Part shown: positions 1 to 43,302 of the stretch, in pieces
How positions within the stretch are numbered: the stretch's first letter is position 1
Layout: each line of letters opens with the position of its first letter
Origin: Bacteroidaceae bacterium
GTDB lineage: Bacteria > Bacteroidota > Bacteroidia > Bacteroidales > Bacteroidaceae
Direction of reading: 5' to 3'
Assembly: GCA_017556045.1 (NCBI GenBank)
Contig: JAFZFF010000076.1
Span: 1-43,302, forward strand
DNA length: 43,302 nt
Position numbers and translations under genes: made by a program
Notes under the pieces: model-generated
The model's input: only the letters and a program-made list of their open reading frames with translations
Database searches by the model: none
What the model was told of the DNA's origin: nothing

Positions 1-938
1 GAATATAAATCATATTTAGAGCAAGCATGGTTTACCTGTACAGTTGGTCGGTCTGCTTCTTTCATACAACAAAAGTAAGCATTCCTACCGTATTTTCTAT
101 TACTCTGCAAATCTAAGGGAGCAACGCGAAGAATCTCGCAGGCGTTTCTTACTTATTCCCTGCGCGAGATCCTTCCTATCGTCAGGATGACATATCGCTG
201 AAAATTTGCAGTGTTGGACAACATCTATATTATTGCCTTCAATAAAGAGCAATAAATCTCGATATAGGAGAGTTTGTAGGATGAAATGATAGAGATAAAT
301 GACTCTTGAAATTCTAAGGTATTGACCGAAGAGGTTTATGAGATGTTGTCTCGGTTCCAAAAGACTATATGTGAATTACATTCTACCTATACACATGAGA
401 TAAGCGTATGGATAGACTGATTTCTTCATTAAACCATAAGGAAAGACAGATAAATAACAGATACTTATCACAAGTGTTAGTTTACAAAATAGGATAAGCA
501 GCCGAATTTGTCAGTAAAGACGAGGAAATAAATGGTAACACACAGATAATAAGTCAGATACGAGTGAATAATGTGTCACTTTATTGTCACTCAGTGTCAG
601 TAAATAAACGTTGCTTGTGGAAGCAAGTATTGCATGCAGTGCTTAAATCAACCTGATTATGAGGTGATTATGTAAATTCCGTAGATGCATTATCCTTACA
701 TTAAGTGTCACTGACAATATAATCATTGATGTTTTCAATAAGGCAAAGGTCGGCGACATCTTGAGTGCTTACCTTTGCAATACATAGAAAAGGGTAAAAG
801 GAGGATTTATCATTATATTTTGTGTATGTCATTTGCTTTTTTTTATTAACTTTGTAAAAAAATCAAAAAGACTCTACCAACAGTAATCTTTAGGGGCTTC
901 TCTACTGTCCTACTGTTAATGATGTGGTGTGAATAGGT
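1..938. other. Non-coding region upstream of the exopolysaccharide operon
   Basis: I see no convincing gene here. The only open frame of any length (minus strand, 100-360) has no recognisable domain or start context. Positions 133-170 form a hairpin-like inverted repeat (ATCTCGCAGG against CCTGCGCGAGAT) followed by a REP-like stretch. Around 570-600 and 698-720 the word GTGTCACT/TCAGTGTCA recurs in several copies, possibly an operator or a decayed repeat. Boxes matching the Bacteroidota -7 consensus occur at 770-777 and 847-854. Between 878 and 920 short ACAGTA/TACTGT words could pair just upstream of the first gene. Confidence 0.6.
847..854 (+). promoter_or_regulatory. Candidate promoter -7 box for the exopolysaccharide operon
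   Basis: The octamer TAACTTTG is a perfect match to the Bacteroidota TAnnTTTG -7 element. A start a few bases downstream would leave a leader of roughly 80-145 nt before the first coding start. A second perfect box, TACCTTTG, lies at 770-777, so two promoters are possible. No -33 element with ideal spacing stands out. Confidence 0.5.
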
Positions 939-2354
939 ATGTTTGAAGGCATAACGAGAAATCATAGAGAGAATCTCTCTCTTGCTATACAGAATAACAA
1001 GCGCATGGTGGATACCTCAGTTCGGAGATGTGCCTTGTGGTGTGCTATGCTCATTGGTGCACTCGTAGTACCTAACTGTAGTAAAGCTCAGCAAAGAGAC
1101 CAAGTCTTGTTTCAGCGATTCGAAGAGCGCTTCTATATGCTCGACTCGCTAATCTTCCATTGTGAACCGGATGGGAGGATGGGCATGACGAGTTGTGTAT
1201 CACAAGGGTATACGACAAGTGTCGTAGACTCACTCATCGACAAGAAAGTAGAGGTGCAACAGCGCGCTGTAAAAGCCGAGACGGGACTGCTCATATCGGG
1301 ACAGACCTATTATCGCTCTGGCGAGGGAACGAGTGTAGATCCCGACGAAAATGATGCCTTAGAGGCTTATAACGCCAAGGTACAGGTAGAGTTGAGATGG
1401 AACATCATCAGTAGTGGAATTCACAACCGCAAGGGGCGTCTCAATGAATTGTCTATCGAAGGTAAACTGGAACATGCCTATCAGGAACAGGAGCGCCTAT
1501 CTCTAATGATAGAGAGACAGAAGCAGAGTTTCTGCGAAGAGTATGACAGTCTCCTGGGTGGTATACTCCAGTTGCGTATAGAGAATCTGCAGTTATTGAA
1601 TGATGCACAGACCTATTTGGCATCGGATCGCAGCATAGGCACTGATGAACTGCTAAAGGTGATGGACGAGCAAGCTATTGCCGAGCGATTGCTTACGACC
1701 ATTCCTAAGGACTACCCTATAGCTGCGCAATTGGCAAGACCACAGGGCGATATCATCTATCTTGACACAGCACAACTCAAGAACTGCATCCGCGAGAATA
1801 CTCTCTTGCTGCAAATGATGGACCTCAAGATAGGTCTATTAAAACAGAAGGAAGAGAATACGAGCTATTGGAATGCTCTGAATATATCTCCATTCCTAAG
1901 ATACTCATATTACATGCGCCCCGAGGTGAAGAACCCAGCGACTGTGGATGTGGGCGTAGCTTTCCAGATACCGCTATCGAGTCAGGAGCCTCGCAAACGT
2001 AAGGTATTGACCGCTGAACGTCTACAGAAAAATGCAGAGAAGGAGGAGCTGAAGGAGAAGTTGATGACTGAGGTAGAAGCGATGTTAGCAGAGATCGAGC
2101 GTGCCAACCAGGGAATGCAAGGTGAACTCAAGCGCATCGAGATGCTGAGGGGGTATATGCAGCAGCGCCGACAACACTACCAAGGACATATTGGAGAATA
2201 CAACTTCATGTCGAGAATAAAGGAGTATAACCACTACTTGACATGCTGGGAAAACTACTATTCATATCAGTATAAAAGAGATTGTTACATGGCAGACCTA
2301 CAGGCATTCCTATCTCGACAGTCCATCGTAGACTTCTGCATGATTCAAAAGTGA
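939..2354 (+). CDS. TolC-like outer-membrane channel protein of the EPS locus
   Basis: A 471-aa predicted exported protein. A hydrophobic signal segment (ALWCAMLIGALVVP) precedes a small-residue cleavage site near residue 50. The start at residue 1 gives an unusually long n-region; ATG at 1005 (residue 23, MVDTSVRRC) is a good alternative. The mature part is rich in long charged helices, with heptad-like stretches around residues 165-240 and 360-420. Between them are short amphipathic strands, such as the run after NISPFLRYSYYMRP followed by VDVGVAFQIPLSS, which fit the strand-helix-strand duplication of TolC/OEP proteins. It is the first gene of a five-gene operon and lies 14 nt before the adaptor gene. 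Its likely role is the outer-membrane exit duct for the polysaccharide. The fold call is by pattern, not by a strong sequence motif. Confidence 0.7.
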   Translation: MFEGITRNHRENLSLAIQNNKRMVDTSVRRCALWCAMLIGALVVPNCSKAQQRDQVLFQRFEERFYMLDSLIFHCEPDGRMGMTSCVSQGYTTSVVDSLIDKKVEVQQRAVKAETGLLISGQTYYRSGEGTSVDPDENDALEAYNAKVQVELRWNIISSGIHNRKGRLNELSIEGKLEHAYQEQERLSLMIERQKQSFCEEYDSLLGGILQLRIENLQLLNDAQTYLASDRSIGTDELLKVMDEQAIAERLLTTIPKDYPIAAQLARPQGDIIYLDTAQLKNCIRENTLLLQMMDLKIGLLKQKEENTSYWNALNISPFLRYSYYMRPEVKNPATVDVGVAFQIPLSSQEPRKRKVLTAERLQKNAEKEELKEKLMTEVEAMLAEIERANQGMQGELKRIEMLRGYMQQRRQHYQGHIGEYNFMSRIKEYNHYLTCWENYYSYQYKRDCYMADLQAFLSRQSIVDFCMIQK

Positions 2355-2368
2355 GAGAGAGACAGATT

Positions 2369-3541
2369 ATGAAAGATTTTCATTTTACCACCGAACAGGA
2401 GCAGGCCGAGATAGAAAAAATCCTGCAACAGCGTAAGAAGAAGCAGACCAAACAACAGACCTTGTTTATGGCAATCTTCGTCTTCATCATAGGAATAATC
2501 ATTCTGTATTGTGTACGTAGAATTGTGTATATAGACTTTAATGGATATGTAGTGGTACACAACGTACGATTCCGCGCTTCAGAAGACATTTTCGTACATG
2601 ATATATACAAACATAATGGTGATTTGATCAAACCTGGTGATACCATATACTCATATGTATCGCTTGATTGGTTTCACGAGATTGGCAACATCAACTCAGA
2701 ATCAGAGGTTATAGTAAAGTCTCGTGACCTGAAGGTACAGTACGGATTGGCCTATCAAAACCTCGCTGTATTGAGAGCTAAGATGGAAGAGATCAAACGA
2801 CAAATCGATTTGGAGGACCACAATATCCGCTTCGGCCTTAGCGACAATGTTCACAAACTTCAATTGGAGCGTGAATACAAAGAGACAGAAGAGGAACTCA
2901 AGGCTCAGCAACGAAAGCTATATGTGCTACAAAAGGCTATCAATGAATCTAAAGATGCGGTAGACCGACTAGGAGAAGTAAGTGCCGGATTTACTATTCA
3001 GAACGTGCGCAACAAGCAGAAGATGAAGGAACTGGGCGTGGTGCACTATACCGTAGCTGCCGACTCGGGAGTAGTGACACGTAACTGGATTTCAGAGCTC
3101 TCGCTCGTATTACGCGGTGAGGACATCATCGAGACCCAATCATTCGACCTCGATAAAGACAATGTGTATGTGATGGCTTATGTCACACCTGACCGTGCGA
3201 AGTATATCAATCGTGGCTTTAAGGCTAAGGTAATCGTCAATGACGATGTGGAGTATACGGCAACAGTAGTATCTATGGGAGCACGTACAGAGCCTATACC
3301 TGAGGCATATCGTAACAATCTTTCGAAGGACCATATTGCAGCCATCGCTGTGTTGCGTATCGATCCTGAACAGAAGATTCCATTTTGGTCACTGGTAAAT
3401 GGAATGCCTGTACTGATACGATTCAACAATAAGGATTACGAGGATGTAGGTTCGGATGATTACATCCAACTGAAAACTCCAAGGGGTCTGGAAGTTCCTA
3501 AAAAAGTAAAAGATTATCTGTATTTTAACAATAGAAACTAA
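2369..3541 (+). CDS. HlyD-like periplasmic adaptor (membrane fusion) protein
   Basis: A 390-aa protein. I place the start at ATG 2369, because an upstream in-frame start at 2282 would overlap the previous gene by 73 nt. Residues 1-25 are charged and cytosolic, then one transmembrane helix (about 31-52, LFMAIFVFIIGIIILYCVRR). A lipoyl/barrel-like half follows (VVVHNVRFRASEDIFVH, GDLIKPGDTIYSYVS), then a long coiled-coil hairpin (about 130-225) and a C-terminal beta-barrel half (VYVMAYVTPDRAKYINRG). This is the HlyD/EmrA topology, also seen in Alg44 of alginate synthesis and BgsB of the Sinorhizobium mixed-linkage glucan system. Its stop codon overlaps the next start by one base (TAATG), so translation is probably coupled. 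It probably bridges the inner-membrane synthase and the TolC-like duct. Confidence 0.85.
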   Translation: MKDFHFTTEQEQAEIEKILQQRKKKQTKQQTLFMAIFVFIIGIIILYCVRRIVYIDFNGYVVVHNVRFRASEDIFVHDIYKHNGDLIKPGDTIYSYVSLDWFHEIGNINSESEVIVKSRDLKVQYGLAYQNLAVLRAKMEEIKRQIDLEDHNIRFGLSDNVHKLQLEREYKETEEELKAQQRKLYVLQKAINESKDAVDRLGEVSAGFTIQNVRNKQKMKELGVVHYTVAADSGVVTRNWISELSLVLRGEDIIETQSFDLDKDNVYVMAYVTPDRAKYINRGFKAKVIVNDDVEYTATVVSMGARTEPIPEAYRNNLSKDHIAAIAVLRIDPEQKIPFWSLVNGMPVLIRFNNKDYEDVGSDDYIQLKTPRGLEVPKKVKDYLYFNNRN

Positions 3542-4929
3542 TGAACTATAGTTATCGGATTAAAGCAAACCCGAAAGGACGCAATATACTTATCGTGCGA
3601 GGATTAGTGCAGCTAGATAATGTCAGCGATATCAAGGCTGAAGATTTCGATGCCATCTACATTGAAGACTATGGGCAATCGCATAGCGAACTATCGTTTC
3701 AGCTGCAAAGCATGTCGTCTATACACGGCATGAAGTCTCACCTGAAGCCCCGATTCTTAGCTGCTACACTGAAGCCCCATGTACACCAACTAAAACCTTT
3801 GGTTGATGGCTTTGCGACGACACCTGACGATGAGAAGATGAGCGAGCGTATCGAGGAAATTTACGATAAGTTGGCATACATTGATCTCTTTGATATATCA
3901 GAGGTTAGAACAAATAACTATGTATATTTTTTGAAGTTGTGCAAACATGCCATATCGAGAGGTTTATACACATTTACCACCTCATTGGAGGCAGCATACG
4001 CACAAGGACACACTGCTTTGTTTTTAGCTAAGCAAGATAGTTTGACCACTAATATGAGGAGTGAATTTGTTCGTTTCAATCAGACCTTGCGAGAGTTGGG
4101 TTATGCAGAACGCAAAAAGTTCGAGGAGCGTATCCATGTGTGTCCACACTGCAAAGGCTCTCACCTGTTCTATATGGAGGCTTGTCCTAAATGCGACTCC
4201 TCGCTCCTGAAAGAAGAACCTGTATTGCACCACTTCCGTTGCGCTAATATCTCACCAGAGTCGAGTTACGCCTATGATGGAGAGCTGCGTTGCCCCAAGT
4301 GTCATCAGATGCTCCGTCATATCGGTGTAGATTATGACCGTCCAGCCAACGTGTACACATGCCAAGAATGCAGCCATACCTTCTTGCATACGCGAATGAA
4401 GGTATATTGCACATCGTGTCAAAAGACATCAAGACCTTCGGATTTGTTGGCGCAGGACATCTACAGCTATGAGTTTACGACAGAAGGACTGCAAGCCTTA
4501 TCATCAAACGACGCATTGCTGGCTGTAAGTAAAGATGTATGGGCCGGTTACTCTCGATTTGATTCCTTTTTGTCGCAAATCCGACTTTTTTCATACTCGC
4601 ATGAAAAGAATGAGTCAGTTCTCATCAACCGCTTCAAACTCGAAGGCAATGTCAACAGAGAAGGGATCATGCACTTTGTGGATGACCTTCAGAGGAAGTA
4701 CCACTATCATAACCTCTCATACAATTCTCATTACATCTTTTTGGCAGCTAAAGTGCAGCATAGCAGGATGGAGACACTAAAGAAACAGATGGAGGAGGAA
4801 TATTTGGAACTGCAACGAATCGTCGAACTGAGAAATCTTGGCACAAAGTTAGTCGACCAGGATTTTCTATACCATACTGAGGGTGAGAAAATTGATAATT
4901 TCATTAAGAGGATAAGCAAAAGTCAATAA
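3541..4929 (+). CDS. Cytosolic multi-zinc-ribbon protein, TackOD1-like
   Basis: A 462-aa protein with no signal peptide or membrane segment. The N-terminal ~150 residues have alternating strand/helix patterns (FDAIYIEDYGQS, PRFLAATLKP) that could be a degenerate receiver-like fold. The middle holds Cys pairs at 201/204 and 215/218, Cys234, 251/254, 274/277 and 290/293: at least four CxxC knuckles, enough for two or more zinc sites. The stretch around LRHIGVDYDRPANVY followed by CxxC resembles the TackOD1 (thaumarchaeal output domain 1) zinc domain. The C-terminal ~150 residues are helical with no family I recognise. It overlaps the adaptor gene by one base and sits 13 nt before the synthase, so it is likely a regulator or assembly factor of the synthase. 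That role is inferred from context. The TackOD1 name is moderately sure; the zinc binding is strongly supported. Confidence 0.75.
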   Translation: MNYSYRIKANPKGRNILIVRGLVQLDNVSDIKAEDFDAIYIEDYGQSHSELSFQLQSMSSIHGMKSHLKPRFLAATLKPHVHQLKPLVDGFATTPDDEKMSERIEEIYDKLAYIDLFDISEVRTNNYVYFLKLCKHAISRGLYTFTTSLEAAYAQGHTALFLAKQDSLTTNMRSEFVRFNQTLRELGYAERKKFEERIHVCPHCKGSHLFYMEACPKCDSSLLKEEPVLHHFRCANISPESSYAYDGELRCPKCHQMLRHIGVDYDRPANVYTCQECSHTFLHTRMKVYCTSCQKTSRPSDLLAQDIYSYEFTTEGLQALSSNDALLAVSKDVWAGYSRFDSFLSQIRLFSYSHEKNESVLINRFKLEGNVNREGIMHFVDDLQRKYHYHNLSYNSHYIFLAAKVQHSRMETLKKQMEEEYLELQRIVELRNLGTKLVDQDFLYHTEGEKIDNFIKRISKSQ

Positions 4930-4942
4930 GAGGAGAAATACC

Positions 4943-6265
4943 ATGTTGGATTTCTGTTTTGACATATTAGATGGCATTATAGCTTGCTTCACTCGAAATC
5001 TGTCATGGAGTGCGGTTATCAGCACCTATTGGTTTTTGTTTGCAATCGAGTTTCCACGCTATTACCTGTTGGAATTCGTTATCGCAATCTGGCACAAGAT
5101 AACCTACAAAAGCAGAGCGAGAAAACGGGCTGTGGCAAGGATGAAACTCTACATAGAAAACCCACTAATAACTATCCTAGCCCCAGGAAAGAACGAAGGT
5201 AAGCATATCTATAAGCTGGTAAAGTCACTCAATGAACAGACCTATCGTAACTATGAGATTATCATTGTCGACGATGGGTCAGATGATGCCACCCCATTGA
5301 TATGTAGAGATTTGGAGAAGGCCGGATACATCGATTTGTATCTGCGCTCCAATATACGTGGAGGTAAGGCTAGTGCTGCCAACTTTGGCGTACACTATGC
5401 AAAGGGAAAGTATATCGTACACCTCGATGCAGACTCCTCACTCGACCGCGATGCTATAGAGAAAATCCTCATCCCCTTCTACTATGATCCAAAGATTAAA
5501 GCTGTTGGAGGTTGCGTCAAAGTGCGCAATGCAGGCGACACGCTGTGTACCTCAATGCAAGCGTTAGAGTATCTGAAGACGATTCAAGTGGGCCGTATGG
5601 TAACAAATACGCTGGGGATTTATCATATCATATCGGGTGCTTTCGGAGCTTTTGAGCGTGAGAAGCTAATGCAGATAGGTATGTGGGATATAGGTCCAGG
5701 CCTTGACGGAGATATCACGCAGAAGATTAGAAAGTCTGGTGACAAGGTATACTTTGCCGAAGATGCCATCTGTATGACCAATGTACCTACCGAGTGGCAT
5801 GCTCTCTTCAAGCAACGCCAGCGTTGGAGCAAATCGCTTATTCGCTTCCGCTTGCGCAAGCATTTTGACATATTGATGCCGCACAAGCACTTCAGCTTCC
5901 TAAATTGGCTATCAAATATGGAAAATCTACTTTTCGACTGCATATTTAACTACCTGTGGCTGTTTTATATAATATCACTGATGTTCGTACACACCGACAA
6001 GCTAATGGAAATATTCCTCATCGGATGGATGATTAGATACTGCTTCTCTTTAGTAGCATTCGGAGTCATCATGCTGGTATCAGAGCGAGCATCCGAAGAG
6101 CGAAAGCTGATACCCTACCTATTTGTCAGCACATTCTACACAGGCTATTTCTTGCGTGCTACACGTTTGATAGCACATACTAAAGAACTCTTCTTCTTCT
6201 CGTCTTATAAAGACCCATGGAATCCGAAGAAGACATCAGACTTAGCACAGATTGAAGGAATTTAA
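4943..6265 (+). CDS. Membrane family-2 glycosyltransferase (processive polysaccharide synthase)
   Basis: A 440-aa inner-membrane glycosyltransferase. An N-terminal hydrophobic segment (about residues 15-50) precedes a GT2 GT-A domain with all the signatures of processive synthases: D110/D111 (VDDGSDD) for nucleotide binding, the DxD metal motif D162-A-D164 (HLDADSS), the acceptor-site D255/D257 (GLDGDIT) and the product-binding QxxRW motif at Q291-W295 (QRQRW). Three or so C-terminal transmembrane helices follow (about 325-350, 355-385 and 395-415), as in PgaC, hyaluronan synthase and BcsA, so the chain is probably extruded during synthesis. No PilZ domain is fused. The substrate cannot be read from sequence, but the adjacent dehydrogenase suggests an activated uronic acid or amino-uronic acid is at least one building block. 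Confidence 0.9.
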   Translation: MLDFCFDILDGIIACFTRNLSWSAVISTYWFLFAIEFPRYYLLEFVIAIWHKITYKSRARKRAVARMKLYIENPLITILAPGKNEGKHIYKLVKSLNEQTYRNYEIIIVDDGSDDATPLICRDLEKAGYIDLYLRSNIRGGKASAANFGVHYAKGKYIVHLDADSSLDRDAIEKILIPFYYDPKIKAVGGCVKVRNAGDTLCTSMQALEYLKTIQVGRMVTNTLGIYHIISGAFGAFEREKLMQIGMWDIGPGLDGDITQKIRKSGDKVYFAEDAICMTNVPTEWHALFKQRQRWSKSLIRFRLRKHFDILMPHKHFSFLNWLSNMENLLFDCIFNYLWLFYIISLMFVHTDKLMEIFLIGWMIRYCFSLVAFGVIMLVSERASEERKLIPYLFVSTFYTGYFLRATRLIAHTKELFFFSSYKDPWNPKKTSDLAQIEGI

Positions 6266-6289
6266 TAACAATTTATAAATTACAAAAGT

Positions 6290-7561
6290 ATGGATATAAA
6301 AATAGGAGTGATAGGATTAGGCTATGTGGGCTTCCCCTTGGCCTGCTTATTTGCCAAAAAGTATCAAGTTATCGGATATGACATTAATGAAAATCGTATC
6401 AACGAGATAAATCAGGGTATTGACTCTACCAACGAGGTCGCTCCAGAAGCATTGAAGAATGCTTTGGCCAATGGCATGGTGTGTACAAATCGTATTGACG
6501 ACTTGAAAGTGTGTAACGTGTATGTAGTAGCTATCCCTACTCCAGTGGATGACTTCTACAATCCTGAGCTCATGCCCCTAAAAAATGCCAGTATCGTAGT
6601 AGGTGAAGTGCTCAAGAAGGGCGACTACGTAGTATATGAGTCGACCGTATATCCTGGTGTGACAGAAGAAATCTGTGCTCCCATTTTAGAGGAAGTATCA
6701 GGGTTGAAGTTGAATGAAGATTTCTTTTTGGGTTACTCGCCTGAGCGTATCAACCCGGGCGATAAAGAGCACACTGTGGAGAACATCCCAAAGATTACCT
6801 CAGGTTCTACCCCTGAAGCAGCTGAAGTTATCGACGCATTGTACAATTCAGTATTGCTCAATGGTACCCATCGAGCCTCCAGTATCAAGGTTGCAGAGGC
6901 GGCTAAGATTTTGGAAAACACACAGCGCGACGTTAATATTGCATTCATGAATGAAATTGCGATCATATTCAACGCGTTAGGCATCGACACTACTGATGTG
7001 TTAGAGGCCGCAGGAACTAAGTGGAACTTCCTGAAGTTTAGTCCTGGTTTGGTAGGAGGACACTGCATCAGCGTTGACCCCTACTACTTGATACAACGTG
7101 CCACTTCACGCGGAGTGGTTCCACGCATTATGATGGAAGCTCGTCGACTCAACAATACAATGGGAAACTATGTGGCCGAACGAGTAGTACGCTGTCTTAA
7201 CCTGCACGATATATCAGCCCACAATGCAAAGTTTCTACTATTGGGATTCACCTTCAAGGAGAACTGTCCCGATATCCGCAATACGAAGGTGGTAGACATA
7301 TACAATGCATTGAAAGCTTACACTACAGACATCTGTGTGTATGACCCTTGGGTAAGTAAGGAATCGGCAAAGCACGAATATGGTGTCGAAGTAAGCACGG
7401 ACGAGCGTGACTTAGAGTATGGCCAGTACGATGCAGTCATCTATTGTGTAAAGCATGACTGTTTCAATTCTCTCGGTCTTGATTCATTACGCAAGCCCAA
7501 CGGAGTTTTCTACGATGTAAAGGGAGTACTTGACAAGAGCATCATCACTGAACGTTTGTAA
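6290..7561 (+). CDS. Nucleotide-sugar 6-dehydrogenase (UDP-HexNAc/UDP-glucose dehydrogenase family)
   Basis: A 423-aa NAD-dependent enzyme that oxidises C6 of a UDP-sugar to a uronic acid in two steps. The Rossmann GxGxxG is at the N-terminus (GVIGLGYVGFPLA), with the glutamate/serine loop YESTVYPGVTEE. The catalytic Cys259 lies in GGHCISVDPYYL, and the C-terminal UDP-binding domain begins near GFTFKENCPDIRNTK. The GHCI.VDPYYL form and the WNFLKFSPGLVGG stretch fit the WbpA/TviB/WecC branch, which uses UDP-GlcNAc, -GalNAc or -ManNAc, better than the classical UDP-glucose branch. Substrate specificity is still a guess. It is the last gene of the operon, 24 nt after the synthase, and is followed by a strong terminator. 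It presumably supplies the uronic donor to the synthase. Confidence 0.9.
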   Translation: MDIKIGVIGLGYVGFPLACLFAKKYQVIGYDINENRINEINQGIDSTNEVAPEALKNALANGMVCTNRIDDLKVCNVYVVAIPTPVDDFYNPELMPLKNASIVVGEVLKKGDYVVYESTVYPGVTEEICAPILEEVSGLKLNEDFFLGYSPERINPGDKEHTVENIPKITSGSTPEAAEVIDALYNSVLLNGTHRASSIKVAEAAKILENTQRDVNIAFMNEIAIIFNALGIDTTDVLEAAGTKWNFLKFSPGLVGGHCISVDPYYLIQRATSRGVVPRIMMEARRLNNTMGNYVAERVVRCLNLHDISAHNAKFLLLGFTFKENCPDIRNTKVVDIYNALKAYTTDICVYDPWVSKESAKHEYGVEVSTDERDLEYGQYDAVIYCVKHDCFNSLGLDSLRKPNGVFYDVKGVLDKSIITERL

Positions 7562-7587
7562 TCCCTCTCGGCTATTGTCTAACAATA

Positions 7588-7623
7588 AAACACGGGGCAA
7601 GACCATGATCTTGCCCCGTGTTT
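7588..7623. terminator. Bidirectional rho-independent terminator
   Basis: A perfect 12-bp GC-rich stem (7591-7602 with 7609-7620) encloses a 6-nt loop and is flanked by AAA on the left and TTT on the right, extending the pairing to 15 bp. It sits between the end of the convergent EPS operon (7561) and the end of the minus-strand lipoprotein gene (7645), and can serve both. Confidence 0.9.
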
Positions 7624-7644
7624 ATAATCTATTATTTACTACAT

Positions 7645-9735
7645 TTATTTCTCAATCAAGCGGAAGATTTGTACACCGCTAAGGCCATAAGCCACGTACA
7701 AGATGTCATCAGACAAAGTGACGTAGTTGGCAGATTTACCACCTGCATAACGGTACGATGTAACTACAGACAGGTCATTCTTGTCAAGAACAAACAGACC
7801 ACCATGGCCGTAAGCTACATATACATACTTGTCATCTACTGTCAAGCCATTAGCTGCAGCAATAGTGTCGCCACCAACCTTGAACGCGGCTACCTCAACG
7901 CCATTGGTATAGCGCTTCACACCATTCTTACCCAAACATACATAGGCGTCGTCACCCTCTAAGTGCAACACATTCTTACCATTGACAGGCGCAATTACAT
8001 CCAGCTCGGTAGTGAGCAAAGGATTGCTGAAGGTGTAGTCAGATGCATTGTAGACATTCAACTCTGCCATAGACTGCTCTGAATTCTTGTCTGTAAGCGA
8101 TATTATACCCATATTGGTACCATCAGAGCTGATGAACTTAGATGATCCTGCCGAATTCACAGATGCCAATGTTGCGAACGAGGTGGCATCAAGTGTGCGG
8201 TAACCGCCATTGGTGGTCACATGTAAGTAATCGCTATTGCGGATGACACAGCTAGCTGATGAGCCCCCCTTGAGCTTCACTTGAGTGAACTCGGCTGCAT
8301 TGGTCTGGAAGATGCCATCGCTCAAGCCTACAACACCAAGGAATGCACCATTCTTAGGCTCACCACCAGCGGTGATGATGCGGTCGCCATCCACGATGAG
8401 ATGGTTGAAGTCAAAGGTAGGATGCTCCATGAAAGAGAGGATAGAGCAGATGCCATCAGTAACGTTCATTACCTCGACGCAACCATGGAAGCCATCACCT
8501 TGAGTGTGGTATGATACATAAGCTTTTTCGCCTACTGTCTGGATGCATGTAGAGGAAATGTAGTGACCATGGTCAGGTGTCACCACCTGTGCAATGTGCT
8601 CAAGACCTACCACCAACTCAGGCTCAACTTCGGGCTGAGTGCCAAACTCGGGGTGACATCCCTCAGCTGCAAGGTAGGTGTCGCCATTGAATTTGATACT
8701 TGAGAGCCACTCCAACTCACTACCACTGCGGTTATCAATCTCTTGATAGTGAATATCCATCCAACCGGTGAACATTTCCTTCACGTTGCTCTGGTTAATT
8801 TCAATCTTGTCTGCTGCAAGTACAGCATACTCCATATCACCACCCTCAACAGTGATTGTACACGGATTTCTCATGTAGAGCACATCTGTGTCAACAAGGC
8901 TTCCGGCTTTAATTTGCAATAATGATGCAGAGTTCATTTCCACCGAAGGAGATGAGAGGTAGCTACCCACAAGGAGATCAGCATTGTTGTGTAGGATAAG
9001 ATACTCATCAGCAAAGATACCGCACTCTACATGACACACCGCATTCTCACGCACCTCAACCACCGAGGCTGACAGGGCATCACCAACATAGAGCGTACCA
9101 CCTACCCAGATCTCAGGATAACAGAGGTCGCCCGAGGTCATAAACGTAGACCCCATATTGATATTGAAGCGGCTTTCACCAGTGATATTGAAGTCACCAT
9201 AGCTGTATACATTAAGTTCGTGCATGGGCATGTGTGACGGATAGTTCACCTTACCGCCAGGCAACACAATGAGTGTACCCTTACCCCAAAAGTTATTGAT
9301 AGTAAGTTCACCACTGATATAGTATGTATTTCCCTTGAATTGTACATCTTTGGTCAGGGTAGATCCTGCAGGCAAGAAATAGTCCTTAGCCTCGGCTGCC
9401 CAACCCTGATAGTTGTCGTCCATCACCGCATCATACTGGGGCGATTCTGGTGCTTCAGGCATCGTAAGAATCGCCTTTGTTCCTCTTGTCACTATAGTAC
9501 TGGACTTCTTGCCATACATAGTAACGCGTTTTGACAACTCGGCACTGTTATTATTAACAATCACCGAACTTTTTGTTAACTCTGCCTGCGGTAAATCCAC
9601 TCCTCCATCATCTTGTTGACATGAAGCCAATGAGATTACAACTGCTGCTAAACCCAGGTACTTTGCCACTTTTAAGGTCGCAAACGGATTTCTGTTCCTA
9701 AGCGTGAAATTCGCTTGTGATAAGTGTCGGTTCAT
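7645..9735 (-). CDS. Exported lipoprotein: beta-helix-like N-half and beta-propeller-like C-half
   Basis: A 696-aa protein. After a long n-region comes a hydrophobic signal (YLGLAAVVISLASC) with a lipobox ending at Cys39, so a lipid-anchored, probably surface-exposed protein is expected. Residues ~120-330 contain repeated short strands and right-handed-helix-like patterns (STFMTSGDLCYPEIW, ASLLQIKAGSLVDTD), resembling parallel beta-helix or adhesin folds. Residues ~370-696 carry repeats of the LVIVD/YVTN propeller type (KYVYVAYGHGGLFVLD and SDDILYVAYGLSGVQIF). It converges on the EPS operon and shares its terminator, but nothing in the sequence links the two functions. A -7 box lies at 9785-9792. 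I do not know its ligand. Similar architectures in Bacteroidota are usually annotated as hypothetical or LVIVD-repeat proteins. Confidence 0.75.
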   Translation of the reverse strand: MNRHLSQANFTLRNRNPFATLKVAKYLGLAAVVISLASCQQDDGGVDLPQAELTKSSVIVNNNSAELSKRVTMYGKKSSTIVTRGTKAILTMPEAPESPQYDAVMDDNYQGWAAEAKDYFLPAGSTLTKDVQFKGNTYYISGELTINNFWGKGTLIVLPGGKVNYPSHMPMHELNVYSYGDFNITGESRFNINMGSTFMTSGDLCYPEIWVGGTLYVGDALSASVVEVRENAVCHVECGIFADEYLILHNNADLLVGSYLSSPSVEMNSASLLQIKAGSLVDTDVLYMRNPCTITVEGGDMEYAVLAADKIEINQSNVKEMFTGWMDIHYQEIDNRSGSELEWLSSIKFNGDTYLAAEGCHPEFGTQPEVEPELVVGLEHIAQVVTPDHGHYISSTCIQTVGEKAYVSYHTQGDGFHGCVEVMNVTDGICSILSFMEHPTFDFNHLIVDGDRIITAGGEPKNGAFLGVVGLSDGIFQTNAAEFTQVKLKGGSSASCVIRNSDYLHVTTNGGYRTLDATSFATLASVNSAGSSKFISSDGTNMGIISLTDKNSEQSMAELNVYNASDYTFSNPLLTTELDVIAPVNGKNVLHLEGDDAYVCLGKNGVKRYTNGVEVAAFKVGGDTIAAANGLTVDDKYVYVAYGHGGLFVLDKNDLSVVTSYRYAGGKSANYVTLSDDILYVAYGLSGVQIFRLIEK

Positions 9736-9784
9736 TTTCTTTTGTGTTAATAGGTTTGAAATAGTTTTATATAAATTTTCGCTT

Positions 9785-9792
9785 CAAAAATA
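9785..9792 (-). promoter_or_regulatory. Promoter -7 box of the lipoprotein gene
   Basis: On the minus strand this reads TATTTTTG, a perfect TAnnTTTG match 50 nt upstream of the lipoprotein start codon. The rest of 9736-10099 is AT-rich; I see no convincing gene in it. A plus-strand open frame at 9837-10100 has no domain or credible start signal. Confidence 0.5.
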
Positions 9793-10099
9793 ATTATATT
9801 TTTCTAAATCGCAAGCGATCCCCTCCCCTATTTTTTATGTCTTATTGGGGGATTATATGTAAAATTATGAACTTTCCCCAATGGGTGTTCTCTTATTTTG
9901 TAATCCAGATAATACAAATCCGATGTTTAGAATCCTATCATGTTGGGACAATTGTGCTTGGGAGTACTCTTCTCGAAGTCCCCAAACTGAAATTTTATGG
10001 ATACACCATAACTGAAATATCTTCATTTCCTTTCTTTGCATACACTCAAAAGACTCTAAAAAATGAGTTTAGGAAAAAAGTTTCAGTAGAGATAAAGTA

Positions 10100-10132
10100 A
10101 AAGCTCTGTAATTCATAGAACTACAGAGCTTT
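10100..10132 (-). terminator. Terminator of the tRNA operon
   Basis: An 11-bp perfect stem (10100-10110 with 10122-10132, AAAGCTCTGTA/TACAGAGCTTT) with an 11-nt loop. On the minus strand it is followed by a T-rich run. It lies 15 nt past the 3' end of tRNA-Leu. Confidence 0.8.
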
Positions 10133-10147
10133 GTAAGTAATTAAGAG

Positions 10148-10233
10148 TACTCGAAGCGGGACTTGAACCCGCACAGCCATCACTGGCCAAAGGATTTTAA
10201 GTCCTTCGTGTCTACCGATTCCACCATTCGAGC
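10148..10233 (-). tRNA. tRNA-Leu (anticodon UAA)
   Basis: 86 nt with a long variable arm typical of class II tRNA. The acceptor stem GCTCGAA pairs with TTCGAGT (one G-U pair) and the discriminator is A. The anticodon loop CTTAAAA, with UAA at 34-36, is closed by AAGGA/TCCTT. The T arm is GCGGG-TTCAAGT-CCCGC. The CCA end is not encoded. Confidence 0.97.
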
Positions 10234-10240
10234 AGTCTTG

Positions 10241-10313
10241 AGCGGAAAACGAGACTCGAACTCGCGACCCTAACCTTGGCAAGGTTATGCTCTACCAACT
10301 GAGCTATTTCCGC
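10241..10313 (-). tRNA. tRNA-Gly (anticodon GCC)
   Basis: 73 nt. Acceptor GCGGAAA pairs with TTTCCGC. The D arm is GCTCAGTTGGTAGAGC. The anticodon stem-loop TAACC-TTGCCAA-GGTTA carries GCC, and the T arm is CGAGA-TTCGAGT... in standard form. It lies seven bases upstream of tRNA-Leu in the same transcript. CCA is not encoded. Confidence 0.97.
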
Positions 10314-10379
10314 AATATTTAACAACTCTCTCGGAGAACGTCCTTGCCAAGGTTAGGTTATATTTTCCTATTCTTTTGG

Positions 10380-10419
10380 GGCAAGGTTATGCTCTACCAA
10401 CTGAGCTATTTCCGCAATA
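10380..10419 (-). pseudogene. 5'-half duplicate of tRNA-Gly (relic)
   Basis: Forty bases are identical to 10278-10317: the acceptor 5' strand, the D arm, half of the anticodon loop and four bases of the upstream flank. The 3' half of the tRNA is absent. Instead, the anticodon-arm palindrome reappears alone near 10342-10357. This is a broken second tRNA-Gly copy inside the leader of the tRNA operon. Confidence 0.8.
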
Positions 10420-10430
10420 CAATTTCAAAG

Positions 10431-10456
10431 AGCTCTTAACTGAGCTATCTTGCAAC
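10431..10456 (-). pseudogene. tRNA-like D-arm fragment (relic)
   Basis: Read on the minus strand this gives GTTGCAAGATAGCTCAGTT followed by AAGAGCT: a 7-nt acceptor-like strand and a D arm (GCTC...GAGC) in which the GGT of the D loop has been lost. There is no anticodon or T arm after it. It looks like a third, more decayed tRNA copy. Confidence 0.5.
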
Positions 10457-10511
10457 ACCTTTTGAAGTATTTCCCGAGCACATCTAAGGACGTCCTTCAA
10501 AAATGCGAGTG

Positions 10512-10519
10512 CAAAGATA
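10512..10519 (-). promoter_or_regulatory. Promoter -7 box of the tRNA operon
   Basis: The minus-strand octamer TATCTTTG matches TAnnTTTG. It is preceded by TTTCTCATTTATTTCG, similar to the sequences in front of the boxes at 26711-26718 and 43030-43037. Transcription would pass through the tRNA relics before tRNA-Gly. Confidence 0.6.
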
Positions 10520-10616
10520 CGAAATAAATGAGAAATACCATGAAAAACGGCATGTTTTTTTAATCCTCATGGATAATTTCGTGGTTTTTCGCTCTGCAAA
10601 CTGTGATTTTGAGGCT

Positions 10617-12809
10617 TTACTTCAGCGTTAGATGGATACTCTTACTCTTGCCTATCACTGTACGAGGAGCGAGACTCTGCGATGTGACACTGCCCACACC
10701 GCTCATATATACACGCAGACCACATGACTCGAGGACGTAGAGAGCATCTTTGGCTCCGAGACCACGCACGTCGGGCACGAGACCAGATGAGGTATCGATG
10801 CTGCTCTCGCTGAGCTGTATAATGGTACCACTGGTCTGAGACTTTCCCCACACAGGTTCACCACCACGAGAGGAGCTCTGAGCATCCCACTCATGACGAA
10901 TATCGAGCTGATCGAGCACGAAACGGGCATCGGCGATATTGCCTCTCTTCACAGGGGGAATGAGAACAGCGGCTGAGTCTACGAGTTCGGAAATGGGTCG
11001 ACGAGCATCGCGAGCCATCACACGCTTGGCGATATCGCCAAAGACAACACCGGCAACGCCACCACCCGAAATGAGTCCACCCTGGGTCTGTATAGATACT
11101 ATACAAGTGTACTGGGGATTATCTGCGGGGAAGAAACCGCAGATGCTAAGCTGGTGACCACCGCCTTTGAGCTGTCCGCCACTGGCAATCTGTGCGGTAC
11201 CAGTCTTACCTGCCACGAGGAATTCGTCGGACTTGGCTTGCTTACCCAATCCGGTAGGTTCGTTAACGACCATGGTGAGCATCTTGGTGATGTCATTGAG
11301 AGCTTGCTGTGAGGCTATCTTATCGATGAGTACCTCGGGCTTGAACTCCTGAACTACACGACCATCTTCGAGCACAGCCTTGACGAGGCGTGGCTTCATA
11401 AACTTACCATTGTTAGCTATAGCATTATAAAAAGAAACGATATTGATAGGTGCAATCTGGGTCTCATAGCCGATAGACATCCAAGGCAATGCTGTAGCTG
11501 ACCAGTTGCTCTTGTCCTTATTGGGGTAGCGAATAATGGGTCGACCTGTACCAGGGAGCAGTTCGAAGTGTGTGGCGAGGCCCATGCGATGGAGTCCTTC
11601 GACAAACTTTTCGGGATTCTTGCTATAGTTTTCATTGATAAGGCGCGCAGTACCCACGTTAGAGGAGTACATGAGTACTTGGGGTACGCTAAGTATGCCG
11701 TAAGCACTTTCTTTATTCCAGTTATGATCCTTCATTGTAGCCGAGCCAAACTTATAGAGGCCTCGATTGGCATTCACCGAGTCATTGATGGAAATCTTCT
11801 TATCATCGAGGGCTACGAGGAGCGAAGCGGTCTTGAAGGTAGAGCCTGGCTCAAGGATATCTGTGAGTGCATTATTTTTCATCTCATAGTACTGGCCATC
11901 GTCAGCACGGCTCATATTTACCATGGCCTTGATGTCGCCCGTAGCAACCTCCATCACTACTACCACTCCCGTGCGTGCATTACCATTATATACGGTATTT
12001 TGCGTGTGTAGAACATTGAGAAGAGCCTTCTCGGCAATGTCCTGAATCTCTACATTGAGCGTAGTCTGTACGTCCATACCATTGACAGGGGGCTCATCGA
12101 TGATGGTCAGTTTCTCACGATTGACAACCTTGACGTGGCCCAAGCCAGGAGTACCGCGTAAGACATCATCGTAAGCAAGCTCGATACCATTCTTGGCAGA
12201 GTCAATCTTGGCATATACATCACCCAAAGTACGACGTGCCAGCGAACCGTAGATCTTCTTACGCTCAATGTTACTCTCGGCAAAGAAGCCTATAGCTCTC
12301 ATGTGTTGCGCAAAGATGGGCAGCTGGGTAATCTCCTTGTACTGAGCATAGGAGATACGCTTGGGATATATCTGCCAACGTCGATAGCCCTTCTTTGCCA
12401 CACGCCCCTCCTCGAAGGTACGACGAAACTCCGCCACACTCTTGTCGGGCAAGACACTGTGCAGACCCTCGCAGATCTCAGTCATGTTATTGGTGAGGAG
12501 TGTATCGCGCTTGTACTGTGCCTTCTTGCGGCGAGTCTCATCGGCGTCAGATACCTTGAAGTCCATGTACAGGGTATACTGGGGCACTGTGGTAGCCATC
12601 AGCAGACCATCGTCGCTGAGGATATTACCACGTCGAGGAGTTATCTCTATACTATCCTTCACGGAACGGTCGGCAACTTCTTTCCAGTAGTTGCGCTCAA
12701 ACACCATCACCGATACTGACTTGAGGAGTATGATGATGCCCACCACTGCCATAAATATGATAATGGTAAAGTAACGGGAGATTATCTTTTTGTCTTTAGG
12801 GTTCTGCAT
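10617..12809 (-). CDS. ftsI: Peptidoglycan D,D-transpeptidase FtsI (PBP3) with C-terminal PASTA domain
   Basis: A 730-aa septal penicillin-binding protein that cross-links peptidoglycan in the divisome. One N-terminal membrane helix (about 14-33, FTIIIFMAVVGIIILL) is followed by the PBP dimerisation domain (about 55-260, with RRGNILSDDGLLMATT) and the transpeptidase domain. The active-site Ser323 is in STFK, the SxN motif at S382-N384 (YSSNVGTA), and the KTG triad at K535 (KTGTAQ). The last ~65 residues form one PASTA domain beginning VPDVRGLGAKDAL. The length is normal for Bacteroidota FtsI. It follows ftsL by 10 nt in an rsmH-ftsL-ftsI operon. The genes that usually follow in the division cluster (murE, mraY and so on) are missing; the tRNA operon comes next. 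Confidence 0.95.
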   Translation of the reverse strand: MQNPKDKKIISRYFTIIIFMAVVGIIILLKSVSVMVFERNYWKEVADRSVKDSIEITPRRGNILSDDGLLMATTVPQYTLYMDFKVSDADETRRKKAQYKRDTLLTNNMTEICEGLHSVLPDKSVAEFRRTFEEGRVAKKGYRRWQIYPKRISYAQYKEITQLPIFAQHMRAIGFFAESNIERKKIYGSLARRTLGDVYAKIDSAKNGIELAYDDVLRGTPGLGHVKVVNREKLTIIDEPPVNGMDVQTTLNVEIQDIAEKALLNVLHTQNTVYNGNARTGVVVVMEVATGDIKAMVNMSRADDGQYYEMKNNALTDILEPGSTFKTASLLVALDDKKISINDSVNANRGLYKFGSATMKDHNWNKESAYGILSVPQVLMYSSNVGTARLINENYSKNPEKFVEGLHRMGLATHFELLPGTGRPIIRYPNKDKSNWSATALPWMSIGYETQIAPINIVSFYNAIANNGKFMKPRLVKAVLEDGRVVQEFKPEVLIDKIASQQALNDITKMLTMVVNEPTGLGKQAKSDEFLVAGKTGTAQIASGGQLKGGGHQLSICGFFPADNPQYTCIVSIQTQGGLISGGGVAGVVFGDIAKRVMARDARRPISELVDSAAVLIPPVKRGNIADARFVLDQLDIRHEWDAQSSSRGGEPVWGKSQTSGTIIQLSESSIDTSSGLVPDVRGLGAKDALYVLESCGLRVYMSGVGSVTSQSLAPRTVIGKSKSIHLTLK

Positions 12810-12819
12810 TATGCTCTAC

Positions 12820-13158
12820 TTACTTCTTTATCACTACGGGAGGACAGGTAGACATCTGTAGTTGGCTACCCTGCTCTTCGATATATTTTTCGATGTTTGA
12901 CTCACGGCTTTTCTCCATCAGCTCGCTTGAACGCGCCAATGCCTCATACTTCGTGTCTTCTAGTTTGGCGCGCAAGCGCTGTATCTCGACCTGCTCATAC
13001 TGAAAGGCGTAGCGATTGCCCACATATACGATAATCAAGGCCGCAATGAGGGCGACAAGCCCAATCTGGCGCGACCAGAAGGGGCTCAATAGCATATCAC
13101 CATCGATCCACGACTTCAGGAAATTTTTTTTCTTCTTCTTTTTCTGTTCTGCACTCAT
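12820..13158 (-). CDS. ftsL: FtsL-like cell-division protein
   Basis: A 112-aa single-pass protein. It has a very Lys-rich cytosolic N-terminus (EQKKKKKKNFLKSW), one transmembrane helix at about residues 34-50 (IGLVALIAALIIVYVG), then a periplasmic coiled coil (about 52-100, VEIQRLRAKLEDTKYEALARS) and a short tail ending PPVVIKK. This size, topology and place between rsmH (4 nt before) and ftsI (10 nt after) are those of the Bacteroidota FtsL. FtsL pairs with FtsB to activate FtsWI; its sequence is poorly conserved, so the call rests on context and topology. Confidence 0.85.
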   Translation of the reverse strand: MSAEQKKKKKKNFLKSWIDGDMLLSPFWSRQIGLVALIAALIIVYVGNRYAFQYEQVEIQRLRAKLEDTKYEALARSSELMEKSRESNIEKYIEEQGSQLQMSTCPPVVIKK

Positions 13159-13162
13159 GGTA

Positions 13163-14068
13163 TCAACGCTTTTCTCCGATTCTCAACTTTGCACTACGTG
13201 AGCGAGGATTTTCCTCCTGCTCTTCACGACTTGCTACAGCAACCTTTCCTACCATGCGATAGGGCGAAGGCTTAGTTCCATAGATATCCTGCTCTACCTT
13301 ACCTTCTACGTTGCCCGTTTTCATGAGATTCTTCACCAAGCGGTCTTCGAGCGAGTGATAAGTGAGTACCACGAGACGACCTCCGGGGCGAAGCAGCTCG
13401 GTAGCAGACTGGAGCATCTCCTTGAGAGCCTCCATCTCCTCGTTCACCTCGATACGCAGAGCCTGGAAGAGCTTAGCCATCTCCTTCTTCTCACGGTCGC
13501 GGCCAAAGAGACGCTTCACCGTCTCATACAGCTGTCCTGTGGTCTCAATAGGAGCTTGCGCACGTGCCTTGACGATGACTGAAGCCAGCTTGCGGCTATT
13601 GAGCAGTTCACCATAGAGATAAAAGATCTCTGCCAAACGCTCCTCATCATAGGTATTGACGATATCAGCTGCGGTGAGACCATCGCGACGATTCATGCGC
13701 ATATCGAGCTTAGCATCGAAGCGGAACGAAAATCCCAGTTCGCCCTCGTCAAACTGATGGCTCGATACTCCGAGGTCTGCCAACACGCCATCGAGCTGCT
13801 CTACGCCATGGTAGCGCATCCAGTTGTGTAGATAGCGGAAGTTGCTACGAACGAATGTGAATCGCTCATCATCCATAATATTGCGTTCTGCGTCAGCATC
13901 TTGGTCGAAGCTATAGAGACGTGCCGTACTATCCATACAGCGCAATATCTCACGCGAATGTCCGCCGCCACCAAAAGTCATGTCAGCGTATACTCCTCCG
14001 GGAGCGATATCCATGCCGTCGACCGTCTCGTGCAGCATGACAGGTATGTGGTAAGGTATATCCATCAA
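13163..14068 (-). CDS. rsmH: 16S rRNA (cytosine1402-N4)-methyltransferase RsmH
   Basis: A 301-aa SAM-dependent methyltransferase (MraW) that N4-methylates C1402 in the ribosomal decoding centre. The N-terminus YHIPVMLHETVDGMDI, the SAM-binding loop YADMTFGGGGHSREIL, GVLADLGVSSHQFDEGELGFSFRFDAKLDMRM (read across residues ~95-125) and the C-terminal LTYHSLEDRLVK are all diagnostic. ATG at 14068 and 14065 are adjacent; either may be used. It is the first gene of the division operon. mraZ, which normally precedes it, is not present in the 290 bp upstream. Confidence 0.97.
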   Translation of the reverse strand: MMDIPYHIPVMLHETVDGMDIAPGGVYADMTFGGGGHSREILRCMDSTARLYSFDQDADAERNIMDDERFTFVRSNFRYLHNWMRYHGVEQLDGVLADLGVSSHQFDEGELGFSFRFDAKLDMRMNRRDGLTAADIVNTYDEERLAEIFYLYGELLNSRKLASVIVKARAQAPIETTGQLYETVKRLFGRDREKKEMAKLFQALRIEVNEEMEALKEMLQSATELLRPGGRLVVLTYHSLEDRLVKNLMKTGNVEGKVEQDIYGTKPSPYRMVGKVAVASREEQEENPRSRSAKLRIGEKR

Positions 14069-14171
14069 AGTTGTATATTATAAAAGTTTTGCATTTGTAT
14101 ACAGAGAGTCTCCTCCGCCGTATTTTCTATCATCCAGATTGCAGAATTTTATTAATCCCTAAAATCCGTTT

Positions 14172-14179
14172 CAAAGTTA
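14172..14179 (-). promoter_or_regulatory. Candidate promoter -7 box of the rsmH-ftsL-ftsI operon
   Basis: The minus strand reads TAACTTTG, a perfect TAnnTTTG match about 105 nt upstream of the rsmH start. The intervening leader shows no open frame. Confidence 0.5.
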
Positions 14180-14295
14180 CACAATTCCCTACAATCGTAC
14201 ACTAAAAAATAGTAAATATTTCTTCACTTTATTTTATTTATCTTTTCACATGGAAGATTTCCACGCCCCTACCCTATGATTCGAAGAATAAAAAT

Positions 14296-14330
14296 GAAAG
14301 CCCATCATCCCGAAGGGAAGACAGGCTTTC
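14296..14330 (-). terminator. Terminator after the Ca/Na exchanger gene
   Basis: An outer stem GAAAGCC/GGCTTTC (14296-14302 with 14324-14330) encloses an inner TCCC-GAA-GGGA hairpin. On the minus strand the stem is followed by ATTTTTATT. It lies 27 nt past the exchanger stop. Confidence 0.7.
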
Positions 14331-14357
14331 TCATTGTCGCACAAATTCTCTTATCAA

Positions 14358-15314
14358 CTACATCAGCAACCAAGCCAGATAGCCTCCGTAGAGGAGGAGG
14401 AAGATGAGGGCATCGGCGCGGTCAAGCTGATTACGCTTGAAGGTAATAGCAGCAAGTAGGAGTGCTACGGCAGATAGCAACATCACGCCCCAGTCGACGA
14501 AGGTGATATCGCCCATCGTGAGAGGACTGATGAGCGAGGCTACACCGAGTATCAAGAGGAGGTTGAAGATGTTAGAGCCGACAATATTGCCCAGCGCCAT
14601 CTGCCCCTTGTTCTTAGTGATAGCAATGATAGAGGACACGAGTTCGGGGAGCGAGGTACCTCCAGCCACGATAGTGAGTCCGATAACGGCTTCAGACACT
14701 CCCCACTCACGAGCAATGGCAGAGGCTGCACCGACAAACATATCGCCTCCGAAGATGAGACCTGCCAAACCGAAGATGATGGAGAGTATGCATACGACCA
14801 TGGACTTATATCGCCCAGGTTCCTCAGAACATGCATTGCCCTCGGTAGCAGGCTGATGTCCATCACGCAATGTTATCCAAAGATAGAGGGCAAACACGCA
14901 TAGGAGCAACACGCCATCGAAGCGGCCCAATCCGTACTCTCCGCGATACAGCATGCCTCGCAAGCATAGCAGGAGCAGCAAGACGGAGACACCTATATTT
15001 ATAGGAATATCGCGGCGGATATTCTCACGCGTATACTTGATGGGCATCATTAGCGCCGTGATGCCAAGGATGAGAAACACATTGAAGATGTTTGACCCCA
15101 CGACATTGCCTATAGCAATATCACTATGCCCCTCGAGGGCAGAGATGACACTGACCACAAGCTCGGGCGTACTGGTGCCCATACCTACAATGGTAGCACC
15201 GATAAGATACTCAGATAGGTGATAGCGCCTGGCTATTGCTGCCGATCCATCGACAAGCCAATTGGCTCCTATGACCAGGAGCACAAGGCTGACCAATAAG
15301 ATAAGGTAACTCAT
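14358..15314 (-). CDS. CaCA-family calcium/sodium antiporter (YrbG-like)
   Basis: A 318-aa inner-membrane antiporter with about ten transmembrane helices arranged as two inverted repeats. The two alpha-repeats are clear: GMGTSTPELVVSVISAL with IAIGNVVGSNIFNVFL near residues 45-85, and GGTSLPELVSSIIAI with MALGNIVGSNIFNLLL near 215-255. The conserved Glu of each PEL motif and the GN.VGSN segments line the cation pathway. A hydrophilic loop (about 155-170) separates the halves. The length is normal. It follows the small membrane-protein gene by 26 nt on the same strand and likely shares its transcript. Confidence 0.93.
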   Translation of the reverse strand: MSYLILLVSLVLLVIGANWLVDGSAAIARRYHLSEYLIGATIVGMGTSTPELVVSVISALEGHSDIAIGNVVGSNIFNVFLILGITALMMPIKYTRENIRRDIPINIGVSVLLLLLCLRGMLYRGEYGLGRFDGVLLLCVFALYLWITLRDGHQPATEGNACSEEPGRYKSMVVCILSIIFGLAGLIFGGDMFVGAASAIAREWGVSEAVIGLTIVAGGTSLPELVSSIIAITKNKGQMALGNIVGSNIFNLLLILGVASLISPLTMGDITFVDWGVMLLSAVALLLAAITFKRNQLDRADALIFLLLYGGYLAWLLM

Positions 15315-15340
15315 AAGAAATTACGTTAGAGTCACACCCA

Positions 15341-15841
15341 TCAAAGAGTCTCCTTCATCACCACCCACTCGGTGCGAGGCACGTATCCGCCAAGGGTATA
15401 TTTTGACATACGAAGTGCCACAAAGGCCTTATCTTTAGACTCCAGGGTCTCTATCAATATACCTCCGGCGTCGTCGGTACTCATCATCATAATGCGCTCT
15501 ACGTTGCCCTCTTTCAAGTATTTGAGGATATCGCTCTCACGATCTACATTGTAGTAATATTGCTCCTGAGTGATGATGCTCCCCGTAGGAGTATACACCA
15601 GCTTCTTGCTACCAGAGAAGAGTTTGACCAGCGCCAATATAGCACATATGAGCACCAAGCTAATCTGCACCATACCTAAAGCGGTATCTTTGTCGGGCTG
15701 CTTGTTGTATATCACGAAGAGAACTACGGCAATCAGTGCCCAGAGGAGCGATTGGGGATTGATGACAGACTTTATTTCACTTACGGTTTCGGGGAATGAG
15801 TTGATACCAAGAGAGGTATCTACGTTATGCAAGGTTTCCAT
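15341..15841 (-). CDS. Small two-helix membrane protein of unknown function
   Basis: A 166-aa protein. Two transmembrane helices are visible: about residues 33-46 (LLWALIAVVLFVIY) and 57-73 (MVQISLVLICAILALVK). They are joined by a short charged turn. After them is an ~85-residue soluble domain of mixed strands and helices (YNVDRESDILKYLKEG, IMMMSTDDAGGILIETLESKD), probably cytosolic. I do not recognise the family. It is upstream of the exchanger gene in the same direction. A 185-bp MITE-like repeat begins 16 nt before its start codon, so its promoter or leader may derive from that element. Confidence 0.7.
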   Translation of the reverse strand: METLHNVDTSLGINSFPETVSEIKSVINPQSLLWALIAVVLFVIYNKQPDKDTALGMVQISLVLICAILALVKLFSGSKKLVYTPTGSIITQEQYYYNVDRESDILKYLKEGNVERIMMMSTDDAGGILIETLESKDKAFVALRMSKYTLGGYVPRTEWVVMKETL

Positions 15842-15856
15842 TTTTATTCTTTTTTT

Positions 15857-16040
15857 AGAATCTGTTTGGATTTTATTTCAAGTTTAATTGAGAGGTGTTT
15901 TTGAGTAGATTTGCACTGTTTGCATGCAGCAAATAGTGGTCTATTTGCAAGTGCAAAGAGTGTAAAGATGCCAAAAAGAACCTCAATAAACTAAAAAGTA
16001 TAACATAGAACTTATTAGCGGTAAAATCAAAACAGATTCT
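15857..16040. repeat. MITE-like element, copy A
   Basis: 184 bp with 19-bp terminal inverted repeats matching at 18 of 19 positions (AGAATCTGTTTGGATTTTA at the left end; the complement of the right end differs by one base). The interior contains the perfect hairpin GCAAATAG-TGGT-CTATTTGC, nested in TTTGCACT/AGTGCAAA. The whole element is an imperfect long palindrome. A second copy in the same orientation is at 22919-23103, roughly 88-89% identical by eye. No transposase is encoded. Both copies end just upstream of a minus-strand start codon. Confidence 0.85.
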
Positions 16041-16145
16041 TAATTTGTGCTTTGTATATAGGGGTATAGAGCTGCGAAGAGTTCGCAACTATTGGGAACG
16101 AAGAACTTCAAGAGCTCTCCAACTATCAAGAATAAGGAAATCTCG

Positions 16146-16571
16146 CTAACACCTCAGCTGGCAGCGATGATAGATATAGTATCCGGTATGAAAGCGTTTA
16201 GACAACACAATCTGCTCCGCCCCATCACCCGAGTAGGTAGGTGTGCTTTGTGAAGCATGTGGGAGCAAGGCATACATACGCAAAAGGCGATGTAGAACAT
16301 CTGTAGGCGAGGTGCGCCCAGCTACGCCTTGAAGCGTAATAGCAGTAGAGGGCATAGCCCATCGATTGGCCTCGCGCTTGGCTTGCAGGTCATCGTCATA
16401 CGGAGTGCTCAGCACACAAGTGCTTACATCACCTGCCGCATCCGACTCATCCACAGCGATCTGAGAATATTGTCCCTCGCGAGGAGCATCAGCCACTCTG
16501 CCCACAGAGAGTAGGCAGAGCGCTATCACAGCCCATGCACATGCAATCCATATTTTCGCACTTGCTCGCAT
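16146..16571 (-). CDS. Hypothetical exported small protein
   Basis: A 141-aa open frame with an N-terminal signal-like segment (IWIACAWAVIALCLLSVG) followed by a plausible cleavage site at VADA. The rest is polar with scattered cysteines (Cys52, two at the C-terminus) and no motif I recognise. There is no strong ribosome-binding or promoter signal. It stands alone between a MITE-like element and prmA. The downstream flank 16572-16802 holds only short GGAGTTAAA-type repeats and no gene. It may be a real lineage-specific protein or a decayed remnant. Confidence 0.4.
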   Translation of the reverse strand: MRASAKIWIACAWAVIALCLLSVGRVADAPREGQYSQIAVDESDAAGDVSTCVLSTPYDDDLQAKREANRWAMPSTAITLQGVAGRTSPTDVLHRLLRMYALLPHASQSTPTYSGDGAEQIVLSKRFHTGYYIYHRCQLRC

Positions 16572-16802
16572 AAATTATCGCTTTGGCAATAAAAAGTTAT
16601 CGCACCTGTAAAAAAACACTTTGGAGTTAAAGGAGTTAAAAGGAGATATCGCTTCGCTCTTGGGGAGTTAAATGCCAATAGCATAGCACTCCGCGTACAA
16701 ATCATTTGGCCTTTATCTCCATTTATCTCCCTTTATCTTCATTTTACTACTTACTTTTCTATTACAACATCTTCCGTTAAGAATTGTTGCGAGGCGTCAG
16801 AC

Positions 16803-17651
16803 CTATCCTCTTAGCACGAACTGTGCGGCGGTCCACTCCTTCTCTACGCGATGACTGAGGAAGGTGAGGCCAAGTCGCTCAGCCTCGGCTTGTATCATCG
16901 GGAGGTCACTCTCATAGAAGCCGCTGAAATATATCTCTGCACCTTCATTCATACGAGCCACATAGTACTGCATATCAGCCAACAGGATATTGCGATTGAT
17001 ATTGGCAATGATGATATCAAAGGGGCCTTCAGTCGCGAGCGAAGAGGCATCGCCTTGGAATACCTTAATATTGTCGATATTATTGAGGGCAAAGTTGTCT
17101 ACCGAGTTATTTACACACCATTCGTCAATGTCGATAGCAGTGAGCGCCTTGGCTCCGCGCATCGAGGCCAAGATAGCGAGTATCGATGTGCCGCAGCCCA
17201 TATCGAGCACCGTCTTGCCGGTGAGGTCAATATCGAGCAGGTAGCTGATGATAAGGCGAGTGGTCTGATGGTGTCCCGTGCCGAAAGCCATCTGCGGATT
17301 GATGATAATGTCGTAGAGTGCCTCGGGGTAATCCTTGTGGAAGGTACTGTGAATGACGCAACGATTGTCCACCACGATAGGCTCGAAGAAGTTTTTCTCC
17401 CACTCCTCATTCCAGTTCTTGTCCTCCATCTCACATGAGGTGAAGGTCACCGTGGTGTCGGGCATGGGAAAATCGGCCAACACCTCTGAGATGCTTTGCT
17501 CATCGTACAAGTGGATGGGCACATAGCCGACGGTACCATTATCAGATGGCACGAAACTCTCAAATCCCAACTCTGCAACCAATGCTGCTATGATATCACA
17601 CGCGGTCTCACTCTGTGGAGTTACGGTAAAACTTACTTCGATGTACTTCAT
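16803..17651 (-). CDS. prmA: Ribosomal protein L11 methyltransferase PrmA
   Basis: A 282-aa SAM-dependent enzyme that methylates several amino groups of ribosomal protein L11. The N-terminal ~100 residues are the L11-recognition region. The Rossmann methyltransferase follows, with the PrmA-specific INPQMAFGTGHHQTTRL (around 115-130), the SAM motif VLDMGCGTSILAILA and the catalytic-site-like IIANINRNILL. The length is slightly below the Escherichia coli enzyme (293 aa), as usual in Bacteroidota. A -7 box at 17669-17676 is close upstream. Confidence 0.95.
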   Translation of the reverse strand: MKYIEVSFTVTPQSETACDIIAALVAELGFESFVPSDNGTVGYVPIHLYDEQSISEVLADFPMPDTTVTFTSCEMEDKNWNEEWEKNFFEPIVVDNRCVIHSTFHKDYPEALYDIIINPQMAFGTGHHQTTRLIISYLLDIDLTGKTVLDMGCGTSILAILASMRGAKALTAIDIDEWCVNNSVDNFALNNIDNIKVFQGDASSLATEGPFDIIIANINRNILLADMQYYVARMNEGAEIYFSGFYESDLPMIQAEAERLGLTFLSHRVEKEWTAAQFVLRG

Positions 17652-17668
17652 TGTTCACATATTTTTTG

Positions 17669-17676
17669 CAAAAGTA
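17669..17676 (-). promoter_or_regulatory. Promoter -7 box of prmA
   Basis: Minus-strand TACTTTTG, a perfect TAnnTTTG match, 18 nt upstream of the prmA ATG. The transcript leader would be very short (about 10 nt). Confidence 0.6.
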
Positions 17677-17731
17677 TACTTAAAAAAGGATTTTAGCTAC
17701 AAAATGAGGCACGAAAATGAGTTTTTTTGTG

Positions 17732-17739
17732 TAAGTTTG
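17732..17739 (+). promoter_or_regulatory. Promoter -7 box of the DUF1573/nuclease operon
   Basis: TAAGTTTG, a perfect TAnnTTTG match, 36 nt upstream of the ATG at 17776. It is divergent from the prmA box, about 55 bp away. Confidence 0.6.
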
Positions 17740-17775
17740 CAATATAAAACCGAACATCTATAATTACAGAGGAAT

Positions 17776-18243
17776 ATGAAAAAGTTTATCGCATTGGCTA
17801 CCATGCTGATAATGGCCACTATAGCCTTCGCTCAAGACGAGATTGACCCCAAGGACAAGGGAGAGATAAAGTTCGAGAAGACCCGCCACAATTTCGGCGT
17901 ATTCTCACAAGACACCGCCGTGGTGAGCTACGACTTTGTGTTCACCAATGTGGGCAAATCGCCCATCATCATCCACAATGCAGTAGCATCGTGCGGATGT
18001 ACCGTGCCCGACTATACCTTTGACCCCATCTTGCCCGGCAAAAAGGGTAAGATTACAGTCACATACGATGGCACTACCCGTCGCCCCGGTGTATTCCGTA
18101 AGAGCATCGCAGTACACAACAATGGCCGTCAGACCCCTATACGTATATATATAGAGGGCGAGATGATAGCCAGCGAAAATGGCATCAAGGAGGTAGAACT
18201 CATCACTGACTCTACATTATATATCAATAATACGCTCGAGTGA
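17776..18243 (+). CDS. Exported DUF1573-domain protein
   Basis: A 155-aa protein with a clear signal peptide (KKFIALATMLIMATIAFA, cleavage after AFA-Q). The mature part is one immunoglobulin-like DUF1573 domain. The signature HNFGVFSQD opens it, TFVFTN-type strands follow (YDFVFTNVGKSPIII), and the conserved ASCGCTVPDY carries the paired cysteines. The GKKGKITVTYD stretch closes the fold. These are ASH/MSP-like periplasmic domains of unknown role, very common in Bacteroidota. Its TGA stop overlaps the next gene's ATG (TGATG), so the two are translationally coupled even though one is periplasmic and the other a DNA-repair enzyme. Confidence 0.9.
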   Translation: MKKFIALATMLIMATIAFAQDEIDPKDKGEIKFEKTRHNFGVFSQDTAVVSYDFVFTNVGKSPIIIHNAVASCGCTVPDYTFDPILPGKKGKITVTYDGTTRRPGVFRKSIAVHNNGRQTPIRIYIEGEMIASENGIKEVELITDSTLYINNTLE

Positions 18244-21134
18244 TGTCGCCCTTCCTGCAAGCCGTAGCTCAAGACCTCTACCATCGTAGTGGCGATGACC
18301 TCAGCCGCACTGCTGTAATCTTCCCAGGTAAGCGTGCCGGCTTATGGATGGATCGCTACCTGGCCGAGTGTGCAGGTCATCCCCTGTGGGCCCCGGCTTA
18401 CATGACTATCAGCGAACTTTTTGATAGCCTCACTCCCCTCAAGGCAGAGAATCCCATACGTCTCATCTGTATGCTACACCGCATCTATTGCGAGCATACC
18501 CACAGCACCGAGGCACTCGATGATTTTTACCATTGGGGCGAGTTGATGTTGTCAGACTTTGACGATATTGACAAGAACCTTGTCGATGCGCAAAAACTCT
18601 TTGTCAACCTCGCAGATACTCGCGAACTCGAAAGTAGTTTTGAGTTTCTCACCCAGGACCAGAAGGATCTATTGAGTCGCTTCTTTGCAAACTTCCGCGA
18701 CACGAAGGAGAAGACCGAGCTGAAAGAACGCTTCATCGAGCTATGGCAGGTGATGGGCAACATCTATCATGACCTTCGCCACACTCTGCTCGAGCAAGAG
18801 AGCGCCTATGAGGGTATGCTACAGCGCCATGCCATCAGCAACTTCGACCCCTCGAAGCTTACCTACGACCGTTATATTATCGTAGGATTCAACGTGCTCA
18901 ATCGCGTAGAGCAAGCCCTCTTTGATCACCTCCGTGATAGTGGCCGCGCGCTCTTCTATTGGGACTATGACAACCATTATTACGATAATCATCGCCACGA
19001 AGCCGGACTTTTCGTACGAGAAAATATCAAACGCTATGGCAATGCCCTCAAAGGAGCCGACATCTACGACAATCTGCGCCACTTGAGCGGCATCACTACT
19101 ATCAGCGCTCCTACCGACAATGCACAAGCCCGCTATCTACACCAATGGCTCACCGAGCACCACACCCGCGAGTGTGAGCAAGACACTGCCATGGTGTTGT
19201 GTAACGAAGATATTGCCCTGCCCGTGCTACATGCCTTGCCACATGATGTAGTCACCAATGTGAATGTCACGATGGGTTTCAAGCTCACGCAGACACCCGT
19301 GTACAGCCACATCAACACCTACCTCAACCTGCATACTAAGGGATATGACGCCGACAACCAACTCTATACCCTCGAGCATACCGTACAAATGCTCACGCAT
19401 CCCTATACCGTGGCATTGTACCCCGAAGCACCTCAGTATGCCAGCAGTTTGCAAAAAGCCAATCGCATCTATCTCCCCGCAAGCGACTTGGCTGAGCTTC
19501 CGCTCATGGGATACCTCTTCGTACACCCTGCTGACAATACGGCCTTGCTTGTAGCTATCACACACCTCACTACGCAGCTCCGCTCACTCTTTGCAGAGGA
19601 CGAACCGACAGATCCTAAATCTACGGAGGCTGCCCAAACTCCCTATACCCAGCTCAATAGAGAAGCCCTATTCCGCATCTATCAAATAGCAGAGAACCTG
19701 CGTGCCCTCACCTCCGATGGCACTCTTAAGCTACGCACTGCTACCATGGCACGCCTACTACAGCGCGTCATGAAGAGCACCAGCATCCCCTTCCATGGTG
19801 AACCCGCCATAGGCCTCCAGGTGATGGGACTGCTCGAGACACGTAACCTCGACTTCCGCAATCTTATCATCTTGTCTGCCAACGAAGGCAAACTTCCTAA
19901 AGCAGCCAACGAATCCTCATACATCCCCTATAATCTGCGTGAGGCATTTGGCATGAACACGCTCAGCAGACAGAATGCCGTGTACGCATACTACATGTAC
20001 CGCCTCATACAGCGAGCCGAACATGTCACCATACTGTACAATGATGGCACTGATGGTATGACCAAGCAGGAGCCCACGCGCTACCTCATGCAATTGCAGG
20101 TAGAGTATCCCGGACATATCGAAAGTTACTCATTGCAAAGCCCCACGCAACCTCTGCAACATACGCCCATCAGCGTACCACAGACCGATTATACCCGCCG
20201 CAAGCTACAGCAGCACTTTGCCTATACCCCAGGTAAGGTACGCCCACATCGCCTTTCGCCATCAGCGATAAACGACTATCTCAACTGCCGCCTCTCCTTC
20301 TACCTCAAGCATATCGAGGGACTAAATCCGCCATTTGAGAATAGTTCAGAAGTCGACAACGCACTATTTGGCACCCTTTTTCACAAGTGTGCCGAACTGG
20401 CTTATAATAAACTCACCCAGCGCGGAGACCTCATTGAGCGAAGCGACCTTGATGCACTGCGCAGCGATGAGAGAGCTATCAACAATCTCGTTGACCAAGC
20501 CTTCAGAGAAGACTTCTTCCACACCCCCAAAGACGAACCTCTCCCCTATAATGGCACGCAGCTCATCGTACACCGCGTGCTCTGCAAGTACCTCAAGCAG
20601 CTACTTGCCATCGATGCCCACCGCGCCCCCTTCACCTATATAGAGAGCGAGAAGCAGGTACACTATCCACTGACTATCAATAGCCACGGCACCCGCATGG
20701 ATATACTCTTGGGAGGCACTGTAGACCGCATCGATGCCAAAGATGGCATTACTCGAATCATTGACTACAAGACTGGAGGTTCACAAAAGACGATAAATGC
20801 CATCAGCGAACTATTTGATAGCAACGCTGCCCGCGATGCCTATGTATTCCAGGCATTTTACTATGCCCATCTTTTGCAGCGCGAATACACCCGCATCGCG
20901 CCATCGCTCCTCTTTGTTCGCCAAACCTCAAATACAGATTTTGAGCCAGACATCACCATCAACCAAGTAAAGGTCACCGATTATAGCCGCTACAGCCAAG
21001 AGTTTGCCGAACTGCTTACCCGCACCATCGACGAAATCTTCAATAGTGACGTCCCCTATACTCCCACGACAAACAAAGATGCCTGCAAATATTGCAGGTT
21101 TACCGCACTGTGCCGCAAGAAAGCAACCAAGTAG
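18243..21134 (+). CDS. AddB-like PD-(D/E)XK nuclease/helicase-scaffold protein
   Basis: A 963-aa protein, from ATG 18243 in the TGATG overlap (GTG 18240 is possible). The N-terminus FPGKRAGLWMDRYLAE and the mid-section NLDFRNLIILSANEGKLPK recall the inactive helicase-like fold of AddB. The C-terminal ~290 residues are a RecB-type nuclease: LSPSAINDYLNC (Cys682), H714 in GTLFHKCAE, D in GTVDRID, and the catalytic D841-Y-K843 in IDYKTG. Cys682 plus C948-x2-C951-x5-C957 form the iron-sulfur staple of AddB/AdnB nucleases. It probably processes double-strand breaks for recombination with an AddA-type UvrD helicase. No such partner is adjacent. A strand-biased run of CCC-rich codons continues through the gene. 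Confidence 0.85.
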   Translation: MSPFLQAVAQDLYHRSGDDLSRTAVIFPGKRAGLWMDRYLAECAGHPLWAPAYMTISELFDSLTPLKAENPIRLICMLHRIYCEHTHSTEALDDFYHWGELMLSDFDDIDKNLVDAQKLFVNLADTRELESSFEFLTQDQKDLLSRFFANFRDTKEKTELKERFIELWQVMGNIYHDLRHTLLEQESAYEGMLQRHAISNFDPSKLTYDRYIIVGFNVLNRVEQALFDHLRDSGRALFYWDYDNHYYDNHRHEAGLFVRENIKRYGNALKGADIYDNLRHLSGITTISAPTDNAQARYLHQWLTEHHTRECEQDTAMVLCNEDIALPVLHALPHDVVTNVNVTMGFKLTQTPVYSHINTYLNLHTKGYDADNQLYTLEHTVQMLTHPYTVALYPEAPQYASSLQKANRIYLPASDLAELPLMGYLFVHPADNTALLVAITHLTTQLRSLFAEDEPTDPKSTEAAQTPYTQLNREALFRIYQIAENLRALTSDGTLKLRTATMARLLQRVMKSTSIPFHGEPAIGLQVMGLLETRNLDFRNLIILSANEGKLPKAANESSYIPYNLREAFGMNTLSRQNAVYAYYMYRLIQRAEHVTILYNDGTDGMTKQEPTRYLMQLQVEYPGHIESYSLQSPTQPLQHTPISVPQTDYTRRKLQQHFAYTPGKVRPHRLSPSAINDYLNCRLSFYLKHIEGLNPPFENSSEVDNALFGTLFHKCAELAYNKLTQRGDLIERSDLDALRSDERAINNLVDQAFREDFFHTPKDEPLPYNGTQLIVHRVLCKYLKQLLAIDAHRAPFTYIESEKQVHYPLTINSHGTRMDILLGGTVDRIDAKDGITRIIDYKTGGSQKTINAISELFDSNAARDAYVFQAFYYAHLLQREYTRIAPSLLFVRQTSNTDFEPDITINQVKVTDYSRYSQEFAELLTRTIDEIFNSDVPYTPTTNKDACKYCRFTALCRKKATK

Positions 21135-21884
21135 CTTCGCGGCAATCATTTACTACCCAAGTAAAGCATATAATACAGTGATTGATAATCTCTAACAATT
21201 AGCGTTGCGTACAATTATCCACACGCTGCAATTATCTACATCTGTATATACTACAGTCGTTTTAGGCTCGTACTACCCCATTTCTGGTGACAAAAGTTTA
21301 TTTTTGGGGTGGCATGGCAGAGCGAGCGGAGCTCGCTACCAACGAAAACGATAACGAACACGAAAACTTCCATCCGGTAGGTAATTGTCCATTGTCAATT
21401 GTCATTTGTCAATTTGCTGCTCCGCAGCATTGCCATGCCACCCCAAAAATAAACTTTTGTCACCCTTTTTGCTTTACGCCGGAAAATCATAGGTTCGTTT
21501 TTTAGAAATGGGCTATTAGAATTTTAGAAAAGAGAAAGGCCTTTTCTTGCGATCGAACCTGCGTTTTTTTACTCTTTCTCTGCATTATAGAAATCAAAGC
21601 TGTCTGTTAAAATTATCAGAGCTGTCCTCGAGAAAAATCACAGACCTTCGTCACGAAAATTGCAGCTGTCCATTTCGGCGCGTCTACACATTGATTTCAA
21701 AAATTCCACACATGCAATAAATTTATTACGCACATGCAATATTCCCCTAACGCAGGTGTAAACACCTACCGACACCCCACTGACACCGGGTATCGGTCGT
21801 AAATGATCTATATTTCAGAATATTATAGCCAACCACCGACACCTCAGCTAAAAAAGGGGAAACAGTAAGATTAATCGGGCGATA
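21135..21884. other. Gene-free accessory stretch
   Basis: No supported gene. It contains the 179-bp inverted-repeat element (21286-21464, listed separately), an AT-rich segment with REP-like short repeats, and at about 21760-21830 a small hairpin (AGGTGT-AAA-CACCT) followed by repeats of CGACACC/TGACACC. The latter sits downstream of the minus-strand rhuM gene. Confidence 0.6.
21286..21464. repeat. 179-bp element with perfect 34-bp terminal inverted repeats
   Basis: The left arm 21286-21319 (begins GGTGACAAAAGTTTATTTTT) is the exact reverse complement of the right arm 21431-21464. Inside are a small palindrome AGCGAG-CGGA-GCTCGCT (21320-21337), tandem ATTGTC/ATTTGTCAATT words and a GCTGC-TCC-GCAGC hairpin next to the right arm. 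There is no open frame of note. It could be a non-autonomous transposable element or a large cruciform or terminator-like structure. No second copy is seen in this window. Confidence 0.85.
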
Positions 21885-22910
21885 TTACAATACTTGTTCA
21901 TTCTCAAAGGGTAGTTCCCCCAAGAATCTATCAAAATCACTCAAGAATAGACGGTCTTGTATGATTCGGTATTTCTCAAATTCTGTTTCGGCATGATTCT
22001 TTGCCTCTTCAGCCGTGATTCGTCCTTGTGTTTGCAACACCTCATTGCCACCAGCCGCCAAGATGAGGTCTATCTGCTTTGCCCAGTCCTCCATGGTCAT
22101 GGGGATATGTCGCTTGGCCATCCGTTCAGCTAATTCGAGCACACCATTCACGAGTTGTCCCATATCGGCCAGTTCCACCTCTTTTAGGTAATTCTTGGCT
22201 ATTGACACATCTGTCTTCACTATCTTCCCATCAGGAGCGTTCTCCCATGTGGTGAGCCCCATGTGTTCTTGCGTGGCGTCAGCTCGCTCCACTATTAGTT
22301 CGGCAGCTGTACGTCCGTGTACAGCATAGTGCATCTTGTTTTGCATCATCTTGAAGAACATTCTCGTGGTAGGAGCATCGCGGTTATAGTCCACGGCCGT
22401 AGAGTAGATGTCGGTCAGTTTCTGATAGAAGCGTCGTTCAGAGAGGCGTATCTCTCTAATCTCTGCCAGTAGATGCTCGAAATAGTCTTCACCGAGGAAG
22501 GTGCCGTTCTCCATGCGCTTCCTGTCCAACACATAGCCTCGTATTGCATAGTCGCGCAAGACGCTCGTAGACCATTGGCGGAATTGTGTGGCACGGATAG
22601 AGTTCACGCGGTATCCAACAGCGATAATTGCGTCTAAGCTATAGAATTTTGTACTATATGTTTTACCATCCTCAGCAGTATGTGCAAATTTTGCACATAC
22701 TGCTTCTTCTATTAATTCGTTAGAGTTGAAGATGTTGCTCAGGTGTTTTGTTACAACACTTCTGTCGCAATCGAATAATGTTGACATCACTTTCTGCGTA
22801 CACCATATATTCTCATCTTTATAGTATACCTCTACGCCCTGTTCCTTGCCCTCCACTTGGAATATCAAGAACTCCGCTGTGCTATTTCTTATTTCTCTAC
22901 GCTGTGCCAT
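21885..22910 (-). CDS. RhuM-family protein (virulence protein RhuM domain)
   Basis: A 341-aa soluble protein. The N-terminal region with VYYKDENIWCTQKVMSTLFD, a predicted helix-turn-helix-like segment (RSVVTKHLSNIF), the conserved KFYSLDAIIAVGYRVNS and ATQFRQWSTSVLRDY motifs, and the later ERRFYQKLTDIYSTAVDYN block identify the RhuM family. The family occurs on pathogenicity islands, integrative elements and next to restriction or toxin genes; its biochemical role is not established. Length is normal and the frame intact. It stands alone, with an inverted-repeat element downstream and a MITE-like repeat 8 nt before its start codon, consistent with recent acquisition. No promoter box is obvious outside the repeat. 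Confidence 0.9.
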   Translation of the reverse strand: MAQRREIRNSTAEFLIFQVEGKEQGVEVYYKDENIWCTQKVMSTLFDCDRSVVTKHLSNIFNSNELIEEAVCAKFAHTAEDGKTYSTKFYSLDAIIAVGYRVNSIRATQFRQWSTSVLRDYAIRGYVLDRKRMENGTFLGEDYFEHLLAEIREIRLSERRFYQKLTDIYSTAVDYNRDAPTTRMFFKMMQNKMHYAVHGRTAAELIVERADATQEHMGLTTWENAPDGKIVKTDVSIAKNYLKEVELADMGQLVNGVLELAERMAKRHIPMTMEDWAKQIDLILAAGGNEVLQTQGRITAEEAKNHAETEFEKYRIIQDRLFLSDFDRFLGELPFENEQVL

Positions 22911-22918
22911 TTACTATT

Positions 22919-23103
22919 AGAATCTGTTTTGAGTTTATTTCAAGTTTAGTTGAGAAGCGTTTTTGAACAGATTTGCCCTGTTTGGACGCAGCAAATAGTG
23001 GTCTATTTGCAAGGGCAAAGAGGGTAAAGATGCCAAAAAGGATCTCAAATAAACTGAAAAGTTTAACATAAAACCTATTAACGTTAAAATCCAAACAGAT
23101 TCT
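22919..23103. repeat. MITE-like element, copy B
   Basis: 185 bp, same orientation as copy A at 15857-16040. It has 19-bp terminal inverted repeats (17/19 match) and the same central hairpin GCAAATAG-TGGT-CTATTTGC. The surrounding stem here reads TTTGCCCT/AGGGCAAA instead of TTTGCACT/AGTGCAAA, so the pairing is kept although both sides changed. A minus-strand open frame (22897-23094) crosses it and resembles the equivalent frame in copy A near its start, but I do not call it a gene. Confidence 0.85.
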
Positions 23104-23199
23104 TATACAAATGTAGATGATTAATCTGTAATTTACAAGCTAAACGTGATATTTTTAGAATTATGTTCTTACAGATATCCAAATCTCAAAATAAAGTTG

Positions 23200-23207
23200 T
23201 ACATTTG
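23200..23207 (+). promoter_or_regulatory. Promoter -7 box of the BspA-like gene
   Basis: TACATTTG, a perfect TAnnTTTG match. A start near 23213 would create a leader of about 235 nt that begins with the first stem of the structured region described next. Confidence 0.6.
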
Positions 23208-23211
23208 TTCC

Positions 23212-23400
23212 GTGCTTTCGAGCACACGACATTTTGATTGCTCATCTTTCCAACGAATCACCACCTCGAAAGAAGAACTAGAGCAATTTAACGCACGTTG
23301 AAGCTACGCTTAAGCGTAGACTTCTCCATAGTGCGTTAGGGTTTGTGGTGAACCTGTTGGGAATATGGCAGTAAGTCTGCGCTTTCTTTATAGCTGCGTA
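23212..23400 (+). ncRNA. Structured leader or independent small RNA before the BspA-like gene
   Basis: Immediately after the promoter is GTGCT-TTCG-AGCAC (23212-23225). Nested long-range helices follow: TTTCCAAC (23247-23254) with GTTGGGAA (23356-23363, one G-U pair), CACCAC (23259-23264) with GTGGTG (23345-23350), AACGCAC (23290-23296) with GTGCGTT (23331-23337), and at the tip the 16-nt palindrome 23304-23319 (CTACGCTT/AAGCGTAG). An alternative helix TTGCTC (23238-23243) with GAGCAA (23281-23286) crosses the rod, so two conformations are possible. The rod shape recalls 6S RNA or a Bacteroidales-specific RNA motif, but I cannot assign a family. Confidence 0.55.
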
Positions 23401-23450
23401 GATAAAGGCCAAAGAATAGGCTTATATATTCAACTTAAATAGTTATCAAA

Positions 23451-26300
23451 ATGAAAACGAACACATTTTACACAAAGAAAGTGCTGGTGGCGCTATTTGC
23501 GATGCTGCTGCCCCTCTTAGCCAATGCCGAGAAAGTTGAGATTGACGGCATTTGGTACAACCTCATATCGAAGGTCAAGCAGGCCGAGGTAACATATAAG
23601 GGGAATAGCTATGATGAATACTCAGATGAGTATTCCGGCTCCATCACCATCCCCGCTACGGTGATCTACGGGGGAGTGGAGTATAACGTGACGAGTATTG
23701 GAAATGATGTGTTCTGTTGGTGCATCAGCCTCACCTCCATCACCCTCCCAGAGAGCGTGACGAGCATTGGGAACAATGCTTTCTATAATTGCATCAGCCT
23801 CACCTCCATCACCATTCCCGAGAGTGTGACGAGCATCGGAGAGTGGGCTTTCGGTGGTTGTAGCAGCCTCACCTCCATCACCATCCCCGAGAACGTGACG
23901 AGCATCGGGAACAATACTTTCTGGGGTTGCAGCAGCCTCACCTCCATCATTATTCCCGAGAGCATAACGAGCATTGTAAACCATGCTTTCTATGGTTGCA
24001 GCAAACTTACCTCCATTACTGTAGATGAACGGAATACGGTGTATGACTCTCGTAGTGGGTGTAATGCGATTATAGAAACTAATAGCAATACCCTAATTTT
24101 AGGATGCTCTACAACAATCATCCCCGAGAGCGTGACGAGCATCGAGAACAATGCTTTCAATGGTTGCGAAAGCCTCACCTCTATCACCATCCCCGAGGGC
24201 ATAACGAGCATCGGAGAATGGGCTTTCGCTGGTTGTAGCAGCCTTACCTCTATCACCATCCCCGAGAGCGTGACGAGCATCGGAATGGGTGCTTTCTCTG
24301 GTTGCAGCAGCCTCACCTCCATCACCATCCCCGAGAGCGTGACGAGCATCGAAGAATTTGCTTTCTCTGGTTGCAGCAGCCTCACCTCCATCACCCTCCC
24401 AGAGAGCGTGACGAGCATTGGGAACAATGCTTTCTATGATTGCAGCAGCCTCACAGATGCGTATTGCTACGCAGAGGATGTTCCTGAGACAGGTACTGAT
24501 GGATTCTATGATTCAAATATTTGGAATGCCACTCTACATGTGCCCGCCAGCGCATTAAATGCCTACAAGACCACTGTGCCTTGGACTAGCTTTGGCACAA
24601 TTGTTACAATCAAGGGAACCGATTCCAAAGTCGAGATCAATGGTATTTGGTATAACATCGATGCAGAGGCCAAGCTGGCCGAGGTGACATCAGGAGAGAC
24701 GAAATATTCTGGCTCCATCACCATCCCCGCTACGGTAACCCACGAAGGTAAGGAGTATAGCGTGACGAGCATTGGAAATGAGGCGTTCAAGTATTGCTAT
24801 AACCTCACCTCCATCACCATCCCTAAGAGTGTGACCAGCATAGGAGACGATGCTTTCGATTATTGCAGCAACCTCACCGCCGTACATATCAGCAGCATTG
24901 CTGCTTGGTGTAACATTAAATTCTCACGTTACGACTCCAATCCCCTCTACTTTACAGGGAATCTATACTTAAATGGAGAGTTGGTGACAGAATTAATCCT
25001 CCCTGAGAGCGTGACGAGCATTGAAAACTATACTTTCTATGAATGCCACAGCCTCACAGCAATCACTATCCCTGCGGGCGTGAAAAGCATTGGAAGCCAA
25101 GCTTTCTTAGGTTGCAACAGCCTCACCACAATCACCTTCCCCGAGAATTCGCAGCTGACGAACATTGGACGCAGTGCTTTTTCTGTTTGCAAGAGCCTCA
25201 CCGCCATTACTATCCCCGAGAGCGTGACGAGCATTGGAGCGTGGGCTTTCTCTGGTTGCAGCAGCCTCACCTCCATCACTATCCCTGAGGGCGTGACGAG
25301 CATTGAAGAGTGTACTTTCTCTAGTTGTAGCAGCCTCACTACCATTACTATCTCCGAGAGCGTGACGAGCATTGGATACGGTGCTTTCTATGGTTGTAGC
25401 AGCCTCACCGATGTGTATTGCTACGCAGAGGATGTTCCTACGACAAAAACTAATGCATTCGAAGATTCAAATATTGAAAATGTCACTCTGCATGTGCCTG
25501 CCAGTGTGCTTTGGGTTTATAAGACGACTGCACCTTGGAGTAAATTCAAAAAATTTGCCATCGTACCACAATCCCTAGTTCTGAATGATGGGGATGATTT
25601 CGAGAACGAGGAGAATATGATAGTGGAAGAAATCACCTACACCCGCACCTTCAATAATACCAACTGGCAAGCTTTGTATGTACCCTTTGAGATAGAGATT
25701 ACCGAAGAACTTCTTGCCGACTTTGAGGTAGCTAAACTCAATGATGTACGTCAGTATGACCGCAATGACGATGGAGAGAGGGACGAAACGGTGATTGAGT
25801 CATTCAAGATGACAAAGGGCACTATGAGAGCAAACTATCCCTACCTCATCCGTGCTAAGGAAGCAGGTAAAAAGACTATCACAGTGACCGACGCTACGCT
25901 GTATGCTACCGAGGAGAATAGCATCGACTGCTCATCTATATGCGAGAAATTCACCTTCACTGGCACATATAGTTGCCTGTCATCTGACGAACTTCCACAA
26001 GGCCAGGGCTACTATGCACTGAGTGGTGGAGTATGGCAACCTGTGGCTGAGAATGCATCGCTCGGTGCATTCCGTTTCTACCTCAAAGTGGAGAGTCGTG
26101 ATGGTTTGAATAACGAAAGCAATAAGGCCATCCGTATGCGCATTATCGGCGAAGATGGCACAACCGAAATCTGCGAGTTGGAGTTGTCTGGCAATGGTCA
26201 GCAGTCGGCAGTAGTGTACGATTTGCAGGGTCGCCGCATCAACAATATCAGCAACCTCAAGGGCATATACATCGTAAATGGCAAGAAGATAGCATTCTAA
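23451..26300 (+). CDS. BspA-like leucine-rich-repeat surface protein
   Basis: A 949-aa exported protein. The signal peptide (VLVALFAMLLPLLANA) is cleaved near residue 26. Two homologous modules follow, each opening with KVEIDGIWYN (residue ~28) or KVEINGIWYN (residue ~393). Each then runs through 23-residue TpLRR repeats of the type LTSITIPESVTSIG..AF.GC and closes with DAYCYAEDVPET or DVYCYAEDVPTT plus LHVPAS...YKTT.PW. The C-terminal ~200 residues form a beta-sandwich-like region ending VYDLQGRRINNIS..KGIYIVNGKKI, which resembles the C-terminal sorting tail common on Bacteroidales surface proteins (possibly type IX secretion). BspA family members bind host matrix proteins; that role is inferred here. 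A 50-aa peptide gene follows. Confidence 0.93.
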   Translation: MKTNTFYTKKVLVALFAMLLPLLANAEKVEIDGIWYNLISKVKQAEVTYKGNSYDEYSDEYSGSITIPATVIYGGVEYNVTSIGNDVFCWCISLTSITLPESVTSIGNNAFYNCISLTSITIPESVTSIGEWAFGGCSSLTSITIPENVTSIGNNTFWGCSSLTSIIIPESITSIVNHAFYGCSKLTSITVDERNTVYDSRSGCNAIIETNSNTLILGCSTTIIPESVTSIENNAFNGCESLTSITIPEGITSIGEWAFAGCSSLTSITIPESVTSIGMGAFSGCSSLTSITIPESVTSIEEFAFSGCSSLTSITLPESVTSIGNNAFYDCSSLTDAYCYAEDVPETGTDGFYDSNIWNATLHVPASALNAYKTTVPWTSFGTIVTIKGTDSKVEINGIWYNIDAEAKLAEVTSGETKYSGSITIPATVTHEGKEYSVTSIGNEAFKYCYNLTSITIPKSVTSIGDDAFDYCSNLTAVHISSIAAWCNIKFSRYDSNPLYFTGNLYLNGELVTELILPESVTSIENYTFYECHSLTAITIPAGVKSIGSQAFLGCNSLTTITFPENSQLTNIGRSAFSVCKSLTAITIPESVTSIGAWAFSGCSSLTSITIPEGVTSIEECTFSSCSSLTTITISESVTSIGYGAFYGCSSLTDVYCYAEDVPTTKTNAFEDSNIENVTLHVPASVLWVYKTTAPWSKFKKFAIVPQSLVLNDGDDFENEENMIVEEITYTRTFNNTNWQALYVPFEIEITEELLADFEVAKLNDVRQYDRNDDGERDETVIESFKMTKGTMRANYPYLIRAKEAGKKTITVTDATLYATEENSIDCSSICEKFTFTGTYSCLSSDELPQGQGYYALSGGVWQPVAENASLGAFRFYLKVESRDGLNNESNKAIRMRIIGEDGTTEICELELSGNGQQSAVVYDLQGRRINNISNLKGIYIVNGKKIAF
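23679..25422 (+). repeat. Tandem 69-bp LRR-coding repeats in the BspA-like gene
   Basis: About 18 repeat units of 69 bp encode 23-residue TpLRRs in two blocks (about 23679-24450 and 24755-25422). Many units share long near-identical DNA, for instance CCTCACCTCCATCACCATCC and GAGAGCGTGACGAGCAT. This gives room for slippage or recombination that would change repeat number. Confidence 0.85.
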
Positions 26301-26346
26301 CGATAGAGAAATAAGAATATTTTACAAACTATAAAGTTATAAATCA

Positions 26347-26499
26347 ATGAAACAGAATTATGAAATGCCTCAGGTTGAGGTTATCGAAGTAGAAGTAGAA
26401 AAAGGTTTTGCACTAAGTGCTGATACTGGAATGGGTAATACACCTAGTACCCCCGATGCTCCAGGTAGTCGTGGAGATTGGGGTGACCTCTGGGATTAA
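26347..26499 (+). CDS. 50-aa peptide gene downstream of the BspA-like gene
   Basis: A short open frame of 50 codons starting ATG 26347, 46 nt after the BspA-like stop, with AT-rich leader and no competing frame. The product starts MKQNYEMPQVEVIEVEVEKG and continues FALSADTGMG, ending with a Gly/Pro/Asp/Trp-rich tail (APGSRGDWGDLWD). The N-terminal pattern (K..Y..P.VE.IE.E.E.GFA.S) is one I associate with abundant, uncharacterised Bacteroidales mini-proteins found next to surface-protein genes. It has no signal peptide or cysteine. The leader-like acidic half followed by a glycine-rich tail is reminiscent of a modified-peptide precursor, but no modifying enzyme is adjacent, so that is speculation. 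Confidence 0.65.
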   Translation: MKQNYEMPQVEVIEVEVEKGFALSADTGMGNTPSTPDAPGSRGDWGDLWD

Positions 26500-26550
26500 T
26501 CAATGACGTCGTATTGATGTAGATAATACGCTTTATGTAAAATCACCATA

Positions 26551-26577
26551 CGGGGCGCAGAGACACACTGCGTCCCG
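26551..26577 (+). terminator. Terminator-like hairpin after the 50-aa peptide gene
   Basis: A 10-bp stem (26551-26560 with 26568-26577, one G-U pair) and 7-nt loop. It is GC-rich and strong, but the following tract (TGCTGCATTTATA) is only weakly T-rich. Confidence 0.65.
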
Positions 26578-26710
26578 TGCTGCATTTATAAGTAAAGAAG
26601 AACTTGGCAGATATAGACAAAAGTATTATCTTTGTGATAAATCACCAAGATACTTCCACTCGCTGTAAAAAATATTGAAGTAAGTTTCATATTTCTTGCT
26701 CGTTTATTCG

Positions 26711-26718
26711 TATCTTTG
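26711..26718 (+). promoter_or_regulatory. Promoter -7 box of the M23 peptidase gene
   Basis: TATCTTTG, a perfect TAnnTTTG match 20 nt before the ATG. It lies at the end of a 41-bp block (26678-26718) nearly identical to the block in front of the sensor kinase (43030-43070, minus strand). Another perfect box, TATCTTTG at 26627-26634, lies further upstream. Confidence 0.65.
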
Positions 26719-26737
26719 CGTGCCGTAAATTTTTAGC

Positions 26738-28525
26738 ATGAGAAGAAAGCGTCTATTCCTTATATATATATGTTGCTTGTTTATGGGAGCAATGCCACTG
26801 AGAGCTCAAGTTACTGAGCCGCAGTTTGGTGTGCCATTTGATTTTCCCCTCCTCTTGAGTGGTAACTTTGGTGAATTGCGCTCAAACCATTTTCATGGCG
26901 GACTTGACTTTAAGACGCAAGGTGTAGTAGGCAAACCTCTCTTGGCGATTGCTGATGGCTACATCTCTAAAGTTACTGTGACCGCTGGTGGATATGGCAA
27001 TGCGCTCTACATCACTCACGACAATGGCTACACCTCAGTGCACGGACACCTCGATCATTTCTTGCCCGAGATAGCCCGTCGCATACGTGAGCGTCAGTAC
27101 CAGGAGCAATCGTTTGTCGTCACCCTTGAGTTTGGTCCTAAGGAATTCCGTGTACGACAAGGTGATGTAGTAGCTTATGCCGGTAATACAGGCTACTCAT
27201 TTGGCCCGCATCTACACATGGAGATACGCACTACCGACACCAATGAGCCCATAGACCCCCTACCCTTCTATAAGGATAAGATTGCTGACCATATCGCGCC
27301 ACGCGCCACACACATCATGGTGTATGGAGCAGGGAATGAAGGAAAGGTAACATTTGCTGGAAATTCAAAAGAGGTGAAAGATGTGGATGGAAAAATAATT
27401 TTCAAGGCTCGTGCCAGCGAACAAGAGTCAAGCTCGCTTGAACTCTTACAGCAAGCGCAGCCGAGGCTCAACCATGTTAATTCTCAATTTTCAATTCTCA
27501 ATTTGCTCACCGCTTGGGGACGTATCTCCACAGCCATCTCCGCCAATGACTATATGGATGGTACGAGCAACAACTATGGAGTGCGTTACGTGAGACTCTA
27601 TGTGGACGATCGCCTTGTGAGCAGTAGCGATGTTGACCGCTTTTCCTTCGATGAGAATCGCCTTATCAACTCGTGGACAGACTATGCCGAGCAACGCCGT
27701 TCGGGACGTTGGTATATGTGTTCGCCCATTGCTGAGAACAATGACCTGCGTATGCTCAGTGCCGACGAGCAGCGCGGATGGGTGACTATCGATGAGGAGC
27801 GAGACTATCATTTCCGCTACGAACTGGAGGATCTCTATGGCAATAAATCAACTTACCGCTTCGTAGTACGTGGTAAGCGTATGGATCTCCCTCAGCGCTT
27901 GCCCAATTATTATTACCGCATGGATGCCTCACGAAATAGTCGTTTTTATACTCAGGGCTTCGAGCTATGGATGCCACAAGGTACTTTGTTTGACGACATA
28001 GAACTTGACTATGAGGTTATCCCCTCAGACATTGACCAATCTCATCATTATCGCTTGACCAATGCTATAGTACCACTACGACGAGCTGCAGAGATCACCA
28101 TCCCCACCCATAAGGAGTGGCACATCGATGGCTCTAAACTCTATGTTGCTCGCGTTAATGGAAAGCGCCGCACCTACTGTGGAGGCACCTATCGCTACGG
28201 ACGCATCACGGCCAACATAACCGAACTGGGCACCTATACCGTGTGTGCCGACACTATAGCTCCGAAGATTACCCCCATTGGCAGCACCTCATGGCGCAGC
28301 AATAGGAAAGTAGTGCTTCGCATCGCTGATGGTGAAACAGGTATACGCGACTATCGCGGCACCATAGATGGACGATGGGTACTCTTCAAATATAGTAGCA
28401 AGACCGCCCAGCTCACATGTGACCTCAAGGCCGAGGGTATCAAACCTAGCAAACTCAGAGTAGAGGTAGAGGTGACAGATATGAGAGGAAATGCCCGTAC
28501 GCTAACCTTAGATTGCGAGTTGTAA
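26738..28525 (+). CDS. Exported M23-family (LytM) peptidase with C-terminal accessory region
   Basis: A 595-aa protein with a signal peptide (LFLIYICCLFMGAMPLRA). The M23 zinc-peptidase domain occupies residues ~35-180. It shows H53-x3-D57 (HGGLDF), the GYGNALYITHDNGYTSVHGHL core and H158-L-H160 (HLHMEIR), so all expected zinc ligands are present. It should be an active peptidoglycan endopeptidase or a division/shape hydrolase. The remaining ~400 residues are beta-rich, with Ig-like patterns (VRYVRLYVDDRLV, LRIADGETGIRDYRGTID), and no family I can name. It is monocistronic as far as I can see; the next gene is on the other strand and converges 17 nt away. Confidence 0.9.
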   Translation: MRRKRLFLIYICCLFMGAMPLRAQVTEPQFGVPFDFPLLLSGNFGELRSNHFHGGLDFKTQGVVGKPLLAIADGYISKVTVTAGGYGNALYITHDNGYTSVHGHLDHFLPEIARRIRERQYQEQSFVVTLEFGPKEFRVRQGDVVAYAGNTGYSFGPHLHMEIRTTDTNEPIDPLPFYKDKIADHIAPRATHIMVYGAGNEGKVTFAGNSKEVKDVDGKIIFKARASEQESSSLELLQQAQPRLNHVNSQFSILNLLTAWGRISTAISANDYMDGTSNNYGVRYVRLYVDDRLVSSSDVDRFSFDENRLINSWTDYAEQRRSGRWYMCSPIAENNDLRMLSADEQRGWVTIDEERDYHFRYELEDLYGNKSTYRFVVRGKRMDLPQRLPNYYYRMDASRNSRFYTQGFELWMPQGTLFDDIELDYEVIPSDIDQSHHYRLTNAIVPLRRAAEITIPTHKEWHIDGSKLYVARVNGKRRTYCGGTYRYGRITANITELGTYTVCADTIAPKITPIGSTSWRSNRKVVLRIADGETGIRDYRGTIDGRWVLFKYSSKTAQLTCDLKAEGIKPSKLRVEVEVTDMRGNARTLTLDCEL

Positions 28526-28542
28526 TTACACAAAATGATTTC

Positions 28543-29535
28543 TTAATAATCACCCCACGAGAATTGCAGGTCGAAGCAGACGGGGAGGTGATCGCTGGTG
28601 CCACCATGATAGCGCATGCCATGGTAGGTGCGCTTGGGACGACGACCTCCGTAGAGAGGTTCGGGCTCGGTGAGAGACTCTTCGTCGGCCACCCATGCTC
28701 CTGAGGGAGAGAGATGGAGGTTGTGGGTAATGTCTATGAGTGCTGGCGAGAGGTACAGGTGATCTATCTGTTCCCACTTGCCTTTATAGCGGTAGCTACC
28801 GCTCAAGTCTGACGTAATACATACCAAGCCGTCATGCATGATGAGTGGACTGAGGGCATGGCTGGTAGAGAGGTCATTGAAGTCACCCATCACGACGATG
28901 CGAGGCACTGCACGTACGGCACTGAGAGAGTCTATGGCACTACGCATAAGGGAGGCAACGCCATGGCGCAAGCGAGCAGATTGGCGACCATTGAGTCTGC
29001 TGGGGAGGTGGCAGACAAAGATATCGAGCGTATCGCCCGTGACCAAGCATCCACTCACACGGAGCACATCGCGTACTGTAGATGCCTCAGAGAGTTCACC
29101 GGCTGGCAAGCGTAGCGACTCATGAGCAAAGGGGCGAAAGGTAGTGGGTTTGTAGAGCAGGGCAACATCGATACCACGAGGGTCGAGCGAAGAGGTCATC
29201 AGGTACTCATACCTCACGCTACGCAGGGCAGATCGGCGGGTGAGGTCGTGCAGCACGCTATCATTCTCCACCTCGCAGAGAGCAACAATATCTGGAGCGC
29301 GATCGGCACCTATGGTACTCAGCGTGCGAGCCACATCATGTAGCTTACGCCAATAGCGAGTGGGGGTCCAACGACGTAGTGTAGTAGGCAGAAACTCCTC
29401 ATCTTGAGTCAACGAGTCGTCAACACAATCAAAGAGATTCTCCACATTGTAGGTAACAAAGCGGATGCGCTCTTGTGCCATGAGTGAGCAGACAAACAAG
29501 AGTATCAGCAAGAGAGACACTACCCTACTCCTCAT
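28543..29535 (-). CDS. Exported endonuclease/exonuclease/phosphatase-family protein
   Basis: A 330-aa protein with a signal peptide (VVSLLLILLFVCSLMA, cleavage before QERIRF). The EEP (DNase I-like) fold is indicated by RFVTYNVENLFD at the N-terminus of the mature protein, VALCEVENDSVL (the metal-binding Glu), VVMGDFNDLSTSHA (the GDFN motif) and the C-terminal GGTSDHLPVCFDLQ (catalytic His of SDH). Exported relatives in Bacteroidota may degrade extracellular DNA or dephosphorylate phospholipids or sugars; the substrate is unknown. Its start overlaps the stop of the upstream beta-helix lipoprotein gene by 11 nt, so the two form an operon. Confidence 0.9.
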   Translation of the reverse strand: MRSRVVSLLLILLFVCSLMAQERIRFVTYNVENLFDCVDDSLTQDEEFLPTTLRRWTPTRYWRKLHDVARTLSTIGADRAPDIVALCEVENDSVLHDLTRRSALRSVRYEYLMTSSLDPRGIDVALLYKPTTFRPFAHESLRLPAGELSEASTVRDVLRVSGCLVTGDTLDIFVCHLPSRLNGRQSARLRHGVASLMRSAIDSLSAVRAVPRIVVMGDFNDLSTSHALSPLIMHDGLVCITSDLSGSYRYKGKWEQIDHLYLSPALIDITHNLHLSPSGAWVADEESLTEPEPLYGGRRPKRTYHGMRYHGGTSDHLPVCFDLQFSWGDY

Positions 29536-31012
29536 GAGCTACGTATTGGTAACATCCGACATCGATGGGACCCTCTGCGTGGCGAGGCTGACCATCCTTG
29601 TCATAATCCGTTCGAGGATACCCTCCCAGGTACTCACCTATACCACGTGCGCAAGAGAGTGAGTCGAGGTGGAAGTCGTAGATAAAGTTAGAGTGGTCTA
29701 TCTTGCGGAAATTAGTACGACCATACGCCGTGCTATCCTTATGCTCCCATACGATGTTTTCAAAGTGCAATGAATCAGGCTGGCGTGCCTCACCCTTAGA
29801 GTTGATGAGCGAATGAGTAAAGAGATATTGCGCATATTCAGAATAGTCTACCGAGTCGGTTTTCTCTAACACTATTTCCATGAGCTCATCGTCCTTAGAG
29901 CCAGTGATGATACAATTGGTAAAGGTGGTGGACACCAATGGGTAGATGAGCTTATCGGCAGAGCTAAAGTTTGAGATATTCACGGCCCCACCGCGCTCGC
30001 TACTCCAAGGGTAGAAATTTGCCATCGTACAATGCGAGAATTGCATCTGCCCGCCAAGGATATTGACACAGTGCCCTCCTGCATTGGTAAAGAGGTTATT
30101 GTAAAGTGTTGCCGTACATAGCGTAAGTTGCAGGGCATCCTCGTCCACATTATGTATCTGACTATTGTACATCGTCAGTTTGAGGCGACTCATATCTGCA
30201 CCAGTAGCGCGAAGACCGTACACTCCGCTATGGATATCACAATGCGTGAAGAGATTATCAAAACTTGTCGGATGCAACGTAATGCCACCCCACTGAGCCG
30301 TAAGGCGGTCGTAGGGAAGATAGGAAAACATACGGTCGGTGCGGGCACCACGGAATAGGATGGGCGCATCTACAGTACCCTCAGCACATATGCGTCCATG
30401 GACTTGTAGCTCGGCCTTCTCACTGAAGTAGAGACGAGCACCGGCATCGAGATAGAGTGTAGCCCCCTCGCCTACCCTGAGGCTATCATAGATAAGATAG
30501 GGGCGCTCGGCAGTATAGCGCGTATCCTCGTCTATCGTGACACCGCGCAATACCACAGCATCTTGTCCATAAGCACAGAGCTGCACCTGCTGGATGACAC
30601 CGCTCTCAAGGGCAAACCACAATGAATCACACACCTCAAAAGGTTCGTCCTGCCCACGAGGGTCTACCGTCACCTCTACGAAGACAAATAGGCTATCTCC
30701 ACCTCTCACTGCGATATCGCCAAATGTAGTTCCAGAGAGTCCATCGACATTTACTCTAAAGGGTGAATCATCCCCTCCCGACAAGGCTGCCTGGGTGATG
30801 AGAAGCGACTCCTTATGTCTATTATATATAAGGAATGAGTAGGTAGACGAGCTCACCTCAGTAAATAGCGTATCGAACCTCACCGTATCTGATGAGAATG
30901 TCAAGCGATGGGCCAGATTCACAGAGAAGCCCACATCTTCTCTACATCCCATGACGGCCATCATCAGGGCTACGGTGAACAATATATGTTGTATTTTTGT
31001 ACAGAATCTCAT
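29525..31012 (-). CDS. Exported lipoprotein with parallel beta-helix
   Basis: A 495-aa protein from ATG 31012. Upstream in-frame starts (31021, 31030, 31063) are possible, but this one places a standard signal (IQHILFTVALMMAVMGC) with a lipobox ending in Cys at the N-terminus. Residues ~25-130 form an Ig-like region (DTVRFDTLFTEVSSSTYSFLIYN). Residues ~150-420 show right-handed parallel beta-helix coils (LYLDAGARLYFSEKAELQVHG, THCDIHSGVYGLRATG, NSQIHNVDEDALQL), as in polysaccharide-binding or lyase-like proteins. The tail includes GPIDVGCYQYV, the usual end of choice-of-anchor/right-handed-helix proteins. No catalytic lyase motif is clear, so its role may be binding or structural. Confidence 0.85.
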   Translation of the reverse strand: MRFCTKIQHILFTVALMMAVMGCREDVGFSVNLAHRLTFSSDTVRFDTLFTEVSSSTYSFLIYNRHKESLLITQAALSGGDDSPFRVNVDGLSGTTFGDIAVRGGDSLFVFVEVTVDPRGQDEPFEVCDSLWFALESGVIQQVQLCAYGQDAVVLRGVTIDEDTRYTAERPYLIYDSLRVGEGATLYLDAGARLYFSEKAELQVHGRICAEGTVDAPILFRGARTDRMFSYLPYDRLTAQWGGITLHPTSFDNLFTHCDIHSGVYGLRATGADMSRLKLTMYNSQIHNVDEDALQLTLCTATLYNNLFTNAGGHCVNILGGQMQFSHCTMANFYPWSSERGGAVNISNFSSADKLIYPLVSTTFTNCIITGSKDDELMEIVLEKTDSVDYSEYAQYLFTHSLINSKGEARQPDSLHFENIVWEHKDSTAYGRTNFRKIDHSNFIYDFHLDSLSCARGIGEYLGGYPRTDYDKDGQPRHAEGPIDVGCYQYVAHEE

Positions 31013-31182
31013 AGTATGCATATATATCATGTCTATAACGTACAAAAGCGGGATATATTGCACAAAAAAAAACTGATGGCCACATGAACAAACTCCCGCG
31101 CTGTATGGTTATATGATCGAGCAACAACAAAAGCTGCTACCTTACATAAATAACTTTTTCTTAATCATTCAATCTATCCGGG

Positions 31183-31210
31183 CTACTCCTCTTAGTGATA
31201 AGGGGAGTAG
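31183..31210 (+). other. Hairpin in the 31013-31371 intergenic gap
   Basis: CTACTCC (31183-31189) pairs with GGAGTAG (31204-31210), extended by partial pairing inside. It is followed by TCGTATTATC. The gap otherwise holds an A-rich run, a possible divergent promoter area for the flanking genes, and no gene. Its role, attenuator or regulatory stem, is open. Confidence 0.4.
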
Positions 31211-31371
31211 TCGTATTATCACAACTCACAGGGATGAACCAAGGAATTTATCTGCCAAGAAACCATTTTTTGATAAAAAAACTTTCTACAATGCGTAACT
31301 TTCCGTAATTTCGTGCTCTGATTTGGAGTCGAATGATTTATTGACAAAACAAACACATAAAACATAATAAT

Positions 31372-32088
31372 ATGATGAAGAAAACATTGATCCTTCTCTG
31401 CGCCCTGGTATGCATGGGCACAATGACTGCACAAGAAAAAACTAAGATTGCCTGCATCGGAAACAGTATCACCTACGGAGCTGGCATCAAGGACCGCAAC
31501 GATAGCTATCCCGCCGTACTGAATCGTCTGCTCGGCACCGACAAATATGAGGTTCGCAACTTTGGTGTGAGTGCACGTACTCTGCTCAGCAAGGGTGATC
31601 ACCCCTATATCAACGAACAGGCTTATCGCGACGCCAAGGCTTTCAACCCCGATATCGTAACTATCAAGCTTGGCACTAACGACACCAAGCCCCACAACTG
31701 GGAGCATAACGCAGAGTTCAAGGATGACCTCCGCGCTCTCGTAACAAGCCTTCGTGAGCTCCCCAGCAATCCTACGGTATATCTGTGCTACCCCATAGCT
31801 GCTCATCGCTTGAGCTGGGGCATCAACGATAGCACTGCATACCACCACGTCATCCCCTACATCGCTGAGGTAGCCAAGGAGATGGACCTCCCCATCATCG
31901 ACCTCTACACTCCCTTCAAGCCCTATATGCACCTCTGCCCCGACGCTGTACACCCTCGTGAGGACGGAGCAGCAGTCATCGCATATGAGATCGCTAAGGT
32001 CATCAATGAGAAGGACCCCAAAGTCATCAAGCAGCGCCAGAAGGATGCCCTCCGCATGGCACGCAAGGCGGCTAAGGCAGTAAAGTGA
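31372..32088 (+). CDS. Exported SGNH/GDSL hydrolase (esterase)
   Basis: A 238-aa protein with a signal peptide (TLILLCALVCMGTMTA). SGNH blocks are visible: block I CIGNSITYGAG with the nucleophile Ser32 (Asn replaces Asp of GDS, as often seen in Bacteroidota acetylesterases), block II Gly in NFGVSARTLL, block III GTNDTKPHNW with the oxyanion Asn, and block V DAVHPREDGA with the catalytic Asp and His. Likely a carbohydrate O-acetylesterase or related hydrolase of the periplasm. The last 25 residues are Lys/Arg-rich (RQKDALRMARKAAKAVK), an odd, helical tail. It precedes rsmG by 29 nt. Confidence 0.9.
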   Translation: MMKKTLILLCALVCMGTMTAQEKTKIACIGNSITYGAGIKDRNDSYPAVLNRLLGTDKYEVRNFGVSARTLLSKGDHPYINEQAYRDAKAFNPDIVTIKLGTNDTKPHNWEHNAEFKDDLRALVTSLRELPSNPTVYLCYPIAAHRLSWGINDSTAYHHVIPYIAEVAKEMDLPIIDLYTPFKPYMHLCPDAVHPREDGAAVIAYEIAKVINEKDPKVIKQRQKDALRMARKAAKAVK

Positions 32089-32117
32089 TATATTCCCACA
32101 ATACCTAATTCAGACAA

Positions 32118-32741
32118 ATGCAAACGATTCTCAAATATTTTCCCAATCTCACAGAGAAGCAGATATCTCAATTTGAGCAACTCTATGCACTCTATACAGA
32201 TTGGAACTCAAAGATCAACGTTATCTCACGCAAAGATATCGAGAACCTCTATGAGCACCACGTGCTTCACTCACTGGGCATCGCCAAGGTAGTGCGCTTC
32301 ACTCCCGGAAGCCGTATCCTCGATATTGGTACTGGTGGCGGTTTCCCTGGCATCCCCTTGGCAATCATGTTTCCCGAGGTCCAGTTCCACCTCGTAGATA
32401 GCATCGGCAAGAAGATACGCGTAGCCACTGAGGTAGCTCAGAGCATAGGACTCGAAAACGTAACCTTCCGCCATTGCCGTTGCGAAGAGGAGAAAGGCTT
32501 GTTTGACTTTGCCGTGAGCCGCGCCGTGATGCCACTCGAAGACCTGCTTAAGATATGTCGCAAGAACATCTCTAAGGAGCAACGCAATAGCTACCCCAAC
32601 GGACTCTTCTGCCTCAAAGGTGGCGAGTTGCAACACGAGACACGTGCCTACAAGCATATCGCTGAGATCACCTCACTGAAAGACTACTTCCGTGAACCCT
32701 ACTTCGCTGAGAAGAAGGTAGTATATGTAACGATTAAATAA
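32118..32741 (+). CDS. rsmG: 16S rRNA (guanine527-N7)-methyltransferase RsmG
   Basis: A 207-aa SAM-dependent methyltransferase (GidB) that modifies G527 of the 530 loop. The start YALYTDWNSKINVISRKDIENLYEHHVLHSL, read over residues 20-50, is the GidB N-terminus. The SAM loop ILDIGTGGGFPGIPLAI and the downstream FAVSRAVMPLEDLLK are typical. The length is normal. It is followed 12 nt later by trmD and probably co-transcribed with it. Confidence 0.95.
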   Translation: MQTILKYFPNLTEKQISQFEQLYALYTDWNSKINVISRKDIENLYEHHVLHSLGIAKVVRFTPGSRILDIGTGGGFPGIPLAIMFPEVQFHLVDSIGKKIRVATEVAQSIGLENVTFRHCRCEEEKGLFDFAVSRAVMPLEDLLKICRKNISKEQRNSYPNGLFCLKGGELQHETRAYKHIAEITSLKDYFREPYFAEKKVVYVTIK

Positions 32742-32753
32742 TCCCCGTCGACT

Positions 32754-33428
32754 ATGCGCATAGATATACTTACCGTACTGCCCGAGATGATTGAGGGTTT
32801 CTTTGACTGCTCTATCATGGCACGTGCCAAGAAGAAGGGATTGGCCGACATCGTCATACACAACATACGCGACTACACTACCGACAAGCACCGACGCACC
32901 GATGACTACCCCTTCGGAGGATGTGCTGGCATGGTGATGAAGATTGAGCCTATCGATAACCTCATCACTAAGCTCAAGAGCGAACGCCACTACGACGAAG
33001 TCATCTTCACCACACCTGACGGCGAGCAATGGAATCAGAAGATGGCCAATAGCATGTCGATGTGTGAGAATCTCATCATCCTCTGCGGACACTTCAAGGG
33101 TATCGACTACCGCATACGTGAGCACCTCATCACCAAGGAGGTAAGCATTGGCGACTACGTACTCACAGGTGGCGAGTTGGCCGCAGCAGTCATGGCTGAT
33201 AGCCTGGTACGCATCATCCCTGGCGTCATCAGTGATGAGCAGTCTGCCCTCTCCGACTCTTTCCAAGACAATCTGTTGGCTCCGCCAGTATACACCCGCC
33301 CTGCAGAGTATAAGGGATGGCGTGTGCCCGATGTACTGCTTTCAGGCCACGAGGCTAAGATACGCGAATGGGAGTTTCAGCAATCACTCGAGCGTACCCA
33401 ACGATTACGCCCTGACCTCTTGGAATAA
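32754..33428 (+). CDS. trmD: tRNA (guanine37-N1)-methyltransferase TrmD
   Basis: A 224-aa SPOUT-class enzyme that methylates G37 next to the anticodon and prevents frameshifting. Diagnostic features are the N-terminus [17 protein letters not shown], the segment [14 protein letters not shown], the knot region [17 protein letters not shown], and [15 protein letters not shown] with the catalytic-loop aspartate region ([17 protein letters not shown]). Length matches the family. It ends before a strong bidirectional terminator shared with lepA. Confidence 0.97.
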
Positions 33429-33459
33429 TACGTATACAATACACTCCCCACATACAAGA

Positions 33460-33497
33460 ATATCCCGCCTGACGTCAAGCGGGATATTTCTTTTTCT
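33460..33497. terminator. Terminator between trmD and lepA
   Basis: A perfect 10-bp stem (AATATCCCGC at 33460-33469 with 33480-33489), 10-nt loop, followed on the plus strand by TTCTTTTTCT. It lies between convergent trmD and lepA and may serve both. Confidence 0.85.
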
Positions 33498-33514
33498 ACA
33501 TATATTTAAGTCTA

Positions 33515-35296
33515 TTAGTCCAGTTTCAGTACTGCAAGGAAGGCCTTCTGAGGCACTTCTACGTTACCGATCTGCTTCATACGCTTCTTACCCTTCTTCT
33601 GCTTCTCGAGGAGCTTACGCTTACGCGACACGTCACCACCATAACACTTGGCCGTCACGTCCTTACGCACCTGCTTCACGGTCTCACGAGCAATAATCTT
33701 ACCACCGATAGCAGCCTGGATAGCAATATCAAACTGCTGACGAGGGATAAGCTCCTTGAGCTTCTCACACATGCGTCGGCCAAAGTCGTAAGCATTGTCG
33801 ATATGAGTCAGTGTAGAGAGCGCGTCTACAGGCTCACCATTGAGGAGGATATCGAGCTTCACCAACCTTGAGGGGCGGAACCCTGCGGGGTGATAGTCAA
33901 ACGAAGCGTAACCCTTAGATATGCTCTTGAGCTTGTCGTAGAAGTCAATCACAATCTCACCCAACGGCATCATATAGTGTATCTCTACGCGATTACCAGA
34001 GATATACTCCTGCTTGAGCAGCTCACCACGCTTGCCGAGACACAGCGTCATGATGGGGCCGATATAGTCAGTAACCGTGATGACCGAAGCCTTGATGTAG
34101 GGCTCCTCGATATGGTCGATGAGTGTCACATCGGGCATACCACCGGGGTTGTGTACCTCGATGCAGTTACCTTGCTTGTCATATACATTGTATGATACGT
34201 TGGGCACCGTAGTGATAACGCTCATGTCAAACTCACGGTCGAGACGCTCCTGCACGATCTCCATATGGAGCAATCCGAGGAATCCGCAACGGAAACCGAA
34301 TCCCAATGCCAATGACGACTCGGGGAAGAACGAGAGCGAAGCATCATTGAGCTGCAACTTCTCGAGCGAAGCACGCAAGTCCTCATAATCCTCCGCATCG
34401 ATGGGATACACACCGGCAAACACCATCGGCTTGCTCTCCTCGAAGCCTGCGATAGCCTCAGCGCAGCCACCCTTGACATGAGTGATGGTATCGCCCACCT
34501 TTACTTCGGTAGAGGTCTTGATACCCGAGATGATATATCCTACGTTACCAGCCTTCAGCTCCTTCTGAGGCAACATATCCATCTTGAGCACGCCAATCTC
34601 GTCAGCGTCGTACTCCTTGCCCGTATTGAAGAACTTCACCATATCGCCCTGGCGGATGGTACCGTTAAGAATCTTAAAGTATGCGATGATACCGCGGAAT
34701 GAGTTGAATACAGAGTCGAAGATCAAGCACTGCAACGGAGCATTCTCGTCACCCACAGGAGCAGGGATACGCTCGATGACAGCAGCCAACACATCCTCTA
34801 CACCCTGACCCGTCTTACCCGAAGCACGGATAATCTCTTCGCGCTTGCAACCGAGCAGTTCGATAATCTCATCCTCCACCTTCTCGGGCTCGGCACTTGG
34901 CATATCACACTTGTTGATGACAGGGATAATCTCCAGGTCGTGCTCGATAGCCATGTAGAGGTTCGAGATGGTCTGTGCCTGTACACCCTGCGACGCATCT
35001 ACCACGAGCAGCGCACCCTCACACGCCGCGATAGAGCGCGACACCTCGTATGAGAAGTCCACGTGTCCCGGAGTATCGATGAGGTTGAGCACATACTTCT
35101 CGCCCTGGTAGGCATACTCCATCTGTATGGCGTGGCTCTTGATGGTGATGCCGCGCTCCTTCTCCAGGTCCATATCGTCGAGCATCTGTCCCTCGGTCAC
35201 TTTGATGGTATTGGTATACTCCAGCAGACGGTCAGCAAGTGTTGACTTACCGTGGTCAATATGTGCAATGATGCAGAAATTTCTAATATGTTTCAT
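33515..35296 (-). CDS. lepA: Translation elongation factor 4 (LepA)
   Basis: A 593-aa ribosome-dependent GTPase. The G1 motif AHIDHGKST, the G2 region [10 protein letters not shown]3 DTPGHVDF and G4 NKCD are at the N-terminus. Domain II and the EF-G-like domains III and V follow, and the LepA-specific C-terminal domain ends with [19 protein letters not shown]. Length is normal (about 600 aa). It is transcribed after dapA, 42 nt downstream of it, so the pair may be an operon. Confidence 0.98.
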
Positions 35297-35338
35297 TGGT
35301 CAAATTCAGAATCTTAATATTCAACAAGCTCTCGTGCA

Positions 35339-36226
35339 TTACAAAATGTTTCCGAGAGCCACGCGTATCTTCTCTATCGTACCGTCCGATGCAGGCACCA
35401 GCGGCAAGCGCAATACATTCTCCACCATGCCACGCAACTGTAGCAAAGCCTTGATGCCCGCAGGGTTACCATCGAGGAACAGCAGGTCATACATCTGACG
35501 CAAGCGCTCGTCGATAACCTTTGCCTGCTCCATCTCACCAGCCAAGGCCAAGCGTACCATCTGAGCAAACTCAGCAGCAAAGCCATTACCAATCACCGAG
35601 ATTACCCCATCGGCACCATCTGCGATGAGCGGCAGAGTGATACCATCATCACCTGAGAACACCTTGAATCCCTCGGGTCGACGCGCCATGATATCCTTTA
35701 TCTGCTCCACATTGCCCGAAGCCTCCTTGATACCCACCACGTTAGCATGGTTATTAGCCAAGCGCAATGTCGTATCGGCCAACATATTCACGCCCGTACG
35801 TCCAGGCACATTATAGAGAATGATAGGCAGTTCGGTAGCCTCAGCGATAGCGCTAAAGTGCGCATACATACCCTGCTGAGTAGGTTTATTATAATAAGGC
35901 ACTACTGAGAGTATAGCGTCAACACCCTCCATTGGGTCATTCTTGAGCTTATCTACGATAGCCTGTGTGCAGTTACCACCCACACCCAGCAAGATTGGCA
36001 GACGTCCCGCATTGCGAGCTATCACCGCCTGGCGCACCTTGAGCTGCTCATCAGCAGAGAGCGTCGGAGTCTCAGCCGTAGTACCCAACACACAGAGAAA
36101 ATCGGTACCACTCTCAATCTGATAGTCCACCAGACGACCCAACGCCTCGTAGTCAACGCTGCCATCCTTCATAAACGGAGTGACCAGTGCCACTCCCATG
36201 CCATATAGTTCCTTCTTTTTCATCAC
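35339..36226 (-). CDS. dapA: 4-hydroxy-tetrahydrodipicolinate synthase DapA
   Basis: A 295-aa class I aldolase that condenses pyruvate with aspartate semialdehyde, the first committed step to lysine and diaminopimelate. The TIM-barrel motifs are present: GVALVTPF at the N-terminus, LGTTAETPTL, GVGGNCTQ, the Tyr in ILYNVPGRTG, the Schiff-base lysine in VGIKEASGN, and FSGDDGITLPLIADGADGVISV. The start is ATG 36226 or 36223. A -7 box lies 20 nt upstream. It is followed by lepA. Confidence 0.97.
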   Translation of the reverse strand: MMKKKELYGMGVALVTPFMKDGSVDYEALGRLVDYQIESGTDFLCVLGTTAETPTLSADEQLKVRQAVIARNAGRLPILLGVGGNCTQAIVDKLKNDPMEGVDAILSVVPYYNKPTQQGMYAHFSAIAEATELPIILYNVPGRTGVNMLADTTLRLANNHANVVGIKEASGNVEQIKDIMARRPEGFKVFSGDDGITLPLIADGADGVISVIGNGFAAEFAQMVRLALAGEMEQAKVIDERLRQMYDLLFLDGNPAGIKALLQLRGMVENVLRLPLVPASDGTIEKIRVALGNIL

Positions 36227-36245
36227 TATTCTTCGAATTTAGCTA

Positions 36246-36253
36246 CAAAAGTA
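36246..36253 (-). promoter_or_regulatory. Promoter -7 box of dapA
   Basis: Minus-strand TACTTTTG, a perfect TAnnTTTG match 20 nt before the dapA ATG. Confidence 0.65.
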
Positions 36254-36345
36254 CTGCTTTTTTACGACTTTTCTGAAAAAAGTCACCCTTTTCATTGAAT
36301 TTTTTTTCCAATTTTTCCATATTAGGCACAACTTAATGAGAGAGA

Positions 36346-36376
36346 GCTGCGCCACGTCATCACGACGCAGCGCAGC
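36346..36376 (-). terminator. GC-rich hairpin downstream of the DUF4248 gene
   Basis: GCTGCG (36346-36351) can pair with CGCAGC at 36366-36371 or 36371-36376. It lies past the stop of the minus-strand DUF4248 gene and before the dapA promoter. The tail is not T-rich, so it is a weak terminator candidate. Confidence 0.35.
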
Positions 36377-36408
36377 CCGAATAAGTATGATTAAAAACTA
36401 ATTATAAA

Positions 36409-36627
36409 CTATGGGTCATCAAGATGCTGAACAATCACTCTTACTTGGCTACGGGTCAATACTCGTTCATTGCCCTTATAGTCTAACGCCTGCAGGGCTT
36501 TGCATAAGGCCGAGGTCTGAACCAACTCCCTACGGAAGAGCTGCACGGCATTGTGCTTCATCCTATCAGGATAATAGAGCTGAGCCAACTCTCCAAAATT
36601 GTAATCTTTTATTTGAAACTTTCCCAT
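36409..36627 (-). CDS. DUF4248-family small protein
   Basis: A 72-aa soluble protein: MGKFQIKDYNFGELAQLYYP at the start, then NAVQLFRRELVQ and LTRSQVRVIVQHLD. I recognise this as DUF4248, a Bacteroidota-specific family with a MerR/excisionase-like look (winged-helix pattern GELAQLYYP) that commonly sits with HU-like proteins, peptidoglycan-degrading enzymes and smalltalk peptides. Here it lies downstream of the broken M15 peptidase and no HU-like gene is present. Function unknown; a DNA-binding role is possible. Confidence 0.75.
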   Translation of the reverse strand: MGKFQIKDYNFGELAQLYYPDRMKHNAVQLFRRELVQTSALCKALQALDYKGNERVLTRSQVRVIVQHLDDP

Positions 36628-36677
36628 ACTTTTGATTTTTATTTACTGAATACTGAGTACTGAGTAACTTCTCAAGT

Positions 36678-37088
36678 TTAATTTGAAATGAATGGCCATG
36701 TGTTGAACCCTTCGATGTCGTAGGCAATGTGTATGTACCCCCGCTTGCGGTCGATATAGCACTCCGTGAGGCCCAACTGCCCTGTGTGGAAGAGGTGCAC
36801 GACAAGGTAGTAGAGCTTGTATACCAGCCCATTCTGTGGGCGTATGTCGGCGGCCATGCCCAGCATGTGATAGCTATATTTAGCACCGCCTACGGCCTTG
36901 TTTAGCTCCTCACTTCTGTAGCCACTATTGACGATGATAGGCGCTCCCCATGCCTTGCGTATAGGGTCGAGCACACACATTACGAGTAATTCGAGGTTTC
37001 TCACGGCCTCCGCCGAGGGCACGTTCTCGATGTGACGTGTCTAAGCGGTGGCGCTATAGGTTAGTTCTTCTAGTTTAAAGTATTTCAT
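36678..37088 (-). pseudogene. M15-family (M15A_3) peptidase interrupted by a nonsense codon
   Basis: The intact gene would start at ATG 37088 and read MKYFKLEELTYSATA, then a TAG stop at codon 16 (complement of 37041-37043), then THIEN-like text (TRHIENVPSAEAVRNLEL) in the same frame to the end. Without the stop it would be a 136-aa D-Ala-D-Ala carboxypeptidase or endolysin-type enzyme with VNSGYRS, the zinc ligands HMLGMAADI, and a final strand with IHIAY. Codons after the stop are undamaged, so the mutation looks recent. Re-initiation at GTG 37022 could still give a 114-aa N-terminally trimmed protein. Such genes often sit with DUF4248 and smalltalk genes. Confidence 0.85.
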
Positions 37089-37167
37089 GTTGTTAATTAG
37101 GAATTAATGTTTAGAGTTTAGGGTTGAGTAATTCCTAATTAACCAACCCTCTAAACGAATAACAAAG

Positions 37168-37257
37168 ATGAAAAACTGGAAAGAAATACTCAAGCTACTT
37201 ATTGCTGTACTCACCGCCATCGCAGGTACCCTCGGCGTGATGTCGTGTGTAGGTTAG
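37168..37257 (+). CDS. Smalltalk-family mini-protein
   Basis: A 29-aa open frame, MKNWKEILKLLIAVLTAIAG followed by TLGVMSCVG. It has a charged N-terminus, one hydrophobic helix and a C-terminal SC(V/M)G, the pattern of the Bacteroidota 'smalltalk' peptides usually found beside phage-like amidase or M15 genes. The C-terminal Cys could be lipidated, though it is near the end. Here it is divergent from the peptidase instead of in the same direction. Its function is unknown. Confidence 0.75.
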   Translation: MKNWKEILKLLIAVLTAIAGTLGVMSCVG

Positions 37258-37323
37258 AGCCTATGAGCCGTGAGCATAACAAAAAAATCACCCTCCTCTG
37301 ATGAAGAAGGTGATTTCACTCTG

Positions 37324-37396
<73 letters not shown>

Positions 37397-37406
37397 AAAG
37401 CGGTTG

Positions 37407-37414
37407 CAAAAGTA
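37407..37414 (-). promoter_or_regulatory. Promoter -7 box of tRNA-Thr
   Basis: Minus-strand TACTTTTG, a perfect TAnnTTTG match, 11 nt upstream of the mature tRNA 5' end. Confidence 0.6.
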
Positions 37415-37532
37415 GGATATTTTGTGATAACTGCCAAATAAAACCTGAAAATTTTGGTGGCAAACAGGGAAGAACATTATACGGAGCGAGGTGTTAAATA
37501 TGTACTACAACATCTAATACTCCTCATGCAAT

Positions 37533-38048
37533 ATGAAGACTACTCTTATCACATCTATCCTCGTGGGTCTCTGTGGCGTGGCATCGGCACGGCAGATCGA
37601 CAACTCTACCATCACGGCATTTGACCTGGACCGCTACCTGGGCAAATGGTATGAGGTGGCACGCTATGACCACGCCTTCGAGCGGGGACTCGTGGGTACC
37701 ACGGCTGAGTATACGCGGCGCGGCGATGGCAAGATCAAGGTGCTCAATAGTGGCTATCTCGACACGCTGGATGGGAGCTACCAGCAGAGCGTGGGCAAGG
37801 CTAAGCCCAATAGCAATGGCAAGCCAGGACAGCTACGCGTGAGCTTCTTCGGCCCGTTTTATGGCGACTACTACATACTGGACCTGGCACCTGACTACTC
37901 GTACTCGGTGGTGGGAAGCAGTAGCCCGAGGTATCTGTGGATACTGAGCAGGACGCCTCACCTGAGCCCGGAGGTGAAGACGAGGATTGTAGATAACCTG
38001 CAAAGGCGGGGCTACGACACGGATAAGCTCATCTGGGTAGAGCAATAG
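37533..38048 (+). CDS. Bacterial lipocalin (Blc-like)
   Basis: A 171-aa exported protein. The signal peptide is TLITSILVGLCGVASA; unlike E. coli Blc it lacks a lipobox cysteine at the cleavage site, so it is probably soluble in the periplasm. The diagnostic lipocalin motif is LDRYLGKWYEVARYDHAFERG. The later YIL-type strands (GDYYILDLAPDYSYSVVG, RYLWILSRTPHL) and a C-terminal helix complete the eight-stranded barrel. Such proteins bind lysophospholipids or other hydrophobic ligands. The gene is more GC-rich than its left neighbours. It converges with the AbgT-like gene, 21 nt apart. Confidence 0.93.
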   Translation: MKTTLITSILVGLCGVASARQIDNSTITAFDLDRYLGKWYEVARYDHAFERGLVGTTAEYTRRGDGKIKVLNSGYLDTLDGSYQQSVGKAKPNSNGKPGQLRVSFFGPFYGDYYILDLAPDYSYSVVGSSSPRYLWILSRTPHLSPEVKTRIVDNLQRRGYDTDKLIWVEQ

Positions 38049-38069
38049 ACGAGAAAAAAGAGCGCTACA

Positions 38070-38783
38070 TCACTGATGTGGCGCTCTTGTCTTACCCCGT
38101 GGCACGATCAGTAGCGGCAGGCCATAGAGGAGGAGGTAGCAGACCGATGATGCCATGTCGCCCCAGCCAAGCAACTCGAAGAGGTGGAGGTAGCGTATGG
38201 CGGCCATGACCTGTGAGGCTATGATGAGGGTGACGAAATAGCTGGAGCGGCGGGCGATGGTGACGGTGAGGGCCGAGAGGATGTCGCGCTCGGTGCTCCA
38301 CATGCCGCTAAGCCAGCCATAGCAGATGCAGGGGAGGCATACGCAGAGGCTCAGCAGGGGGAGCCAGCCCTGGGCGAAGGGGCCACCGGCGATACGGCCT
38401 GTGACGCTGAGCAGATTGCCCTGAGGGCCTACGAAGCCCATGGCGATGATGAGTAGGCACACGACGAAGATGACCAGGGACACGCGTAGCGAGTAGACCT
38501 GGCGGCGCGAGAGCGTGGGGAGGGTGCGCTCGCGGAGGGTCTCGACGAGGGAGCCCCAGAGGCCGCTCTGCACCACTGCACTGATCATCAGGAGGAGGAG
38601 TATGACCTCGACGAGGGGTGACGCCGAGATATGATCTATGCTATGACGCACGAAGTAGCGCACGCTATCGGCCCCGAGCAGATTGGGGAGGTGCATGCCG
38701 TCGGGGAGCATGAGACCACAGGCGCTACCTATCCAGGAGAAGAGCACCAGCAACACGAGTATGACAAGGTAGAGGATGGACAT
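38070..38783 (-). CDS. Six-helix membrane protein resembling half of an AbgT transporter
   Basis: A 237-aa inner-membrane protein with about six hydrophobic segments (around residues 4-24, 55-75, 100-118, 140-162, 180-198 and 208-226). The stretch LLGADSVRYFVRHSIDHISAS followed by PLVEVILLLLMISAVVQSGL is similar in pattern to the first third of AbgT (p-aminobenzoyl-glutamate) transporters, which are ~500 aa. The rest does not show the AbgT C-terminal signatures. It may be a divergent, shortened family found in Bacteroidales. The start is ATG 38783. It lies just downstream of the response-regulator gene on the same strand (48 nt gap). Confidence 0.65.
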   Translation of the reverse strand: MSILYLVILVLLVLFSWIGSACGLMLPDGMHLPNLLGADSVRYFVRHSIDHISASPLVEVILLLLMISAVVQSGLWGSLVETLRERTLPTLSRRQVYSLRVSLVIFVVCLLIIAMGFVGPQGNLLSVTGRIAGGPFAQGWLPLLSLCVCLPCICYGWLSGMWSTERDILSALTVTIARRSSYFVTLIIASQVMAAIRYLHLFELLGWGDMASSVCYLLLYGLPLLIVPRGKTRAPHQ

Positions 38784-38831
38784 CTGCTATATTATTGCCT
38801 TTTTATCAAGGAATTAACACTATACATGAGA

Positions 38832-39545
38832 TTACTCGTCGGCCACAAGGTTATCGGCATCGATGATGCGTAGCTCGATGGCGCGCACCACGAGGCGGGT
38901 GACATTGACGCCGCGCTGCTCGCTCGGTGTGAAGAGGCGTCCGATGAGGTCTATCTGTCTGCGCTCGAGTGACTTAGGGCTGAAGGGCATCGTCGGTAGC
39001 GAAGAGATCATCTCCTTGGTATAGCCGAGGGCGAGGTGGCGCAAGAGGCGCTCGTCATACTCGTCGATGTCGTAGGCCAGCATGGCCTTGTTGCGTATGA
39101 CATCGAGCTGTACCGACTGGCGGAAGCGCGCGATGATCTTCTCCAATATGGGTTGGTTAAAGACATAGTTCTTGCCCTCCATCACGCTACGGATCTCGCC
39201 TCGGGTGAGCAGCTCGCCTGTCTTGAGGACTATGCCACAGGCACCTGCGTCGAGGGCATCTATCCATAGTCGCTCATTGAGCACCTCGCCTGTGAAGATG
39301 AGCACCTTCACCTCGGGATAGCGCTCCTTGATGGTGCGACAGATAGATACGCCTATCGTGGTGGAGCCACCAAGGCCAAGGTCGAGCAACACCATATCGG
39401 GTAGCTGCTGCTCCATGAGTGGCCAAAACTCCTCTTCGGTCATGGCAGTGCCTATGACCTGTGCTTCGGGGATCTCGTTACGGAATATCTCTTCGGTTCC
39501 TTTGAGTTCGAGCTTTACGTCTTCTACTATTATTACGTTGTACAT
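38832..39545 (-). CDS. Response regulator (receiver plus LuxR-like DNA-binding domain)
   Basis: A 237-aa cytosolic response regulator. The receiver domain (1-125) has the acidic pair E8-D9, the phospho-acceptor Asp55 (MVLLDLGLGG), Thr85 and Lys108. After a linker is a helix-rich C-terminal part (about 160-237). DERLLRHLALGYTKEMISSL followed by SPKSLERRQIDLIGRLF fits a divergent GerE/LuxR-type helix-turn-helix, as in NarL-class regulators. It is 33 nt downstream of the sensor kinase gene, so it is its natural partner. The final valine-rich helices (VTRLVVRAIELRIID) complete the fold. Targets are not evident. Confidence 0.9.
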   Translation of the reverse strand: MYNVIIVEDVKLELKGTEEIFRNEIPEAQVIGTAMTEEEFWPLMEQQLPDMVLLDLGLGGSTTIGVSICRTIKERYPEVKVLIFTGEVLNERLWIDALDAGACGIVLKTGELLTRGEIRSVMEGKNYVFNQPILEKIIARFRQSVQLDVIRNKAMLAYDIDEYDERLLRHLALGYTKEMISSLPTMPFSPKSLERRQIDLIGRLFTPSEQRGVNVTRLVVRAIELRIIDADNLVADE

Positions 39546-39578
39546 ATCTGTATTTTTGAGTGATGTATTGCTGAGTTA

Positions 39579-42500
39579 TTATTGGGCTTCGGTATGCACC
39601 AGGGGTATCGTAAACCACACTGTATGACCACGGTCGGTGGCGTCGGCCTTGATGCGGCAACCGGGATGGCCGAAGTTGCTATCGTGCTCGCGCATGATCT
39701 GACGAGCCACCACATACTCCATGCCACAGACCTTGCCATCGGGCGTTTGCCTGAGGCGCTCGGGCGAGGGAGCGAAGAGGTCATTCATCGCCTCGCGCTC
39801 CATGGTGCGCGACATATTGATGAGCTCAAAGCGCACGAAACACCCGTCAGGGCTTGCCTGGAGCACGAGCTCGTCGGTAGCCGAGTGGGCCAGCGAAGCA
39901 TCGATGAGCTGCTCTATCAAGAAGGCGATGAGCTGAGCATCACACGACACCTGGGCACTACAACTACGGATGGTGAGCGCAGGGGCCATGGGGTATTGCT
40001 TGAGGCGCTTGGTGTGGTAGCTGAGGGCTTCTCCAAGGAGCGCGTCGGCCGCTATCGTCGTACGACGGAAGGTGACCTCATCGAGCTGGCGTGAGGCACA
40101 GGCGGTGAGGGTGGTAAAGATGGTCTTGTAATACTCTACCAGCTCCTTCATCTGGAGGCGCTCGTCATGCTCATCGAGGCGGGTGACAAGTTGCCTGATG
40201 CGGTTAGGATAATAGATGGTCTCGTGCTTGATGGTAGAGAGGCAATTGTCGAGCACCATATTCTGCACGTGTAGGCGATTTTTCTCATGACGGGCACGGC
40301 GCTCATCCTCCTCGACCTCCTCGATATCGCGATAGGCACTCTCTACCCTACCCATGAAGGCATGTATGATGACGGCCAGGTAGCCCAACACCAACAACAC
40401 ACATATGAGTATGGCTACGGAGATATTGCTATTGTAGCGCTGCATACGATCGCAATACTCGAGGAGCGAGCGGTCTTCGCTCACGAGCTTGTAGAGGTCA
40501 TTATAGATGCGATTGTTATATCTGTACTCGCCCCAACGACGTAGCGCGAGGTTGGCCACGGCCAGCTCATTGCGCACATCGAGGATGGTGTGATAGTCGG
40601 TAGAGAAGTCGCTGAGCCACCAGCGGGTCTCCACATCGCTCTCGCCCATAGTGGCCGTCAGCTCACCTATGTAGTCTTCGGCATACTTGTGATGGTGGGC
40701 ATTGAGATATACAAAGGCTGAGTCGGCATAGCGCAACGCCTCGGTATATAGCCCCTGTAGATTGGCATAGTAGACACTATCGGCAAAGGCAGATGCCCTC
40801 ACCAGCAACATATCATAGTCGGCACCCATCAGGTCGGCCTCATAGGGAGCACTCGTCACAGAGGTGAAGGTGGTATCGGCCTCTGGCAAGGCATAGCTAC
40901 TGGCGGGCATCAAGAGGCAGAGCAGGAGCATCATGCGGCGCACGCCCTTGGGCAGGCGGAACCAAAATCGGCATCCTCCCTCTGTACGATTCTCCACACC
41001 GAAACGACATACATCAAACAGGGCGTCGGTCTTGCGATATTTATCTATGATACCCTTGCAATTGAGCAGGCCAAATCCGCTTCCCTTATGCTTGTGGTGC
41101 ATGGGAGGGAGGTTTTTACCTATAGCGGACGCGTCGTGTACTTTTGTACAAAGGATGTGCTCTATATCCTCCTCTGACATGCCCAAACCGCTATCTGCTA
41201 CGGACAATTCTACATACTCATCGGTAGCCTCGGCGGAGATCTCCACGAGCCCTCCCTCGGGGGTGAACTTACGCGCATTGTCGGCCAAGGTATTGAGCAT
41301 GAAGAAGGTGAGCGCCTTGTCGGCCTTGACCACCGCATCAGTATGCTTCACCTCGAGGGTGAGCCCCTTATGAGCAAAGGAGGAGGCACTGCGCTCGATC
41401 ATATCAAACACCTCGCTAAGGGCAAACGACTCAATATGGAGACCCACCATACCTTGCGTGGGCTTGACCCACTTAGTGAGTATATCATTCAGGCTATTGA
41501 TCTCTGCCGTGAGCTCAGACACATACTCGAGCTTACGCGCACGCAATGCCTTGTCACCCCATACCTCGGGATCTTGTAGGCGCTCTATCTCATGCGCCAT
41601 GCGATCTATGTAGGGCATGATGCCTGTGACGACGGAGAACGAAGCCTTGCGCACGATGTTGTCACGCTTGCCCGACTCTATATGCTTGCGGTGCAGATAT
41701 ACGCGCTTGCCGGCCTCTTGAGCCAACTCAATGAGCTTCTGCTCATAGCCTCCGCCCTGCTTGCGACGCCTATTGAGCAGATAGATGAGCAGGGCCAGCA
41801 CCAGCATACCTGCTACGGCGACGTAGAGCATGGCATCCATCCTGCGACGCTGGCGCTCGAGAGAGTGATAACGGCTCTCCAGCTCCTTGTCTTGCCTGGT
41901 AGTCTCGAGCAAGTCGAGGTACTGATTGCGGTGATAGTCAGAGCCCTCCTTGTCGCCCAGCCCTGCGTAGGAGAGGCTTGCCTCCTCATGCATACGGGCC
42001 ATGACATCGGGAGCACTCACAAGGTCTTCGGCCAAGGGCAACATGGAGAGAGCCACCTCATACTCGTCGCGACGATTGTGGAGTGAGGCCATCTGCACTA
42101 TGGCTGACCACACACCATAGGCATCGCCATAGCGATCTAACAAATATAGCGCCTCACGGGCAAAATCCATGCTCATGGTCACTGATGCATGGGCCGAATC
42201 GGCGAGTTGCGAGAATGAGTTGGGGCGCATACGAGCAATATACTCCGTGCGCACCGTATCGGCCAGTAGCTGGGAGAGGGCCATCGAAGATACTCCTGAG
42301 AAGTAGTCGTACTCGCCTACCCTACTCGTACGCAAGCAGTTGTTAAGGTATGTATAACGGCGCAACATACGCTGCTCGCGCGTATCTCCATCGACATTGA
42401 TGCCTATACCCCTGAGATATGTATACATGAGCCACTGAGCCGTATCGGCACGCAGAGCATCATCCTCTACCACATAGGCCATCTCGGCATTTGCCTCAGG

Positions 42501-43025
42501 GAGCTGCCCCATCATGTAGTGATGCTGAGCAGTCACCATATGCATACGATTGATAGTTGCGGATAGGCGATAGCGCTCTGCAGGAGAGAAATTATCAATC
42601 TCCTCCTCGATGTGGGCCAACCTCTTATCGGCCCTCACCCTAGAGTCATAGAAGGCCAGATTATCGGCCATGCGCTGATAGACCTCCATGCTACCCACAT
42701 CGGCAACAAAGCGCTCAAGCTCACATCCCGAATGCTTGTAAGCCTCACTATACCAGCGCATAGCATCGTCATACTCCATACGCATAGTAGCCACAAAGCC
42801 CAACATATTACATGCCATGATGCGCCCATGAGCATAGTGTGACACCTCATACGCCTGATGAGCATAGTGCTGCGTAGAGTCGAGATTGCAGTAACTCCAA
42901 TATTGCGCCTCACGATTAAGCAGGTCTTCAGGCTGACCGCCCTCAGCATGAGTGCCATGTACCGAACAGCCTACCAGCCACACGGCACACAATATAGCCA
43001 CAATATGTCTCACACAAGCATTCAT
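39579..43025 (-). CDS. Giant sensor histidine kinase with two periplasmic and two kinase-like modules (DUF5112/DUF5113-type)
   Basis: A 1148-aa protein. The signal segment IVAILCAVWLVGC has a lipobox-like end at Cys20. Residues ~30-390 are a TPR-like helical sensor (DUF5112-type), then TM at ~398-417 (AVAGMLVLALLIYLLN). Kinase module 1 follows: its H-box position (around VVTGIMPY, P471) has no His, but the ATPase boxes are canonical (N578/N583 in NTLADNARKF, DSGLGM, GSGFGL). A second membrane entry begins at M698 (MMLLLCLLMPASSYA), then a second sensor (~715-860, DUF5113-type) and TM ~863-885. Module 2 has a good H-box at His934 (KHETIYYP), but its ATPase region lacks the N and G1 boxes. It is encoded in one uninterrupted frame, upstream of the response-regulator gene. 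Confidence 0.88.
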   Translation of the reverse strand: MNACVRHIVAILCAVWLVGCSVHGTHAEGGQPEDLLNREAQYWSYCNLDSTQHYAHQAYEVSHYAHGRIMACNMLGFVATMRMEYDDAMRWYSEAYKHSGCELERFVADVGSMEVYQRMADNLAFYDSRVRADKRLAHIEEEIDNFSPAERYRLSATINRMHMVTAQHHYMMGQLPEANAEMAYVVEDDALRADTAQWLMYTYLRGIGINVDGDTREQRMLRRYTYLNNCLRTSRVGEYDYFSGVSSMALSQLLADTVRTEYIARMRPNSFSQLADSAHASVTMSMDFAREALYLLDRYGDAYGVWSAIVQMASLHNRRDEYEVALSMLPLAEDLVSAPDVMARMHEEASLSYAGLGDKEGSDYHRNQYLDLLETTRQDKELESRYHSLERQRRRMDAMLYVAVAGMLVLALLIYLLNRRRKQGGGYEQKLIELAQEAGKRVYLHRKHIESGKRDNIVRKASFSVVTGIMPYIDRMAHEIERLQDPEVWGDKALRARKLEYVSELTAEINSLNDILTKWVKPTQGMVGLHIESFALSEVFDMIERSASSFAHKGLTLEVKHTDAVVKADKALTFFMLNTLADNARKFTPEGGLVEISAEATDEYVELSVADSGLGMSEEDIEHILCTKVHDASAIGKNLPPMHHKHKGSGFGLLNCKGIIDKYRKTDALFDVCRFGVENRTEGGCRFWFRLPKGVRRMMLLLCLLMPASSYALPEADTTFTSVTSAPYEADLMGADYDMLLVRASAFADSVYYANLQGLYTEALRYADSAFVYLNAHHHKYAEDYIGELTATMGESDVETRWWLSDFSTDYHTILDVRNELAVANLALRRWGEYRYNNRIYNDLYKLVSEDRSLLEYCDRMQRYNSNISVAILICVLLVLGYLAVIIHAFMGRVESAYRDIEEVEEDERRARHEKNRLHVQNMVLDNCLSTIKHETIYYPNRIRQLVTRLDEHDERLQMKELVEYYKTIFTTLTACASRQLDEVTFRRTTIAADALLGEALSYHTKRLKQYPMAPALTIRSCSAQVSCDAQLIAFLIEQLIDASLAHSATDELVLQASPDGCFVRFELINMSRTMEREAMNDLFAPSPERLRQTPDGKVCGMEYVVARQIMREHDSNFGHPGCRIKADATDRGHTVWFTIPLVHTEAQ

Positions 43026-43029
43026 GCTT

Positions 43030-43037
43030 CAAAGATA
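43030..43037 (-). promoter_or_regulatory. Promoter -7 box adjacent to the sensor-kinase start
   Basis: Minus-strand TATCTTTG, a perfect TAnnTTTG match, only 5 nt from the ATG at 43025. If used, the transcript would be leaderless or start a little inside. A second perfect box at 43114-43121 would give an ~80-nt leader and is the more conventional choice. The rest of 43122-43302 shows no gene. Confidence 0.5.
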
Positions 43038-43113
43038 CGAATAAACGAGCGAGAAATATCAAGTTTACTTGGATATTTTTCAAAGCGAGTGCAAGTATCT
43101 AAGAGTTTTAACT

Positions 43114-43121
43114 CAAAGATA
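43114..43121 (-). promoter_or_regulatory. Second promoter -7 box of the sensor-kinase operon
   Basis: Minus-strand TATCTTTG, a perfect TAnnTTTG match, preceded by TTCTTCG as in the nearer box. Confidence 0.55.
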
Positions 43122-43302
43122 CGAAGAACTTGCGTAAAAATGGCAGAATGAGGGCAAAATGTGATAAGTGGTTGGTACTTATACCATTTTTGTGTTAGCC
43201 CGCCATATTTCTAATTTCGGCAGAAATAGCCGTATATGGTGGGTATTAGAGAAAGAATTGCTACCTATCCGTTGCCTTTTTATAGAAGGGAAAGTTGGTA
43301 GA

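Follow-up and report, generated by a model that had tools for sequence, protein, structure and literature searches.

A conserved TackOD1 and glycan synthase operon in Bacteroidota that looks like a variant of the Mxd kind

We describe a compact operon of Bacteroidota, at positions 939..7561 of the window (the whole 43,302-nt stretch of DNA that was analysed), whose five genes belong to a conserved module. Sequence comparisons suggest that it makes and exports one surface polysaccharide, with a TackOD1 protein acting as on/off subunit and a lipoprotein, LIP, lying on the surface. We put the probability of this reading at about 0.7.

The five ORFs lie on the plus strand. They encode an outer-membrane protein (OMP, 471 aa, 939..2354), a HlyD/EmrA-type periplasmic adaptor (390 aa, 2369..3541), a TackOD1 zinc protein (462 aa, 3541..4929), a GT2 membrane glycan synthase (440 aa, 4943..6265) and a nucleotide-sugar dehydrogenase (423 aa, 6290..7561). 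The first and second are 14 nt apart, the second and third overlap by 1 nt, and the last two gaps measure 13 and 24 nt. A strong hairpin follows at 7588..7623 (15-16 pairs, -28.9 kcal/mol, z -7.2 relative to 200 shuffled sequences), placed between the dehydrogenase gene and the convergent gene of LIP (696 aa, 7645..9735, minus strand). This hairpin scored as a minus-strand terminator-like site, in a scan giving 8 sites in all against 7.5 expected, and it is possibly a two-way terminator. An earlier note on this DNA had described five genes with a 1-nt overlap or gaps of 13-24 nt and a terminator, and the ORFs, the Pfam matches and the hairpin agree with it; it had left the zinc domain, which is TackOD1, unnamed and had overlooked the sixth, convergent gene. 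Upstream of the operon there is no pattern match to the consensus of a Bacteroides-type promoter, and the repeats in that region are short and few. A PHROGs search gave nothing useful.

The conservation of the module was assessed in loci fetched by TackOD1 (the best 80 of 509), among which 52 named loci have at least 5.5 kb upstream and at least 3.5 kb downstream of the TackOD1 gene. Since the set was chosen by TackOD1, it is silent on how often this domain occurs without the operon. The GT2 gene directly follows the TackOD1 gene in all 52 loci, and an OMP and a HlyD-type adaptor are encoded within 8 kb of this pair in 51 of them, bearing out the proposed pairing of TolC/HlyD with the GT2. The contiguous order OMP-HlyD-TackOD1-GT2 is found in 33/52 loci, and 10/52 have the dehydrogenase inserted between the adaptor and TackOD1. 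Two loci have the OMP/HlyD pair around 5 kb away (L101 and L106), and one lacks the pair (L077). The dehydrogenase is found within 8 kb of the core in only 24 loci, with none near the core in the other 28. Hence, the synteny check upholds the idea that the genes form one module but reduces the five-gene unit of the earlier note to a core of four. In the window's genus (19 genomes, 62-93% complete), three genomes have TackOD1, and the GT2 is present in these three and in no others. Environmental carriers of the operon include Crocinitomix catalasitica and Prolixibacter denitrificans. Conversely, TackOD1 is found without this GT2 in eight of the nine genomes of genus g15 that were searched for both, and the domain thus has uses beyond this operon.

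The OMP is probably a TolC/OEP-like outer-membrane channel, the weakest assignment of the five proteins. On its own it falls below the Pfam OEP cut-off (E 0.075), it has no TPR match in Pfam, as the earlier note had held, and its profile finds neither a TolC-type chain nor any other relative in the PDB; an hhalign comparison with one TolC-like ORF also gave nothing. A comparison with the OMPs encoded in other loci does show homology (hhalign 99.5%, E 9e-23 over 407 columns), and OEP is matched at E <= 0.01 by 13 of 50 such OMPs. Five further OMPs of the window clade were scanned; one passes the OEP threshold (42.3 bits against a cut-off of 22), and the other four stay below it. An in-frame ATG at 1005 precedes a stretch that looks by eye like a signal sequence, and the protein may start there. 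The adaptor matches HlyD_3 barely above the cut-off (22.7 versus 22.2 bits), has a short N-terminal tail followed by one hydrophobic stretch (residues 31-49), and is homologous to adaptors across phyla (hhalign 99.1%).

The OMP and the adaptor might instead belong to an ordinary efflux pump or type I secretion system, with the inner-membrane component encoded elsewhere, leaving the GT2 and the dehydrogenase as bystanders. The best match of the HlyD profile among solved structures is indeed EmrA, and the OEP-type OMPs of some loci would suit such a pump. Yet the pair is encoded near the synthase in nearly all the loci described above, which disfavours a pump and makes this reading very improbable. 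None of the five window genes encodes an inner-membrane pump component by Pfam. In the relatives, what lies between the adaptor and TackOD1 genes is the dehydrogenase, LIP, one 212-codon ORF (L061) or split copies. No pump gene is seen among the ORFs named in the relatives' operon maps, and one locus (L188) has an unnamed 871-codon ORF between HlyD and TackOD1.

The fourth protein matches Pfam GT2 (1.4e-26) and carries QRQRW at residues 291-295, with Q291, R292, R294 and W295 invariant in 38 aligned synthases. It is 48-53% identical to 34 non-plasmid rows of the alignment and 27-31% identical to three proteobacterial ones, all with QxxRW. It could instead be a transferase that acts in a single step to modify a lipid or a capsule, beside an adaptor serving other cargo. 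The top PDB matches of its profile would be compatible with this; they are chondroitin synthase (E 3.8e-31) and, at 1.1e-22, the entry 6yv7, which is named just "Glycosyl transferase, family 2". We consider this unlikely: QxxRW together with two C-terminal hydrophobic stretches (329-347 and 357-375) is as in processive synthases, hyaluronan synthase chains also match (E 1e-21 to 5e-18), and the top NCBIfam model is PgaC, though at 149.5 bits, far under its cut-off of 422.3. The fifth protein has all three UDP-sugar dehydrogenase domains in Pfam and satisfies the general nucleotide sugar dehydrogenase model (377.5, cut-off 189.8); its top NCBIfam model is that of the UDP-GlcNAc 6-dehydrogenase TviB, at 484.6 bits and thus under the equivalog cut-off of 592. 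Since it looks TviB-like, of the UDP-HexNAc type, we infer that the polymer would contain an N-acetylhexosaminuronic acid, where a plain uronic acid had been suggested before.

How does this operon compare with known systems? Bcs cellulose, Alg and Pga systems combine a PilZ domain or another c-di-GMP receptor with a TPR porin. In contrast, the window's genome (78% complete) gives no match to PilZ, an absence already remarked on in the operon, and the OMP has no TPR. The PNAG synthases PgaC/IcaA resemble the window GT2 through its top NCBIfam model, but the operon lacks a PgaA-type porin or PgaB by Pfam. The XcsAB-TolC cellulose route, reportedly the model of Maeda 2018, shares with our proposal a synthase, a HlyD-like adaptor and TolC-type export. 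In this cyanobacterial case, the GT2 synthase, the adaptor and TolC have been proposed as a tripartite export path, a model that a review calls unproven (PMC12430437). It differs from the operon described here in having PilZ in its synthase and its parts scattered in T. vulcanus, and the passages of the review on this system do not mention TackOD1 (PMC12430437).

The closest outline is that of mxd in Shewanella oneidensis, where a control protein with a degenerate GGDEF, a GT2 and an efflux-type protein are clustered and required for three-dimensional biofilm (PMC3691769, PMC3409153, PMC7666153). In loci of Plesiomonas and Photobacterium, a TackOD1 protein that includes a degenerate GGDEF comes first, followed by a GT2 and then HlyD, i.e., the mxdABC order. 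Since these gammaproteobacterial relatives share the published layout, our operon appears to be the Bacteroidota form of an Mxd-like system, S. oneidensis Mxd being compared by its published description. The likeness lies in the TackOD1-type zinc control protein, found in the window and in the relatives with the mxdABC order, and in a GT2 and a HlyD-type adaptor sharing one operon. The differences are the order OMP-HlyD-TackOD1-GT2 with its own OMP, the addition of LIP and often of a UDP-HexNAc-type dehydrogenase, and a genome that gives no GGDEF or PilZ match; the fourth Shewanella protein, MxdD, is described as having no known homology (PMC3691769). The earlier note had seen in the operon its best candidate for an undescribed system. 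We found no description of this operon in Bacteroidota in the literature searched (titles and abstracts, with most subscription papers outside); the kind is not wholly undescribed, because the gene set fits the mxd outline (PMC3691769) and a HlyD/TolC route for a GT2 had been proposed (PMC12430437). Passages of PMC9100107 and PMC12772357 yielded nothing on Mxd proteins.

The third protein is a clear TackOD1 (PF18551, E 1.4e-45, 155.6 bits, cut-off 32) with all 11 conserved Cys. It has an N-terminal domain (around 1-130), the TackOD1 match (174-311) and a C-terminal domain (around 317-462), and no hydrophobic stretch was found in it. Archaeal proteins with this domain share the conserved Cys and the receiver fusions, and have been described as outputs of response regulators or in loci for type IV pili (PMC5847659), whereas the partner here is a glycan synthase. 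No homology to receivers was detected for the N-terminal domain of the window type (hhalign 0.2-0.3%), and we do not claim a pseudo-receiver. For the C-terminal domain of the window clade, the hhalign probability against GGDEF is 0.2% with 4 sequences and 5% with 21; the latter comparison is an in-register match at E 0.007, against 0.07-0.3 for three controls. In other loci, Pfam GGDEF is found in 12/74 at E <= 0.01, and the profile matches PDB GGDEF chains at E 7.6e-6. The RxxD site, in 98 aligned rows, is complete in 34, reduced to the Asp in 50 and absent in 13; the window sequence has the Arg alone, in an unsure alignment. No GGDEF above cut-off was found in any of 36 TackOD1-bearing Bacteroidota genomes, which suggests that c-di-GMP control was probably lost or replaced in them.

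Does the TackOD1 protein switch the synthase? MxdA, whose GGDEF is degenerate (PMC3409153), binds c-di-GMP and CheY3 and is regarded as a c-di-GMP effector (PMC7666153, PMC11395469). The cytosolic control subunit that the earlier note saw in the zinc protein would fit such relatives (PMC7666153). The same operon could, however, use TackOD1 as a structural or assembly factor rather than an on/off subunit, since its conservation next to the synthase extends to cases in which the motifs of the GGDEF part are gone. We regard this as the less likely view; besides the published properties of MxdA, it has against it the receivers, which point to signal input. These are fused to TackOD1 in 6/15 members of one alignment (A1), and one receiver gene follows an orphan TackOD1 gene.

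LIP looks like a sixth partner of the module. It has a lipobox (Cys39) and C-terminal propeller-like repeats, which correspond to weak Pfam matches in relatives. Homologues were found in 17 of 18 chosen genomes with the synthase and in none of 30 without it. The association is looser in a phylum sample, where the family occurs in 20/383 genomes without TackOD1 and is missing from 3/12 with it. Among eight LIPs searched with Pfam, some match LVIVD or DUF5074 weakly, two (flavobacterial/balneolote) match DUF4114 clearly and two match nothing. Solved structures include no relative of note, the top hits being to antibody chains, with E values no better than 0.03. An association of LIP with the dehydrogenase beyond shared ancestry could be assessed in only three independent pairs, which gives no power.

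These elements suggest how the on/off-controlled synthase could work. By its family, the dehydrogenase would oxidise UDP-HexNAc to UDP-HexNAc-uronic acid. The GT2, given its kinship to PgaC and hyaluronan synthase, would polymerise UDP-sugars and push the product across the membrane through a channel of its own. The conserved gene partnership suggests that the adaptor connects the GT2 to the TolC-like OMP, so the chain would exit via a tripartite tube and not through a porin with TPR. The TackOD1 protein would be the cytosolic on/off subunit, the part attributed to MxdA in Shewanella. We take the Bacteroidota ancestor to have carried a pseudo-GGDEF domain; since no GGDEF enzymes were found in these genomes, the input would have to be other than c-di-GMP, and our guess is that it might be receiver-domain phosphorylation. 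LIP would sit on the cell surface, holding or shaping the polymer.

Finally, we tentatively propose, at somewhat less than even odds, a joint view in which TackOD1 is a general control class for processive glycan synthases and the Bacteroidota Mxd-type machine outlived c-di-GMP. Its pseudo-GGDEF subunit would answer to receivers or another ligand, and the machine would have acquired a dedicated channel, a source of HexNAc-uronate and a lipoprotein on the surface. Our results suggest for TackOD1, a domain described as obscure in function (PMC5847659), a role that can be tested, and they connect the Shewanella biofilm operon, which has received little study, with a module that occurs across Bacteroidota. 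They would also offer a natural example of genomes that have no detected GGDEF enzymes yet keep a c-di-GMP-type control domain, and a compact synthase with a pump-like exporter for structural work.

The operon at 939..7561 (+ strand) is genuine and conserved; the general kind of machine is known, and we found no published description of this variant. Our ORF reading and a check of the hairpin bore out what the earlier note had described, i.e., five ORFs, their spacings, and a hairpin (7588..7623), possibly a terminator. Pfam identifies proteins 2 to 5 as HlyD_3, TackOD1, GT2, and UDP-sugar dehydrogenase, in gene order, and the TackOD1 protein keeps 11 of 11 cysteines. The first protein, the OMP, matches Pfam OEP with an E value of 0.075, under the cut-off. 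The same model matches 13 of 50 OMPs from other loci and, when five more OMPs from the clade of the window were scanned, one of them (at 42 bits). The OMPs of this clade align with the remaining ones with a probability of 99.5% in a profile alignment; the OMP profile found no relative in PDB. Placed mainly via its relatives, the window OMP is probably OEP-like. GH18 matches were found by Pfam in 2 of 50 OMPs (members not named). By eye, the OMPs of loci L009 and L085 have a C-terminal extension resembling a sugar-hydrolase barrel, which in L085 received no Pfam call.

Searching named genomes with a profile of 15 TackOD1 proteins gave 509 relatives, of which we kept the best 80. Almost all of their record titles are from Bacteroidota or Balneolota; Nitrospirae, Desulfuromonadales, and 'Kuenenia' appear once each. 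We dropped L043 and L073, which had no TackOD1 ORF in the ORF set, and 26 of the other 78 had too little flank, leaving 52 loci. Within these 52, drawn from the best 80 of 509, TackOD1 always adjoins the GT2 gene (52/52), and genes within 8 kb include OMP and HlyD at 51 loci, the dehydrogenase at 24, and the lipoprotein LIP at 13. The four-gene order is contiguous without insert in 33/52 and has the dehydrogenase inserted in 10/52. In the other nine, the order is interrupted by LIP, by a 212-codon ORF, or by a dehydrogenase that is itself split (L029, L030, L034, L046, and L061), the adaptor is split (L066), OMP-HlyD lies about 5 kb off (L101 and L106), or both OMP and HlyD are missing (L077). 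Thirteen window-family loci have the GT2 gene (L006, L007, L170-L179, and L184). Nine show the order OMP-HlyD-TackOD1-GT2-dehydrogenase, including L006 with its split GT2; the dehydrogenase comes first in L173, and the ORF maps of L175, L176, and L178 show none. The split GT2, in genome G001 (L006 6553-7862), consists of two overlapping ORFs, either an assembly error or a real break.

The distribution of TackOD1 is patchy. It scored over the cut-off in 5/61 relatives and in 12/395 phylum, 42/399 family, and 12/393 order genomes, and in no control genome (0/14). Of 19 genomes from the genus of the window, three have it, the same three that carry the GT2 (E <= 1e-30). Both were looked for in nine genomes of genus g15, and eight of these carry TackOD1 but not this GT2; one such locus, L181, has a 280-codon GT2-like ORF close by. 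Orphan TackOD1 genes of g15 genomes lie at L180 7068-9019 and L008 7343-8824, the former followed by a stand-alone receiver gene (Response_reg, 102 bits).

The sixth component is LIP, a 696-aa lipoprotein encoded on the opposite side of the hairpin and reading towards the operon (7645..9735, minus strand). It shares 72% identity with the product of the gene directly upstream of the OMP gene in genome G002 and 26%, over 349 columns, with a flavobacterial homologue. Iteration gave 26 homologues in 25 of the 110 loci searched, and the lipobox Cys is invariant in 19/19 aligned sequences. Among 48 chosen genomes, LIP (E <= 1e-5) was present in 17/18 with the GT2 versus 0/30 without (Fisher 4e-12, kinship ignored), with G023, where a single GT2 match of 31% identity was found, scored as synthase-negative; otherwise the counts are 17/19 versus 0/29. 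The LIP match and the operon are on different contigs in G056, G692, G1016, and G1134, and the matches of G056, G1016, and G1134 may be mere family members. The LIP family is wider than the TackOD1 carriers in the phylum sample: at E <= 1e-20, with three candidates scored per genome, it was found in 9/12 TackOD1-positive genomes, in seven of these nine on the same contig within about 6 kb, and in 20/383 TackOD1-negative ones. LIP also occurs in 13/24 loci with the dehydrogenase versus 0/28 without (p 4e-6, uncorrected), a link not separable from ancestry because the tree has too few independent pairs.

Elsewhere in the window we noticed, by eye, a long BspA-like leucine-rich-repeat protein of surface type (23451-26300), a response regulator beside a large protein of sensor type, partly TPR-like and partly kinase-like (38832-43025), and a RhuM-like protein (21885-22910), of a kind often found on mobile elements.

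What would the machine produce? Among NCBIfam models the GT2 scores best with PgaC, and chondroitin and hyaluronan synthases are among its best matches in PDB. For the dehydrogenase, the nearest NCBIfam model is TviB, and the top three PDB matches comprise Cap5O and two enzymes of UDP-HexNAc type by name; we take the active-site stretch of this dehydrogenase, GGHC..VDPYY, to be of UDP-HexNAc type. The sugar supply of the operon may not be exclusive, since a second, related dehydrogenase (30% identity) is encoded elsewhere in the genome. In a quick GT2 tree, some of whose branches are long, the dehydrogenase label has to change five times, and the gene follows GT2 in the window's clade and mostly precedes TackOD1 in flavobacteria and Balneolota, which suggests that it was recruited more than once. 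Hence, the claim of a uronate in the polymer is limited to the window's subtype.

TackOD1-GT2-HlyD, in that order, is found on plasmid or chromid records of Plesiomonas, Photobacterium, and alphaproteobacteria. This fits the published mxdABC biofilm system of Shewanella, in which MxdA carries a degenerate GGDEF (PMC3409153) and binds c-di-GMP and CheY3 (PMC7666153, PMC11395469), MxdB is a GT2, and MxdC is an efflux-type protein (PMC3691769). We infer orthology to Mxd from layout and domain kinds. GGDEF exceeds the cut-off (23.8) in the TackOD1 proteins of Plesiomonas (41.6 bits) and Aeromonas (35 bits) and gave no match over it in three alphaproteobacterial ones; by eye, the GGDEF motif is absent from the Plesiomonas, Photobacterium, and Aeromonas proteins. 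In Photobacterium (L109 4476-11441), a LapD-type HAMP-GGDEF-EAL protein precedes TackOD1-GT2-HlyD, and a DHH-DHHA2 protein follows.

The region that follows TackOD1 in the proteins of the Bacteroidota loci still appears, as a family, to be a GGDEF relative: Pfam GGDEF matches 12/74 (E <= 0.01), and its profile matches GGDEF chains in PDB (E 7.6e-6). The GGDEF motif was seen by eye in none of 98 aligned rows (near-duplicates among them). Of these rows, 34 keep the whole RxxD site, 50 only its Asp, and 13 neither residue; the one row with just the Arg is that of the window, for which the alignment is uncertain. For the window's clade, GGDEF kinship of this domain is unrecognisable in one comparison and very weak in another. 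A GGDEF search of 36 of the 64 TackOD1-bearing genomes from the relative, phylum, family, and order samples gave none above the cut-off (0/36), with one weaker match in G263 that lies, by coordinates, inside the ORF of the TackOD1 protein itself; the same search was positive in 8/14 control genomes. Our guess is that a receiver provides the input to TackOD1 in place of c-di-GMP, because a receiver is fused to TackOD1 in 6 of the 15 proteins of set A1, a receiver gene neighbours TackOD1 in L180, LytTR regulators sit just upstream in L029 and L034, and MxdA binds CheY3. The interest of the operon lies in TackOD1 and the missing signal, more than in the channel alone.
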